From NCBI GenBank assembly GCA_024305745.1, contig JAHRBS010000009.1, forward strand, positions 1,674,001-1,738,000: 64,000 nucleotides of DNA. Reading direction: 5' to 3'. Positions within the stretch are counted from its first letter, which is position 1. Every line of letters begins with the position of its first letter. Under the pieces are notes generated by a model. It ran no database searches and was not told the DNA's origin. It saw nothing but the letters and a program-made list of their open reading frames with translations. The DNA is from Polyporus tsugae. Its lineage: Eukaryota; Basidiomycota; Agaricomycetes; Polyporales; Polyporaceae. A program made the position numbers and the translations under genes. This document shows, piece after piece, positions 1-64,000 of the stretch.

Positions 1-82
1 CGGGCGAGATAAGCATGGCGGAGAGCAGGCAGTGGCACTGAACGAGGGAACGTCTCCTGCCTCACGACTGGATAAGAGCCGA

Positions 83-556
83 TTACGAGAACTGCCATCT
101 ACAAGTACAGGCGTGAGTCCACTGGAGGGCAGGACATAAAAGATAACACCGACTTATAATTACACACAGTACACCTGCGCATGTAGAGGGACAGCAGTTG
201 GTCAGAGAGCGGCAAAAATGCAGAGAACGAGATATCACTGACGTTACAAAGGTCTGGAGGCGGGGAAGAAACGTCAACTCGTAGCAATCAAGACAAGATG
301 GTACGTACCGTCATCGGTTCATCAGCGCTCCGTGTCTGTTGTTGGCGATAACGGCACTTCCGCTAAGAGAGGGATCAGCATATAGTCCGCCGGAGAAAGG
401 GAGAGAGGGGCAGGCGGAAGGAGACAGGCACACCTGTTTGCAACGACCGCATTGGAAGGCGTCGGTTTCGGTCTGCTGCTCACCCGGACCGAACGTCTCG
501 GAGAGGTCCTCCGCCGCAATCTTCGCATTCGTGGCTTTCTGCTCCTCTGAGGCCAT
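83..556 (-). pseudogene. 3'-end remnant of transcription elongation factor TFIIS
   Basis: This is the left-arm counterpart of the intact TFIIS gene at 34,126-35,598. Only the linker and C-terminal zinc-ribbon exons survive: the MASEEQKA segment, the first CxxC (CGRCKQ), and further small exons down to a TAA at 83-85. The final exon reads WQFS where the intact copy reads WKFS. The promoter, the LW/TFIIS-N domain and the central domain are absent and replaced by unrelated sequence at about 557-931. It cannot encode a functional factor. I infer that one good copy elsewhere relaxed selection here. Confidence 0.85.
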
Positions 557-931
557 TTCCTGTCGACATGGACTTTATTAGTAAAGGAGCATGCTCATGG
601 CGCATTGCTTGAAGAGAAGTATGTAGAGATACCACAGCTAGAAGGGAGTCCCTGAACGTGCGTAACTTGACCTTGAAGCTGTTTGCCTCACGGAATGGTC
701 AAGTCTCTGAAGAGACCGACACGGAAAACAATGCATGCGACAATGGGGACAGGGATTAATATTGAGAGATATTTGACGTACTGCGCTGGGACGGTGTTGT
801 GTGTATGAGCAATGTGCGAGTGGGGTGCCGTGGAGACTGGAAGAACTGTGTGAGGGACGAACAGAGAACCAATTCAAACCGCGATTATACGACTCGGATA
901 AGTTGAACGTGACGTAGTCGAAGTACAGTAC
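557..931. other. Unrelated filler at the TFIIS deletion breakpoint
   Basis: In the right arm the matching space (about 33,980-35,090) holds the TFIIS promoter and first exons, about 1.1 kb. Here it is replaced by about 370 bases with no visible similarity to the other arm. Homology resumes at about 932, where the pyrimidine/purine-rich PRP46-TFIIS intergenic sequence can be aligned again. No gene is seen in it. Confidence 0.6.
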
Positions 932-1041
932 TGCTGACAAAGACGAAACAAATAGGAACAAATAACCCGCTCGTTGTTTGGGGCGTTGAGCTGCTTCTGG
1001 TGTTTGTTCTCTGCTTCTGGTGACCTGGCCCGGTCCCCATC

Positions 1042-2306
1042 ATGACCTCCCTTGAACCCCTCTGCTTCAAGTTTGCGGTAAGCGGACACGAGAAATCTTC
1101 GCCTGGGGTTTGGATGGCACATACAAGGATGAGGAAAAGAGGTGCGCGTACATATGCTATCTGTAGCATCTAAATGCGCGCTTATAGTACACCAGGATCC
1201 ACCTCCGAGTCTCCGTGCAAATGACCGATGAGTACAAGTAAGTCAGGCAACTCCCTCGCTCGCCCAACAGGCCCAGTCGGCCCCGCTCCACCTAAGGAAC
1301 AAGAAATATAAAGATCAATCAATGCGGGACCGAAGTACACTTCGTTTTTGCTCTCACTGGTATGGCAGTGCCTGACGGACGTCCTCCAGCAAGCGCAGGC
1401 ACCGGCCGCATGATCGCCCAAATAGACAAACCCCCCGCGAGAGGACAAGGTGCGTTCGTCCTGTACAATCTGCCCATCCTCTTGTATTCAGATTTGCGCG
1501 CAGATAGTCAAGTATTGGGATTCAAAGGCGAACAAGGTCATCCGACACTACCACAGACACCTGTCCGAAGTGTATGCGCTCAGTTTGCACCCAACGCTCG
1601 ACGTCCTCGTCACCTCCGGTCGTGATGCGTCGGCACGCGTGTGGGACATGCGAACAAAGGCGCAAATCCACGTCCTGTCCGGCCATACGGCTACTGTCGC
1701 GGATGTGAAGTGCCAGGAGTCAGACCCTCAGATCATCACTGGTAGTATGGACTCGACCGTACGGTACGCATACGGTCACCTCTTTTGCTTTGCTTGGGTC
1801 TAAATCAGCATACGTACAGGTTATGGGACCTCGCTGCGGGGAAGACGATGGTGACGCTGACCCACCACAAGAAGTCTGTGCGCGCGCTCGCCATCCACCC
1901 GACGGAGTACACCTTCGCGTCCGCCTCAGCGGGCGGGAACAACATCAAGAAGTGGAAGTGTCCGGAGGGCATGTTCGTCTTCAATTTCAGCGGGCAGAAC
2001 GCGATCATCAACACGCTCTCTGTGAACTCGGAGGGCGTCTTCTTCTCGGCAGGCGATAACGGGTCGCTGGCGTTCTGGGACTGGAACACAGGCACAGCAT
2101 TCCAGAACATGGACGATATACCGCAACCGGGTTCGCTGGAGGCGGAGGCGGGTGTATTCTGTTCGACGTTCGACGTCACAGGGACACGGTTGATCACGGG
2201 TGGGGCGGACAAGACCATCAAGGTGCGTGGTGATATTATCTGTGGTATTTGAATGGTACTCACGTCATCATCCCTCCAGGTGTATGCGGAGCAGGCAGGG
2301 CAGTAG
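1042..2306 (+). pseudogene. Broken copy of PRP46/PLRG1 WD40 splicing factor
   Basis: The left-arm partner of the intact gene at 32,220-33,805. Exon 1 has lost about 10 bases after ATGACC and is frameshifted. The second exon has an in-frame stop where the intact copy reads TACAAGGAGGTC (here TACAAGTAAGTC). About 320 bp, encoding the first WD40 repeats, is missing between the CAAATAGACAA segment at about 1,428 and the GAGAGGACAAGG segment at about 1,440. The 3' half, from the repeat with [13 protein letters not shown] through [12 protein letters not shown], still has good splice sites and few changes, which dates the decay as fairly recent. It could produce a truncated WD40 fragment, but no functional Prp46. 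Confidence 0.85.
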
Positions 2307-2915
2307 TGCTCAATCGTATGTATTGTATACGCTTACATTCGCTATATTACTTGCCGCTATCTGGATTGTTGTCTGTTCGAGCTCTGGATGTGCTTGTGTT
2401 TTCGCTGTGACGGCGAGTATGCCGTCCAATTTGCTGTGTGGCTAGCCATCAGAGGAGTTCGTGCCATATCGCGACTCATACGTGCTCATTGCTCGCAAGA
2501 TGCGTTGGATCTGCTGACCTATGTGTGAGTCTCTTTCCGTTCATATGTCTCGTCCACACTCTGAAAGGTTCTATAGTCATTGACAGGTACCAAGTTGGTC
2601 GGTGTTCGTGGCCGAATCCATGGAAGGTCCGGCCCTCGGTCATTCTGAGGCAACCAACCCGCGTTGCATCACCCATCACTCAAACGACCTGTCAATGCGC
2701 GCGGTTACGTTCCCCGCTTGGACCTGTTCCCCGCGAAATCCGACCAGATTCTCATTGACCTCACGGCCTTTCGCCCCATTCACGTCGAACGAGGGTGACT
2801 CCCATCCCTTCCACCGATCCTTGGGACCTTGCGTCGATGTCGCTGCTTCTACTCGTCATGTTTTCCGTCCTCCCTAGGACCGATTTACCCTCCAGTTCTC
2901 TACAAACTCTAACGT
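2307..2915. other. Intergenic, convergent 3' ends, no gene seen
   Basis: About 610 bases between the PRP46 remnant and the first UstYa-like gene, matched by 31,612-32,219 in the other arm. Both flanking genes end into it. Reading frames here are short and shift between arms, so I see only terminators and untranslated sequence. Confidence 0.5.
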
Positions 2916-3547
2916 TCAAACCGACTCCCCCGCGCGCCTCAACTGGGGAGCATACTCCCGCTGATTCTCCCAGACCCTTTCATACACCACTCGCCAGTCC
3001 TTGCATCTCCGGATCGGGTGCTGCGATAGCGACATCACCTTATGCGCGTACTGGAACGGGTCCAGCTTCAGGCCCTCGTCGCGGCACATCAGCACCTGCC
3101 GCAGGTAGTTCAGGCAGTGCCGCGTGGGCTGCTCCTCGCGCTCCGCTCTCGGGCGCGCGAGTTGGGCGCGGATGATGTCGAGGCACCGGAGCTGGTGCAT
3201 CATCCCCACGGTGTAGGTCGTGTTGTCAGGGCCGAGGTGGACGACGCCGCCGTTGGGGAAGAGGGGGGCCCATTGTTGGGCGGAATCGAGGGGGTAGTGC
3301 TTCCAGCTGTCGACGACGAGGAACACCTCGTTCCTTTCGACGTCGAAGAAGGCTGTGGGTGGGTCAGTTTCTCTGACATCGTACACCGTCAGAGATGAAG
3401 GAGCTCACGGTTCTTTTGTTCGGTTAGGGCTGTGTGGTCACGTCCACTCACGGCTGCAGTCGCCAGTTTAAGAGTGACCTTTAAGACGAGCAGCATGAGG
3501 ATAGCAGCCGTCGCTGCTGCTGCTATAGTGCGGGTGGATATGTTCAT
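2916..3547 (-). CDS. UstYa-like DUF3328 membrane protein, copy 1 (half-degenerate motifs)
   Basis: Two exons (3409-3547 and 2916-3352; 56 bp intron with a CTGAC branch site) give about 191 residues. The N-terminus has one hydrophobic anchor (about residues 9-31), then a DUF3328 domain: an FFDVERNEV strand, a first motif HQLRC and a second motif RHCLNYLRQVLMC. UstYa-family proteins use two HxxHC motifs to bind metal and oxidise peptide or secondary-metabolite substrates. Here motif 1 has Arg for the second His and motif 2 reads PTRHC, lacking the first His. Both changes are shared with the other arm, so they are old. It is divergently paired with the seven-TM gene at 4,530. I infer a partner subunit rather than an active enzyme. 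Confidence 0.8.
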
Positions 3548-4529
3548 TGGAAGAGGAGGATGCAGTGGTGCCTAGTGCCTGCTATTTACGTTAGGCTCGT
3601 ATCGCCGAGTTGTTATAGACCGCTCGTGTGTCCCTAACAGGTGATAGCGGCAAGTCAGGCAAGCCATTCAATTCAGAGCAACGTTTGTCGCGATCCCGCC
3701 TCCCCCATTTCTGGGCATCATTGGCATTTGCAGCGTTAACGTTACGTCGGGCCTGGAGCACCGGTCATATCAGCCGGACGATGCTGCCAGCAGTGGTCTA
3801 ATAGCCACAGTGGCATCGGTAGACTCCCCGGTTTGCACTCGGTGTGTTCTTTCCCGGCATTTTCGGAGCATAAAGAATGACATTCACGTTATCCCCGTGC
3901 CAGATATTTTGCCTACATAGTGTCACTGCGACGATCGGCACAACAGCTTCCCCAGCCACATAGTGCCACCCGGAGCGCCGACGCGTGTCCGGATATCCAA
4001 ATGAAAGTCTGCAGCCAATTGAAGCTGATCAATATAATTATCCCACGAGTGGATGTCCATAATTTGCTACGTCGTACTTATGGTTACCTTCCATAGGCTG
4101 CCTGGCCCTCGACGTCTATGGTCCGAAACCACGCTCTGGGTACTTCTCTGCCAGGAATAGGCTCAAGCGTGGGATATCCAGCGGCACCTGGGTCAGGCGG
4201 CCCCGGCAATGTGTAGGGTGCAGAACAGTCGTAGCACTTTTCGGATATGCAACTTGAAGGCAGTTCTTCAGCGCCGCCAGCTTGCAGAATAACTGAGCCC
4301 CTTGCGGCGTCGAGCCTTCCAGCACCCAAGATGTCTTCCACAGACGACTGTGCTCGTATCCAGATATCATTGGTGGTGAGTATGCCCTGATACCGGATGC
4401 CCTGCAGTGCCGTCCTGACTCTCCTCCTGACTGCCCTCGGTCAATAGTGATCCTAGATATAAGAACTCATCATCGTGTTTGGAAAACCCGCTCGGACCAT
4501 CGTGTGGACGTTTCAACCGCAGAGCTGTG
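3548..4529. promoter_or_regulatory. Shared divergent promoter region of UstYa-1 and seven-TM-1
   Basis: Nearly 1 kb between two divergently transcribed genes, matched by 29,975-30,979 in the right arm. It has several GGATATCC/GATATCC-like palindromic words but no consistent reading frame conserved between the arms. No specific operator can be named. Confidence 0.4.
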
Positions 4530-5873
4530 ATGTCGGACTCCTGGAACGCTATCTTCCAGAATTGCTGGTATGTCGGCAACAATTTCAACTGCATACTGTA
4601 TGGTACGTGTTCCGCTTTTCGTAACATTTTCGCTGTCATTTTGACGAATGATTAACTACCACAATACGTTGCGCAGGAGTCGAGCTGGTCCTGTATATCA
4701 CCACCGTGAACCTCGTGCTACACGGCCGGAGGCGGAGGTGGCGCTCTCAGGCTGGCGACGGGGCGATCCCCTGGCTGATCCTGTTCCTCAGCACCGGTCT
4801 CCTGTGCATGATCACCGTCTACCTCTTCGCGCAGAACTTCTTCGGACAGGAGATGTGGATCATTCACGCGGGGTACGCCGGGGGCTCGGGCCAGTACTAC
4901 GCGGACCACGCGGCGGTGTGGTACCAGACGATGGGGAGTGCGGCCTCGGTGGTGATGAACTGGTTGAGCGATGCGTACCTGGTATGTATGAGTTTAAGCT
5001 CGGAGCTTACCCGGGTTTTAATGTCGTGGAGAACTGACGGGGGGTGGGTGATGATGACAGATACATCGCGTGTACGTCGTTTGGGGCGGGAGGACCTCCG
5101 TGATCATCGTCCCGTCAATATTATACCTCGGCACAGTCGGTATGTCATACAGCACACGGCGCATGTGCACGCCGCCCCCTTGATTGGAGGAACTTATGCA
5201 TACTTCTCCTCCAGTGCTCGGTATCCTGACGTGCTACTACTCGGGCCGACCAGGCGGGGACTTCTTCGTCGGGGTCGCCCCTCGGATCGCCCTGGCATAT
5301 TCCGCGGTCGGCATCGCCATGAACTTCATATGTACATCGCTGATTTGCGGCATCATCCTCTACGCCACGCGGGGGTTTTCCGTGCTCCTCTCCGGCGATG
5401 TCACCGACGACGACGACAGTAGCAGGAGCGGAAACAGTAGCGTCTTCAGAAGAGCGGTGCTGATGATCGTGGAGTCGATGCTGCCGTACACGCTGTTCGG
5501 CGTGGCATACGTGACGACGTTGGGACTAAACAGTCCAACCTCCATCCTGTTCCTCTCGTTGTACGTTATGTTCACGGTGGGTCTCGTGATATCTTTTTCT
5601 TTCGTGTTGTGGCACTCATACGTGGCTCAGTGCCTCTCTCCGCAGTTGATTATCCTGTGCGTGCTCATGGATCGTGCATGGAAGAACGAGCGTACACTTA
5701 CCCCCGGACAAAACTCCTCATTGAAGTTCGCCCCCGGTGGCCCGAAATCGCAATTGGGCACCGTTAGTTATAAGGAGACTTTGGCACTCCCAGATCTGCC
5801 GATTCCTGGGAACGCTTCTCGGTCTGAGTTGTCGGACACTCATACAAGCACTCGGCTTGAGGACTACGCGTAG
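4530..5873 (+). CDS. Seven-transmembrane protein of an Agaricomycete family, copy 1
   Basis: Five exons, starting at the ATG of MSDSWNAIFQNCWYVG and ending at TAG 5871-5873, with introns after ILY-G, AYL, GTV and YVMFT, all short GT-AG. The product, about 300 residues, has seven hydrophobic segments; landmarks are AQNFFGQEMW, GGSGQYYADHAAVWYQT, CYYSGRPGGDFFVG, ESMLPYTLFGVAYVTTLG and SILFLSLYVMF, then a polar tail. It resembles the fungal seven-TM proteins of unknown function that are expanded in mushrooms. Receptor, transporter and structural roles are all possible and the sequence does not decide. The same family occurs again at 11,641-12,894. Position next to UstYa-like genes hints at a common pathway (inference). 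Confidence 0.75.
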
Positions 5874-6144
5874 TGGAGTGACATCTTCTGAAGACTGGTG
5901 TATAATTAGCGGTCGTCCGATATCGCATTCCTAGATACCCCTCCGACGTGTAGCCTTGTGCTTTCGAGATCCCCACCTCCATTTATGATCCGGCTTCCCC
6001 TCGTCTCCATTTTTCTCAGTACTGTAAATCGAAAGTTGTGTACAATAGTCCTCCAACTCCGTGCCTCACGATTCTAAATCTCCGATCGGAATTCGATGCC
6101 TTGCAATACCCGGCCTGATAGCAACTCGAGAGGCCGTTAGCGGT

Positions 6145-7243
6145 TCAAACGGTCTGATACTGTATGACGTTGATGCCTGGAAAACAGAGTCCCTGATAAG
6201 CACGCCGTTGCGCGCTCGCAAAGCATATCCCTGAGCCGGCACTCACCGAACGTCGTGTTCTGACTTGACCACGCGTCCACGAAACACTCGCGGGACCCTT
6301 CCGCGCACGCGACCTCGAACGTGTGCAACGACGCCCGCGGGCACTTGAACCGGTACACCGCGGTGTCACCTCCTCCTGAACCTGGCACCGCTAGCGCATG
6401 GACGTCCACGGTGACGATCTTCTCCGCTCCCTTCGGGCGCGTGCGGTACGTGAGCGCCCCCGGGTCGATCGGGTTGTTGGTCGTGAGGCGGAAAATGTCG
6501 AGATGCGAGTGCGGGTGCATGGTGAACGACGCCCCCGCTTCCAGTACCGTCCCGAGCTCCGGGATGGTGAGGACGAGATGGCAGTCCTCCATACCGAAAT
6601 CGATAGTGCGGAACTGTGCGATGGTGTGAACCTGCGTTGTGTTGTTACGGCGTGAGCGGCGTGGACGTGCGCTGGAACTAGAGCCGGGAAGAACACGAGA
6701 ACAGGCGTACCTCGGGGGTGACGTGAAGGCGCCGCTCGTTGGGCGACAGCGTGCCCCAGCCGTCGATCCAATGATCACGTTCACCGCGCGGGGCGGGCCT
6801 GTCTGGCTCGTTGACGAACACTTGGGCGGAGAGGCGAGGACGGTTGATGATCGGCTCGATGTTTGACGCAACTGCTTGTCCAGATTTGTAGAGCTCCTTC
6901 AAGCCGATGTACGGGTTCGCGAACTCGAGGTCGGCGGGGAGGCCTCTGTCTTCAAAGACGGTGTTGAACATGTAGCCGACGTAGGCCATGGCGACGAGGT
7001 CGATGAGCACGAGTCCAGCGACAATGAGAAGTACCCATCGTAAGAGCGGCGAATTTGAATGGTCGTTGCTGCGTTTACGAACATGACCTGTAGCCGTATT
7101 GCGTAGTCAGTTCAGACTACGGTTTACGGCACTCTCGCAGGAGACTTACCTCGTGTCAGAGGACTAGACTCGCTTGAATCATCGTGCTCTGGCAACTCAA
7201 GGAGTTCATGTTGCTCGGGTGAGTCACACGATGAGAAGCGCAT
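6145..7243 (-). CDS. Type II membrane protein with But2-C-like domain
   Basis: Four exons give about 290 residues, with the start at 7243. A Ser/Glu-rich cytosolic N-terminus (DDSSESSPL) is followed by one membrane anchor near residues 45-68, then a luminal or extracellular region with IDGWGTLSPNERRLHVT, QFRTIDFGMEDCHL, a DxFRLTTNNPxDPG strand and CP-C-C cysteines, ending in INVIQYQTV. This pattern matches a basidiomycete family commonly annotated with a But2 C-terminal domain; function unknown. The last exon is only 32 bases. It lies between the seven-TM gene and the peptide precursor, from which it is divergently transcribed. I infer participation in the same pathway from position only. Confidence 0.7.
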
Positions 7244-7673
7244 CTTCCTTGGTACTGCTGGGTAATAGGTTGAGCCTGAGGGTGGTGTCGGGATGAGAGT
7301 GCTTGCGTTCACGTCCCCCTTCTCCCTTTTTTTGTTCTGCGAGGAGAACATACGGACATACGACCATCACCGCTGATATGGCGATGTATCTTACCTGGAG
7401 ACCCTGTGCTTGAATAACCCTGCGCGTCTCCAGGTGCCTGAGCATGTGGATTTGTGAGTCCCTGTGTGTGCTGTGGAGGAATGGTGATGTGCTCACCAGC
7501 GCACCAAGCTCCGAGTGTCGGATGTCGGATCCCCTTTCGCCGATAACCTCACCGTTATGAAACACTGATCCAGGGCGGTGGTCAATGGGCGGCAATGACA
7601 AGGTGACTGGCGACGTAGAAAAGAAAATAGAAAAAAATGAGGGCATACCTAGGTCTGCACACTGGACGAAATG

Positions 7674-7680
7674 TATAAAA
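7674..7680 (+). promoter_or_regulatory. TATA box of the repeat-peptide gene
   Basis: TATAAAA lies 79 bases before the start codon, followed by GAGGGGGTCTCTTTGACTC. The TATA word and the downstream TCTCTTT word are both kept in the right arm (26,841-26,847), although the surrounding sequence has diverged. A strong TATA box suits a highly expressed, regulated secreted peptide. Confidence 0.6.
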
Positions 7681-7758
7681 GAGGGGGTCTCTTTGACTCA
7701 AATTCAGCATCGCAACCACCACTCAGTCTGTACTCACTCCACTCCTCCTTTACCCACC

Positions 7759-8047
7759 ATGCAGTTCTTCGTCTCTCCCGTCCGTGTCGTTTCTGCCATC
7801 TTCGCTCTCCTCTTCGCCGCATCCACGGTGTCTGCCTTGCCACAACCCACTGGAGTGGTGGCTGGGGATGGTAAGCAGTTCTGATAACACGAATAGTGCA
7901 TTTTCTAATGTGTCTTCCACATGAACAGCCGCCGCTACGTTGAATCACCAGGAGAACTCGATGCTGAAGCGCGACCGTCAGGAGAACACCATGTTGAAGC
8001 GTCAAGAGAACACTATGCTGAAGCGTCAGGAGAACACTATGCTGTGA
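7759..8047 (+). CDS. Secreted Kex2-repeat peptide precursor (RiPP-like), left copy
   Basis: Two exons (7759-7870, 7929-8047; 58 bp intron) encode 76 residues. A clear signal peptide ends about VSA-LPQP (residues 1-26). A short leader (to about residue 43) precedes four hexapeptides: QENSML, QENTML, QENTML, QENTML. They are separated by KR (the first by KRDR), the recognition site of the Golgi protease Kex2, and the last hexapeptide ends the protein. Signal peptide plus Kex2-separated near-identical cores is the layout of dikaritin RiPP precursors, which are modified by UstYa-family enzymes; two such genes flank this one. The core lacks aromatic residues, unlike ustiloxin-type cores, so the chemistry would differ. 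It could instead be an unmodified signalling peptide. It is not a mating pheromone of the usual basidiomycete type: no C-terminal CaaX box. Confidence 0.85.
7949..8044 (+). repeat. Four core repeats of the peptide precursor
   Basis: 24-base coding units at 7949, 7979, 8003 and 8027. Each codes QEN(S/T)ML followed by Lys-Arg, except the last, which is followed by TGA. An extra Asp-Arg pair separates units 1 and 2. Synonymous differences between units (CAG/CAA, ACC/ACT, CTG/TTG) show that the peptide, not just the DNA, is being kept. Confidence 0.9.
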
Positions 8048-9240
8048 ATACCAACCAATCTGCCTGCCAGCGGGAGAGGTCAGTGGCCAGCACGTCGACA
8101 GAGTTGAATGCCACTGACATACTGCCTCTTCATCTCAGTCAGGTCCCTGCCCAGCGCTCTTGGATTCCAGGCTATACGGAAGAGCTTGATCACTATTTAA
8201 TCGTTTGTATCCGTCAGAATGTAAATCGAAACGACTTGGAATGCAGTGTTGGCGCACCAACCTTTCTTACGCGTGAATCGATGGTTACCGGATGAGCCCA
8301 TGGAAAACACACGCTCTGACGGCCCATCCTGGCCTATGTTAAGCATGCGCGCCAGGTAAAAGATTGAACTTGAGGGGTCTATGTGACTGGGCCCGGCGAC
8401 ATTCTTGCTGGCAGATGCGGTCGGATCACTAAGTCTAAGTCGCTGCGAAGATACAGCGGACGAAAGCGAATGGTGACCAAAGCAACATGTCAGAAATTTT
8501 TTGTGTGGATACCGCGTTAGTCGAAGCGGTATCGCTATACGCACCTCGGGCCCGACGTGGCCATCGCCGTGAGGGGTACGGGACTCGATTCCAGTGAAGG
8601 ATTTGCAGTGCGAGTCGCCATTCTGGGTGGTCCCGGGTTCTCCCGAGGGTTTGACGCCCATGGCCAGTGTTGAACGTTTGAACTCGACTTTCAAGTTCAA
8701 TCAAGTTTGCATCACTCCATGCGTACGTCTGTCCTCTACCCTCCGCTCACTGCCGCCAGCGTTGACGGCTTTATAACATACGAAGTTCCACACGATACAT
8801 CGCTCGGAGTGTGTCCGAGACCATGCCGCAACCCCTATGTCCGACTCCGGACTCGGAACGAGTATCGCCCCGATATCCTGAGGATTTGTCTCATACTCTT
8901 ATCACACGAATTCCAGACATATCTCCACGCACGGTTGTATCCAAGGTGCGCTCGTGAAGAGCGTCTCTCCGACGCGACTCGGGATAGGGACAGTGCTCAT
9001 CAAATTGGTAGCCACTCCTGCCGGATCCGGACAGCGTGCACACAATCACCTACACACCTTGCGTCCAAAACAAGCAAAAAAAAGCCGCTGCATGGGACGT
9101 TTTCTGATAATTTATCATTGAGAGGCTCTCCTTAGGTTCAGGGTTGTATGTCGGTTGGAGATGCAGGAGGCGCGGTCTGCGTAGGTATAATGCCCACTTC
9201 ACAATTGTGCCCTCGCGACACTCATCGCCAAAGCTCCGAC
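8048..9240. other. Intergenic between peptide gene and UstYa-2
   Basis: About 1.2 kb, nearly identical to 25,276-26,468 in the other arm. Open frames on both strands are identical between arms, but only because the DNA is; none has a recognisable domain or splice pattern. It should hold the peptide gene terminator and the UstYa-2 promoter. Confidence 0.5.
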
Positions 9241-11449
9241 ATGGTGTCCCGTCCAGCCGCTCTCATTCTCCTCACATGCATTGGATCCATCTATCTCTTT
9301 CTTACTCTTTCAATCCTGGACGACGTCCACGCCATACTGAAGCGCAGGCCGACACCACCTTCTCAATACAGTGAGTCCCAGTCATTCGCACTACGCGCCT
9401 CAGTGCCCGGGATAAGTGAGAATTTTAGTCGTATTTTTCGCGCTTTGCTACCTTAAGTGGGGGTAAGGTCGGACCCCACTTTAAAGTCGGGTTTTGTCCT
9501 GCCAGCCGAAAGCCCATGTTTAGCCAGTAAAAATACGACCCGATGTAGCGCGCATACAGCTCGCGACATTGAGTGAGCGCTTAGCTCGACGTTCGTCGGA
9601 CGAGACAAATAGAGACAAATTGAGCAGTTGGCTCTGAGTCCGCATTTGGTCCGCATCGATTATCGCCTCTTTTTCAGCGTTCAACTCGTTTGACTCTTGC
9701 TGCTCTCTGGTTCCCTGGGTCTCCGCCTGCCAGCCTGTTCCTCTTGTGCTGGCCAATTGGCTGTCCTATCTCCATCTGGGTGCTTAACTAGAGGGGTCAT
9801 TCTAACGTCTCGCTGGCATGCGTGGTGCATCTTGGCTGTAGATCTGGTGGACGCTCTCGCGCCTTGAATGCACGGTTGGATGCGAGGGGTATATTGTACG
9901 TTCTCCCCCCGCTTCTATACCTTATACTGTGTGATGCCTTGACGAGATAGTGGTCCTCGGCCATCTTCTAGTACAGTCTCACCCTCGGCCATCATCTCAA
10001 GCTTCCGGCACAAGGACAGTTCCCATATTGCGCCATCTGTGGCAATCGAGGTAAGTTGTTTGTTCTAACTTCTACCCACAAACTTGAGGCTCACTCAATG
10101 CGAGTGTGCGCAGATTGGCATGATACCCTCCCCATCTTGGTGGTTGTCACGGCCGCTTGCTATTGGTAGGATAATGGTACGTTTTTCGCTGCATTTCACC
10201 CGTCTATTAACTACCCCCACCTGTTGTATCCCCACTTGCCTGTGCCAGCACCTTTACCCCCGCACACGCATTATTGTGGATGGACGTGCCCTCTGCAGCT
10301 TCAAGCTTCAAGTCAGGGTTTCACGCGCACCAGCCGGTGCGAGCGGAGTGATGGTCGGTACTCTAGGCGCCTTGTCTATGGCGATGACAACAATCAACTC
10401 GCACCTGTGTGTGATGCCCCAGTGGCTCCATCCGAAAGCAGGCCACTGGTGACTAGGAGCTCGCCCGGAGTCCAGCTCCGCACGGCAACTTGGGTGGTGC
10501 ATGAGCGCGTGCCGACCGCGGTGCACCTGCACCAATGCCGGTATAGACGCGTATGGGGACAGTAGGAGAGGTCTACATCATGAGCGCGCTATTTCTATAC
10601 TAGAGATAATCTCCTTCAATCAATTTATTATTTTGCTTTCTATTATGGCGACAGGATCAGAAACTGACAGCAATGCGAATGGGTGGTGGACCCCTGCCAG
10701 CAGCGAGCCCGCTGCAATCCGAAATGGGAAGGTCGTAAAAGGGAAAGTTTGTCATGAAAAAATCCGGCTTTCCTGTCCTAGCTAATGTCGCGAAAAACCC
10801 CGGGCGCCAGACGTAACTTATTCGCATTTCTCCCGGGTTTCCACTGTAAAAACTGCGACCTTACGGGTCGTCATTACGTCGCGTTTTGTCCGACCTCCTG
10901 GGCACACAGTGTTCTGTCCGAATTTCCAGCGCAGCTGACATACCGCTTCAACCAATAGCGTGGATCGAGGACGACGTGCCCGACCACCTCACCCTCCTAG
11001 GCCCGAGCAAGCACGTCCTCATGCCTATGGAGGAGTCCGTCCGCTTCGGCATCCACGAGCCCGAAGCCTACGACGAATGGCTGAGCATCATCTCGCCCGA
11101 GGATCAGGGCAACGTCCGGCTCGGACCCAACCACCGCTTCATGAACGTCGCGCTGATCCACCAGCAACACTGTCTTCGCTTCTTCCGCACCCACCTCGAC
11201 GCCGACGATGACGGTGTTCCTCTCTCAGACTCGGACGTACACCATGCGGAGCATTGCCTCAGCCTGTGGCGCGAGCACACGCTCTGTGCAGCCGACGTCA
11301 CGCTGGAGGTCGGGGACCCTTTTGCTCATAACTTCGCGGTCCAGCGGGACATGGGAGTTCGGCAGTGCATGGACGTGGAAGCATTTTACGGGACTATGTG
11401 GAAGCATTGGGGGGATTGGTTACTATATCAAGACAGCAGGGCCGTGTAA
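9241..11449 (+). CDS. UstYa-like DUF3328 oxidase, copy 2, with transposon-bearing intron
   Basis: Exons 9241-9370 and 10959-11449 encode 206 residues. An N-terminal anchor (about residues 5-25, LILLTCIGSIYLFLTLSIL) precedes the DUF3328 domain. Both family motifs are complete: HQQHC in IHQQHCLRFFRTHL and HAEHC in HHAEHCLSLWREHTLCAADVTLE, expected to form the metal site. UstYa-family enzymes act in the secretory pathway on Kex2-released core peptides. The intron is 1,588 bp against 61 bp in the right-arm copy, because a 1.5 kb element has inserted into it; donor GTGAGT and acceptor CAATAG are intact, so the protein is unchanged if splicing still works. Whether it does is unknown. Confidence 0.82.
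9388..10911. mobile_element. Non-autonomous CACTA-like DNA transposon
   Basis: Compared with the right arm, exactly 1,527 extra bases occur here: 1,524 of element plus a 3 bp TTC target duplication (9385-9387 and 10912-10914). One end begins GCACTACGCGCC and the other, read inward, CACTGTGTGCCC, an imperfect inverted repeat in which differences are transitions. CACT(A/G) ends and a 3 bp duplication fit the CACTA/EnSpm type; a KDZ-related element is an alternative. There is no transposase frame, so it depends on a helper elsewhere. It lies wholly inside the UstYa-2 intron. It is absent from the right arm, so it moved in after the duplication. Confidence 0.75.
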
Positions 11450-11640
11450 CGTGTGTCTGGAAATATTTATGTCTACCCGATGGTCAGACAGGCCTGCATA
11501 GGTGTGTAGCATAGAGTACAGTCGTAGCAGCGAGTGCATGTCAACATCGTGAAGTCATTCCTAGTCGTCCTGACACGCGTCCCCTTACATTGTGGGCCAC
11601 ACTGAAGCATGGAAGCTCGGCATCAAATTCGTGACCACAG

Positions 11641-12894
11641 TCAGACCGCATAAGCGACCTCCAATGGCACGTCCTTCGTCATCGTGACCTCCGCACTCGT
11701 GCCGGACAGCGTGTATGGAGCCTTCGCCTCGGTACGCGAGTGTTCCAAACTCCGCGTCCACATTGTGGTCGTCTCCTCCGTCCACCCGCGTTCCATGAGC
11801 ATCCGCAGCATGATCATCTGCGGCGAGAGGCACTAGTCACGCAACAAGCATCCGTCAGTTGTGGTCCGGAAGACAACTCCAAGTCATGGGTGGCACGCAC
11901 GGTGAACATCACGTAGAGCGAGAGGAACAAGATGGACACCGGGCTGTTCACACCGAGCGTCGCCACGTACGTCACTCCAAAAAGCGTGTACGGAAGCATG
12001 GACTCGACCGCCATGCTCACCGCTCCCGTGTACGCCCTCGCTGCAGAGCTGCCGACGCCGGCAGCTTCCATTTTGCGTCGGGTCCACAGGATGCGGGTGC
12101 AGATGAGCGTGGTGCAAAGGACGTTCGTGGTGATCACCACCGTGGAGTAGGCGAGCGCGACATGCGGGGCCGTGCCAACGAAGAAGTCGGCGTTGGGCCT
12201 GCCGGAGAAGTAGCATGTCATGGTTCCCAGCGCTGTCCAAGTCAGTCCACACAACTCCATGTCAGCGTTTGTACTGTCCCGTCCGAGCATCCTCGGAGAA
12301 ATACACATACCCGCTGCACCGAGGTACAGAATGGAAGGGAAGACAACCACGCGCCAGTCTGTCCAAACCACATACGTCCGGTAAATCTGTTCGGAAAGCG
12401 ATGGAGGGGGTTAACCGCCCGGTCAGAGCGCTGCGGTAGGATAGGGCCGATATCTCACCAAGAATGCGTCGCTCATGAGGCAGAGCACGACCGATGCGGC
12501 ACTCCCCAATGTTTGGTACCACACTGCGGCATGGTCGGCGTAGTACTGCCCCGAACCTCCTGGGTACCCCTCGTTGACGACCCACATCTCCTGGCCGAAG
12601 AAATTCTGCGCAATGAGATAGATGGTGATCATGACCATGAGGCCGGTGTTGAGCAGGAGCAGCCACTTGTCGCTCTGTTTCCGGTGGTTCGCCCGGCGGC
12701 TCTTCAGGATCAGCCTCGCGCTCATGAGGTACAACGTCAGCGCGACGCCTGCAAAACAATTCGACTGCGCGTCAGCCTGAGCTTTGCCGCATGCATGGAT
12801 GTGCCAGAGGAACTGAGTACGCACCGTAGAGGATAGCGTTGAAGTTGTTGCCGATGTACCAACAGTTTTGAAAGATTGTATTCCAGTCCGCCAT
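11641..12894 (-). CDS. Seven-transmembrane protein, copy 2 (left)
   Basis: Starts at MADWNTIFQNCWYIG (12,894) and ends at a TGA at 11,641-11,643. Five exons with the same intron positions as the seven-TM gene at 4,530, so the two are paralogs by an older duplication. Landmarks are AQNFFGQEMW, GGSGQYYADHAAVWYQT, CYFSGRPNADFFVG, ESMLPYTLFGV and SILFLSLYVMF, with a short Glu/Thr-rich tail. It is convergent with UstYa-2. It differs from the right-arm copy mainly within intron 3 (about 12,243-12,318), while its first exons are nearly identical to it. Function unknown. Confidence 0.75.
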
Positions 12895-14124
12895 GTGTGT
12901 AGTTCGACAGCCAGCTCAGGGTGAGGGGTGCATGTGGTGGGCGGAGCCGATTTTAAGCCCCTTACTGGCTCTGAAATTGCTAAGCGGCCACGATATCTAT
13001 ACGTCATGTCTGAAATGAGTGGGAAGGGTGGGACAAACTATTCCACTGTCAGGGTGGTTTGTCGAGCGATGGGTAGGGTGGCACTCACCTCCCTGCTTAG
13101 TCTGAACAGTTCCCTGCATGACGGAACACTGACTGGCTGGTGTCTATCACCCGACACGCTGAGTCGTTTTGCCTGGCGCACCGGGGTTTGGAAAACATGG
13201 TCCGAGCACTCATGACAGGTCAGGGGAGCAGGACAGGACACCCCGTTCACCCTGGCGGGGTTGTGTGGGAACTATCCGAACCGCTGCGCCATGAGGAATG
13301 CGGTTTTCATGGGAAAAGATGTGTTTTGATAGACACAGATGAAGGTCCAGAGGGACGGGTGGATGACTCAATGTTGAGATGGATCTGCAATTGGGAGTAC
13401 TCGTGATATGTCGGGCGACAGGAAAATAATAGAATTGACCGTGCATACCTTTGAGGTACCAAACCGCCTTTACACCGTGTAAGCGAGGCGCGGGTGTCAG
13501 ATAGGCTGTTGAGGCCCGGAAGTGCATTTCACCGTCAGTTCGGTATGCTACTGTTGCTGGCGCCGCCGATACTGGCCGCTGTGTTTTTTGCCGGGATGGT
13601 TCATAAGTTTCACCACCATGCATTCCTTTCGGTATATACGGGATGATTAGTTAAACATCGACCAGTGTCAAAGTCAAACCATGCAAAGAAAAAAGGTTGC
13701 ATCAAGTGGAAGGACCAAGTAGCGGTAGCGGACAAGTCCGACGAGTCAGGCTGAACTTTTCAATCGCAATGGGCGCCTTTTCAAATCCGCTGCGGTCTTC
13801 GGGCGCTAAATCGAAGTTGCATGTACACTTGTCTTCTCCCCCCATCTCGGTCACACAGACTCTTTCAGTCCATGGGTGGATCATCCTGGAACGACATGCC
13901 AACCCATAAACTGACATCTGAGCCAACGGAATGACTCGAGCTCCGTGTCAATTGCGCGGTCCGAAGGCTGCCAGTGCGTCTTCCTTGAGTCTCGACCCTC
14001 CAGGTCCGAGCTGGGATTGGATTGAAGCTCGGAATTCATAATATCCAGTACTGTGTACATATCGAGGTTCCTTCGAGCTATCTACCCCCCCACTAACACT
14101 GCTGTCTAACACAAAGCCTTACTT
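12895..14124. other. Intergenic between seven-TM-2 and GNAT genes
   Basis: About 1.2 kb, essentially identical to 21,922-23,151. The two genes are divergently transcribed, so this holds both promoters. Reading frames of 70-137 codons on both strands are the same in both arms but have no signal peptide, domain or splice support. No gene called. Confidence 0.5.
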
Positions 14125-15188
14125 ATGGCCCCTCCCGACGTGACTATCGAATTCGTTGCGAGTCCGACAGGTACAATACAAATTTCCTTTCCCTCCCCTT
14201 GCCTTCTTCTAACTCGCGGAACACAGAACGTCTCGCAGAGGAGGCCATTGAGGTTTTCTCTGGCTTGATGGGTGCAGGTGTGCGCTGCCATGCGTGCCAA
14301 CTTGAACGTCGAGAGCAAGTGTGACTAACTATGTGGCAGACCCATGCTCGATCGCCCTCACTGGCGGAGACATCTCCCTCCTGCCCGACTTTGGCGGCGT
14401 CATGGTCCGCTCTCTCATATTATGCCCTGGGGTGTCTCATGTGTACACCGCGAGAGACGATGCTGGTGCACTCGTGGGCTTCACGATCTTCGCCCCTCCC
14501 GGCCAGTTGATGTGCTCCACGTACGTCCCATCCTCACGTCTGTCATGGAACAACGAGACTGATGATAATCTTGTAGGGACGAACAGAGAGAGAAGGGCAT
14601 GATGATGGAATATATGAACAAACTGTCGCCTGAAGGGCGAGCGTACTACGCGGAAACGGTGAGTCCGACCGCTTGAGCGTCGCAAGCTATTCGTGCGTGA
14701 AGGTACCCTTAACATACGTGCGTCGCAGATGGGGAAGGAAGCGCCTAAGGCGAATGACGAAACGTTCGGGATCGAGGCTGCCGAACGCAACACGTACTGG
14801 TGCAACCTCGCGATGGTGCGGGCGGACCATCAGGGCAAGGGCATCGCGAAGGCGATGTTTGAACTAGCGTACAAAGAGGTCGCATTATTTTCCTTTCGTT
14901 TCGATGTTGCCTCGCTCATACATACAACTCGATCTCAGGCAGCGAAGACTGGAGCGACAGTGGCCCTGACGACAACCAATATCCATAACGTAAGATTTAT
15001 CTGTTCGATACCCAGAGGCTACGGTCGACTGGTCGTGGTGCCCGAACGGTGATGGCTTGGGATAGGTCTCCATCTACGAGAAGATAGGGCTCAAGCTCTA
15101 CGGTGAAAGGAAGTTCCCGTCCCCGTGGGTGGAGTGGACCCTCTGGTTCTTCGCGAGAGAGATCAGAGAGGACGGCCTCGCGGCTTAG
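14125..15188 (+). CDS. GNAT-family N-acetyltransferase (left)
   Basis: Seven short exons, from MAPPDVTIEFVASPT to TAG 15186-15188, encode roughly 230 residues. The acetyl-CoA binding motif A is clear: NLAMVRADHQGKGIAKAMFELAYKE contains the (R/Q)xxGx(G/A) loop as HQGKGIA. The final exon has the typical VSIYEKIGLKLYGE segment and ends in a WVEWTLWFFAREI strand. The likely role is acetyl transfer to an amine; the substrate cannot be read from sequence. Clustering with the peptide and UstYa genes allows peptide N-acetylation or self-resistance as ideas (inference). The right-arm copy differs most in the last two exons. Confidence 0.82.
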
Positions 15189-15944
15189 TAGGGTGCCATA
15201 TCATTCGATCAAGGGTCGTCGACTAGATTGTACATGCATTCTTCCGAAGCGGATACAGTAGACGGTGTCCTGGAACGTCGCCACCTTGAACTGCGTGTGG
15301 AAGTATAAATCGCTACAGTATACAAGAAGTCATCGTCGCAACCACGGAGTCATGCAATCACCTGTGGCCCAAAGCGGGCAGCTTGTTAATAGGACCTAAG
15401 ACAAACGTTAGTCGAAAAAGAAGACATACGGTAAAACACTTGCCAAAACCCGTCGATCCACTTTCGACTGCGTCTCAGGGCTGAATTGTTCCCTTTGCAG
15501 TACACAAGAAACCGTTGTCCCATTCATGAAGCCATGATGTCATCTACCAGTTGTAAAATCTGCCGGTACAAGACACTGGACGGGAAATTGGTCGACGGGG
15601 TATCGGAGGGGAGTGGAGGAGATGGGTGGGCTCGACGTGGATGTGAGAACGTTATCGGGACCCAGGCGACCAAGTTATGTAGCGAGAACAAGTTCAACAA
15701 CACCGTCTCTATCCAACAGATTGTACAGAAACGGGAAAGCGAAAGATACATTAGTTACAATCCATTTCGTGTTTATAACTCCAAACAACACCAGATAATG
15801 CAACGGTCGATGAGTTGAAGCCAACATGTACTTCGCACTTGAGATCTACTCTATGCCTGTTCTGAACTATGGTGCGGTTAGCATAAGACAAGGGCGTATC
15901 GACATGCACGCCACCTTGCCATCGAGGCTACTGCACAGACAGGC
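15189..15944. other. Left side of the palindrome loop, no gene seen
   Basis: About 750 bases between the GNAT stop and the 3' end of the minus-strand hypothetical gene. Homology to the right arm stops near 15,237. The rest is AT-richer and shows no coherent frame. Confidence 0.5.
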
Positions 15945-16560
15945 TCAGACCGTGTCCGCAGGGAGCTCTGGAAGACGCGCTGGGAGCGGAATCTCAGCAA
16001 CCAACATGTCGAACATGGTCCTCTGAAGCATATCGGCATTGACCATCGCATCGAGCAGGTCGCGGGTCCAGACGCGACAGCCGTTGACCCGAGAGTGCCT
16101 GTCAAACCTGATGGCCTTCGCGAGCAGTATGATCTGGTCCCGCTGCACACGGGTGTAGTGGCCAAGAGGGTAAGCCGTTACTTGATGCTGCAAAGACTCA
16201 TGGTTTTGCATCTTGACCTGGGGCGTGTAGAAGGCGTATGAACCCGGTCCACCGGTGAGGTGGATGACTTGAGCGTAGTACTTCGCAGGCTCGGCTACGC
16301 CATTCGTCCAGCAAAGGAGGACGTGACGGTCTTGGCCGGGTGCCCGCCGGACTAAGCCGTCGGCTTGCAGCACAATCTCCTTCGTGCTGTTGTCATTAGG
16401 GAATTGGTCGCCAAAGGGGTTGATGAGGCGACGACGGAGGTCTGCAGCCATGTCTTCCGAGGAACGAAAGCTGCGCAATGAGATACTAGGACGTTATAAG
16501 TGTGTCGCAAAGGACGTGCTCACCGAGAGCGGATGAGGAGGTCTAGCTGATAGGCCAACT
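15945..16560 (-). CDS. Conserved fungal hypothetical protein
   Basis: The main exon (15945 to about 16,489) reads on from FRSSEDMAADLRRRL and ends PADTV-stop; a preceding exon coding FQPFYLQLQLAYQLDLLIRS is joined by a GTGAGC...GCGCAG intron near 16,490-16,540. The 5' end beyond that is uncertain. No domain is named with confidence. The C-terminus, CRVWTRDLLDAMVNADML, has a Trp and alternating hydrophobics seen in small uncharacterised Agaricomycete proteins. A decayed relative lies in inverted orientation at 20,524-20,740. Confidence 0.55.
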
Positions 16561-16794
16561 GCAGCTGCAGGTAGAACGGTTGAAAGTTTGGACGTAGTGA
16601 AGACCTTGAGGCACTGGAGCTCCGACGCCTGCCAGAGTTGCCGGGCCGGTAGTCGCCAGCGCGCCGTGGATGTACGTGTCGTTGACGGAAAGCGCCTTGG
16701 TCTCGTCCACGTCGTCCGTTTCTTCTTACCCTCGCGTGGTCTGCTCTTGCATGTTGTGATTCTACCCCCGGCTGGCCAATCTTTGTCTGCTACC

Positions 16795-19468
16795 ATGGAC
16801 TATCTGAACACGGGCCTCGACCTGGTCCAATCCCGCCTCGCCTGGGTCGCCACGGACCCCTTCGACTGGAAGCTCTATCTCCAGGTCTCCTCCTGGAGCG
16901 TCTGCCTCTTTGAGTCTTACCTCCTGTGCGTCCCCCTCCCTATTCATATGTTGGCCCCGTTCCATCTGCGTTTGTGTTACATCTCTGTCCCGGACGTGAT
17001 GGCATTGGAAGTCGAGACTGATGAACGCGAACCGTTTCTAGGCTTCGCCAGTTCCCGCTCTACTCCAAGACCGAGCCGCCCGCCGCCCTGAAGGACCATT
17101 TCAAGGAGGGCGTGTTCAAGAAGAGCCAGACATATGGCAAGGACAAGGCCAAGTTCTCCCTCGTCTCCGGTCTCTACAAGCAGGTCGTCGACTCGATCTT
17201 GATGCAGTTCGGGCTTGTTGCCTGGTCCTGGAAGGCTGGAGGATGGATTGTTGGCAAGTTGGGTTATGGGCCGGAGTATGAGGTATGTCTCCATGTCCAT
17301 GCCACCTATCTTTTGCGAGAGGTTGGGAGATGTGTGGTGTATGCACACTAGGAGCGGATGCGGGCAATGTTACCGGTTCGCCTTCTGACTTCGCTCGCCC
17401 CATGGAGTGCGCTGTGACGTCGTGTCCTGCGAGAAAAGTCATGGGCGACGCATGCATGGAGGCGCTATGCAGCTGTACTGGAGATTATGCGCATATAGCT
17501 GACTTTTTGGGTTCATGTTGTTGCGCGCGCACAATCTCACCTGACCCTGAGAGTGGCCCCACAACGCGATCTACCACGGACTGCACTGGACCTGAAGGTG
17601 CAGTCACATCCTATTTCTTGCAGGCACAGTCGACATCGGAACTGTGCTTTCAGACATCGTGCCCTTCACGAGATGGCTCTGTCGCGAAATTAATTGGCAT
17701 GCGCCCGCGCATGCAACGGCGATTGGCTTCGACACGTCTCGCGCGGCCAGCTATAGCGAACAGCGCTCACGCGTAACGCCTGGTTTAGAGCGAGAATACA
17801 GGTGGTTGAAGTTGCTGTGTCGCGACGACAGCCAGGGTGGACCTTGTCGCGTGGTGTATACCGCCATCTACCAACGCTGGTGAAACCTATGTTTCCGCCA
17901 TATCGCGCATACAGCGCAATTTGTTTTTCTGGAGCCACATATTCATTACTTGACCCCGCGCTGTGGCGCCTTGGTCTGAAAAATAATGCCCCAACAAGTG
18001 CATTTACCCTGCAGGGAAATGCACACACGGTGTATGCGCGTTTTTCCCCCCGAACTTTCCGCATATACGCTCTCCACGATGCGAGCACCCCGATACTTAC
18101 GCTCGCTTGCGCACACGTAGATCACACAATCCATCGCGTTCGCCTTCGCGCTCTTTTTCGTTTCCTCCCTCCCGTCGCTGCCGCTCTCCGTGTACCAGAC
18201 GTTCGTCCTCGAGGAGAAGCACGGCTTCAACAAGACGACCCGGCGGCTCTTCGTCACGGACTTGCTCAAGTCTTGGGCTGTCGGCTTCGCCATAGGCGCG
18301 CCCTTCCTTTCCGCGTTCCTCGCGATCTTCAAATGGGCCGGGGACCGCTTCGTCCCGTGGCTCATGGCCTTCTTGTGCGTCTCTCCGTCGTCTTGCTAGC
18401 AGGCTATTGACACCGTTGGGTTGAAACAGGCTGACGTTCCAGATGTCGATGGTGGTGTTGTACCCGACGGTCATCCAGCCGCTGTTCAACAAACTCTCGC
18501 CGCTTGCCGGGGGCGACCTCCGCTCGCGCATCGAGGGTCTCGCGTCGAAGCTTAAGTTTCCGCTAAAGCACCTGTACGAGATCGACGGCTCGAAGCGGTC
18601 GTCGCACTCGAACGCGTACTTCTTTGGCCTTCCTTGGGTGCGTGATGCTTAAATTTTGTTGTAGGGCTGGGACGTGATGCTGATGTGAGTGGGCTGCAGA
18701 GCAAGCACATCGTCATCTTTGACACGCTCATCAAGCAGAGCAAGCCCGAGGAGGTCGAAGCCGTTCTCGGTGTGTCTCCCTCCCTGTTCTTTCCTCCGTC
18801 TGTCTCTTTAGGCTACTGACCACGGCGAACACGCAATGTAGCGCACGAGCTGGGGCACTGGTACTACATGCACCCGACGAAGCTCCTCTCGGTCTCGCAG
18901 CTGCACATCTTCACGATCCTCGCGCTCTTCCCCGCGTTCCTCACCGCGCCGCCGCTCCTGCGCTCGTTCGACTTCCCGGCCTCTGTCGCCGCGAAGCCCC
19001 CCACGATCGTCGCGTTCCTGCTCTACCAGGTGCGTCCCCCATTGACGCCGCGTCCATCCTTGATTCGATGCAGGACTAACGACGTGGGACAGATGCTCCT
19101 GACGCCGATGGAGGCGGTGGTCGGGATCGCGATGAACGCGGTGAGCCGGCGGTTCGAGTACGAGGCGGACCAGTTCGCCTGCGAGCTCGAGACGAAGCTC
19201 GGTGAGGAGAAGATGGCGGACATGGGCGACCGGCTCGGCCGCGCGCTCATCGCGCTGCACGTCGAGAACTTGTCGACCGTCTGGGTGGACTGGCTGTGAG
19301 TCTACCTTTACCTTGCCTTGTTGGACGCTGGATGCTGAGGGTTGGACGTATAGGTACTCGGCGTACCACCACTCGCACCCGACGCTGACGGAGCGGCTGC
19401 GCGCGCTGGAGGGGTACAAGAGCGCGGCTGCTGCGAAGAAGGGCGCTACGCAGAAAAAGGAGCTCTGA
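16795..19468 (+). CDS. STE24: CAAX prenyl protease 1 (Ste24, M48 metalloprotease)
   Basis: Exons from the ATG at 16,795 to TGA 19,466-19,468 give about 450 residues, the usual Ste24 length. The zinc protease site HELGH lies in the exon starting near 18,841; further family signatures are GPEYEITQS, VLEEKHGFN, GSKRSSHSNAYFFG, SRRFEYEADQFA and YHHSHPTLTERL. Ste24 is a multi-span ER/inner nuclear membrane enzyme that removes the last three residues of prenylated CaaX proteins and cleaves a-factor-type precursors. It is present once, in the palindrome loop. Intron 2 is 838 bp where the others are about 50-70 bp. Splicing joins GPEYE to ITQS exactly as in the family, so the reading is sound. Confidence 0.95.
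17282..18119 (+). other. Unusually long intron 2 of STE24
   Basis: The intron begins GTATGT and ends CACACGTAG. At 838 bp it is over ten times longer than the other introns in the gene. It has no credible reading frame. It contains several short CGCATATA/GCGCATAC and AGCGC-type palindromic words. An inserted, decayed element is the simplest explanation, but I could not define its ends. Confidence 0.6.
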
Positions 19469-19771
19469 TCGCTCTCGACTGGAGGTGATGGGAGGTGAGG
19501 GGTTGGTGTGGGGGAAGATGCGAAACACCGCTCTGTACGTACATTACTGAGAGGCTATTTATTTGGCTGTTTGGCCCGGTGCCGGTCTGTGCAGCGGATG
19601 CTCGTCGAAGTAAATCCCGTTGTATGGGGGCTCGTTCAACGTCAAGTCGCCGGCAGCTGTGGCTCTTATTGAGAGTTAGTTACATAAATGAACCTAGCAC
19701 AACATCGAGTTTCGACCGGGGGAGGAAGGTACGCCGTGACTGTACATTATGCACGTCCGTGCGAGAACTTC

Positions 19772-20360
19772 CTAATATGCTGGGGAAATGGTATTGTTTC
19801 CCTCAAGCCACGACTCGTAGTCTACCTGGTAACAGTCCCAACCGATACGCACTTCACCCAAGGAGAGGATTGTTAATATGGGGATAACGAAGGATATACC
19901 CGACACAGCCCAGATCTCCTTCTCTCGACGAGGGCCCGGGATCACTCGCTTAAGGACATGCGCCCACTGCGGCGTCATCTGGCAGTCCGGGTGGTGCATC
20001 CTACAGTACTCCCAAAACTCGGGGTAAAAGCCGGCGCGGATGACCTTGTCGCTGAGGGGCACGCCGGGGCATTCGTCCATGAAAAAGTACCAAGATCCAT
20101 CTTTCCACTTCCAAGGTTGGAGAACGGCCTTGGGGAAGGGAGCGTGGTGCAAGACACGGGGCGTACGGATGGACAGCCGTCGGTCCGCAGATGAACTGGA
20201 GGGCGCGGATTGCAGCCTCCACGTGCGAGCGAAACTTCACGAGAATGCCGGGCGCATATTTTGGAGGTGCACTTGTCTCCATCATCTTGCAGAGACTCCA
20301 GAGCGAGAAGCTGATCCGTGCTGGCTGGTGAAGGGAAATTCACCCCCGAGCTGATCAAAG
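19772..20360 (-). CDS. Hypothetical protein, possibly frameshifted
   Basis: Two overlapping frames look coding: an upstream part near KYAPGILVKFRSHVEAAIRA (about 20,160-20,290) and a downstream part from LHHAPFPKAVLQPWKWKDG to EGNNTISPAY-stop (19,772-20,152). The second is rich in Trp, Tyr and Cys and compositionally protein-like. The join between them requires either a small unrecognised intron or a frameshift, so this may be a pseudogene. No family recognised. It is convergent with STE24. Confidence 0.4.
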
Positions 20361-20523
20361 GGTCGTCGACCTACACTGGCAGCGAACAAGTACATTGAGT
20401 AAATGAGCGAATGAAAGATATTCAAGCGCTCACCATTCCAAAGAACTGGCTAAAGATGAAGACGGAACGGGCACAAGGACCCTAGGAGGAAGCGGACGTT
20501 GTGGTCAAAGAACAAGAACAAGC

Positions 20524-20740
20524 TTGAGTGCGCGATCTTATAGCCATTGTCCCGGGAAACTGCCCGGGTACCGGTATGCTTTCGAGGCCATAGTCAATGC
20601 CGGTCTGGTTCAGAAGACCAAGTTCGACATGTTCAAGTTGGATGCGAGGATATGCTCAAGAAGCCTGTTGGAGAGCGTGAGCCCGATAAACTTCTACCAG
20701 CCCCGCACCGAGCTGAGGATGCCATCATGTAGCGATTCAT
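20524..20740 (+). pseudogene. Fragment related to the hypothetical gene at 15,945
   Basis: A frame reading YRYAFEAIVNAGLVQKTKFDMF aligns with the C-terminal VWTRDLLDAMVNADMLQRTMFDML of the gene at 15,945-16,560, also at DNA level, and in inverted orientation. Only this piece remains. It suggests that the inverted duplication originally reached further toward the centre than the present inner edges. Confidence 0.55.
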
Positions 20741-20869
20741 TGCTTACTGTAAAGGTAACCATTCAGCTGTGCCAACTTGACGCAGTCAAAAGTGGTGGAG
20801 TTCTAGGACACACATTTAATTAATGTACATTCTAGTCGAGGACCCTTGTGTGAATGACTCCATGGCACT

Positions 20870-21921
20870 CTAAGCCGCCAATTCGTCCTTTCCTGCTTCT
20901 CTCGCAAAGAACCAGAGTGTCCACTCTACCCACGGGGACTGGAACTTCCTTTCACCGTACAGCTTCAGCCCTATCTTCTCGTAGATGGGGACCTGCTCCA
21001 AGCATCACCGTTCAGCACCACAATATGACACTGGCTATCGATCGAATAAAGCTCACGTTACGGATATTAGTCGTCGTCAGGGCCACGGTCGTTCCAATCT
21101 TCGCTGCCTGAGATCGAGTTGTATGTATGAGCGAGGCAACATCGAAACGAAAGGAAAATAATGCGACCTCTTTGTACGCTAGTTCAAACATCGCCTTCGC
21201 GATGCCCTTGCCCTGATGGTCCGCCCGCACCATCGCGAGATTGCACCAGTATGTGTTGCGTTCGGCAGCCTCGATCCCGAACGCTTCGTCGTTTGCCTTG
21301 GGCACTTCCTTCCCCATCTGCGACGCACGTATGTTAGGGGTAGCTCCCCGCACGAATAGCTTGCGACGCTCAAGCGGTCGGACCCACCGTTTCCGCGTAG
21401 TACGCTCGCCCTTCAGGCGACAGTTTGTTCATATATTCCATCATCATGCCCTTCTCTCTCTGTTCGTCCCTACAAGATTATCATCAGTCTCGTTGTTCCA
21501 TGACAGACGTGAGGATGGGACGTACGTGGAGCACATCAACTGGCCGGGAGGGGCGAAGATCGTGAAGCCCACGAGTGCACCAGCATCGTCTCTCGCGGTG
21601 TACACATGAGACACCCCAGGGCATAATATGAGAGAGCGGACCATGACGCCGCCAAAGTCGGGCAGGAGGGAGATGTCTCCGCCAGTGAGGGCGATCGAGC
21701 ATGGGTCTGCCACATAGTTAGTCACACTTGCTCTCGACGTTCAAGTTGGCACGCATGGCAGCGCACACCTGCACCCATCAAGCCAGAGAAAACCTCAATG
21801 GCCTCCTCTGCGAGACGTTCTGTGTTCCGCGAGTTAGAAGAAGGCAAGGGGAGGGAAAGGAAATTTGTATTGTACCTGTCGGACTCGCAACGAATTCGAT
21901 AGTCACGTCGGGAGGGGCCAT
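20870..21921 (-). CDS. GNAT-family N-acetyltransferase (right)
   Basis: Inverted copy of the gene at 14,125-15,188, with start 21,921 and stop 20,870-20,872. All seven exons and splice sites are kept, as is the acetyl-CoA loop HQGKGIA. Exons 1-5 are nearly identical to the left copy. The last two exons differ at many positions, for example KIGTTVALTTTNIRN against KTGATVALTTTNIHN and a changed C-terminal tail ending in GGCGGCTTAG. Both copies look functional. Confidence 0.82.
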
Positions 21922-23151
21922 AAGTAAGGCTTTGTGTTAGACAGCAGTGTTAGTGGGGGGGTAGATAGCTCGAAGGAACCTCGATATGTACACAGTACTG
22001 GATATTATGAATTCCGAGCTTCAATCCAATCCCAGCTCGGACCTGGAGGGTCGAGACTCAAGGAAGACGCACTGGCAGCCTTCGGACCGCGCAATTGACA
22101 CGGAGCTCGAGTCATTCCGTTGGCTCAGATGTCAGTTTATGGGTTGGCATGTCGTTCCAGGATGATCCACCCATGGACTGAAAGAGTCTGTGTGACCGAG
22201 ATGGGGGGAGAAGACAAGTGTACATGCAACTTCGATTTAGCGCCCGAAGACCGCAGCGGATTTGAAAAGGCGCCCATTGCGATTGAAAAGTTCAGCCTGA
22301 CTCGTCGGACTTGTCCGCTACCGCTACTTGGTCCTTCCACTTGATGCAACCTTTTTTCTTTGCATGGTTTGACTTTGACACTGGTCGATGTTTAACTAAT
22401 CATCCCGTATATACCGAAAGGAATGCATGGTGGTGAAACTTATGAACCATCCCGGCAAAAAACACAGCGGCCAGTATCGGCGGCGCCAGCAACAGTAGCA
22501 TACCGAACTGACGGTGAAATGCACTTCCGGGCCTCAACAGCCTATCTGACACCCGCGCCTCGCTTACACGGTGTAAAGGCGGTTTGGTACCTCAAAGGTA
22601 TGCACGGTCAATTCTATTATTTTCCTGTCGCCCGACATATCACGAGTACTCCCAATTGCAGATCCATCTCAACATTGAGTCATCCACCCGTCCCTCTGGA
22701 CCTTCATCTGTGTCTATCAAAACACATCTTTTCCCATGAAAACCGCATTCCTCATGGCGCAGCGGTTCGGATAGTTCCCACACAACCCCGCCAGGGTGAA
22801 CGGGGTGTCCTGTCCTGCTCCCCTGACCTGTCATGAGTGCTCGGACCATGTTTTCCAAACCCCGGTGCGCCAGGCAAAACGACTCAGCGTGTCGGGTGAT
22901 AGACACCAGCCAGTCAGTGTTCCGTCATGCAGGGAACTGTTCAGACTAAGCAGGGAGGTGAGTGCCACCCTACCCATCGCTCGACAAACCACCCTGACAG
23001 TGGAATAGTTTGTCCCACCCTTCCCACTCATTTCAGACATGACGTATAGATATCGTGGCCGCTTAGCAATTTCAGAGCCAGTAAGGGGCTTAAAATCGGC
23101 TCCGCCCACCACATGCACCCCTCACCCTGAGCTGGCTGTCGAACTACACAC
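21922..23151. other. Intergenic between GNAT and seven-TM-2 (right)
   Basis: Near-perfect mirror of 12,895-14,124. It holds the two divergent promoters; no gene is seen. Confidence 0.5.
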
Positions 23152-24402
23152 ATGGCGGACTGGAATACAATCTTTCAAAACTGTTGGTACATCGGCAACA
23201 ACTTCAACGCTATCCTCTACGGTGCGTACTCAGTTCCTCTGGCACATCCATGCATGCGGCAAAGCTCAGGCTGACGCGCAGTCGAATTGTTTTGCAGGCG
23301 TCGCGCTGACGTTGTACCTCATGAGCGCGAGGCTGATCCTGAAGAGCCGCCGGGCGAACCACCGGAAACAGAGCGACAAGTGGCTGCTCCTGCTCAACAC
23401 CGGCCTCATGGTCATGATCACCATCTATCTCATTGCGCAGAATTTCTTCGGCCAGGAGATGTGGGTCGTCAACGAGGGGTACCCAGGAGGTTCGGGGCAG
23501 TACTACGCCGACCATGCCGCAGTGTGGTACCAAACATTGGGGAGTGCCGCATCGGTCGTGCTCTGCCTCATGAGCGACGCATTCTTGGTGAGATATCGGC
23601 CCTATCCTACCGCAGCGCCCTGACCAGGCGGTTAACCCCCTCCATCGCTTTCCGAACAGATTTACCGGACGTATGTGGTTTGGACAGACTGGCGCGTGGT
23701 TGTCTTCCCTTCCATTCTCTATCTTGGGGCAGCGAGTACGTCTATGTCTCCGTGGACGCTCGGACGCCACCGTCACACAACCGCTGACATGGAATGGTGT
23801 GGACCGACAGCGCTGGGACTCATGACGTGCTACTTTTCCGGCAGGCCCAACGCCGACTTCTTCGTCGGCACCGCGCCGCACGTCGCGCTCGCCTACTCGA
23901 CCGTGGTGATCGCCATGAACGTCCTCTGCACCACGCTCATCTGCGCCCGCATCCTGTGGACCCGACGCAGAATGGAATCCGCCGGGGTCGGCAGTGCTGC
24001 GGCGAGGGCGTACACGGGCGCGGTCAGTATCGCCGTAGAGTCCATGCTTCCATACACGCTTTTTGGAGTGGCGTACGTGGCGACGCTCGGTGTGAACAGC
24101 CCGGTGTCCATCTTGTTCCTCTCGCTCTACGTGATGTTCACCGTGCGTGCCACCCATGACTTGGAGTTGTCTTCCGGACCACAACTGACGGATGCTTGTT
24201 GCGTGACTAGTGCCTCTCGCCGCAGATGATCATGCTGCGGATGCTCATGGAACGCGGGTGGACGGAGGAGACGACCACAATGTGGACGCGGAGTTTGGAA
24301 CACTCGCGTACCGAGGCGAAGGCTCCATACACGCTGTCCGGCACGAGTGCGGAGGTCACGATGACGAAGGACGTGCCATTGGAGGTCGCTTATGCGGTCT
24401 GA
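23152..24402 (+). CDS. Seven-transmembrane protein, copy 2 (right)
   Basis: Exons 23152-23221 and 23298-23587, then three more, to a TGA at 24,400-24,402. The product has the same seven hydrophobic segments and landmarks as its left-arm partner, with several substitutions in the C-terminal half (for example CARILWTRRRMESAGVGSAA against CTRILWTRRKMEAAGVGSSA). The N-terminal 190 codons are almost identical in DNA. It is intact. Function unknown, as for the family. Confidence 0.75.
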
Positions 24403-24593
24403 CTGTGGTCACGAATTTGATGCCGAGCTTCCATGCTTCAGTGTGGCCCACAATGTAAGGGGACGCGTGTCAGGACGACTAGGAATGACTTCACGATGTT
24501 GACATGCACTCGCTGCTACGACTGTACTCTATGCTACACACCTATGCAGGCCTGTCTGACCATCGGGTAGACATAAATATTTCCAGACACACG

Positions 24594-25275
24594 TTACACG
24601 GCCCTGCTGTCTTGATATAATAACCAATCCCCCCAATGCTTCCACATAGTCCCGTAAAACGCCTCCACGTCCATGCACTGCCGAACTCCCATGTCCCGCT
24701 GGACCGCGAAGTTATGAGCAAAAGGGTCCCCGACCTCCAGGGTGACGTCGGCTGCACAGAGCGTGTGCTCGCGCCACAGGCTGAGGCAATGCTCCGCATG
24801 GTGTACGTCCGAGTCTGAGAGAGGAACACCGTCATCGTCGGCGTCGAGGTGGGTGCGGAAGAAGCGGAGACAGTGTTGCTGGTGGATCAGCGCGACGTTC
24901 ATGAAGCGGTGGTTGGGTCCGAGCCGGACGTTGCCCTGATCCTCGGGCGAGATGATGCTCAGCCATTCGTCGTAGGCTTCGGGCTCGTGGATGCCGAAGC
25001 GGACGGACTCCTCCATAGGCATGAGGACGTGCTTGCTCGGGCCTAGGAGGGTGAGGTGGTCGGGCACGTCGTCCTCGATCCACGCTATTGGTTGAAGCGG
25101 TATGTCAGCTGCGCTGGAAATTCGGACAGAATGACTGGGACTCACTGTATTGAGAAGGTGGTGTCGGCCTGCGCTTCAGTATGGAGTGGACGTCGTCCAG
25201 GATTGAAAGAGTAAGAAAGAGATAGATGGATCCAATGCATGTGAGGAGAATGAGAGCGGCTGGACGGGACACCAT
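24594..25275 (-). CDS. UstYa-like DUF3328 oxidase, copy 2 (right, compact intron)
   Basis: Exons 25146-25275 and 24594-25084, with a 61 bp intron, encode 206 residues nearly identical to the left copy. Both HxxHC motifs (HQQHC, HAEHC) and the N-terminal anchor are kept. This uninterrupted copy gives the ancestral intron and the empty target site of the transposon. It lies between seven-TM-2 and the peptide gene. It is the best candidate for the working modifying enzyme in this locus. Confidence 0.85.
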
Positions 25276-26468
25276 GTCGGAGCTTTGGCGATGAGTGTCG
25301 CGAGGGCACAATCGTGAAGTGGGCATTATACCTACGCAGACCGCGCCTCCTGCATCTCCAACCGACGTACAACCATGAACCTAAGGAGAGCCTCTCAATG
25401 ATAAATTATCAGAAAACGTCCCATGCAGCGGCTTTTTTTTGCTTGTTTTGGACGCAAGGTGTGTAGGTGATTGTGTGCACGCTGTCCGGATCCGGCAGGA
25501 GTGGCTACCAATTTGATGAGCACTGTCCCTATCCCGAGTCGCGTCGGAGAGACGCTCTTCACGAGCGCACCTTGGATACAACCGTGCGTGGAGATATGTC
25601 TGGAATTCGTGTGATAAGAGTATGAGACAGATCCTCAGGATATCGGGGCGATACTCGTTCCGAGTCCGGAGTCGGACATAGGCGTTGCGGCATGGTCTCG
25701 GACACACTCCGAGCGATGTATCGTGTGGAACTTCGTATGTTATAAAGCCGTCAACGCTGGCGGCAGTGAGCGGAGGGTAGAGGACAGACGTACGCATGGA
25801 GTGATGCAAACTTGATTGAACTTGAAAGTCGAGTTCAAACGTTCAACACTGGCCATGGGCGTCAAACCCTCGGGAGAACCCGGGACCACCCAGAATGGCG
25901 ACTCGCACTGCAAATCCTTCACTGGAATCGAGTCCCGTACCCCTCACGGCGATGGCCACGTCGGGCCCGAGGTGCGTATAGCGGTACCGCTTCGACTAAC
26001 GCGGTATCCACACAAAAAATTTCTGACATGTTGCTTTGGTCGCCATTCGCTTTCGTCCGCTGTATCTTCGCAGCGACTTAGACTTAGTGATCCGACCGCA
26101 TCTGCCAGCAAGAATGTCGCCGGGCCCAGTCACATAGACCCCTCAAGTTCAATCTTTTACCTGGCGCGCATGCTTAACATAGGCCAGGATGGGCCGTCAG
26201 AGCGTGTGTTTTCCATGGGCTCATCCGGTAACCATCGATTCACGCGTAAGAAAGGTTGGTGCGCCAACACTGCATTCCAAGTCGTTTCGATTTACATTCT
26301 GACGGATACAAACGATTAAATAGTGATCAAGCTCTTCCGTATAGCCTGGAACCCAAGAGCGCTGGGCAGGGACCTGACTGAGATGAAGAGGCAGTATGTC
26401 AGTGGCATTCAACTCTGTCGACGTGCTGGCCACTGACCTCTCCCGCTGGCAGGCAGATTGGTTGGTAT

Positions 26469-26762
26469 TCACAGCATAGTGTTCTCCTGACGCTTCAGCA
26501 TAGTGTTCTCTTGACGCTTCAACATGGTGTTCTCCTGACGGTCGCGCTTCAGCATCGAGTTCTCCTGGTGATTCAACGTAGCGGCGGCTGTTCATGTGGA
26601 AGGTACATTAGAAATCCACTAGTCATGTCATCAGAACTGCTTACTATCCCTAGCAACTACCCCACTGGCAGTAGGTTGCGGCAAGGCAGACACCGTGGAC
26701 GCGGCGAAGAGGAGAGCGAAGATGGCAGAAACGACACGGACGGGAGAGACGAAGAACTGCAT
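26469..26762 (-). CDS. Secreted Kex2-repeat peptide precursor, right copy
   Basis: Exons 26645-26762 and 26469-26587 encode 78 residues. The signal peptide is the same as in the left copy. The leader differs: PQPTASGVVARDTAATLNH against PQPTGVVAGDAAATLNH, a two-codon length difference plus substitutions. Exon 2, with four QEN(S/T)ML cores and KR sites, is identical base for base as far as I can see. Intron and upstream sequence have changed more. Retention of cores while the leader drifts is what selection on the released peptide, or gene conversion, would give. Confidence 0.85.
26472..26567 (-). repeat. Four core repeats, right copy
   Basis: Same four 24-base units as at 7,949-8,044, in inverted orientation, with the same synonymous differences between units. 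Confidence 0.9.
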
Positions 26763-26840
26763 GGTGGGTAAAGGAGGAGTGGAGTGAGTTCAGACTGAGT
26801 GGTAGTTGTGATGATGAATTGGAGTTAAAGAGACTCCCTC

Positions 26841-26847
26841 TTTTATA
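26841..26847 (-). promoter_or_regulatory. TATA box of right peptide gene
   Basis: TATAAAA on the minus strand, 79 bases before the start codon, followed by a GAGGGAGTCTCTTT stretch as in the left copy. Confidence 0.6.
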
Positions 26848-27281
26848 TGTTTCGTCCAGTGTGCAGACCTAGGTGAGCACTCATTTTTCTATTTTCTTTT
26901 CCACATTGCCAGTCACCTTGTTATTCCCGCTCAATGCCTCATTGGTCACCGCCCTGTATCAGTGTTTCATAACGGTGAGGTTATCGGCGAAAGGGGATCC
27001 GACATCCGACACTCGGAGCTTGGTGCGCTGGTGAGCACATCACCATTCCTCCACAGCACACACAGGGACTCACAAGTCCACACGCTCAGGCACCTGCAGG
27101 CGCGCAGGGTTATTCAAACACAGGGCCTCCGGGTCGGACACATCGCCATATCAGCGGTGATCGTCGCATGTTCGTATGTTCTCAGGCTCGCGCAGAACAA
27201 AAGCGGGGAGGGGGGCGTGAGCGCAACTGGGTCCGCACTCTCGTCCCAACACCAACCTCAACCTAGCACTCACCAAAGACG

Positions 27282-28375
27282 ATGCGCTTCTCGTCCAGTA
27301 ACTCGCAGGAGCAACATGAGTTCCTCGAGTTAACAGAGTACGATGACTCGACTGAGTCTAGTCTTCTCACACCAGGTACGTCTCCAGAAAGTGCCGTGAA
27401 CGGTGGTCTGAACTGACTACGCAATGCGTCTATAGGTTATGTTCATAAACGCAGCAGCGACCAGTCAAATTCGCCGCTGTTACAATGGGGACTTCTCGCC
27501 CTCGCCGGCCTCCTGCTCATGGACCTGATCGCCTTCGCCTATGTTTGCCACATGTTCAACGCCGTCTTCGAAGACAAGGGCATCCCCACCGACCTCGAGT
27601 TCGCGAACCCGTACATCGGCTTGGAGGAGCTCTACGAATCCGGACAAGCAGTTGCGTCAAACATCGAGCCGATCATCAACCGCCCTCGCCTCTCTGCCCA
27701 AGTGTTCGTCAACGAGCCAGACAGGCCCGCGCCGCGCGGTGAACGTGATCATTGGATCGACGGCTGGGGCACGCTGTCGCCCAACGAGCGGCGCCTTCAC
27801 GTCACCCCCGAGGTACGCCTGTTCTCGTGTTCTTCCTGATTCTGGTCCTGGCGCACGTCCACGCCGCTTACGCCGTAACAACACAACGCAGGTTCACACC
27901 ATCGCACAGTTCCGCACCATCGATTTTGGTATGGAGGACTGCCATCTCGTTCTCACCATCCCGGGGCTCGGGACGGTGCTGGAAGCGGGGGCGTCGTTCA
28001 CCATGAACCCGCACTCGCATCTCGACATTTTCCGCCTCACGACCAACAACCCGGTCGACCCGGGGGCGCTCACGTACCGGACGCGCCCGAAGGGAGCAGA
28101 GAAGATCGCCACCGTGGACGTCCACGCGCTAGCGGTGCCAGGTTCAGGAGGTGACACCGCGGTGTACTGGTTCAAGTGCCCGCGGGCGTCGCTGCACACG
28201 TTCGAGGTCGCGTGCGCGGAAGGGTCCCGCGAGTGTTTCGTGGACGCGTGGTCGAGCCAGAACACAACCCTCGGTACGTGCCGGGGTGGAGTTTGTGGGC
28301 GCGGAACGGCGCGCTTAAGCTTATCACGCACTCTGTCTCGCAGGTATCAACATCATCCAGCACCAGACTGTTTGA
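27282..28375 (+). CDS. Type II membrane protein with But2-C-like domain (right)
   Basis: Exons 27282-27375, 27436-27812, 27892-28273 and 28344-28375 encode 294 residues. The layout is the same as the left copy: acidic tail, one anchor (about residues 45-68), then the QFRTIDFGMEDCHL and DIFRLTTNNPVDPG strands, and INIIQHQTV at the end. The N-terminal exon differs more between arms than the rest (SNSQEQHEFLELTEYDD against CDSPEQHELLELPEHDD). Catalytic residues are not recognised. Confidence 0.72.
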
Positions 28376-28660
28376 ACTGCTAACGTCGTCCTTGAGAGGT
28401 TATCATATAGCAGACCAGGAAATATTGCAACGGATGATGATCGAACTCGTCGGAGACTCAGAACTAAGGGGCACAGAGCTTGAGTACTCCTTATTGTACA
28501 CAATGACTCCCTAGAAGAGAGAAAGCCAGATTATATATGGAGACGGGAGCATTCGGGGGTACTAGGCTACATGTTGGGGGATATATCAAGGAGCGCGATA
28601 GGCGACCGCTAATCGTACAGAAGGACACGGAAGAGAAATGTAACTAGAACTCCACACACA

Positions 28661-29974
28661 CTACACATAGTCTTCGAGCCGAGTGCACCCGTGGGTGTCA
28701 GTCAACGACCGAGACGCGTTCCCAGGCATTGACAGGTCGGGGAGTGCGATAGTCTCCGTATAACTGGCGGTGCCCCGGGCCAACTGCGACTTTGCACGGC
28801 CGGGAACGAATTTCAACGAGGAATTCTGTCCGGCGGTGAGCGTGCGCTCGTTCCTCCATCCGCGACCCAAGAGCACGCGCAGCATAATCATCTGCGGAGA
28901 GAGGCACTGGACAAGGTATGAGTATCACCTCAACTAGTACGGAGAGAAAACCACAGACACATACCGTGAACATGATATACAGCGAGAGGAATAGGATGGA
29001 CGTCGGACTGTTCAGTCCCAGCGTCGTCACGTACGCGACGCCGAAGAGCGTGTACGGCAGCATGGACTCCACGAACATCGAAACGATCTTGTCGGAGACG
29101 CAGTTCTCGTCGTCATTTCGAACGAGGATCTTGGAAAACGTGTGTGTTCGATATATAATGAAGCCGCATATCAGCGATGAACATATGACGTTCATCACAA
29201 TGCCGACAGCGGAATATGCCAGGGCGATGCGCGGCGCGATGCCGACAAAGAAATCGCCCCCTGGCCGCCCGGAATAGTAGCACGTCAGAACACCGAGCAC
29301 TGGAGTAGTCCGTGCACACGCGCGACATAAGTTTAAATTAGCGTGAGTGACATGCGCGCAATTTAGTACATACCAACGGTCCCAACGTATAGTATGGACG
29401 GGATAATGATCACGAAAATGTTCTTCTCCCAAACGGTGTAGACACGATATATCTAACGACCGACCGCTCGGATTAGTTAGGGCTTGGACGAGACGGCGAG
29501 CAAGATAAACTCACCAGGAATGCATCGCTCATCCAGTTCATCACCACTGAGGCTGCGCTGCCCAGCGTTTGGTACCATACCGCCGCATGGTCTGCGTAGT
29601 ATTGCCCTGACCCCCCGGGATACCCCGAGTGAATGATCCACATCTCCTCGCCAAAGAAGTTTTGGGCGAAGAGGTAGATGGTAATCATGCACAAGAGACC
29701 GGTGCTGAGGAAGAGGAACAACCGGTAGCTTGCCCTATTCCCGATATCGCCAGCGAGGCGCCGACGTTTCCGGGCATTTAGTACGAGCTTTACAGTCATG
29801 AAGTACATGACCAGCTCGGCTCCTGCGCAACACATCGTGCCAATAATTGCTCGTCAGATGACCCGGAGAATGCTAAGAAAAGACGCGGATCGAAGACACA
29901 CCATACAGGATGCAGTTGAAATTGTCGCCAACATACCAGCAGTTTTGGAAGATATCGTTCCAGGAGTCGGACAT
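28661..29974 (-). CDS. Seven-transmembrane protein, copy 1 (right)
   Basis: Start 29,974 (MSDSWNDIFQNCWYVG), stop TAG at 28,661-28,663, with the same five-exon plan as the left partner. The landmarks AQNFFGEEMW, GGSGQYYADHAAVWYQT, CYYSGRPGGDFFVG and ESMLPYTLFGVAYVTT are all kept. The loop between TM5 and TM6 is quite different (KILVRNDDENCVSDK against an Asp/Ser-rich stretch in the left copy). This pair is more diverged than the inner seven-TM pair, matching the general rise of divergence toward the outside of the palindrome. Confidence 0.75.
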
Positions 29975-30979
29975 CACAGCTCTGCGGTCGAAACGTCCGC
30001 AAAGTGGTCCGGGCGTGTTCGAAGTGGTTGAATCCCGACACCATCATAGAGCTTATATATGGGATCATTGGGGGGGCACTGACCGAGGGGGGTCAGGAGG
30101 GCAACGCAGCACCTCGGATATCAAAACAGACTTACCACCAATACAGAGACACCGAATATCCGGCTACGACAACAGTCGCGGGTGGAAGATATCTCGCCAC
30201 TAAATGGAGGCCCTTCGCAGCGAGAGGTTCAGTTATCCCGAAAGGTCGCGGCGCTGGAGGACCACTCTGCATATCCGGAAAACGCTGGTGTTCTGCACCC
30301 TACACATTGCCTGGCCCGCCTGATCTAGGTGCCACTGGATATCCCACACGTGACTTTGTTCTACTCCAAGAAGCACACGAAGCGTGGTTCTTAGATGTCG
30401 GGCAGCCTCTCAAAGGTAAGAGCGTCGCAGCAAAGTATGGATATCCGGATACCTGAAGGAAATGAAAATGCTCGTGGGATACTTATCTTGGTGAGCTTGC
30501 AGACTTTCACTTGGATATCTGCAGACGCGTCGGCGCTCCGGGTGGCAGCTTGTGGCTGAGGTGATCGTCCGCAGTGAAGCCATGTAGGCAAAATGTCTGG
30601 CACGGGGATAACATGAATACCATTCTTTAAGCTCCGGGCGATCCCGAAGATGCCGGGAAAGAACACACCGAGTGCACACCGGGGAGTCTACCGATGCCAC
30701 TGTAGCTATTAGACCACTGCTGGCAGCATCGTCCGGCTGACATGACCGGTGCTCCAGGCCCGACCTAACGTTAACGCTGCAAACGCCGATGATGGCCAGA
30801 AATGAAGCCCGCCGGATCGCGACAGACGTTGTTCTGGATTGAATGGATTGCCTAGCCTGCCGCAATCACCTGTTAGGGACACACGAGCGGTCTATAACAA
30901 CTCGGCGATGCGAGCCTAACGTAAATACCCACTTACCCAAACCGTCCAACGCGAGTCGGCACCCCTGTACCCTCTTCCA
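29975..30979. promoter_or_regulatory. Divergent promoter region, right
   Basis: Mirror of 3,548-4,529 with scattered small indels. No frame is shared between the arms; GATATCC-like words are present. It separates the seven-TM-1 and UstYa-1 start codons. Confidence 0.4.
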
Positions 30980-31611
30980 ATGAAGATATCCACCCGCACT
31001 ATAACAGCAGCAGCGACGGCTGCTATCTTCCTCCTGCTGCTCCTGAGGATCACTCTTAAACTGGCCACTGCGGCCGTGAGTGGACGTGACCACACAGCCC
31101 TAACCGAACAAAAAAACCGTGAGCTCCTTCATCTCTGACGGTGTACGATGTCAGAGAAACTGACCCACCCACAGCCTTCTTCGACGTCGAAAGGAACGAG
31201 GTGCTCCTCGTCGTCGACAGCTGGAAGCACTACCCCCTCGATTCCGCCCAACAATGGGCCCCCCTCTTCCCCAACGGCGGCGTCGTCCACCTCGGCCCTA
31301 ACAACACGACCTACACCGTGGGGATGATGCACCAGCTCCGGTGCCTCGACGTCATCCGCGCCCAACTCGCGCGCCCGAGAGCCGAGCGCCAGGAGCAGCC
31401 CACGCGGCACTGCCTGAACTACCTGCGGCAGGTGCTGATGTGCCGCGACGAGGGCCTGAAGCTGGACCCGTTCCAGTACGCGCATAAGGTGATGTCGCTG
31501 TCGCAGCACCCGATTCGGAGATGCAAGGACTGGCGAGTGGTGTATGAGAGGGTCTGGGAGAATCAGCGGGAGTATGCCCCCCAGTTGAGGCGCGCGGAGG
31601 AATCGGTTTGA
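30980..31611 (+). CDS. UstYa-like DUF3328 membrane protein, copy 1 (right)
   Basis: Exons 30980-31118 and 31175-31611 encode 191 residues. The N-terminal anchor (LLLLLRITLKLA) differs from the left copy, while the domain is nearly the same. The motifs are again HQLRC and PTRHC, so each has one of the two expected histidines. LRQVLMC after motif 2 is the typical family context. As both arms share these changes, they predate the duplication. Confidence 0.8.
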
Positions 31612-32219
31612 ACGGTAGATTTTGTAGAGAATTGGAGGGTAAATTGGTCCTAGGGAGAACGGAAAACATGACGAGTAGAAGCAGCGGCATCGACACAAGG
31701 TCCCGAGGATCGGGGAAGGGATGGGAGTCACCCTCGTTCGACGTGAATTGGGCGAAAGGACGTGAGGTCAATGAGATGGTCGGATTTCGCGGTGAACAGG
31801 TCCAAGCGGGGAACGTAACCGCGCGCATTGACAGGTCGGACTTGAGTGATGGGTGATGCAACGCGGGTTGGTTGCCTCAGAATGACCGAGGGCCGGACCT
31901 TCCATGGATTCGGCCACGAACACCGACCAACTTGGTACCTGTCAATGACTATAGAACCTTTCAGAGTGTGGACGAGACATATGAACGGAAAGAGACTCAC
32001 ACATAGGTCCGCAGATCCAACGCATCTTGCGAGCAATGAGCACGTATGAGTCGCGATATGGCACGAACTCTCTGAAGGCTAGTCATACAGCAAATTGGGC
32101 GGCATACTCACCGTCACAGCGAAAACCCAAGCACATCCAGAGCTCGAATACAGACAACAATCCGGAGAGCAGCAAGTAAGATAGCGAATACACGCATATA
32201 CAATACAAACGATCGAGCA
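31612..32219. other. Intergenic, convergent 3' ends (right)
   Basis: Mirror of 2,307-2,915. Terminators and untranslated sequence only. Confidence 0.5.
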
Positions 32220-33805
32220 CTACTGCCCTGCCTGCTCCGCATACACCTGGAGGGATGATGACGTGAGTACCATTCAAATTACCACAGATAATATCACCAC
32301 GCACCTTGATGGTCTTGTCCGCCCCACCCGTGATCAACCGTGTCCCTGTGACGTCGAACGTCGAACAGAATACACCCGCCTCCGCCTCCAGCGAACCCGG
32401 TTGCGGTATATCGTCCATGTTCTGGAACGCTGTGCCCGTGTTCCAGTCCCAGAACGCCAGCGACCCGTTATCGCCTGCCGAGAAGAAGACGCCCTCTGAG
32501 TTCACAGAGAGCGTGTTGATGATCGCGTTCTGCCCGCTGAAATTGAAGACGAACATGCCCTCCGGACACTTCCACTTCTTGATGTTGTTCCCGCCCGCTG
32601 AGGCGGACGCGAAGGTGTACTCCGTCGGGTGGATGGCGAGCGCGCGCACGGACTTCTTGTGGTGGGTCAGCGTCACCATCGTCTTCCCCGCAGCGAGGTC
32701 CCATAACCTGTACGTATGCTGATTTGAACCCAAGCAAAGTAAAGAGGTGACCGTATGCGTACCGTACGGTCGAGTCCATACTACCAGTGATGATCTGAGG
32801 GTCTGACTCCTGGCACTTCACATCCGCGACAGTAGCCGTATGGCCGGACAGGACGTGGATTTGCGCCTTTGTTCGCATGTCCCACACGCGTGCCGACGCA
32901 TCACGACCGGAGGTGACGAGGACGTCGAGCGTTGGGTGCAAACTGAGCGCATACACCCCAGACAGGTGTCCGTGGTAGTGTCGGATGACCTTGTTCGCCT
33001 CTAGATCCCAGCACTTGACCATCTGCGTGCAGATCCTGAATACAAGAGGATGGGCAGATTGTACAGGACGAACGCACCTTGTCCTCTCCACATGAGAAAA
33101 GGTAGGGGTGTCTTGATGATACCGCCAACCCACGCACTGTCGAGATATGACCGGTTAGTGAGAGCTTGAGTTCGCCGGACGCGAGGTCCCAGATTTTGAT
33201 AACGCGGTCCCCAGCTCCAGTCGCGAACCACTTGTTCCCTGGCTCGACTGCGACGCTCCGCACCCAGCCAAGGTGTCCAGAAATGACGCGCATGAGCTTC
33301 CATGGTGGGTGGTACGTTGGTTTGATTGTCCGTGTTGTTTTGTGCAGCTGGAGCGCGCGGGTGAGGTTGTTGTTGGACGTAAAGGTGGATAGTTGGGGAG
33401 CGGGGGTGTTGTCTATTTGAGCGATCATCCGGCCGGTGTCTGTACTCGCTGGAGGGCACCGTTTAAGCACTGTTATGTCGCTGGGAACAAAATAATACTC
33501 ACGTCCCGCTGTGATCATCTTCCTTTGTTCCTTGGGCCTCACCGGACCCACTGGACCCTGCTGGGCGAGCAGTGGAGCAGGCAGTTGCCTGACCTCCTTG
33601 TACTCATCGGTCATTTTCACGGAGAGTCGTATCCTCGCACTACATGCGCCACATTTAGGAGGTCTGTGTGCCAGGGACAGCATATATGCGCGCACCTCTT
33701 TTCCTCATCTTTGTATGTGTCATCTAAACCTGAAGCGAAGATGTCTCGTGTCCGCTTCCCGCAAACTTGGAGCAGAGGGTTCAAGGGAGGTAGTGACGAG
33801 GTCAT
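32220..33805 (-). CDS. PRP46: Pre-mRNA splicing factor Prp46 / PLRG1 (WD40)
   Basis: Intact gene. Exon 1 starts at 33,805 ([17 protein letters not shown]), later exons carry [13 protein letters not shown] and seven WD40 repeats, beginning [19 protein letters not shown] and continuing through [45 protein letters not shown] and GADKTIK, with [12 protein letters not shown] at 32,220-32,222. Prp46 is a core component of the Prp19 complex in the activated spliceosome. It shares a short divergent promoter with TFIIS, 320 bp away. The left-arm copy is a pseudogene. Confidence 0.92.
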
Positions 33806-34125
33806 GATGGGGATAGGGAGACGTTAGGACACCAGAACACCAGAGAGAGATCAACAAAAAGCAAAGGCGGTGAGGGAATGACAACCAACGGAGCGGAGGA
33901 CAGTGGTGGCGGAGGCGAGCTCAACGCGCCAAACAGCGAGCGCGCTATTTGTCTCTGTTTGTTTCGTCTTTGTCAGCAACACCTTTCTTGCCCACAACGG
34001 CGATATGCCGCGCTCCCTTTGACTGAGCCACGTTGTATGCGCCGTTGTCGACGACGAGAGGGCTGCCATTGTCGCTGTCGAAGGACTTAAAAGGGTTTCC
34101 CTGTGTACAGTAGAGTGTAGACAAC

Positions 34126-35598
34126 ATGTCTGCTGCCGCAGAGCTCAAGCCGCTTGTCAAGTCCCTGAACAGCGCTTCGACCGATGAGGTGTGTTATTGA
34201 TCTCCCTATGGCGTCCCCGTTCACCTGCATTTTTTTTTACTGTTCTGGACGTTGCTGACGGTTTTTCGGCTCGTGGACACGTGTAGGAGATCGTCACCAT
34301 CCTAACCACCCTCAAGCAGCAAGCGAAGATCACCGAAGCGGTTCTCAGGGTATGTGGCGTCGCCATTGAGACCGCCAGTAGCTTACAAGGAGCTGTCGTA
34401 CAGGAAAGTAAAGCCGGCCTGGCAGTTGGAAAATTGCGCCAGCATGCTTCCAAGCCGGTCTCCGAGCTTGCGAAGGAGATTGTGAAGAAATGGAAGACGG
34501 AGGTTGAGCGGGAAAAGCAGGCATCGGGAGGAAAGAGCGGGGCCAAGCCTCCAGGTGCGTGCTCTCGGACTGCGCATACATCCACCATCTATTCAGCATG
34601 CGATACCCCAGCTGCGAAGAAAGCTGCGAGCGCATCGTCAGCAGTCACTCCTTCCACCCCTGCGACCCCCACGACTTCCGGCGGTGGAGCAAAGTTCAGC
34701 GACTCGCGGTCGGCGAAGAGCGACGGTGTGAAGATGGACTACTCCGGTGACAAGACACGAGACAAATGCGCGGAACTCATCTACGATGCCCTTGTCTTCG
34801 ACTCTGGCGCACGTAAGCGGCTCTCCTTCGGCCTTCTGACTGTCTTATCACGCTTACACGATATTAAAGCGAGCGAACTCATCCTGACCCGCGCAAAGGA
34901 TATCGAGAAGACCGTCCTCTCCGATAACGGCGGTGCGAATGCCAACTACAAGGCAAAGATACGCTCGTTATTCGTCAATCTGAAAGACAAGAACAACCCC
35001 GGTTTGCGAGAGAACGTCATCTCCGGCGACCTGCCCGTCTCCAAACTCTGCAAAATGACCAGCGCAGTATGTTTTATATCCCTGTTGCATTGTGCTCTCT
35101 CCTTAATAAATGCCGTGTCGACAGGAAATGGCCTCAGAGGAACGGAAAGCCGCGAATGCGAAGATTGCGGCGGAGAACCTCTTCAAGACGTACGGTGCGG
35201 GCGAGCAGCAGGCCGAAACCGACGCCTTCCAATGTGGTCGTTGCAAACAGGTGCGCCTGTTCCCCTCTCTGTTGCTTCGGCAGACTGCGTCACAGTGCTG
35301 AGCTGCCTCTTAGCGGAAGTGCCGTTATCGCCAACAACAGACACGGAGCGCCGATGAACCGATGACGGTACGTGCTATCTTCTCTCGAATACCACTTCCC
35401 TGAGTTGACATGCCTTCTTTGCCTCCAGACCTTTGTAACGTCAGTGATATCTCGATTTCTGCATTCCCTTCGCCTTCCGACTGACTGCTATTCCTCTGCA
35501 TGCACAGGTGTACCGTATGTAATCATAGGTTGGTGTGGTCTTTTACGTCTTGCACCCAGTGTACTCACGCCTGTACTCGTAGATGGAAGTTCTCGTAA
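34126..35598 (+). CDS. Transcription elongation factor S-II (TFIIS)
   Basis: Start at 34,126 (MSAAAELKPLVKSLN), several short exons, stop TAA 35,596-35,598. The TFIIS-N/LW domain occupies about residues 1-80, followed by a Ser/Thr/Ala-rich linker, then the central domain (DKTRDKCAELIYDAL; ILTRAKDIEKTVL; KIRSLFVNLKDKNNP). The C-terminal zinc ribbon is assembled from small exons: CGRCKQ, KCRYRQQQTRSADEPMT and TFVTCTVCNHRWKFS. The RSADEPMT loop is the acidic-tip region (Asp-Glu) that enters RNA polymerase II and stimulates transcript cleavage. Single intact copy in the window. Confidence 0.93.
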
Positions 35599-37307
35599 TC
35601 GGCTCGCATCCAGTCGTGAGGCAGGAGACGTTCCCTCGCTCAGTGCCACTGCCTGCTGCCATCCTTATCTTGCCCTAGTTTCCCTTCCTACCCCCATTTC
35701 CGCCCTACAGTCAATATTCTAGACCATGGTGCCGTAAGCGTCCGAGAGGGCTTACCATCCCCCCTCATCATATCCCACCGTTTACTATACTGCATTGTAG
35801 TTTCTTCTTGCTCTCTCTCCTTGCATGTAATTATTTCTTTCCGCTGTACTTCTGCTAGTCCAAGTCGGCAATGAAGTTGTGGGGCATATGGGCGCTTACC
35901 CATTTTCGGACTTGTCTACCATCATCCACGACCTTGCATAACACTCGCCACTGGGCTCTTCGACGGGACAAATTTACGCCCGCAATGTTTCCTTCGTCCT
36001 GTGGCTACGGATTGCACCATATCAAGAGAGCACCAGTGTTGCCAAACTTCAAATGGCAAGGTATATGCGCTGGGGTTCTGGCAGGTGCGCAGTACTGTAT
36101 CTCAGGCCTCGTGTATACGGTCTGGGGTGGCACCTGGGTGCCTCGACGTTTTTCTAGACTCGGTAGATGTTCTAACCGGTCCGTAAGACGTCGCCACCGC
36201 AGGCTCGACGGGGACGCCATGACAGGTCCACAGTACGTACTCTCATGTGAGCAACCCCCAGCCTTCGAACTATTGCGATTCACTGAAATACGGAAACACA
36301 GGATCACGTATGTGCTTCGTGCACTCGAGCTCGTCCCGACGGCACACCGGCACCTTCGACTGCCACGGGGTGAACGGAAACACGAACAAGTATATCCACG
36401 CTGTCAGTCCATTACTTGCGTCTCCCTCCCATTTGTCCGGGGGCCGACTACTATCTTCAGGCATGCGTTAATACTGTACTGTTAGTAACAGATCTATACA
36501 GTACTCCCGTCATGAGCAACTGTACAGCAAGCATGCATATGGTTACATTGAAACTTGGATCTACCTCGTGGGGGTGACACAGTAAGCTGAGGTAAGTGGG
36601 CCCCAGATTCCCGTGAAGTAGCTGCCTAGTCTCAGTCTGCGCTGATGTGCAGCTAAAGGCAAGAGCTTGAATCTACCAATCGATCGGACCAACAGGAGCT
36701 CGAACCGCACGAACGCGCCCTCGAGACGGGGGTAGGCCGAGCAAATAGCTCATCTAGCCCGTCGTCCCGTGGTGAAACGCGGCGTTTGCGTCCAGCTCTT
36801 CAGATGACAGAAGCCCGTTCGTCACCGTGGGCCCCATGTTCCTAGTGCACCTAGGTCTGCGCCACGGCGGCCTGGCCGAGCTGTCAGACCCCCTCCCCCC
36901 TCGATCGCTCCCAATCGCGGACACGACACAGACGCTTTCGTCCTCCCGTGCCTCCGAGTTCACGAGCAGGTCAGGCGCTTGTAGTGACACAGCGTGAAAT
37001 GCAACTCGGACCGAGCCTCAAATGTGAGCGCTCGTGGTAGCCACTTGATTAACCGGAAGACCAAAGCACGTTCTACGCCCACCCCCTATCCTCGTGGTAA
37101 TCGATGTGCTGATGTATTGTCAAGCTCGAAATGTCCGTGGATGTATACATAGAGCTAGCAAGAACACGAAGCAAACCAAATGACAAACGTAAGGCAAGTC
37201 CACAAGAAACTCTGCGTACTCGTACAATAAGTCCATGCAGCCGCCTTGCGACAGCCAGAGCCCTCATAACCCCAACGAACAACGTCGGAGGTGGGCAGAA
37301 ACAGCAC
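35599..37307. other. Gene-poor region outside the palindrome
   Basis: Palindrome homology ends near 35,683. At 35,870-36,480 one or more protein-like stretches with possible short introns appear (for example SDLSTIIHDLA and LKYGNTGSRMCF in different frames), but frames break repeatedly, so this is at best a gene relic. The remaining kilobase shows no gene. Confidence 0.4.
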
Positions 37308-37930
37308 TCAAGCTAAGCACGTCAAGTGAGTTCCTTCCTCCAATTTTGGAATCTAGTTTCAATGCTCACCCTCTTCAAGACGCCAACGTTGCTCCTCTCC
37401 GTCACGGACTTCCCACAACATCGCATGTTCCCCTGGTTGAGGAACGCCTCCAAACTGCAAACCCAAGCGAGCGTTCGGTACCACGATCCTGCTTATTTGT
37501 CAGCCTCTGGGATCCCAACGGATGATAGCCTAAGGCCTTGGCTTACCGCAGCGCCGACGGGTCTTCCCGGTCATGGCGAACGTCCCATTCGGTCTCTGTC
37601 CGAGTGGCGACGACGCGTCCTGCACTTCTCGGTGAGCCATCAATGCCAAGGTAGAGACCCGTGGCAACATTGCGGAACGTCCAGCGCGTTACGCTCGCCT
37701 GCGGTGTTGACCTCGGGCGCTCCGCAACCCACTGGCGTAAAAGGCGACTATCAGCACTTCTTTTCGACTCCAGTGTGGTGGGCCCACTCGCAGCATACCT
37801 TCTGGTTATCGCCGTTCGCCCAAGAGCCGCCCGCAACCGACTTGAAGTCGGCCATGGAGAGGTCGAGGACGATGCCGGCCTTCCCGTTGGTGAACCTGTA
37901 GGTGTGGCCGGGCTTGATCTGGACGGACAT
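37308..37930 (-). CDS. Ricin-B-type beta-trefoil lectin 1
   Basis: Four exons from ATG at 37,930. Exon 1 encodes IKPGHTYRFTNGKAGIVLDLS...GDNQK; exon 2 begins W and includes WTFRNVATGLYLGIDG; exon 3 ends QRWRLEE; exon 4 supplies only a split codon and the TGA (37,308-37,310). The spliced NQK-W and QRW give the QxW signature of ricin-B-like sugar-binding folds. About 145 residues, one trefoil, no signal peptide, no enzymatic domain. Cytosolic fungal lectins of this type are often defensive against feeders (family knowledge). It is more diverged than lectins 2-4. Confidence 0.78.
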
Positions 37931-40900
37931 GGCGTGCGGGGTTGATACTGGTGGTGTACTACGGGTAGGTACGAAATCGTGGGGTCGTAGAACCTGAGTG
38001 CGAGTGCGCTAAAGCTCAGTGCTGGGGATGTAGAATACACATTCCGCTTCGCCCTCTTATAAGGCAGTGGCTGGAGTGCTGGTGGCCCCTTGGCTTGCTA
38101 TGAGCGCCGAAACGGGGAGTCGTTTACCTCAAATGGGCTACCCAACTACGCACGATCGAGGGACCGTACGTACGTACGCCAAACCATTCTCGAGTGGAGG
38201 CCCAGGCCTTGATGATGGGCGTACGGCATTTCGCCAGAGCATCTCATGCTTCATCTGGGGTGCGAAGCGAGAAGGAGCGCGAAGGTATAGCAATCCGCTG
38301 CATCATCTCGCTGCCCGTCACGGTCCACGGTCGCTGTGCACGAGCGAGCGTTTCGTGAAACCTGAGTCGATCCTGTACAGAGGTGCGCGGTTCCCTCATT
38401 CGGCTCCCGTCCCGGGTTTGAATATGACGCCCAGAACGAGGGAACGACGATCCAGAGTGGAAGATTGCCTCGCCATGACGCTTCAACTGCACATCAAGAT
38501 CCAACGAGGAGATGTCTGGATGACGAGTTGACTGTAGGTTTGTGTCACCGTACGTGTTTCGAGTGTATTGTGCCAAGTTACTGGCCGGCGAGCCTGCACC
38601 GATTGATACACCCAGATTCGGACGTGAGGCTGGAAACCGGCACTCAATGCTTTCTCTGATGGGAGTCTGGCAGGTGCGAAAGCCCATGTGTCTTAGTACG
38701 TATGACCTGTTCGACGTATCATCTCCGCGCCCTCGAGAGCTGAATGCCTTAGAGACTTTACACCATCGGGCGCATGGCTCGCTCGAGCAGACAAGAGCGC
38801 ACACACCTCATTGGCCAGTCCGCTCATGTGGGATCGCGGAGCGCTGACTTGGGTTCGTTTAATCGTTAAGTCTCGTCATATGCCAGGTCACGTTTGTCAA
38901 CCATCGTGCTTGACCAGGAGCCTTTCGTGGGTCGCCGTCCTCGCACTTTTGCACACGCACGGACACCACGCGGACACCACGCGGCCGGGCCCTGGCCTTA
39001 TCAGGTTGACCCTTCCGTCTATCAGTTCCGGAAGGGGAAGGGCTCTTTCTTTCCTCGACCCGCCTCGCGCTACACGCAACACTGCACACTGTCACTGGCA
39101 GTGGAACTCAACATATTCATGTCGCTGACTCGTACGTCAAGCGGTCAGGGTAGTCAGCGAAAGTTGGCAGGTAGGTAGTGCTTGAATGCTAAACTTTCGT
39201 CGCAAGCCCGTTTACCACCCCACAATTGTAGTGCTTTACCATGCGCATACTTATCTTGGTGAGCACTCTGAAACACTGGGTTGCGTTATCTGTACCGTCT
39301 GATGGCATCCTGTGATGCGCTTTGGACAGCTCGATCCTTAAGTGGCATGGAGCCATGGACGCCCGCCGGTGTTATGGAATTGAGAGCACGAGCTGTCGCT
39401 CAACGAGCACCCGACCGGCAAGGGGTCCGTCTCCCAATCGCACCCTCAATCGCACATAGCTCGATCATACCATTACAGGCGGTTCGTGACTTGTACGCCT
39501 GACTGGATCTCGGAATTACTGGCTCGTTACTTCGCAGCTACGAGTCAGGGATGCGCCGGTGGGCTTCCGCGATTGGAAACGCTCCTACTGCATGTCGGGC
39601 CATCAAGATCGTGAAGAGGTGCGTGATCTGTTGCGCTTTCTATATGGACGTTTTCGACAAATGGGAACCGGATAGATCCTCAGGCCTCAAGGGGCACCCA
39701 CCCTAGGCCACCATCTAGATGCGTTTCGCGGGAGTCGGTCGCATTCGCCGTCGCCGTCACACCGGGCCTCCGGTCATGCGAGGCAAAGCAAGGTAGAAAT
39801 TTTTCTTCGTCGCGACGAGTGCGCGAGTCGATGTTCGTACGCTCAAGTTGGCAATGCTCCGCGACTTATGCTATCTAATCTAGATATGTCGCGTTGTCGG
39901 TCGGACGAACACCGTACATCCTCCGCAACTCGAGGCTTAGCAGATACACGAGTGAGTCAAGAAAGCGTGCTTCCGGACCGGGCAAGTCCACGTTACATCC
40001 GCTCGTCGATCCCCGATTAGAAGACCCAGTGGCGTAACAGTCGAGCACTCTTATATGAAGATCCAGGTGCTCGAGGTACACCGTCAACATGCACTTTCGC
40101 GGTTGTCGATCGCGGCAGCCACCCCCAGTTTCCCCGGCATCCACAATTTTCAGGGTCCCCGGCATTCACGGTCGGGCCTCGAGTGCGCGACATTGACTCC
40201 GCACCATGGCGAGGGACCACGAATGGCCACACACTTTCTCCGAGCCGTGCCATCTATGCGCCACCGCTGACCTTCTCGGGCCTGACTCCGTGTTGGGGTG
40301 ACCGTGCTTGCGGCGGTCGTCCGAGCATGGGGCCCACGGAGGATGCCTCGACCAGGTCGAGGCTATGGGCCACCTGCTCGCGGGCACACGAAGATGAACG
40401 GGTGGCCGAGTTCTCGCTCGATCGCTGGCGGTCGAACTGGAAGCTTGAAGGCACGTTGCTAAACCTTTGTCTGTGGGGACTCAGTCACGAGGTTCGCCAC
40501 TTGCCTGGTGCGGTCCTGTTGCAACGCTTCCCTGCGGTGCCACTCCGCAGTGTCGCAGCCGGATCACGTCGAGCTGAATGGGCGATGCTCAAGATCATCC
40601 CATGTGGGAAGACACCGGACTGTGGGGTTTGCGTCTCCGTGCAGGGCGTCGTGGTGCCATTGGCCACGTGCCAAGGTTCCCAACGCTGAAGAATTCACCG
40701 GCCCGACCCCGTTTGTGGAGACCCCACAAATGTGCGACAATGCTACATTCACGCCTGGGGTGGGTTGAGGGTGTGGAGGAATAGAAGCAGGTAAGCGTTA
40801 GGCATCGTCTTGTGCAGGGTCCACAGGGGCCTCGATGCTGATTGGAAACCGGTTTCTGCGAATCATTGCCTCGGTCCTAGGTCACGGTTCGCGGTTCATG

Positions 40901-41295
40901 CCCACCGGGGTTGCCGGCGAGGACATGCGGTACGTCTTCTCAAGGGTCCCTCGAAGGCGGAGGGTAGCAGGAGCATTAGCATTGATAAGTGATAACCTTC
41001 TGCAGATTGAGTTTGGCGCTGACCGCAAGTTAACGTTAACACAGTGTGTGCCCAGCGCATGGGCACGGAGGCTCTACGCTGTAGAAGTTGCGACCTTCTC
41101 GCACTCAATTTATCAGAAGCATATCTGACACTACTATCCGGGATGAACAGGTACGATTCAAATTCTGCTTCTGCGCTCGTGCATAGAAGTACACTCGTAG
41201 CTTATGATACAATGATACTAGGACTGCCAACGCCTAGAACTGCTCCCGTATCTCCGCCTCAAACGTGCGCCAAGCCCATGGTTGCAAACACCGAC
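37931..41295. other. 3.3 kb without a supported gene
   Basis: No domain, splice-supported frame or RNA gene is seen. At about 40,328-40,435 a segment (GGGGCCCACGGAGGATGCCTCGACC...) resembles 44,074-44,200, so at least part is a repeated relic. The last 200 bases resemble the 3' flanks of lectins 3 and 4. Confidence 0.45.
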
Positions 41296-41958
41296 TCAAA
41301 CTAGACCGTACAAGGGACAGGCGAGGTGAGCACATGCATTCGTCCCCGCAATCCGGTGGATGTGAGATGAAGGCGTGAAGGAAGAACTCACCCTGTTCGA
41401 AGCGCCAGGTCTGGTTCGCCCCACCCCATTTCTTCCAGAGCGTGACGGGCGTTCCTGGGGTCGAGTTCCCGTGATCGCTCAAGTCCAGGCAGTACTCCGT
41501 GCCCGCGACGAATGCCCTATCCCCGCGATCAGCAGACCAACTCGAGAGGACAGCAGAAGTCGACGACGCGACGCACCTGCAGGCGTCCGGGTTCTCTTGG
41601 TCAGGCCGCACGTCCCACAAGGTGGGGTTCCTCATGGCCTTGATGGGCGTGTCGTTGTTGGGGTCGCCGCTGTATCCGACGAAGAGGCCCGTGGTGGGGT
41701 TCTTGAAGCGCCAGTTGTTGTCCTGCTGCTCAGCGACCCACTGCGCATGGCAGGCGCAACGTTCGTCGTGCGCAAGTCAGCAAGGTGTACCACCGTCGTG
41801 CGTCAGGGGCGTCTAACGGAAGCACGTACCTTTTGGTTGTCGTTGCCGCTGAAGTTGTAGCCGGTGATGGGCGACTGGTCCTGGCCACCGGAGAGGTCAA
41901 GCACGGTGCCTCCCTTGGCGTTGGTGACCTTATACGTCTTTCCGTTCTCGAGTTGCAT
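41296..41958 (-). CDS. Ricin-B-type beta-trefoil lectin 2
   Basis: Start 41,958. Exon 1 gives LENGKTYKVTNAKGGTVLDLSGG...NDNQK, exon 2 WVAEQQDNNWRFKNPTTGLFVG to DQENPDACR, exon 3 AFVAGTEYCLDLSDHGNSTPG to NQTWRFEQ, and the last exon one split Val codon plus TGA (41,296-41,298). QxW motifs are present (NQK-W across the intron, NQTW). About 140 residues, single domain, no secretion signal. Same exon plan as the other three lectin genes. Confidence 0.8.
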
Positions 41959-43152
41959 GTTTGCTCGTTGGTGCGTGTAGTATGATGGTGGTGATGAGGA
42001 GAAGATGGTGAAAAGGGATGTGCGTACATCACAAGGTAATAAAGCAGATGAAGTGGAGACGCTAAGGCGTGTGCAATGACATCATCACTGCTAGTCCGAG
42101 CGGTAAGTGTGACCTCACACTCTCGCAACGCTCAGTCCCAACAGTTTTTAGATCGGGAGAGGTGGGACAGGAGGATAGGAGAGTCGCAACCTCGAACATT
42201 GTAGAGCTCCTCAACGACCTGTGCGGTAGGAACACGGCAACAGCTGATAGTCGGGTGGAATTTGAATATACCTTCTATGGAGGGGAACACGATGAGCGAA
42301 ATGCGCGCACGAAGACGATCTTCCACAGCGTTCCTGCACACACACCAAGCTCGGCTCTCGACCTTCGACCTCTGAGTTCGAGCTTCTAGCCCAGGAACGG
42401 AGCCCGACGCGAGGAAGCTCGGAGACACCGCCGCCCCACAATCCACGAGTGATCGAACTGACGCGTCGAGGCCCCTGTATTTCAAGTTCGAGCTCCGCAA
42501 CCATGACGAAAACGCGCGACTGGTGTCGCGGCCGGACGGTGCAGTGTGCGGCTGGAGCGGACACAGGTCCAGTACGATACTGTTTTGAATGTGAGGTGAG
42601 ACTGTCGAAAGCGCGTCGATACGCTTGGTATGTAGCAGATGCGCTCGGTGCGACAAGCGGCAGGTCAGCCTGGATCCTTTCCTCCGCTCGCAACCGTATT
42701 CGAGCGCTCCCTGGTCTGGTGAAGGATAGTCAGTACAGGTGTGCGGCAGCGCGTCCGCTGTAAGGACTGCACCGTGTATGCGCTCGAGGAACTTGGATCA
42801 AGATTGGGATGCTCGAGCTCGGGGACGCTAGAAGTCGATTCGAATTCGCGCCGAGCGTCGAGCGTCGAGGGGCGAATCTCGGATCGAGTCGCTTGCTCGG
42901 CGCCGTCTTGTGCTATTGAATTGCAGTCAGGCATTTTAAGTTTGGCGTTCTCGCTGCGGGAGAAGGAGAAGGCCGAGTCAAAACACCAAGCGAGATCCTC
43001 AGCCTGGAGATGGAGGGGGCTCGCCCTGACGTACAATGTTGCAGACCACACACGTGCGTGTGCTTGGCTGGTGCGACGCTTGCGACATGGGCCTGCGGTG
43101 TGTGTGAAGTTGTTATGAGTATGCCTGCTGACATAATGTCGAAGACATACTA
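41959..43152. other. Intergenic upstream of lectin 2
   Basis: About 1.2 kb. Many overlapping frames in high-GC sequence but none with a start, domain or introns that fit. Contains repeated GAGCTCGAGC-like palindromic words. No gene called. Confidence 0.4.
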
Positions 43153-43407
43153 GTTTACGCAGGCAACCCACTCAACAATTTCAAGGAATGGCTCAAGGAT
43201 GGGGACCCCGGACATGGCGCTCTTCCGCGTATGCGCGTGCTCGAGTGGAAGACCGACACGCCACTCGTTATTGACTCGGGGTGCATCCCGTACGCGAGAT
43301 TAGAAGAGGAGCACTTCCTGATAGACGAGCGTGATGGCGTCGCGGCTCTGCAAAAGTTATTTTCGGGCGAGTTGAAGATTGGGAGGGCTGGAACGGTGTA
43401 CGAGTGA
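43153..43407 (+). pseudogene. C-terminal remnant of an unidentified protein gene
   Basis: A clean 84-codon frame preceded by an acceptor-like CATACTAG, reading VYAGNPLNNFKEWLKDG, LEWKTDTPLVIDSGCIPYARL and ELKIGRAGTVYE-stop. Composition is clearly protein-like. No upstream exons are found in the preceding kilobase, so only the end of a gene seems to remain. I do not recognise the family with confidence. Confidence 0.45.
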
Positions 43408-43409
43408 GC

Positions 43410-45071
43410 GTGGATGGTGCACCCTCCCTCCCCATCGGCAGCCGCATTCGTCTGGAAATAGAATCAGTTGTAAGAACCCTAGCACAAGTACTGAACAAAC
43501 TCAAGAATGGATGCTACTTGGAAGCACAATCCTCGGCGATGGACGATCATCACTGGCGATCCCTGAGGTGGTCCGGATGGCATCGCACCATAGCGAGACT
43601 AGGTGGCGTTCGTCTTGACTCTTGAGTACAAACGCCTCGACAATAGAAGCACTAGAAATATCCGAGTTCAGACAACGGCCTAGGTATAGTTCAACGCAGT
43701 TGGAGGTGAGAGTAGTAAGTTGAAGAAAAAACGCTCGGAAGTAATCGGAACTCTCGGCAAAAGCCGTCACGAACCCCGGGCCTCTGCGCTCTGGCCTTGA
43801 CTTGTCCTCCTCTACCCCCACTGTCCCATAGTCTCTACGGCAACACATCCTAAGCCCCTTGCTTTGACAATGAGGCCTCAAGGCTCCAGTGCGAAAAATT
43901 GAATCCGAAACATGTCCGCGTGGACATGCCAGGTGGTCAATACGTATACTTACAATCTCCGGGGCGGGTCGATATGGATGTGCCGTCACTAACCTCCTCA
44001 TGAGTCGCACCTGCCAATGACACTATGTTGGGGTAGGCTTTTATTTTCCTACCCCACAGGCAGCTGAACGGGTTTGGGGGCCACGGTCGACGCCTCAACA
44101 GGACCAATGCTACTTATGGAACGCGGCTTCAGCTCGCGAACCCCATGAAGATGACCGGATGAATGAGGTTTCGCCCGATCATTGGTGGTTGGGCAGAGAA
44201 TCGGAGCTATCGGAAGGTATATCTGACACTACGGTTGCGGGATGACAGGTATGATGCCATTTATCCTGCGCTCGTGGCTGGAAGTACACACGTATCTTAT
44301 CGTACACAACTGTGCTAGGGCTGCCGCATCCGTATGATGAGGGCCATTCACGTATCTCCACCGTAACCCCGACGTAAAAATCCCAACATGGCCGAGCACG
44401 ACTCAAGCTAGAATTAATAGCGGGAAAGCAAGGTGAGCACATGCATGTGTCCCCGCGCCGTACGGGTGGAGGTGGGGCAAAGGCGTGAAGGGACAACTCA
44501 CCCTCTTCGAAACGCCAGGTCTGGTTCTTGCCAGGGTGCCACTTCGGCATGAGCCTGACGGGCGTACCGTCCACGGAGCTGCTCAAATCCAGGTTGTATC
44601 GCGTGTTGGGAACGAACACCCTATCCCGGCGGCGATCCGCGTCCAGTCAGATCCGAAGAGCACATCGCGAGTCGACGACTCGGACGCGGCGCACCTGAAG
44701 GTCTCCACGTTTTCCTCATCAGGCAAAATGTCCCACTTGAAGGGCTCTGTGACCGCTTTCAGAGCCGTGCCGTGTTCCGCGAGGCCATCGACCCCGACGA
44801 AGTGGCCCGTCCAGACGCTCTTGAGACGCCAGCCCTCGTCATCCTGCTCCACGACCCACTGTACATAAGAGCAGTAGCGACATTCGTTTTGCGTAGGTTA
44901 GCTCCACGCCATCAAGCTTCAGGGGCAATGGACGGAAATACGCACCTTCTGGTTATCGCCGCTGTGCCACTTGTAGGCGAGGAGAGAAACGCGGTCTATA
45001 CCGAAGAGGTCGAGGACCGTGCCTTCCTCAACGTTAACGATCTTGTACGTCTTTCCGCACTGGATCATCAT
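43410..45071. repeat. Tandem duplication unit A (lectin 3 with flanks)
   Basis: The segment from the CCCTCCCTCCCCATCGGCAG words through the CTCGGCAAAAGCCGTCA word to lectin 3 matches 45,940-47,217 in order and orientation. The duplication therefore includes the 3' flank and about 1 kb of sequence beyond it, not only the gene. Similar 3' flank is also visible next to lectin 2 (about 41,100-41,290). Confidence 0.6.
44403..45071 (-). CDS. Ricin-B-type beta-trefoil lectin 3
   Basis: Start 45,071. Exons encode IQCGKTYKIVNVEEGTVLDLF...GDNQK, WVVEQDDEGWRLKSVWTGHFVGVDG to ENVETFR, and VFVPNTRYNLDLSS to NQTWRFEE; the last exon completes one Ala codon and the TGA at 44,403-44,405. QxW motifs are kept. 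Closest relative in the window is lectin 4. No signal peptide and no partner domain. Confidence 0.8.
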
Positions 45072-46566
45072 GTTTGCTGGCGGTTCCGTGTCGGATATCG
45101 TGGTGAATGGGGAGGCAACCTTGAAGCCGGGGAGGGGGGGGGGTTAATAAACCAGAGCACCATCCCATTTACACCTGTTTGGCTAGGCGTCCGAGTCTAC
45201 GCTCTCGGCTTCCGTTCCTCCCCAATGGTAGCATGGACGCCACCTTCAGCCTCCGCCTGCTTCGACTTGAGAAGCGTGCCCGGCCTGATGACGCTCTCTT
45301 CCTGGCGCAAAGCAGCACCGAGTGCGAGCGCACTTCCCGTGACACTCCAGCCCCTAGCAGCCAGGTAATGAGTTTCCTTGTCCAGACGCAGCAAGCACGG
45401 AGGTATGTCGATGTTCCAAATTCATCGATCGAAGTAAGCTCGACTAAAACCATGCACGGGTCCGGCGGACAGGCGGGAAAACTTGGCGTTTCAATTGCAA
45501 GAGTGCCAGCTCCCTGATTGTGTCCACCCCGACTCCTCCATCACGAAAAGAAACCCTCCAGCCTATGCAGGGGACGAGAAGCGACTGCGGGGGGGCACAG
45601 CCTGCACCGGGTTGGCGTGTTCATGGGAGAGGAGCAGGTTGCTGCCGGGCTCGTATGAGGTAGACTGCCACCTCATGTGTCCGTTCAGTCGCGGCGGATG
45701 CAACCTCTTCTAGGCTCGTGCACCCAGCCCGAGACGGCGACAGGAGGGAAGGCAGGCTGGTTTTTTCCCGCGCTTGCCCGTTACGAGGCATGTTTCGCCA
45801 CCGGGACGAAACGTTGGTCGTAGAATCGTCCGCACCGGCTTGAACTTGAAGGGCACCGGGTACCATGTGTTCGCGTTAAATTGGGATCAGGATCGGGTCC
45901 CTGGGGATAAGGACTCGGAGCGTGCATGATGCATCGTGCATGCATTTAACTCCCTCCCTCTCCGTCAGCAGCTGCATTCGTCTAACAAACAATCGGTTGC
46001 GATGACCCTAGTGGCACAAGCACTGAACAAAGACTCACAAATGGATAACAAGCACTGGCACGACCCGCAACGCACCGTACTACTACTACTTGCATGATCG
46101 GGGTGCTATTACTGCGCCGCAGCGAGACCGGGTGGCAAATTCGTTCTAGATTGCAAACACTTCGACGCGAGAAGCATTAGACCTTTTTGAGTGCAGGCAA
46201 CGACTTATCAGTAGTTCAAGTTCAAAGGAGCAAGTTGGAGGTGCGCCAGTCGGTGAACCCTCGGAAGTGACCGGAACTCCCGGCAAAAGCCGTCATGAAC
46301 CCCCGTTGGACTCCGGAGCATGTACTTACACTTGAAGTCCATCATCTCGTCCTTTGCCAACTGTCACTACAGTCTAGGCTCGATCCAGCCGTTCGCAAGG
46401 TATCTGGCACTATCGTTGCGGGATGACAGGTATGAAGCAATTTCTCCTCCTGCGCTCGTGGATAGAAGTACACGCGTAATTTATCGTACACAATCGTACT
46501 AGGGCTGCCGCATCTGTATGCCGAGGACTCTCCACCGTAAGCCCGGCGTGCGCCAATCCGGTCGAC
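45072..46566. other. Intergenic between lectins 3 and 4
   Basis: Holds the lectin 3 promoter side and, from about 45,940, the start of duplication unit B. No gene is seen. Confidence 0.45.
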
Positions 46567-47217
46567 TCAAGCTAGAAATCACATCGAGAAAGCAAGGTGA
46601 GTACATCCACGCGTCCCACGTATACATGAAGAGAAATTGTGAAGGGAGAACTCACCCTCCTCGAACCGCCAGGTCTGGTTCTTGCCAGGGTGCCACTTGG
46701 CCCAGAGCGTGACGGGCGTGCCCGGCGTCGGGTTCCCGTGATCACTCAAGTCCAGGTTGTACGTTGTGTTCGGAACGAACAACCTATCCAGGCGATTCGA
46801 TCAGCGGCGTCAGCGGGGAACAGGAACTTCGCGCATCGACGACGCGCCGGCTACGCACCTGAAGGTAGACGAGTCCTCCTCGTCCGGCCAGATGTCCCAC
46901 CGGAAGGGCTCGTCGACCGCGACCACGACCGTGCCGTCCTGGGCTTGGCCGTCGATGCCGAGGAAGCGGCCCGTCGCGACGTTCCTCAGAACCCAGGCGT
47001 TGTCTTCCTGGTCGAGGTGCCACTGCGCAGAAGGGGGGTCAGCTCCGCGCTGTGGGGCTTCACAGGGGACGTTGGAAGGGACGGGAATACACACCTTCTG
47101 GTTCTCGCCGCCATGCCAGTCGTATCCGATGAGGGACCTGTTGTCCCCCCCGGAGAGGTCGAGCACGTTGCCCGCCTTGGCGTTGACGAGCTTGTATGTC
47201 CTTCCACTCTCGACCAT
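45940..47217. repeat. Tandem duplication unit B (lectin 4 with flanks)
   Basis: Partner of unit A, shorter by several hundred bases through deletions. Shared landmarks are the CATTCGTCT, CAAGCACTGAACAAA and ACTC(C/T)CGGCAAAAGCCGTCA words and the TTATCGTACACAA word beyond the stop codon. Confidence 0.6.
46567..47217 (-). CDS. Ricin-B-type beta-trefoil lectin 4
   Basis: Start 47,217. Exons encode VESGRTYKLVNAKAGNVLDLSGG...GENQK, WHLDQEDNAWVLRNVATGRFLGIDG to DSSTFR, and LFVPNTTYNLDLSDHGNPTPG to NQTWRFEE; the last exon gives a split Ala codon and TGA at 46,567-46,569. Typical QxW motifs. About 140 residues and intact. The best-preserved member of the set. Confidence 0.82.
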
Positions 47218-48050
47218 GGTTGTGTGCGGTGTCGGGTCGGGTGTGGGGTCGTGGATGAGGATGCAACCGTGAAGGGGAAAGTTGATATAGCACTCGCCCC
47301 CGTTTACACCTGTTTGGCTAGAGTCGTCCGAGTCTAGTAAGTACGCTCTCGGCTTCCATACTTTGACAGTGACAGTATCGATGCCTCGTGTAGCCTTCGT
47401 CTCGTACCCCTGATCACTATCTCCACCCGAGCACGAGCAACACCGAGTCCAAGCAGGTCCAAGCACGCCTCTTGGCAAGTGATTCAATGAACCAAATTAC
47501 CAAAATTGGAAAATCGATCAATTTGTATCCACGCCACGGCCCACGTGGCTCAGATCGAGTCAAGATGGCTCAGTCAAACCTTCACCGGCTCAAGCTCACA
47601 CGCGAGGAATTACAGTATTCGAGGCTGGTCAAAACGGAATGAATAATGACAATGCAGAATGTCACGTTTTGTACGATATTCGACCGTAGATAGAAATTGA
47701 AGTTTGACATTGCTCCGAATGCTCGCGAAAACTTACCGTTCCGGCCCGCATTCCGAGCCGCAGACAATATCACGTAGAACGTCACGTTCTACGATACGCC
47801 AAACGTCATCGGGAACTTGAGGTTCAGACGAAAGTTTTGTATTTAAAGGAATTTCGAGTTTCACGCCCGGCAAAATGTCAGAAAGAACACGAAGTTTGCA
47901 TCAACGTTTACGACCGACTAGAATTTCAAGTTTCACTTGTTACAAAACATTCACCGACATATCAAGTTCTCCGCAAGACAAAACAGTTCGCCCGCTCTCG
48001 ACGCGCCGACCACCCACTGAGTGCCCGCCAAGTAACCGCCGGATGTCTTA
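47218..48050. other. Intergenic, no gene seen
   Basis: About 830 bases, AT-richer than its neighbours. Around 47,640-47,790 the words TGTCACGTTTTGTACGATA and ACGTCACGTTCTACGATAC repeat, a short direct repeat of unknown meaning. Confidence 0.4.
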
Positions 48051-48354
48051 CTACGCGGCGCCGCCCGTGCCCGTCACGTTCGTCATGTTCTTCGTCTGGA
48101 CCGGCGTGCCAGAACGTGGCGACGCGAGAGCCGGACGCTTCCCCGGGCTGTAAGCGAGTCAGTACGGGCGCGAAAGGCGGCTCGAGTGCATACAAATGCA
48201 CCTGAGGGAAGGGGAGGAGCGACGAGCTGAGTCACGCCCGGCCTGTATGCCCTGGAAGGCCAAAATAGGCTGTAATAGGTTAGTGATTGAACAACAGACA
48301 TCAGGAATGACATACCATGTACTTCAGCATGTTCTGAATGACAATAGGAAGCAT
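48051..48354 (-). CDS. Small spliced protein, 67 residues
   Basis: Three exons (48316-48354, 48202-48269, 48051-48147) with GTATGT...TTACAG and GTGCAT...TTACAG introns. The start MLPIVIQNMLKYM is amphipathic; the rest is basic and Ser/Pro-rich, ending TNVTGTGGAA-stop. Size and N-terminus would suit a small mitochondrial or membrane-associated protein, but I do not recognise it. The good phase and splice sites make it more than a chance frame. Confidence 0.45.
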
Positions 48355-48564
48355 GTTTGAGCTTGTGAGTGAGGGGAGGAGTTGGAGTGCAGAGATGGTG
48401 GTGGAGGAAAGGGAAGAGGGTGAAGGGGGAGTCCTGATGAAAACTTACAGCAGCGCGGGAACGTTGAGGGCTAGGACTGGGGGTGGTGATCGCGAGAGAT
48501 TAACATTGTTTGTGGTATGTCAGAGACAACCTTTGAAAACATCCTGGACAGTCAAAGACAGTAG

Positions 48565-48869
48565 GCTAGTACATCTTTTCGAATGCTGCGCCTCCATTTA
48601 TCTGTGTGGCAAGTGATATTAGTGAAGTAAGGGAACATTGCGAACGGAGGTAAGACAGAATGCGTACCTCGCATACCCGGTAGTCGCGTCTACCTCCAAA
48701 CGGTCGACCCAACCCATGCAAGTCGTGAGCTATGGCGGTGGAAGCGAACACGGAGGTTAGAGGGTTACGTCAGCAAAATCAAACATAACGCGATCGCGAG
48801 GAGACGGAACCACGTACCTTGCATTTGCGCCGTTGCGTTCGCCCACGTGGATTGCGCAGAGGCTTTGTG
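48565..48869 (-). CDS. Possible small spliced gene, 3' part
   Basis: Three exon-like pieces with proper splice sites: HKASAQSTWANATAQMQ, AHDLHGLGRPFGGRRDYRVCE and INGGAAFEKMY-stop. The first is Ala/Gln-rich as in small stress-type proteins. The 5' exon is unclear. Weak call. Confidence 0.3.
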
Positions 48870-49305
48870 CTGTTAACAGAACAAACGCGTCAGTGGACGA
48901 AGGACACGCGAGGGGCGGCCACCACGGGTGTGCGCGTCAAATGGTTACGGCGGCGCCGCGCGAGTTCTGAGATCTGAGAGCCCAGGGCGTCGTGGAGGCG
49001 TCGCGAGAAGGCGGACGCAATGAACCGCACGCTCATGTAAGCCGTTATCGACCACATTTGCTCGACCGCGACGGTTGCACGACTCGTCCGGGCCCGTTGC
49101 ATGCGCGTCGTTGTTTGGACTGAATTCAGATGAAAATTGCATGTGTGCAGACCAATGAGTAGAGAACGCGTACTGTACATTCATACAGATACATGCGATT
49201 GGTACTATCCGTAAAGGATTAGTATCAGATCATGCTGGGCGACAGGAAGTATGGAGACGTACATGATACATCGACTGACCGCGACAGGAGAGATCCCCAA
49301 TTCAT

Positions 49306-52097
49306 CTACAACCTAATGCAAGTGTTGATGCGAGGCAGAAAAGCGGCACTCTTCTCCGCCACGGCCGTCTGCAAGGGAAAGACTCCGCGCCAAAACGTGA
49401 TAGTTGATCGCCAATCCTTCGCCGATAGAGGACCGTCGATACCATCCCTAATCCGCTTCAGACGCCGCTGGAACCAGTTCTCGCACCATGGCGTCCAATA
49501 TCCGAACGCCAGCCCAGAGGTATCAAATACGTTGGGTCGTGGCCACCAGGACAGTAGTTCCGATTGCGATCCGTGAGCTGTGTGTAAGCACATCAGTGAT
49601 TGCGTCTGAAATAAAAGCATGAAGAGCCACATACTAGAGGGCAACTTGTACACACCACACAGGATGTCTATCTCGCCGGACGTCAAGGAATCATCATACA
49701 GAGGGACCCCTCGATGGGGCAAGAACTCCTGGCCAAAGGAGTAGATGTCTTCGGACGGCCCACTCACAGCCCGTTCCGCTGCATCACTGCCAAGGATCTC
49801 CAGAGCGAGTCTCCAGATAATTCCACCATGCAATATCGCCGCCCGGCCTCGAGGTTGGCAAAGAACTTCATACCCCTGCGCAATGTATTGTCCGTAGTCA
49901 TGTCGTGTGGCCTTGAATCCACGCGGGCGCCATCCCAAACAGTCGCCGAAAGAAGATGGTTGGTGGAAAAATGAATCTCTCCTTGTTGGGGAATACACAG
50001 TATGGAAACCGATCCCCTTCTGAACCATCAACGAGATGGCGGACGCGCGGGAGCGGATGCCTTGGCGGCGGAGGAGCTCGACAGCAGTCGTCGCATCCAC
50101 AAGAACGTCGTACCAACATTCCGGCTCGTTGATGTAGCGTATACAATAGTAGTCAACGCCAGACAGCCTCCAGAGCGTCGGACGCAGGGTATGATGCTCT
50201 CGACCCGGTTTCAGTAAGTACTGGGGGCAGCCAGGGTCGAGATCCCAAACCGCTGCGGAGATCGCAGAATTCGTCGAACGCTTCAAGGCGATGCCCAAGA
50301 ACCCACTAAGAGCAGCGAGGTCGGCACTGGTGAGGTCCATGGAAAGCACGCCAAAGTACTTCTGAACCTTGTTGCAATCGAACGCGGCATATTCCAGAGG
50401 AGGGCGCTCACCCTGTTCCGTAGCGGGTAGCACGCCTATGACGACACCGTATCGGTAGAATGCTACCTCTCGAAAACCTTCGGCAACGAATACGTGGCCA
50501 AGGAAATCCTCGCCGGCATAAAAGCGTTGGAGATCAGCCTCGAAAGATCGCGCGATGGTAGCTAGGGATGCCAGCGCGAGTAGAGACTCCTGGCTGGGCA
50601 GCTGTTGTGGGTGGGGGGCTGCCGGTGCGTACGGAAAGTCGTCATCGTCGAAGTAGTCCTCCTCCACGACGGGATCGTTGGAGAGCTTGGGGCAGATGTC
50701 CCACTCGTCGCGCCATGGATCGTAACGCTTGTGAGAGTTTGGATACATCTCCCACATGTCTCGTACTCCTCCGAAACGGACCTTCTTCCTGTAGTCACGA
50801 TCAAGAAGATACCAAGGGACGGTGGAATCGACGTCCCCGACCTCCATCCAAAGGTAAGTGTTTGTGGGACGGGTTGGGCAGGCGTACGTTGCCGCCTTCG
50901 CAGCTCGTGCTAGCCGCTTCTCCTTCTTCTCGGCAGTCTCAGTCTGCTCCCACTGTCGCCATTGCGCTTCTCTACGATCGAAGAATTGCTGGTAAGGCTC
51001 GCCAGCGCGCTGTCCTGGTCCATGGGGCAGACGACGCAGCTCATCGCTAGAAGGGATAGGGGTTGTGGCGGGGGTTTCGATAGGAGCAGGACATGATGCG
51101 GGAGGCATTCCAGAAGGGATGTCAGTCCAACGGAAGCATGGCTGGGGGTCTCTTGGATCCTCCGACGTAGGTACGATGGGTGCTTCATCGGCAGAACCAG
51201 GAAAGTACGGGCGGAGGTAGGGGTGAAGGCTCAGGACTTGCTCGCATAAGGAAGGGTCAAGCTTCCCCCCCGGGGCTGGCCATGAAATGTAGGTCGGAAG
51301 GTTCGCCTCGATCATGCATGGGGCATGTCTAGTCCACACCGTACAAGCAGGACCAGGCAGTGGATCAATGAAGGCACCAACTCGAAGCCCCGACGAAAGG
51401 TCTGCAATAGGACCGGCACGTAGTTCATCTATCCAAGGCGCCGGGATTCCTACGTCCATGAGCACACTGGTCCAAGCAGGAGGGTCTTCCCCTGGAAATC
51501 GATATTGGAATAAGGCAATGGCTAGCGTACAACGAGAGGCGAGAAGGAAAAAGGCATCGCGTGAGCGCAATATAGCGCGCCTAGCGGATAGGAAGGTAGA
51601 GTAATCGTTCCGGTAGCCACATTCGGTGGGGAGGGGCCAGAAAGCGTCGAAAGGGAACTTTGCTTCGGGGATTTTGCTGATCCGTAGTAGCAACGTTTCA
51701 CTGACGGCGTAAAGATTTTGTTCCAAGTCCTTCCAAGTCGTCAGGATGTCTTCACTGAGTGCGAAGCGTTTATTTTTCGAGACGATTGGGGGCTTACGAG
51801 GGTCGCAACTGAGCCGTGCAAGAAGCGACGAGTCTGAATGAGAGCTTCGCAGCATGTAAGCCATCTCCGGTCCCTTATCAACGGCCCATATCGCTTTTCG
51901 CAAATCCCTCGCGGTCAGGCTTTGCTCCGGTTCGCCTATGCGCAGTCCTGGGAGGAAGTCGACTCGGGAGGGGTTGATGACGGTGAAGCATTGTTTTTCG
52001 AACCAGAAAGTCCGAGAAGGATGGAGAGTGCTGGAAAATGCGGGCAGGTGAGTATGACATTACATTAGTGTTGCAGGCAGACGAACCTGAGTGCCAT
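49306..52097 (-). CDS. Large basidiomycete-specific protein of unknown function
   Basis: A tiny first exon (52087-52097, coding MALS) joins in frame to a long exon from 52,030, giving TLHPSRTFWFEKQCFTVINPSRVDFLPGLRIGEP and then about 865 more residues. A 57 bp in-frame GT-AG intron at 49,578-49,634 probably lies near the 3' end, so the final length is about 890. The sequence is rich in Trp and Pro, with a Glu/Gln/Arg-rich helix near the middle and a Trp-rich C-terminus. No catalytic motif recognised. It is divergent from the nuclease-kinase gene at 52,659; a remnant of a related 5' end lies upstream of the second nuclease-kinase gene. Confidence 0.7.
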
Positions 52098-52658
52098 TGG
52101 GAGGTTGCTTGGAGGGTTGCCCTAAGTCTTGCCCAGTAGAAAGCGATTGGAGCAATGTTCTGTGCTGCGATTATAAGTTGACGCAGCAAGAATAGAGTGT
52201 ACGGCAGATGAACGTACTCGAGAGCGACAAGATCGCCCTGGACCAACGACAAGACCGGTGGCAATGGTGCAGCGCAACGCTGAGATAGATCCGGAGAGAA
52301 CGAGTAATAACTCTGTTCGAGGACTGAGCGAGAGCGGGCGAAGGAGCGAGTGATAACTCTGCTCTGGATAGACGACCGACCTATGGAGCGAAGTTGTCTG
52401 GAGGCGACGGAGGAACTTGGGGTGGTGGGCGGGAGATTGCGATGGTGAATGGGACTCCAGGCGACGGTCGGTGGCTGGTCCTTATTGTGTTGGGTGCTTT
52501 GGCTGCGGGAGGGACCCTAAATAGGTAAGTCTGGGCAAATTCTTGTCTTATTCATCATCGTGCACACGCCGCGCGGCCCGCGCGCCATCCCTCCGGTTCC
52601 CGACCCTGACCCAACCACCACCCCATAACCCCCTCCGGCCCCTCCCCGAACCTTGTAT
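52098..52658. promoter_or_regulatory. Divergent promoter with two copies of a short repeat
   Basis: 560 bases between divergent genes. Copies of GAG(C/A)GAGT(A/G)ATAACTC occur at 52,295-52,321 and 52,342-52,366, preceded by CTCGAGAGCGACAAGATC at about 52,216. The same words recur upstream of the gene at 60,037. Confidence 0.5.
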
Positions 52659-55000
52659 ATGCCCGAAGACCTTACCGTCCCCATCGTCCTCAATCTGGAG
52701 CCTCATTACATCAAGCTGCCCATCAAGAGCTGCTCGTCGTATCGCAAGCTCACAGCCCAGGACGTCCTCACTGCAGCCCGCGAGTTCTGTGTGGAGTACT
52801 ACAATGTAACGGACTGGGTTCCCAATGACGTGCCAATGCACCTCCGTTACATAAAGGAGAAGGTACGTAGCATCGTTAGGGTGGGTGGGTTCTTGCCTAA
52901 GTTGTCGTCTGCCAACTCGTAGTCGAAGGCGTTTGATCCCCATGATGGCGATGCGGATACAATTGCAGCTCTTCTCGGCCTCCCCTCCAAGCAAATCTTC
53001 AATGACGACAACGTGCGCCAGTACCGTGCAACTATGTGGTATAGAACGACGGGTTACCACGTCTCCTCGGTAGACGTACAACCCTCCCAGTTGCTGTCCG
53101 CCTTCAGCAAGGGGTGGAATCAACACGTCCACTGGTATGTCGTAGTATGTGGTATGTGAAGTTAAAAGTTATTCACTTGTCGCCTGCGTCTGACCCGAGC
53201 CTCCGTTTCCAGTGTCAACTGTTCCACACCACTGGCCCCATTATATCCCGAGGGATCGCGAACAAGTCGTCCGTGAGTCATTTCGTCAGGCCACCATCAC
53301 ATGCGATTACTCATAGCTACGTGTAAGAGCGCAATGCGTACATCAAAGCGATGAGACACAAAATCGCCCATCGGATGGAGAACGCAGTCGCTCCACCTTC
53401 CACTGTGTCAAAGTTTCCTGCAAAATTCGATGAAGTACAATCCTCCGAGACTCCTATCTGCATCGGCATTCGCCCTCTCGATTCATACGGACCTCACCCC
53501 GCTCTTTTCTGTCGCCCGTTCAACGACGCGTACAACAAGAAAATGAAGCCTAGGGATGTCAAGGTCGACATGGGCCTCCCGGAGACGTTCAATATGAGTG
53601 TCTGGCTCGCCGCGTTCTGGAAGGCGTGTGCCGCAACTACCAAGAGCGAGAAGGAGTATGTCTCTGACATCCGCAAATTGCTCCAACAACTCATCGACGA
53701 CCCCGGTCTCCGATGTGGTGCCGTGTATCAAGATGGCGACGGCACGGTCTGCGAGTTGGATATGGAAGCGCGATGCAAGACCGCCCACGGTTGGGAGGCG
53801 CTCTACCTGGCCATCGAGTGCAAGGCGTGGAGCGGCTCGGGAGGAGACCCGATAGTGCAGGCCGTATTAGCGTACCAACGCGCGATTATGATGCCCGAGG
53901 TACGAAGAGCAACTACTCGGCTTCATCTTGATCTGATGTCTGGATTGCACCAGTTCAAGCACATCCTCCGGATGACTTGTTGTCCTTGCCTGATCATAGG
54001 CTTATCGAATTCGCTGATTACGGTTCACACGGTGTATTTCAGCGACCGGGTCCACGGCACGATCCTCTTCACGGAGTCATTGGGTGGCAGTCAGACAAGC
54101 CAGATTGACATGGACCAAGTGGCGCCCTACTTCCAGATCATTCGAGACACTGCTGCGCAGTTGCGCAAGTGGTATGCGGAAGTCCATATTGGTACCGACG
54201 TTCCCCACGCACCCCATCTCTTTCCCCAGCCTTTGTCCGTCATCTCCCCTGCTGAGTCCACTGCTGCTGAGTCCGCCGCCCCTGAGTCCGCCGCCAGCCT
54301 CGGCCACCTCAATCTCGTCCTCCTCGAGAGAGTCGGCCCCCCCACGATGGCTCGCCGTTGCCTCTACAAGGGTATCATCAACCGGCTCGACGGCAGCGCT
54401 GCGTCCAGGGTCTACGTCAAGTTTGTGGTGAAGCGATACGGCAAGCTCCAACACGAACTGCTTGCCGATCACGGTTACGCACCGGCACTGCACTACTGCG
54501 CCGAAGTCATGCATGGCCTCACGATGGTCATCATGGACGAGCTGCGAGGCTACAGCCTTACCAAGACCTCCTCGAAGAAGTACACCACGATAGTCGAGCG
54601 CGATATCAAAGCAGCCCTCAATATCTTGCATGACCGGAATTTCGTGCATGGCGACATTCGGCCGCCGAACGTGGTGATCTCAGGCAATCATGCATCCCTC
54701 ATCGACTTCGACTGGGCTGGGGTACATGGAGAAGTGCTGTATCCACCCGACCTCAACCCGGACGTCCAGTGGCACCCCACAGCGGCGAGTGGTCAGCCCA
54801 TCTTAGAGGAGCATGACCAGTTCATGTTGAAGCAGCTTACTGACACGAGTTCCGACACGGGTTCCAAAGACAAGAAGAGGCTGAGAGAGAGCGGTGGGGA
54901 GAGTGGACGGGCGTCCAAGAAGTCGAAAGTGAGCAGCGAAGGTCTTCGTTCGATGCCACCGCCCACATCTATCCCGTCTCGGCCGTCTCAGTCGTCTTAG
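52659..55000 (+). CDS. PD-(D/E)XK nuclease-kinase protein 1 (Crinkler-type effector-like)
   Basis: Several exons from MPEDLTVPIVLNLEP at 52,659 to TAG 54,998-55,000, about 700 residues. An N-terminal header (YRKLTAQDVLTAAREF; MWYRTTGYHVSS) is followed by a restriction-nuclease-like core, ELDMEARCKTAHGWEALY then IECKAW (the ExK) and VQAVLAYQR. The C-terminal third is a kinase-like fold: Lys in VYVKFV, catalytic loop FVHGDIRPPN, metal site LIDFDWAG. A Lys/Ser/Arg-rich tail could be a nuclear signal. Nuclease plus kinase domains recall the CR (Crinkler-RHS-type) effector class. Role (interfungal conflict, host interaction or selfish element) is not decidable here. Confidence 0.68.
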
Positions 55001-55499
55001 TATTTCATGTAATGCCATCCTCCACTGTGATTATGTATGTAATGTATATATCCTAAGTCGTCATTCAGGGACGTCGACGTTCCGAATGGGAATCAGATGC
55101 AAGTGCCTGTTGGCGCCCACGCCCATGTTCAAATGTTTGATCGATTGTTGATTCAGTGGTCAACGTTGCCCATCGTCCCTCCCACTACCATCACCTGTCT
55201 TATGAGCCGGAGTTATTACTCGCTCCTGTCGACCGTCTTACAAGTTACGAGCCGAGTTATCACTCGCTCTTCCATGCATCGCCTTCTCTTTGCAAAGCGC
55301 GCGGGGCGCACTGGACAGCATCGGTCACAACAGTCAACAAAGCAAGATCACTGACAAAGTTCTGCAAAACTCCTAATACACTGATATATACATTCCTATA
55401 TGCTGTCCGTCATCGTGAACAAGGCAGTGGGCGGTATTCCCGGTTCCGAGCTACACGACCAGCGTGTCACCGAATCCCCACCGGCTACCCACCGATTGC
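55001..55499. other. Intergenic with inverted short-repeat copies
   Basis: Holds two reverse-complement copies of the GAGCGAGTAATAACTC motif (about 55,207-55,230 and 55,251-55,272), in the opposite orientation to those upstream of the nuclease-kinase gene. No gene is seen. Confidence 0.5.
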
Positions 55500-58283
55500 T
55501 CACATCGTGTGAGCGAGCGTCGCCACGACGCGAATCCAATCGAATTTTTCGGATGACACCGCGAGCGTGTGGATTTGCTGGGGGTTCTGAGCCTTCAACC
55601 AGTCGGGATTGTAGAGCTGCTGCGGGAGCCGCCGGACGGGATTGCGAGTACTCTTGACCGTACCGTCCCGGAGTCTCTTGCCCGGTCGGGAACCCTGTCG
55701 GGAGAAGAGATCCCGGTCGAGGACGCGCTGTCGGTCGATGATCTCCATGTGATCGTCCATGGAACGTCGCCACTCGAGCACCTTGACGCGGAAGACTGTC
55801 TCTGGCAGATCATCGCAGGTGTCCTCAGAGCTCATACCATCAGCGCCTAAGAGGTTCAGGACCTTCTCGAGGAACCTCCAGACCGCAACATCAGACTCGG
55901 GATTCCCGACATGCAGCGCGATGACCTTCTGAACCGTGGCGTGACGGCGCTCGAATTTCTTCAAGGATATCATGAGCTCTAATCATTGAGTCGCGAGTCA
56001 GAGGAGCGCACTCACGTTGCGACGTCTTTGGTCAACCCTAGCCCTGTCTTTGACCCTCTCGTCTGCGAGTAGGACACGAGCCTCGCATTCTTCCGGCGTT
56101 TCGATGGTCCCCGTGGACTTGAGCTTGGGCTGTCCGCCCCTCCACGTCTGTCGACCACGGCAGAACTTGTCTTCGATCAAGTCGTTGATGTAATGATCGC
56201 TGATGCTGTTGTCGTTGATGAAGGTCGCGTTGTCAGCCTTGAACGTTTCCAAGAGGTGTTCGAAGATGATGTAGTTCCAGGGAGAGACGCTGCTGCCTGA
56301 AGTCCGCATATCGAAGCGGATGTTGGTAATGCTAGGTGCGTCCTCGCCGCGGGTATTGTAGGCCTCCACAGCGATGCGATCCGCCTCTTGGTGCCCATGC
56401 CAGTCCTTGTCAGTATCGATCTTGCACTGCTTCTTGTAGAGCTCGCGCACCCGTCGCTGACGGGCACAGTCAGCGAGGTCACTTCGCCATCGTGGATCTA
56501 TCCGACTTACCAAGAGCTCAATGCGTGTCTCGCGGTCGACTTCCGGCTCCGACTCCGGCGCCGATGTCGCAGACATCTGCCGCCGATGGCGCGGGGACGA
56601 CTTCGGCTTCACTGTCTCGGCCATCTCTTTGCGCAGGGTCTGGCGGATAGCTTCCATGAGCTGGTTCACGGTCAGGGTATGAACCTCGACTCCGTCGCCA
56701 ATCACCGTGGAGGGGCGAGATGTCGCAGTCCGCGGAACAGCGGATGGAGCGTCGTCGTCGTCGCTGTCGGAGCAGGCGGGTTGGGCTGCATCGTCTACGA
56801 GTTCCTATATATGACTTAAGCTCGATATGTAGTGATATGGGGGATTTAAACTCACTGGCATTGCCGTCAGAAACATACGGGTCGATGAGCCGGCCTTGTT
56901 CTTGGAGTGCGTACGGTGTGCGACATTGGAACGAGGAAGGGTCGCTCGAGTCGAAGAGGCAAACGGTCTGGGAGGAGCAGCGAGTAGTGGTTGGGCAGGC
57001 ATAGCTGGGGCGGCGTTGCGAGGACGAGCTGATTCAGCCCTCGCCTGTTGCAAAAGGCGAGACACAGATGCCTGCTGGTTCTCCACTGCCGCGCGATGCT
57101 TCTCGACAGCAGCCTCCCTCTCAACCAGTAGCGCTTCCCGTTCGCGGAGATCTACCGCCATCCTGTCCTGTTCCGCCTCCTTCGCCATGAGCTGTGCTTG
57201 CGCTCCTTGGATCGCTTGGTGCTGCGCAGTGATACGGACTTCTTCGGCCTGGACCTTGTCCCGCAGTTCTGATTCCTATACCCACAAGTCTGTGAGCGTG
57301 AATCCGTGAGGATTCAGAGACAACGTACCGCTGCAGCTCGAGTTGAATTCATGAATGCCATCAGCTGGGCTGTTTGCTCTTGCAGCTTGCCAACCGTAAG
57401 ATCGTTCTGCTGCTGAATTGTCTGCCAACGACTAGTAGCCTCGGCATATTGCTGTAGGTCAAGGTCAAGGTCAGTGTGTAGGCATGACTAGAGCCCAAGA
57501 GCACCATCCCACCTTCTTCAGTTCATTGTTCTGCCCTCGACGATACTTGGATACATCTTTCCAATAAGCGACTTCACCTCGGAGGCCTCCGGAAGCCGGT
57601 TCATGGTCACGGCGCTGGCGGACGGCGCGCGTGTTGTCACCATCACGGCCATAGCGAACAGAGTCCTGGTAGAAAAGTACGGTGAGTATGGGAACAACGT
57701 AATGAGGCGCAAGTTACTGTACCTCCAGCCCACCCATGTCGTCGTCTTCACTGCGGACGTCTGCGGAAGTGGGTTCATGTTCGCGGCGCTGGCGGACCCG
57801 GGCCGCGGGCGTGTTGTCACCGTCAAGGTGACGGCGAACCTCGATAGAGTCCTAGTGGAAGGGTATGATAAGTGTGGTTGGACAGACGCTAACGAGTGGT
57901 GAGTACCGTACCTGCATGTCGTCGTCGTCGTCGCAAGCTTTAGGCGTACTGTGTCCAGAATGTGGCTCGGACATAAGAAAGTTCTCCTCGGGAAGGGAAG
58001 TGACGTCGCCGTCGTTCGTAGGGCGCACCGACATCGGAGTGAGGGACCGTGAGCTCTCTTGGAAGGAGCCGGGAACATGCAAACGTGAGATAGAAGGAGT
58101 AGGGTATGAAGGCAGAATCGAGTGGGCGCGTGGGGTAGCATACAAAGAGTCGTCTGTCCCCTCGTCCTCCGAGGACTCGAATGCGCTGCGAGCGGTGGCG
58201 TACATTTCAGAACCAGTCGACGCGTCAACGTCATCGAGGGAAAAGTCCATTGCGGTCTGGGCAAAGGAGTCTGGAAGGGGCAT
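55500..58283 (-). CDS. Coiled-coil protein with a duplicated exon, function unknown
   Basis: Seven exons from MPLPDSFAQTAMDFSLDD (58,283) to stop 55,500-55,502, about 700 residues. The N-terminus is acidic and Ser-rich, then two similar exons (DGDNTPAARVRQRREHEP and DGDNTRAVRQRRDHEP), a Gln-rich helix, a long heptad coiled coil (LREREALLVEREAAVEKHRA), and a C-terminal globular region (WNYIIFEHLLETFKADN; VKVLEWRRSMDDHMEIIDRQ). This region matches a multi-copy Agaricomycete family without known function. The two similar exons are both phase 0 and start GACTCT after CAG, and their flanking introns resemble each other. Confidence 0.65.
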
Positions 58284-58924
58284 CGCGGGGCAGTCGAAGC
58301 GGGTGAGGGCGTTAGGGAAGCGTTGAGCAGTCTGCGCGCAGCACAGATTGGAAGGGGATGCGTCGAGCGGACGTGCGCACCAGCGCGGAGTGATGCAAGA
58401 GGACGTAGAAAGCGGGAGTGGTGCGTGCTGCACAGCAGTACGCGATTCGGAGGGTGTTGGGAGTTGCGCGCTGCGCTTTGAAGTCGTGCGGTCGGCAGCA
58501 AGGGGATCGACGGAAGCCGGATTTATACGCATCTGAACCTGCTGGACTCGACCTCTGCCCTGAATCGCACAAGCATAGACAATAGGCAGACAATAGCGAA
58601 ACAAAGGGAAGCGTTTGGATGGCTACGTCGTCGCTACGCGTCATGGCCCAAGGAAGTGTACGGTGTTGAGTATGGTGTGGCGTGGCTTCACACCGCATTG
58701 TCAAGCGTGCGCCAGTCCTCCCAATATCCGTTGAGGTCGCTCTTCCTCCGTCGCTCCACCGTCATGGGGTTTTTGTTATTGTCTTGGAACATTTCCTCTG
58801 GTCCTATTGCCGGATCGCTTGCGTGAGCTTCCGGTTACATAGTCATCGTCGCCCACTCTCGTCGCCCGCTCTCGCCGCCTGCTTTATCAGATATTTGCGC
58901 TGGTCGCACTTCCTCCCCTTTACC
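58284..58924. other. Intergenic divergent promoter, no gene seen
   Basis: 640 bases between two divergent genes. Long frames here are shadows of GC-rich sequence. Confidence 0.45.
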
Positions 58925-59556
58925 ATGGTCAACGGACGCATCTATGTCGCTCCCGGCCCTAATGTAAGTACGCGCATTCAGCTATCTATGACCTTTTTGA
59001 CGGCAACCCACAGACCATGAATCGCAACTTGCGATCGCGCCTATACTCGTCTTCCGATACCAAGGCGCGACCGGTCGGCGTGACGACGCGTTGTGCCGGA
59101 CAGCTCCGCTTTCCCTTTGTGGAGAGCGTGGTTGGTAACACGCCGTTGCAGCCCTATGTTCACGACTGCGTCGTGACCGTCATCGACGGGCCGCGTACTC
59201 ACCGCTACGTCGTATTCTTCAAGAGACATCGTGCCCTCCCCTCGAACGCGCTTATTTCTCGCCTCTGTTATCCCCTCGCCTTTCGTGGCGACATCGTGGT
59301 GATGCGGATTGGTTCGAGGCATGGGCACGTCGTCAACATGCGTCCTGGAGACGCAGTTGTCGCGAATCTGGTTATCGCAAAGTGAGTAAGCTACCCTCAA
59401 GACGCAGTGATGGCATACTTACCTTGTGCTAGATTTGTCTCGAAGGCGAGTGCGGCTGTCACGTCGCGGACCCTCCCGCGAGCCATGAAGATGGAGATTG
59501 TTCAAGGCGGCTCGTTAGGGAGGTCTCGGAGACGTAGCTCACGTCTGATGCTGTAG
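58925..59556 (+). CDS. Small conserved-looking basidiomycete protein, 176 residues
   Basis: Exons 58925-58963, 59014-59381 and 59433-59556, all with clean GT-AG borders, encode VNGRIYVAPGPN, a middle region with LRFPFVESVVGNTPLQPYVHDCVVTV and VVFFKRHRALPSNALI, and a basic tail ending SLGRSRRRSSRLML. The middle has alternating hydrophobics typical of a small beta-rich fold, with MRIGSRHGHVVNMRPGDAVVAN. No family recognised. Confidence 0.55.
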
Positions 59557-59569
59557 CAGCTAGTTTGAG

Positions 59570-59760
59570 GGTACAGGGTGATGTAATGCTGCGATTGCAA
59601 CGATACGAAAACAGACTGTACGCTGAGGACTCCACAAGCTGAGAATAGTGTCCGAGCTGTGCTGCAAAGAGACCGACATCCAAGTCGTCAGGACATTGGG
59701 CAGGGACATTGGGCAGTGTATGGCATATGGGAGTACTCGAGAGCGACAAGATCACCTTGA
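59570..59760 (-). pseudogene. 5' remnant resembling the large gene at 49,306-52,097
   Basis: The minus strand reads LVQGDLVALEYSHMPY near 59,710-59,760, matching LVQGDLVALEYVHLPY in the leader region of the large gene (about 52,200-52,250), with similar flanking DNA (CTCGAGAGCGACAAGATC). Only this beginning is present, in the same divergent position relative to a nuclease-kinase gene. Confidence 0.5.
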
Positions 59761-60036
59761 ACCAAGGACAAGACCGAAGGAGCGAGTAATAACTCTGCTC
59801 TAGAGAATTGCCCGGGGACGAGGGATTGGGTCAGTACGTGGTACGTGCTTAGCGCTTAGCCCGTACACGTCGAGCCTTTGTGACGAGCCTTTGTGACGCA
59901 TCACGCACCATATCTGTGTCTTGACTCTTACTAATCGTGAGCATATCCACGCCACCCTCCTGGTATCTCCCACGACCCTGACTCTCCTCCCTCCCATCAC
60001 CCACCTGCATGTCCCCCATCCTCTCCTCTACTGCAC

Positions 60037-62548
60037 ATGGAACTTCGTTGCATGTCCAACTTGGACCCTCATTACCTCCTTCTGAAGTTTGACGTCCCCT
60101 ATCACCTCCTCACCGCCCAGAAGGTCATGGACAAGGCTCTCGAGGCTTGTCGAGCTTTCTACACTAGGCTAGAGTTTCCCGACCCGCCGCAGCCGCCGAC
60201 GGTTTATGGACTCCACTACATAACTGATAAGGTGCGTAAAGAGGATTCAGGGAGGTCAGAACAGCTGGCTAAAGTCGTTGCCTATCAAATTGTAGTCGGC
60301 TGCTTTCAAGTTGAAAGACGCGCAAGCCGCCGTTTACGACATCTGCCGCACCCAGCGTGGGCACCCCGACTTCGTAACACAGGCGGGTGGCTGGTATAGA
60401 AAATCGGGCTACTGTCTGGCTTCCCGATACGTAGACCCCGCCGCCTACCTCACGTCCGAACCTATGCCGGAGGATGGAGTAGTGCAATGGTACTTTGTCG
60501 TGGGCGATAAGAGTACGTACACAAGTATCATTTCTGGTATTCCTCCCGCCGTCGTCTTACCCATACTTCCATCCCCAGTCATTGAAAAGGCGGGCGATTG
60601 CACCCACACCCCTAACACGGCGCTAAGTGTTAATAGGCTACATTCTTGTGGGTCATTCCTCCATGAGATCGTCACGCGCGATGACCAATCCTTCACCTTC
60701 AGCGCGCAGGGACTACATAGAGCGGGTGAAGAACAAGCTGCGCATACTGGGGACAGTGGAATCCGCGCCCAGCGCCGTGGCGAAGAAAACTGAGGCGTAC
60801 GACTCCGTAATGGAGAACACTCCCGTCGCGATGGGGCGTCGCCCTGGTACATCATATGGACCGTGCGCCTCAATTTACTCGCCCGCCTTTGCAAAGGCGC
60901 TCAACGACCTCGAGCGCTCTCAGCTTGAACATGTCACGATCGAGACGGTACCAACACCGGACCCCCAGTCCTTGACCATGGACGAAGACGCGGAGTGGGA
61001 TACCATGGACGAAGACGAGGAGTGGGATACCATGGACGAAGACGAGGAGTGGGATGCCTTCAACCTCTTGCCGTTCGATATGCGCACGTGGTTCGCCAAG
61101 TTCGTCGACGTCAACGACAAGCCCGCGGACGAGCGTATGCTCAATAAACGAGCTCACAGGCTGTTACAGAAGTTCTTCCACGACTCGCCCCTCGTGCTGC
61201 ATGACAGGCGCCCCGAGACCGAGCTGGATATGAAGGGAGAATGCACGACTGCCCACGGCTTTCGCGCCCTCTGGTTCGTTTACGAGGGAAAGGGTTTCAA
61301 TTGCGTTGGAGGGGCGGCTGAAGTGCAGGCCGTGTACGCGGTACAACGCAGGCTTATCGCGGATCCAGGCGTGAGAATCATAATTCTTGGTTTGCGTATC
61401 TTCATCTCACATCTATTTTGCACCAGTACGCGTTCGTGCTCCGGACGACCGCCTGCCCTGTTCTGCTCATGGCTATGTCTGGTAGTCTCGTGTTCTTTTA
61501 CGCCGTCTATTTCACCGATAAGATGTACGCCACGCGCCTCTGCCAACTTTCTCTGGACGGTCACGCACGCGACACGGATGATGATCTCACGAGCGAAGCC
61601 AAGCTCCAGGTCATGCGGAACACCGGCCGGATGTTGCGCGAGTACTACACCAACCTCCACACCGGTTGCACCTTTTCCGACACGCCTCAACTCTATCCCC
61701 AGCCTGCGTCTATCTTCTCCCAGCATCCTTTGGCCACCCCCGCGTCCATTGCCGAAGTCACCTCCCTCAATATCTCCCTCCGCGACCGAGTCCCCGACTC
61801 GAAGGGCCGTTTTAATACCCATCGTTCTCTCTTCAGGGGCACAATACAGCGCAAGGACGACCCCAACCCCGTGGATGTCTACGTCAAGTTCTTGAAGCAC
61901 TACGGCAAGGAGGCACACTCTTACCTCGCGTCTCACCACCCCCCCTTCGCGCCGCAGCTCCTGTACTGTGGCGAAGTTGTGACTCGCTACATGATGGTTG
62001 TCATGGAGGACTTACATGGGGAACCCATTGACCCGTCCCTCCCTGATGACGTCAGCGGCGTCATCCAATCGCAGGCCGAGGCAGCCCTCGAAGTCTTACA
62101 TGCAGGCGACTTCGTGCATGGCGACCTGCGCGCGCCAAACATCGTGCTACAGTCCGACACACGGCGCGTGTACTTCATCGACTTCGACTGGGCTGACAAA
62201 CAAGGAAAAGCGAAGTATCCGATCCGTCTCAACCCGAAGATCAGATGGATACGCCCTGCGCACCTACTGGCGGGTCACGACATCCAGAAACATGACGACC
62301 GGTGCCTGCTCCGACGAGAGCTCGTTCAGGTGCTGGGAGATAAGTATGTCAAGGAGAATAACACGTTGGGCAAGAGGTCGACTGCGAGCAAGGAGGATGA
62401 CGATAACAGGCCTTCCAAGAGGTTGAGGGGAACAGACGAGCCGCCCCCCAGCTCGAGGGTGGCCTGCGCGCCCATGGAGTCCCTACCCCCCGAGGAAGGC
62501 AGTGGTATTGGCATAAGCGCGCTAGCGGGGCAGGTCGCCGCGATCTAG
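60037..62548 (+). CDS. PD-(D/E)XK nuclease-kinase protein 2 (Crinkler-type effector-like)
   Basis: Starts MELRCMSNLDPHYLLLKFD, ends TAG 62,546-62,548; about 740 residues from five or six exons. The header matches protein 1 (YRKSGYCLAS, VQWYFVV). The nuclease core reads ELDMKGECTTAHGFRALWFVYEGKGF with ExK as EGK, then VQAVYAVQRRL. The kinase-like domain has VYVKFL, FVHGDLRAPN and FIDFDWAD. An acidic tandem repeat precedes the nuclease core, and a basic, Pro/Ser-rich tail (SKRLRG) may target the nucleus. A pair of small introns near 60,518-60,700 keeps frame through IIEKAGDCTHTPNTAL. Both catalytic centres look complete. Confidence 0.68.
60975..61055 (+). repeat. 27 bp coding minisatellite in nuclease-kinase 2
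   Basis: Three tandem units encode TMDED(A/E)EWD. The DNA copies differ by one or two bases, so the array is young. It adds an acidic patch before the nuclease domain and is a likely site of copy-number variation. Confidence 0.85.
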
Positions 62549-62947
62549 GTGGTGTAGCCGTATCCATACCTCCTCCGTTCAATCTCATCCGTTCCCCTAC
62601 TCGTCATGTTTCCCTTCTGTTCCCCCGCATCACGTCTCCGTTTTCCTCGCATCATCGTTCCACTCTGTTCCCCCGCATCGCCGTTCCGTTCCATTAATTT
62701 ACCATTCCGTTATGGTCTGTGATGGATAGTACTTCGAGTGGATGTACAATGTACGTTATGTAACTTTCTACATGACTTTTATGTGGATTGGAGAGTGCAG
62801 GTTTGCAACGGTTTACCGCGATCGAAGTGCCCATTGGCGCCCACATTCAACGAGTCTTATCGGTAAATCTGGGAAAACCTTGTCTTATCACATCCTTCAT
62901 CCTTCATCCTCATCCTCATCCTCATCCTCATCCTCATCCTCATCGCC
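62549..62947. other. Intergenic with CATCCT-type microsatellite
   Basis: About 400 bases. From 62,891 to about 62,943 runs a CATCCT/CATCCTC repeat just before the next start codon. No gene is seen. Confidence 0.6.
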
Positions 62948-63548
62948 ATGGTCGTGTTTGTGTTGAATGTAGAACCTCAGACCGAGAAGGAGGACGACTA
63001 CGACGACCTGCCACCGCTCACGGACAATTTCCCTGGGCACGCCTCGCTACCTCCCGAGGACATCTCGTCCTGGGACACCTCGGCGTCCGGTGATGAGCTC
63101 ATCAATATGCACGCGTGGGTGTCCCGCTTCAACGCTTTCCGGTTCCCTGCCCACGACGAATCGTCTAAAGCGCAAATATTATCCGCATGGATGACGTCCC
63201 ACGGCTTCAACGGTCCCTGGTTGCCTGCCCTCGACAAGGAATGGAGCAGAAACGAAGGATCATTAGCGCAAGCCGTGTTCGCGTTCCAACGCCAACGCAT
63301 GCTGTTGGATCAGGTAAGCAAAGCGACTGCTTGCATTTCTTCAACTCACATCTCTATTGCGCCAGTACGACTCCATCAGCGCCACGACTCGCCCTCCTCC
63401 TTCGCTCATGGCAGCGTTGGCAGCGTTGGGGGACGAGGAGGGCCAAGACATCCTGACGGAGGGTATCAACGTCGACATGACAGCGGCGGGGGATGAGGAG
63501 GGCCAAGACATCCTGATGGAGGGTATCGACGTCGTCGAGCTTGAGTGA
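62948..63548 (+). CDS. Truncated nuclease-kinase paralog lacking the kinase
   Basis: Two exons, from MVVFVLNVEPQTEKEDD to TGA 63,546-63,548, about 185 residues. Only the nuclease region is recognisable (ILSAWMTSHGFNGPWLPALDKEW, LAQAVFAFQRQRM). The ExK of the relatives aligns with LDK, so the active site is probably lost. Header and kinase are missing. The second exon carries two 60 bp repeats coding GDEEGQDIL(T/M)EGI. It lies 400 bases after nuclease-kinase 2 in the same direction, as expected of a decayed tandem copy, though it may still be expressed as a short protein. Confidence 0.55.
63430..63540 (+). repeat. 60 bp coding repeat, two copies
   Basis: Two near-identical units encode GDEEGQDIL(T/M)EGI(N/D)V at the end of the truncated paralog. 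Confidence 0.75.
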
Positions 63549-64000
63549 TAGCGTGCATTTCGGACTGTCTGTACGCTGTTCCATTATCCTCGTTCTCCCT
63601 ATCCTCGGCATTAAGTGAGCGTCGATGAGCGGCAGCACCGGGAATCGTCTTACAAGCGGAGTTATGACTCGCTCCCTCGCCGTGGAATGGAATGAAAGCA
63701 GATGCAATCCCATCACAGCTTGGGCAAACCGACTCTGATAAGACTCCTACGTGAATTACAAGCTGTCCATCATAGAGCGATTACACCGATAAAAACGACA
63801 CGCTAACGGCTACTAAGGGCCCCACAAGCAGTGCCTGAGCTACGCTGCTGAAGAGATTGACATCTGAGCTGTGCCGCTGAAGTAGGGTAGGTCGCGATGC
63901 ATACTTACGACGTGCCAAGCATCAGTCGTCTTGAAGGCGACGTGATCGCAACTTCTTGCCGTTCTTCCTTTTCGGAGCTTCTGTAGCTACGGCGTCGTGA
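63549..64000. other. Window end with one short-repeat copy
   Basis: A reverse-oriented GAGTTATGACTCGCTC copy lies at about 63,658-63,680. The last bases (from about 63,790) resemble sequence upstream of nuclease-kinase 2 near 59,640, suggesting another block of the same kind starts beyond the window. Confidence 0.45.

Follow-up and report, generated by a model that had tools for sequence, protein, structure and literature searches.

A Kex2-repeat peptide precursor beside UstYa-family and candidate receptor genes in Ganoderma

A conserved repeat-peptide precursor in two copies

The window analysed here is a 64,000-base stretch of Polyporus tsugae DNA (bases 1,674,001–1,738,000 of contig C11, in a genome of 43.2 Mb and 18 contigs). 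It contains a large inverted duplication (arm 1, 1491–15015; arm 2, 21031–33035), and within it lie two copies of a gene for a Kex2-processed repeat protein (KEP). Copy 1 (7759–8047, forward strand) consists of exon 1 (7759–7870), a 58-bp phase-1 intron (7871–7928) and exon 2 (7929–8047); its spliced product reads MQFFVSPVRVVSAIFALLFAASTVSALPQPTGVVAGD and, after the splice junction, AAATLNHQENSMLKRDRQENTMLKRQENTMLKRQENTML followed by the stop codon. Copy 2 (26469–26762, reverse strand; exon 1 26762–26645, a 57-bp intron, exon 2 26587–26469) has an exon 2 that is base-identical to that of copy 1 save for the codon split by the intron, and differs in exon 1, in the signal peptide, by a 6-bp indel and silent changes. 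Both copies have a TATA-like element at −85. An earlier, sequence-only reading had placed here, between UstYa-family genes of a basidiomycete, a Kex2-repeat precursor whose reading frame continues across a 58-bp intron; the gene is real, being matched by the second copy and by four full-length homologues, and the intron stands as proposed.

As the KEP definition of Umemura (2020) expects, there is a signal peptide, a hydrophobic N-terminus ending VSA-LP that is kept in the four homologues. Exon 2 encodes AAATLNH-QENSML-KR-DR-QENTML-KR-QENTML-KR-QENTML-stop. The four repeats are of six residues each (eight counting KR or HG/YG/DR), against the at least three tandem repeats of at least eight residues between dibasic sites in that definition. 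The description of four QENSML or QENTML units separated by Lys-Arg is thus right as to their number and too tidy as to their borders: only two QENTML units are cleanly bounded (KR to KR and KR to stop), the first unit following LNH and the second reading DRQENTML. The core contains no Tyr, Trp or Phe, as had been noted, and Tyr-based ether chemistry is therefore not applicable to it. N-glycosylation of the core was also considered and dropped, N-T-M being no sequon.

In a six-frame scan that covered the window and this genome's UstYa neighbourhoods (285,504 bases, with some 500-bp overlaps entering twice), KR-separated repeats with at least three similar units were found in KEP copies 1 and 2 alone; relaxing the scan to two units added three unrelated low-complexity frames. 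The KR-repeat scan found no KEP near the UstYa clusters on contigs C8 and C15, and among the tblastn matches listed for exons 1 and 2 in UstYa neighbourhoods the two known copies were the only convincing ones.

Outside this genome, a search with the precursor gave five proteins at E ≤ 10 out of 19 candidates. Four are full-length (E 1.9e-35 to 7.8e-18), namely G. sinense GSI_03275, G. adspersum V8D89_014886, G. leucocontextum LXA43DRAFT_1100977 and one more protein, and the fifth matches exon 1 alone; all named relatives are Ganoderma. Counted over copy 1 and these four full-length proteins, there are 27 repeat units, which end in ENTML (22), ENSML (4) or ESTMQ (1), so that EN[T/S]ML closes 26 of 27. 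The residue ahead of this end is Q in 16 units, E in six, N in two, A in two and D in one; QENTML and EENTML would have an identical pyroglutamyl mass. Eight-residue units also occur (HGE-, HGA-, HGQ-, YGE- and DRQ-ENTML), and loss of the leading dipeptide would turn them into hexapeptides, a trimming step that we infer. None of the 27 core hexapeptides contains Tyr; in two YG units it lies outside the hexapeptide. The precursor is hence a real and conserved feature, of a kind that is partly known.

UstYa-family partners

Genes of the UstYa family (DUF3328, PF11807) adjoin the precursor, as in dikaritin clusters. UstYaB begins 1.2 kb downstream of KEP (copy 1, 9241–11449, forward strand, exons 9241–9370 and 10959–11449; copy 2, 24594–25275, reverse strand, with a 61-bp intron), and UstYaA lies 4.2 kb upstream (copy 1, 2916–3547, reverse strand; copy 2, 30980–31611, forward strand). 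The 1,588-bp intron of UstYaB copy 1 holds a 1.5-kb insertion (9388–10911) with a 3-bp target duplication, which is absent from copy 2. UstYaB fits the family: it scores 44.5 bits against PF11807 (cut-off 25) and has the two HxxHC motifs that we take to be the family signature (HQQHC and HAEHC in copy 2), and all 23 homologues that were aligned, out of 34 matches, share H111, H114, C115, H138, H141 and C142. UstYaA, despite its 43 bits, lacks the pair of motifs, showing HQLRC at the first position (copy 1) and RHC instead of the second. No solved structure related to UstYa was found by sequence search, and the predicted fold of UstYaB is a poor model (pLDDT 63).

The pairing of UstYaB with KEP recurs. 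It is seen in both arms, in G. adspersum, where UstYaB (V8D89_014887) is the next locus tag after KEP, and, taking equal listed contig size as a proxy for one contig, in G. leucocontextum (KEP, UstYaB and 7TM contigs all listed at 93,336 bases) and for KEP P0004 and UstYaB P0020 (both at 4,060 bases). Among the matches listed, G. sinense had no UstYaB orthologue; the paralogue GSI_03250 is present there. This recurrent linkage, together with the UstYa match beside every paralogous precursor described below, argues against a linear, unmodified secreted peptide hormone of the KEP pheromone type with UstYa acting on some other substrate. Such a hormone would suit a core that lacks the residue known from Tyr-ether chemistry, and some basidiomycete KEPs are described as resembling alpha-pheromone precursors (PMC6339444); on balance we regard it as improbable.

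Seven-transmembrane genes on both sides

KEP is flanked by genes for seven-transmembrane (7TM) proteins. 7TM-a (copy 1, 4530–5873, forward strand; copy 2, 28661–29974, reverse strand) encodes a GPCR-like membrane protein (353 residues in five exons for copy 1); 7TM-b lies on the other side (copy 1, 11814–12894, reverse strand, starting at 12894; copy 2, 23152–24229, forward strand; both 3′ ends approximate). Between 7TM-a and KEP, transcribed away from the latter, is a gene for a But2-like single-pass membrane protein (copy 1, 6145–7243, reverse strand; copy 2, 27282–28375, forward strand), whose PF09792 score of 19.3 bits is below the cut-off of 24.2; its matches in the same genome are on C11, plus one weak match on C15. 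Locus tags are equally spaced in G. adspersum (7TM V8D89_014884, KEP 014886, UstYaB 014887, 7TM 014888) and G. sinense (7TM GSI_03273, KEP 03275, 7TM 03277), and UstYaB and 7TM matches fall on equal-sized contigs, again as a proxy for linkage, in 9 of the 16 assemblies with named UstYaB matches.

Across 44 sequences, the mean counts of Lys plus Arg on the two faces of the membrane are 3.9, 1.9, 3.4 and 3.3 as against 0.2, 0.1, 0.7 and 0.05, which by the positive-inside rule places the N-terminus outside and the C-terminus inside; 7TM-a and 7TM-b thus have the seven helices and the orientation of a GPCR. The predicted fold of the 7TM-a homologue P0040 points the same way, with GPCRs in 50 of 50 Foldseek and 50 of 50 VIA matches among those listed. 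Membership of a GPCR sequence family was not found for 7TM-a or 7TM-b: 7TM-a had no Pfam match, the 7TM profile had no match among PDB sequences, and PF02949 matched 14 of the 44 homologues weakly. They are not STE3 receptors, because all 27 exon matches to STE3 (PF02076) lie on contig C3 (1,680,443–1,732,148), in a cluster that is likely the B mating locus; for the same reason the idea that the KEP locus might itself be the mating B locus was abandoned. Near the 7TM genes that stand alone, at C11:1766 kb and C16:1720 kb, no convincing precursor was found.

Unrepeated precursors recur beside UstYa genes

A neighbouring cassette (C11:1,663–1,673 kb) contains UstYaA, two 7TM genes, a UstYaB paralogue and a But2-like gene, and with them two small genes in which a phase-1 intron (56–65 bp) separates the signal-peptide exon from a tiny exon that ends in MHAETDWL-stop in one gene and VHWETDWL-stop in the other. 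A search of the 43.2-Mb genome for GARACNGAYTGGYTNTRR gave three matches, of which two are these genes, 0.9 kb apart, and the third, on C2, ends in TGG and has no stop; the reversed control gave none. With a looser form of the pattern there were three matches, two being the same genes, and three in the reversed control. Two further pairs of precursors lie beside UstYa matches at 1,790 and 1,839 kb on C11. The first pair has MPSTRYLLLATLL before the intron and GVTEA[D/E]WL after it; its exon 2 is 79% identical between the members and matches nowhere else. The second (L031:3160, reverse strand; L032:7177, forward strand) is likewise secreted and of two exons, with similar signal peptides (MR[VI].LPL.FFIFQA) and a core-like GASWL or GLGWL. 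In all, the unrepeated precursors at C11:1663796, 1664772, 1791618 and 1838713 share the exon plan of KEP and a related core (ETDWL or TEA[D/E]WL), with Trp at the position of the KEP Met, and each has a UstYa match within about 1.3 kb. A TATA-like element lies 73–92 bases upstream in five of eight precursor genes.

On our preferred reading, set out below, KEP belongs to a small family of Ganoderma precursors (a signal-peptide exon, then a phase-1 intron and a short exon bearing E-x-x-[M/W]-L), of which it is the multi-core member and which recurs beside UstYa genes on one contig. When 300,004 bases were searched with the strict form of the core, E-x-[DTSEN]-[WM]-L, a motif chosen post hoc, six distinct genes appeared, compared with 2 in total over 20 dinucleotide shuffles. 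Were the unrepeated precursors instead unrelated small secreted proteins, KEP would stand alone in the system and the likeness of the cores would be due to chance. Such a coincidence is made easier by the post hoc motif, by the richness of real DNA in models of the signal-peptide, intron and short-exon type (69, against 13–36 in shuffles, or 2–5 times more), and by the fact that E, L and the intron phase alone are fixed between KEP and the others. It is harder to square with the shuffle counts, with the pairing of two of three genome-wide GARACNGAYTGGYTNTRR matches against an empty reversed control, and with the exon 2 identity of the 1790- and 1837-kb copies, absent elsewhere; we consider it unlikely.

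With a loose form of the core motif, the second pair is picked up as well, together with a model of low quality and L019:9085. The last, on the reverse strand near a UstYa match on C8, is a loose single-core look-alike (MRFFVAVILIAFVVGILAYPTPEPSTTGG before the intron, GGKGLLWLGCAHQEVRGGA after it).

A candidate peptide signal

We read the locus as encoding a peptide signal, probably modified by UstYa proteins, beside candidate GPCR-like receptors (probability about 0.5). The gene plan, conservation in Ganoderma, UstYa membership, 7TM neighbourhood, GPCR-like predicted fold and topology, and paralogous precursors are supported by sequence; from them we infer Kex2/Kex1 processing, UstYa modification, sensing by the flanking 7TM proteins and a pheromone- or hormone-like role. 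On this model the precursor would enter the ER by its signal peptide, Kex2 would cut at KR and the C-terminal Lys-Arg would then be trimmed, with further trimming at the N-terminal side of the hexapeptide (of HG, YG, DR or LNH). The neighbouring UstYa membrane proteins would probably oxidize the peptide in the Golgi lumen, by analogy with dikaritins, and the peptide, x-E-N-[T/S]-M-L, would be released and secreted, to be sensed, probably, by the adjoining 7TM receptor. The unrepeated paralogues have no KR ahead of the core, and another protease would be needed to free its N-terminus.

The main competitor is a dikaritin-like RiPP that serves as a defensive or toxic agent against other organisms; the 7TM proteins would then be self-sensors under shared regulation, tolerance factors or neighbours by chance. 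A KEP adjoining a UstYa gene with both catalytic-type motifs is indeed the dikaritin layout (PMC7329392), and the tandem amplification seen for precursors and enzymes would fit a defence cluster. However, no tyrosinase was found on C11, all seven matches being on C9 and C2; none of the cores seen contains Tyr; and 7TM genes flank KEP on both sides with fixed spacing in other Ganoderma. A defensive role is thus a possible but rather unlikely account. What tilts the balance towards a signal is the presence of 7TM genes on the flanks, of a divergent But2-like gene and of paralogous precursors without repeats; all three had escaped the sequence-only reading, which had correctly seen KEP beside UstYa.

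That reading had also proposed a RiPP or Kex2-processed signalling peptide of a new sequence class. Its view was too narrow, KEP–DUF3328 pairs being already published in basidiomycetes: DUF3328 neighbours are reported for 103 of 1,680 basidiomycete KEPs (PMC7329392). In that survey 65.6% of repeats in DUF3328-linked KEPs contain Tyr, which leaves about a third without it, and the survey reports almost no pheromone KEPs with DUF3328. The signal peptide, the tandem cores between KR sites and the adjoining UstYa gene are shared with these KEPs, whereas cores of six residues (at least eight in the survey), 7TM flanks and unrepeated relatives are not. With the dikaritins (ustiloxin, phomopsin and asperipin) the locus shares the precursor plan and UstYa proteins; it differs in having no core Tyr, no tyrosinase on the contig and receptor-like genes in the cluster, and in being basidiomycete. 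A secreted, Kex2-cut repeated peptide with a candidate 7TM receptor recalls ascomycete alpha-factor and Ste2, and some cores are preceded by dipeptides reminiscent of Ste13 substrates; by contrast, here there is a UstYa partner, the peptide and receptor sequences are others, and their genes are clustered. Multiple peptide and 7TM receptor genes on one contig also mark the basidiomycete B mating locus with its STE3 receptors and lipopeptide pheromones, from which this locus is set apart by the lack of a CaaX end, the signal-peptide route and receptors other than STE3, whose own locus is on C3.

Literature searches on Ganoderma with UstYa or Kex2, on the KEP locus tags and on UstYa with receptor or pheromone gave no description of the cluster (supplements and most subscription papers being outside their scope). 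What is new is the receptor-linked cassette and the single-core precursor family; basidiomycete KEPs beside DUF3328 genes were already known. One review raises the question of whether dikaritins and KEP–UstYa peptides derive from pheromone gene clusters (PMC9233826), another treats alpha-pheromone-like basidiomycete KEPs and speculates on their receptors (PMC6339444), and in Pleurotus 16 UstYa-like genes, six of them developmentally expressed, are reported (PMC8893723). With a candidate GPCR, a modifying enzyme and the peptide in one conserved cluster, the pheromone origin and the receptors can both be tested directly, in a cultivable genus of medicinal mushrooms. The cluster also predicts single-core precursors that repeat-based surveys would not see, and may belong to a chemical signalling system not yet described in mushrooms.

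Uneven divergence of the inverted arms

Arm-to-arm dS is highest for 7TM-a (0.78), followed by But2 (0.22), UstYaA (0.10) and UstYaB (0.037), and the corresponding dN/dS values are 0.18, 0.28, 0.30 and 0.06; the 7TM-a copies, at their high dS, are evidently under purifying selection. These values make it very improbable that the arms are two alleles wrongly joined in assembly, as their near-identity around KEP and UstYaB might suggest: the 7TM-a copies are both open and far beyond allelic divergence. An artefactual palindrome, dropped after this comparison, would bear on copy number alone and leave KEP unaffected. The genes of both arms are maintained and the arms have been homogenized unevenly, most around KEP and UstYaB; so marked a variation in divergence over 2.9–31.7 kb is a sign of local gene conversion. 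A bolder proposal, which we put forward tentatively, is a second Agaricomycete peptide pheromone or hormone system, independent of STE3 and the lipopeptide B locus, in which UstYa-modified E-x-x-[M/W]-L peptides from fast-radiating precursors would be read by clustered GPCR-like 7TM proteins, gene conversion holding peptide and enzyme uniform while the receptors diverge (dS 0.04 against 0.78).

Other genes lie in and around the arms. A WD40-repeat gene, presumably a PRL1/Prp46-like splicing factor, is missing some 340 bp in arm 1 (1360–2305) and is seemingly whole in arm 2 (33500–32220). A GNAT-like acetyltransferase gene, with a weak PF13508 match, is present in both arms (14306–15052 and 21031–21740), and the spacer that separates them holds an M48 peptidase (PF01435; 16.9–19.5 kb), which we take to be Ste24-like.
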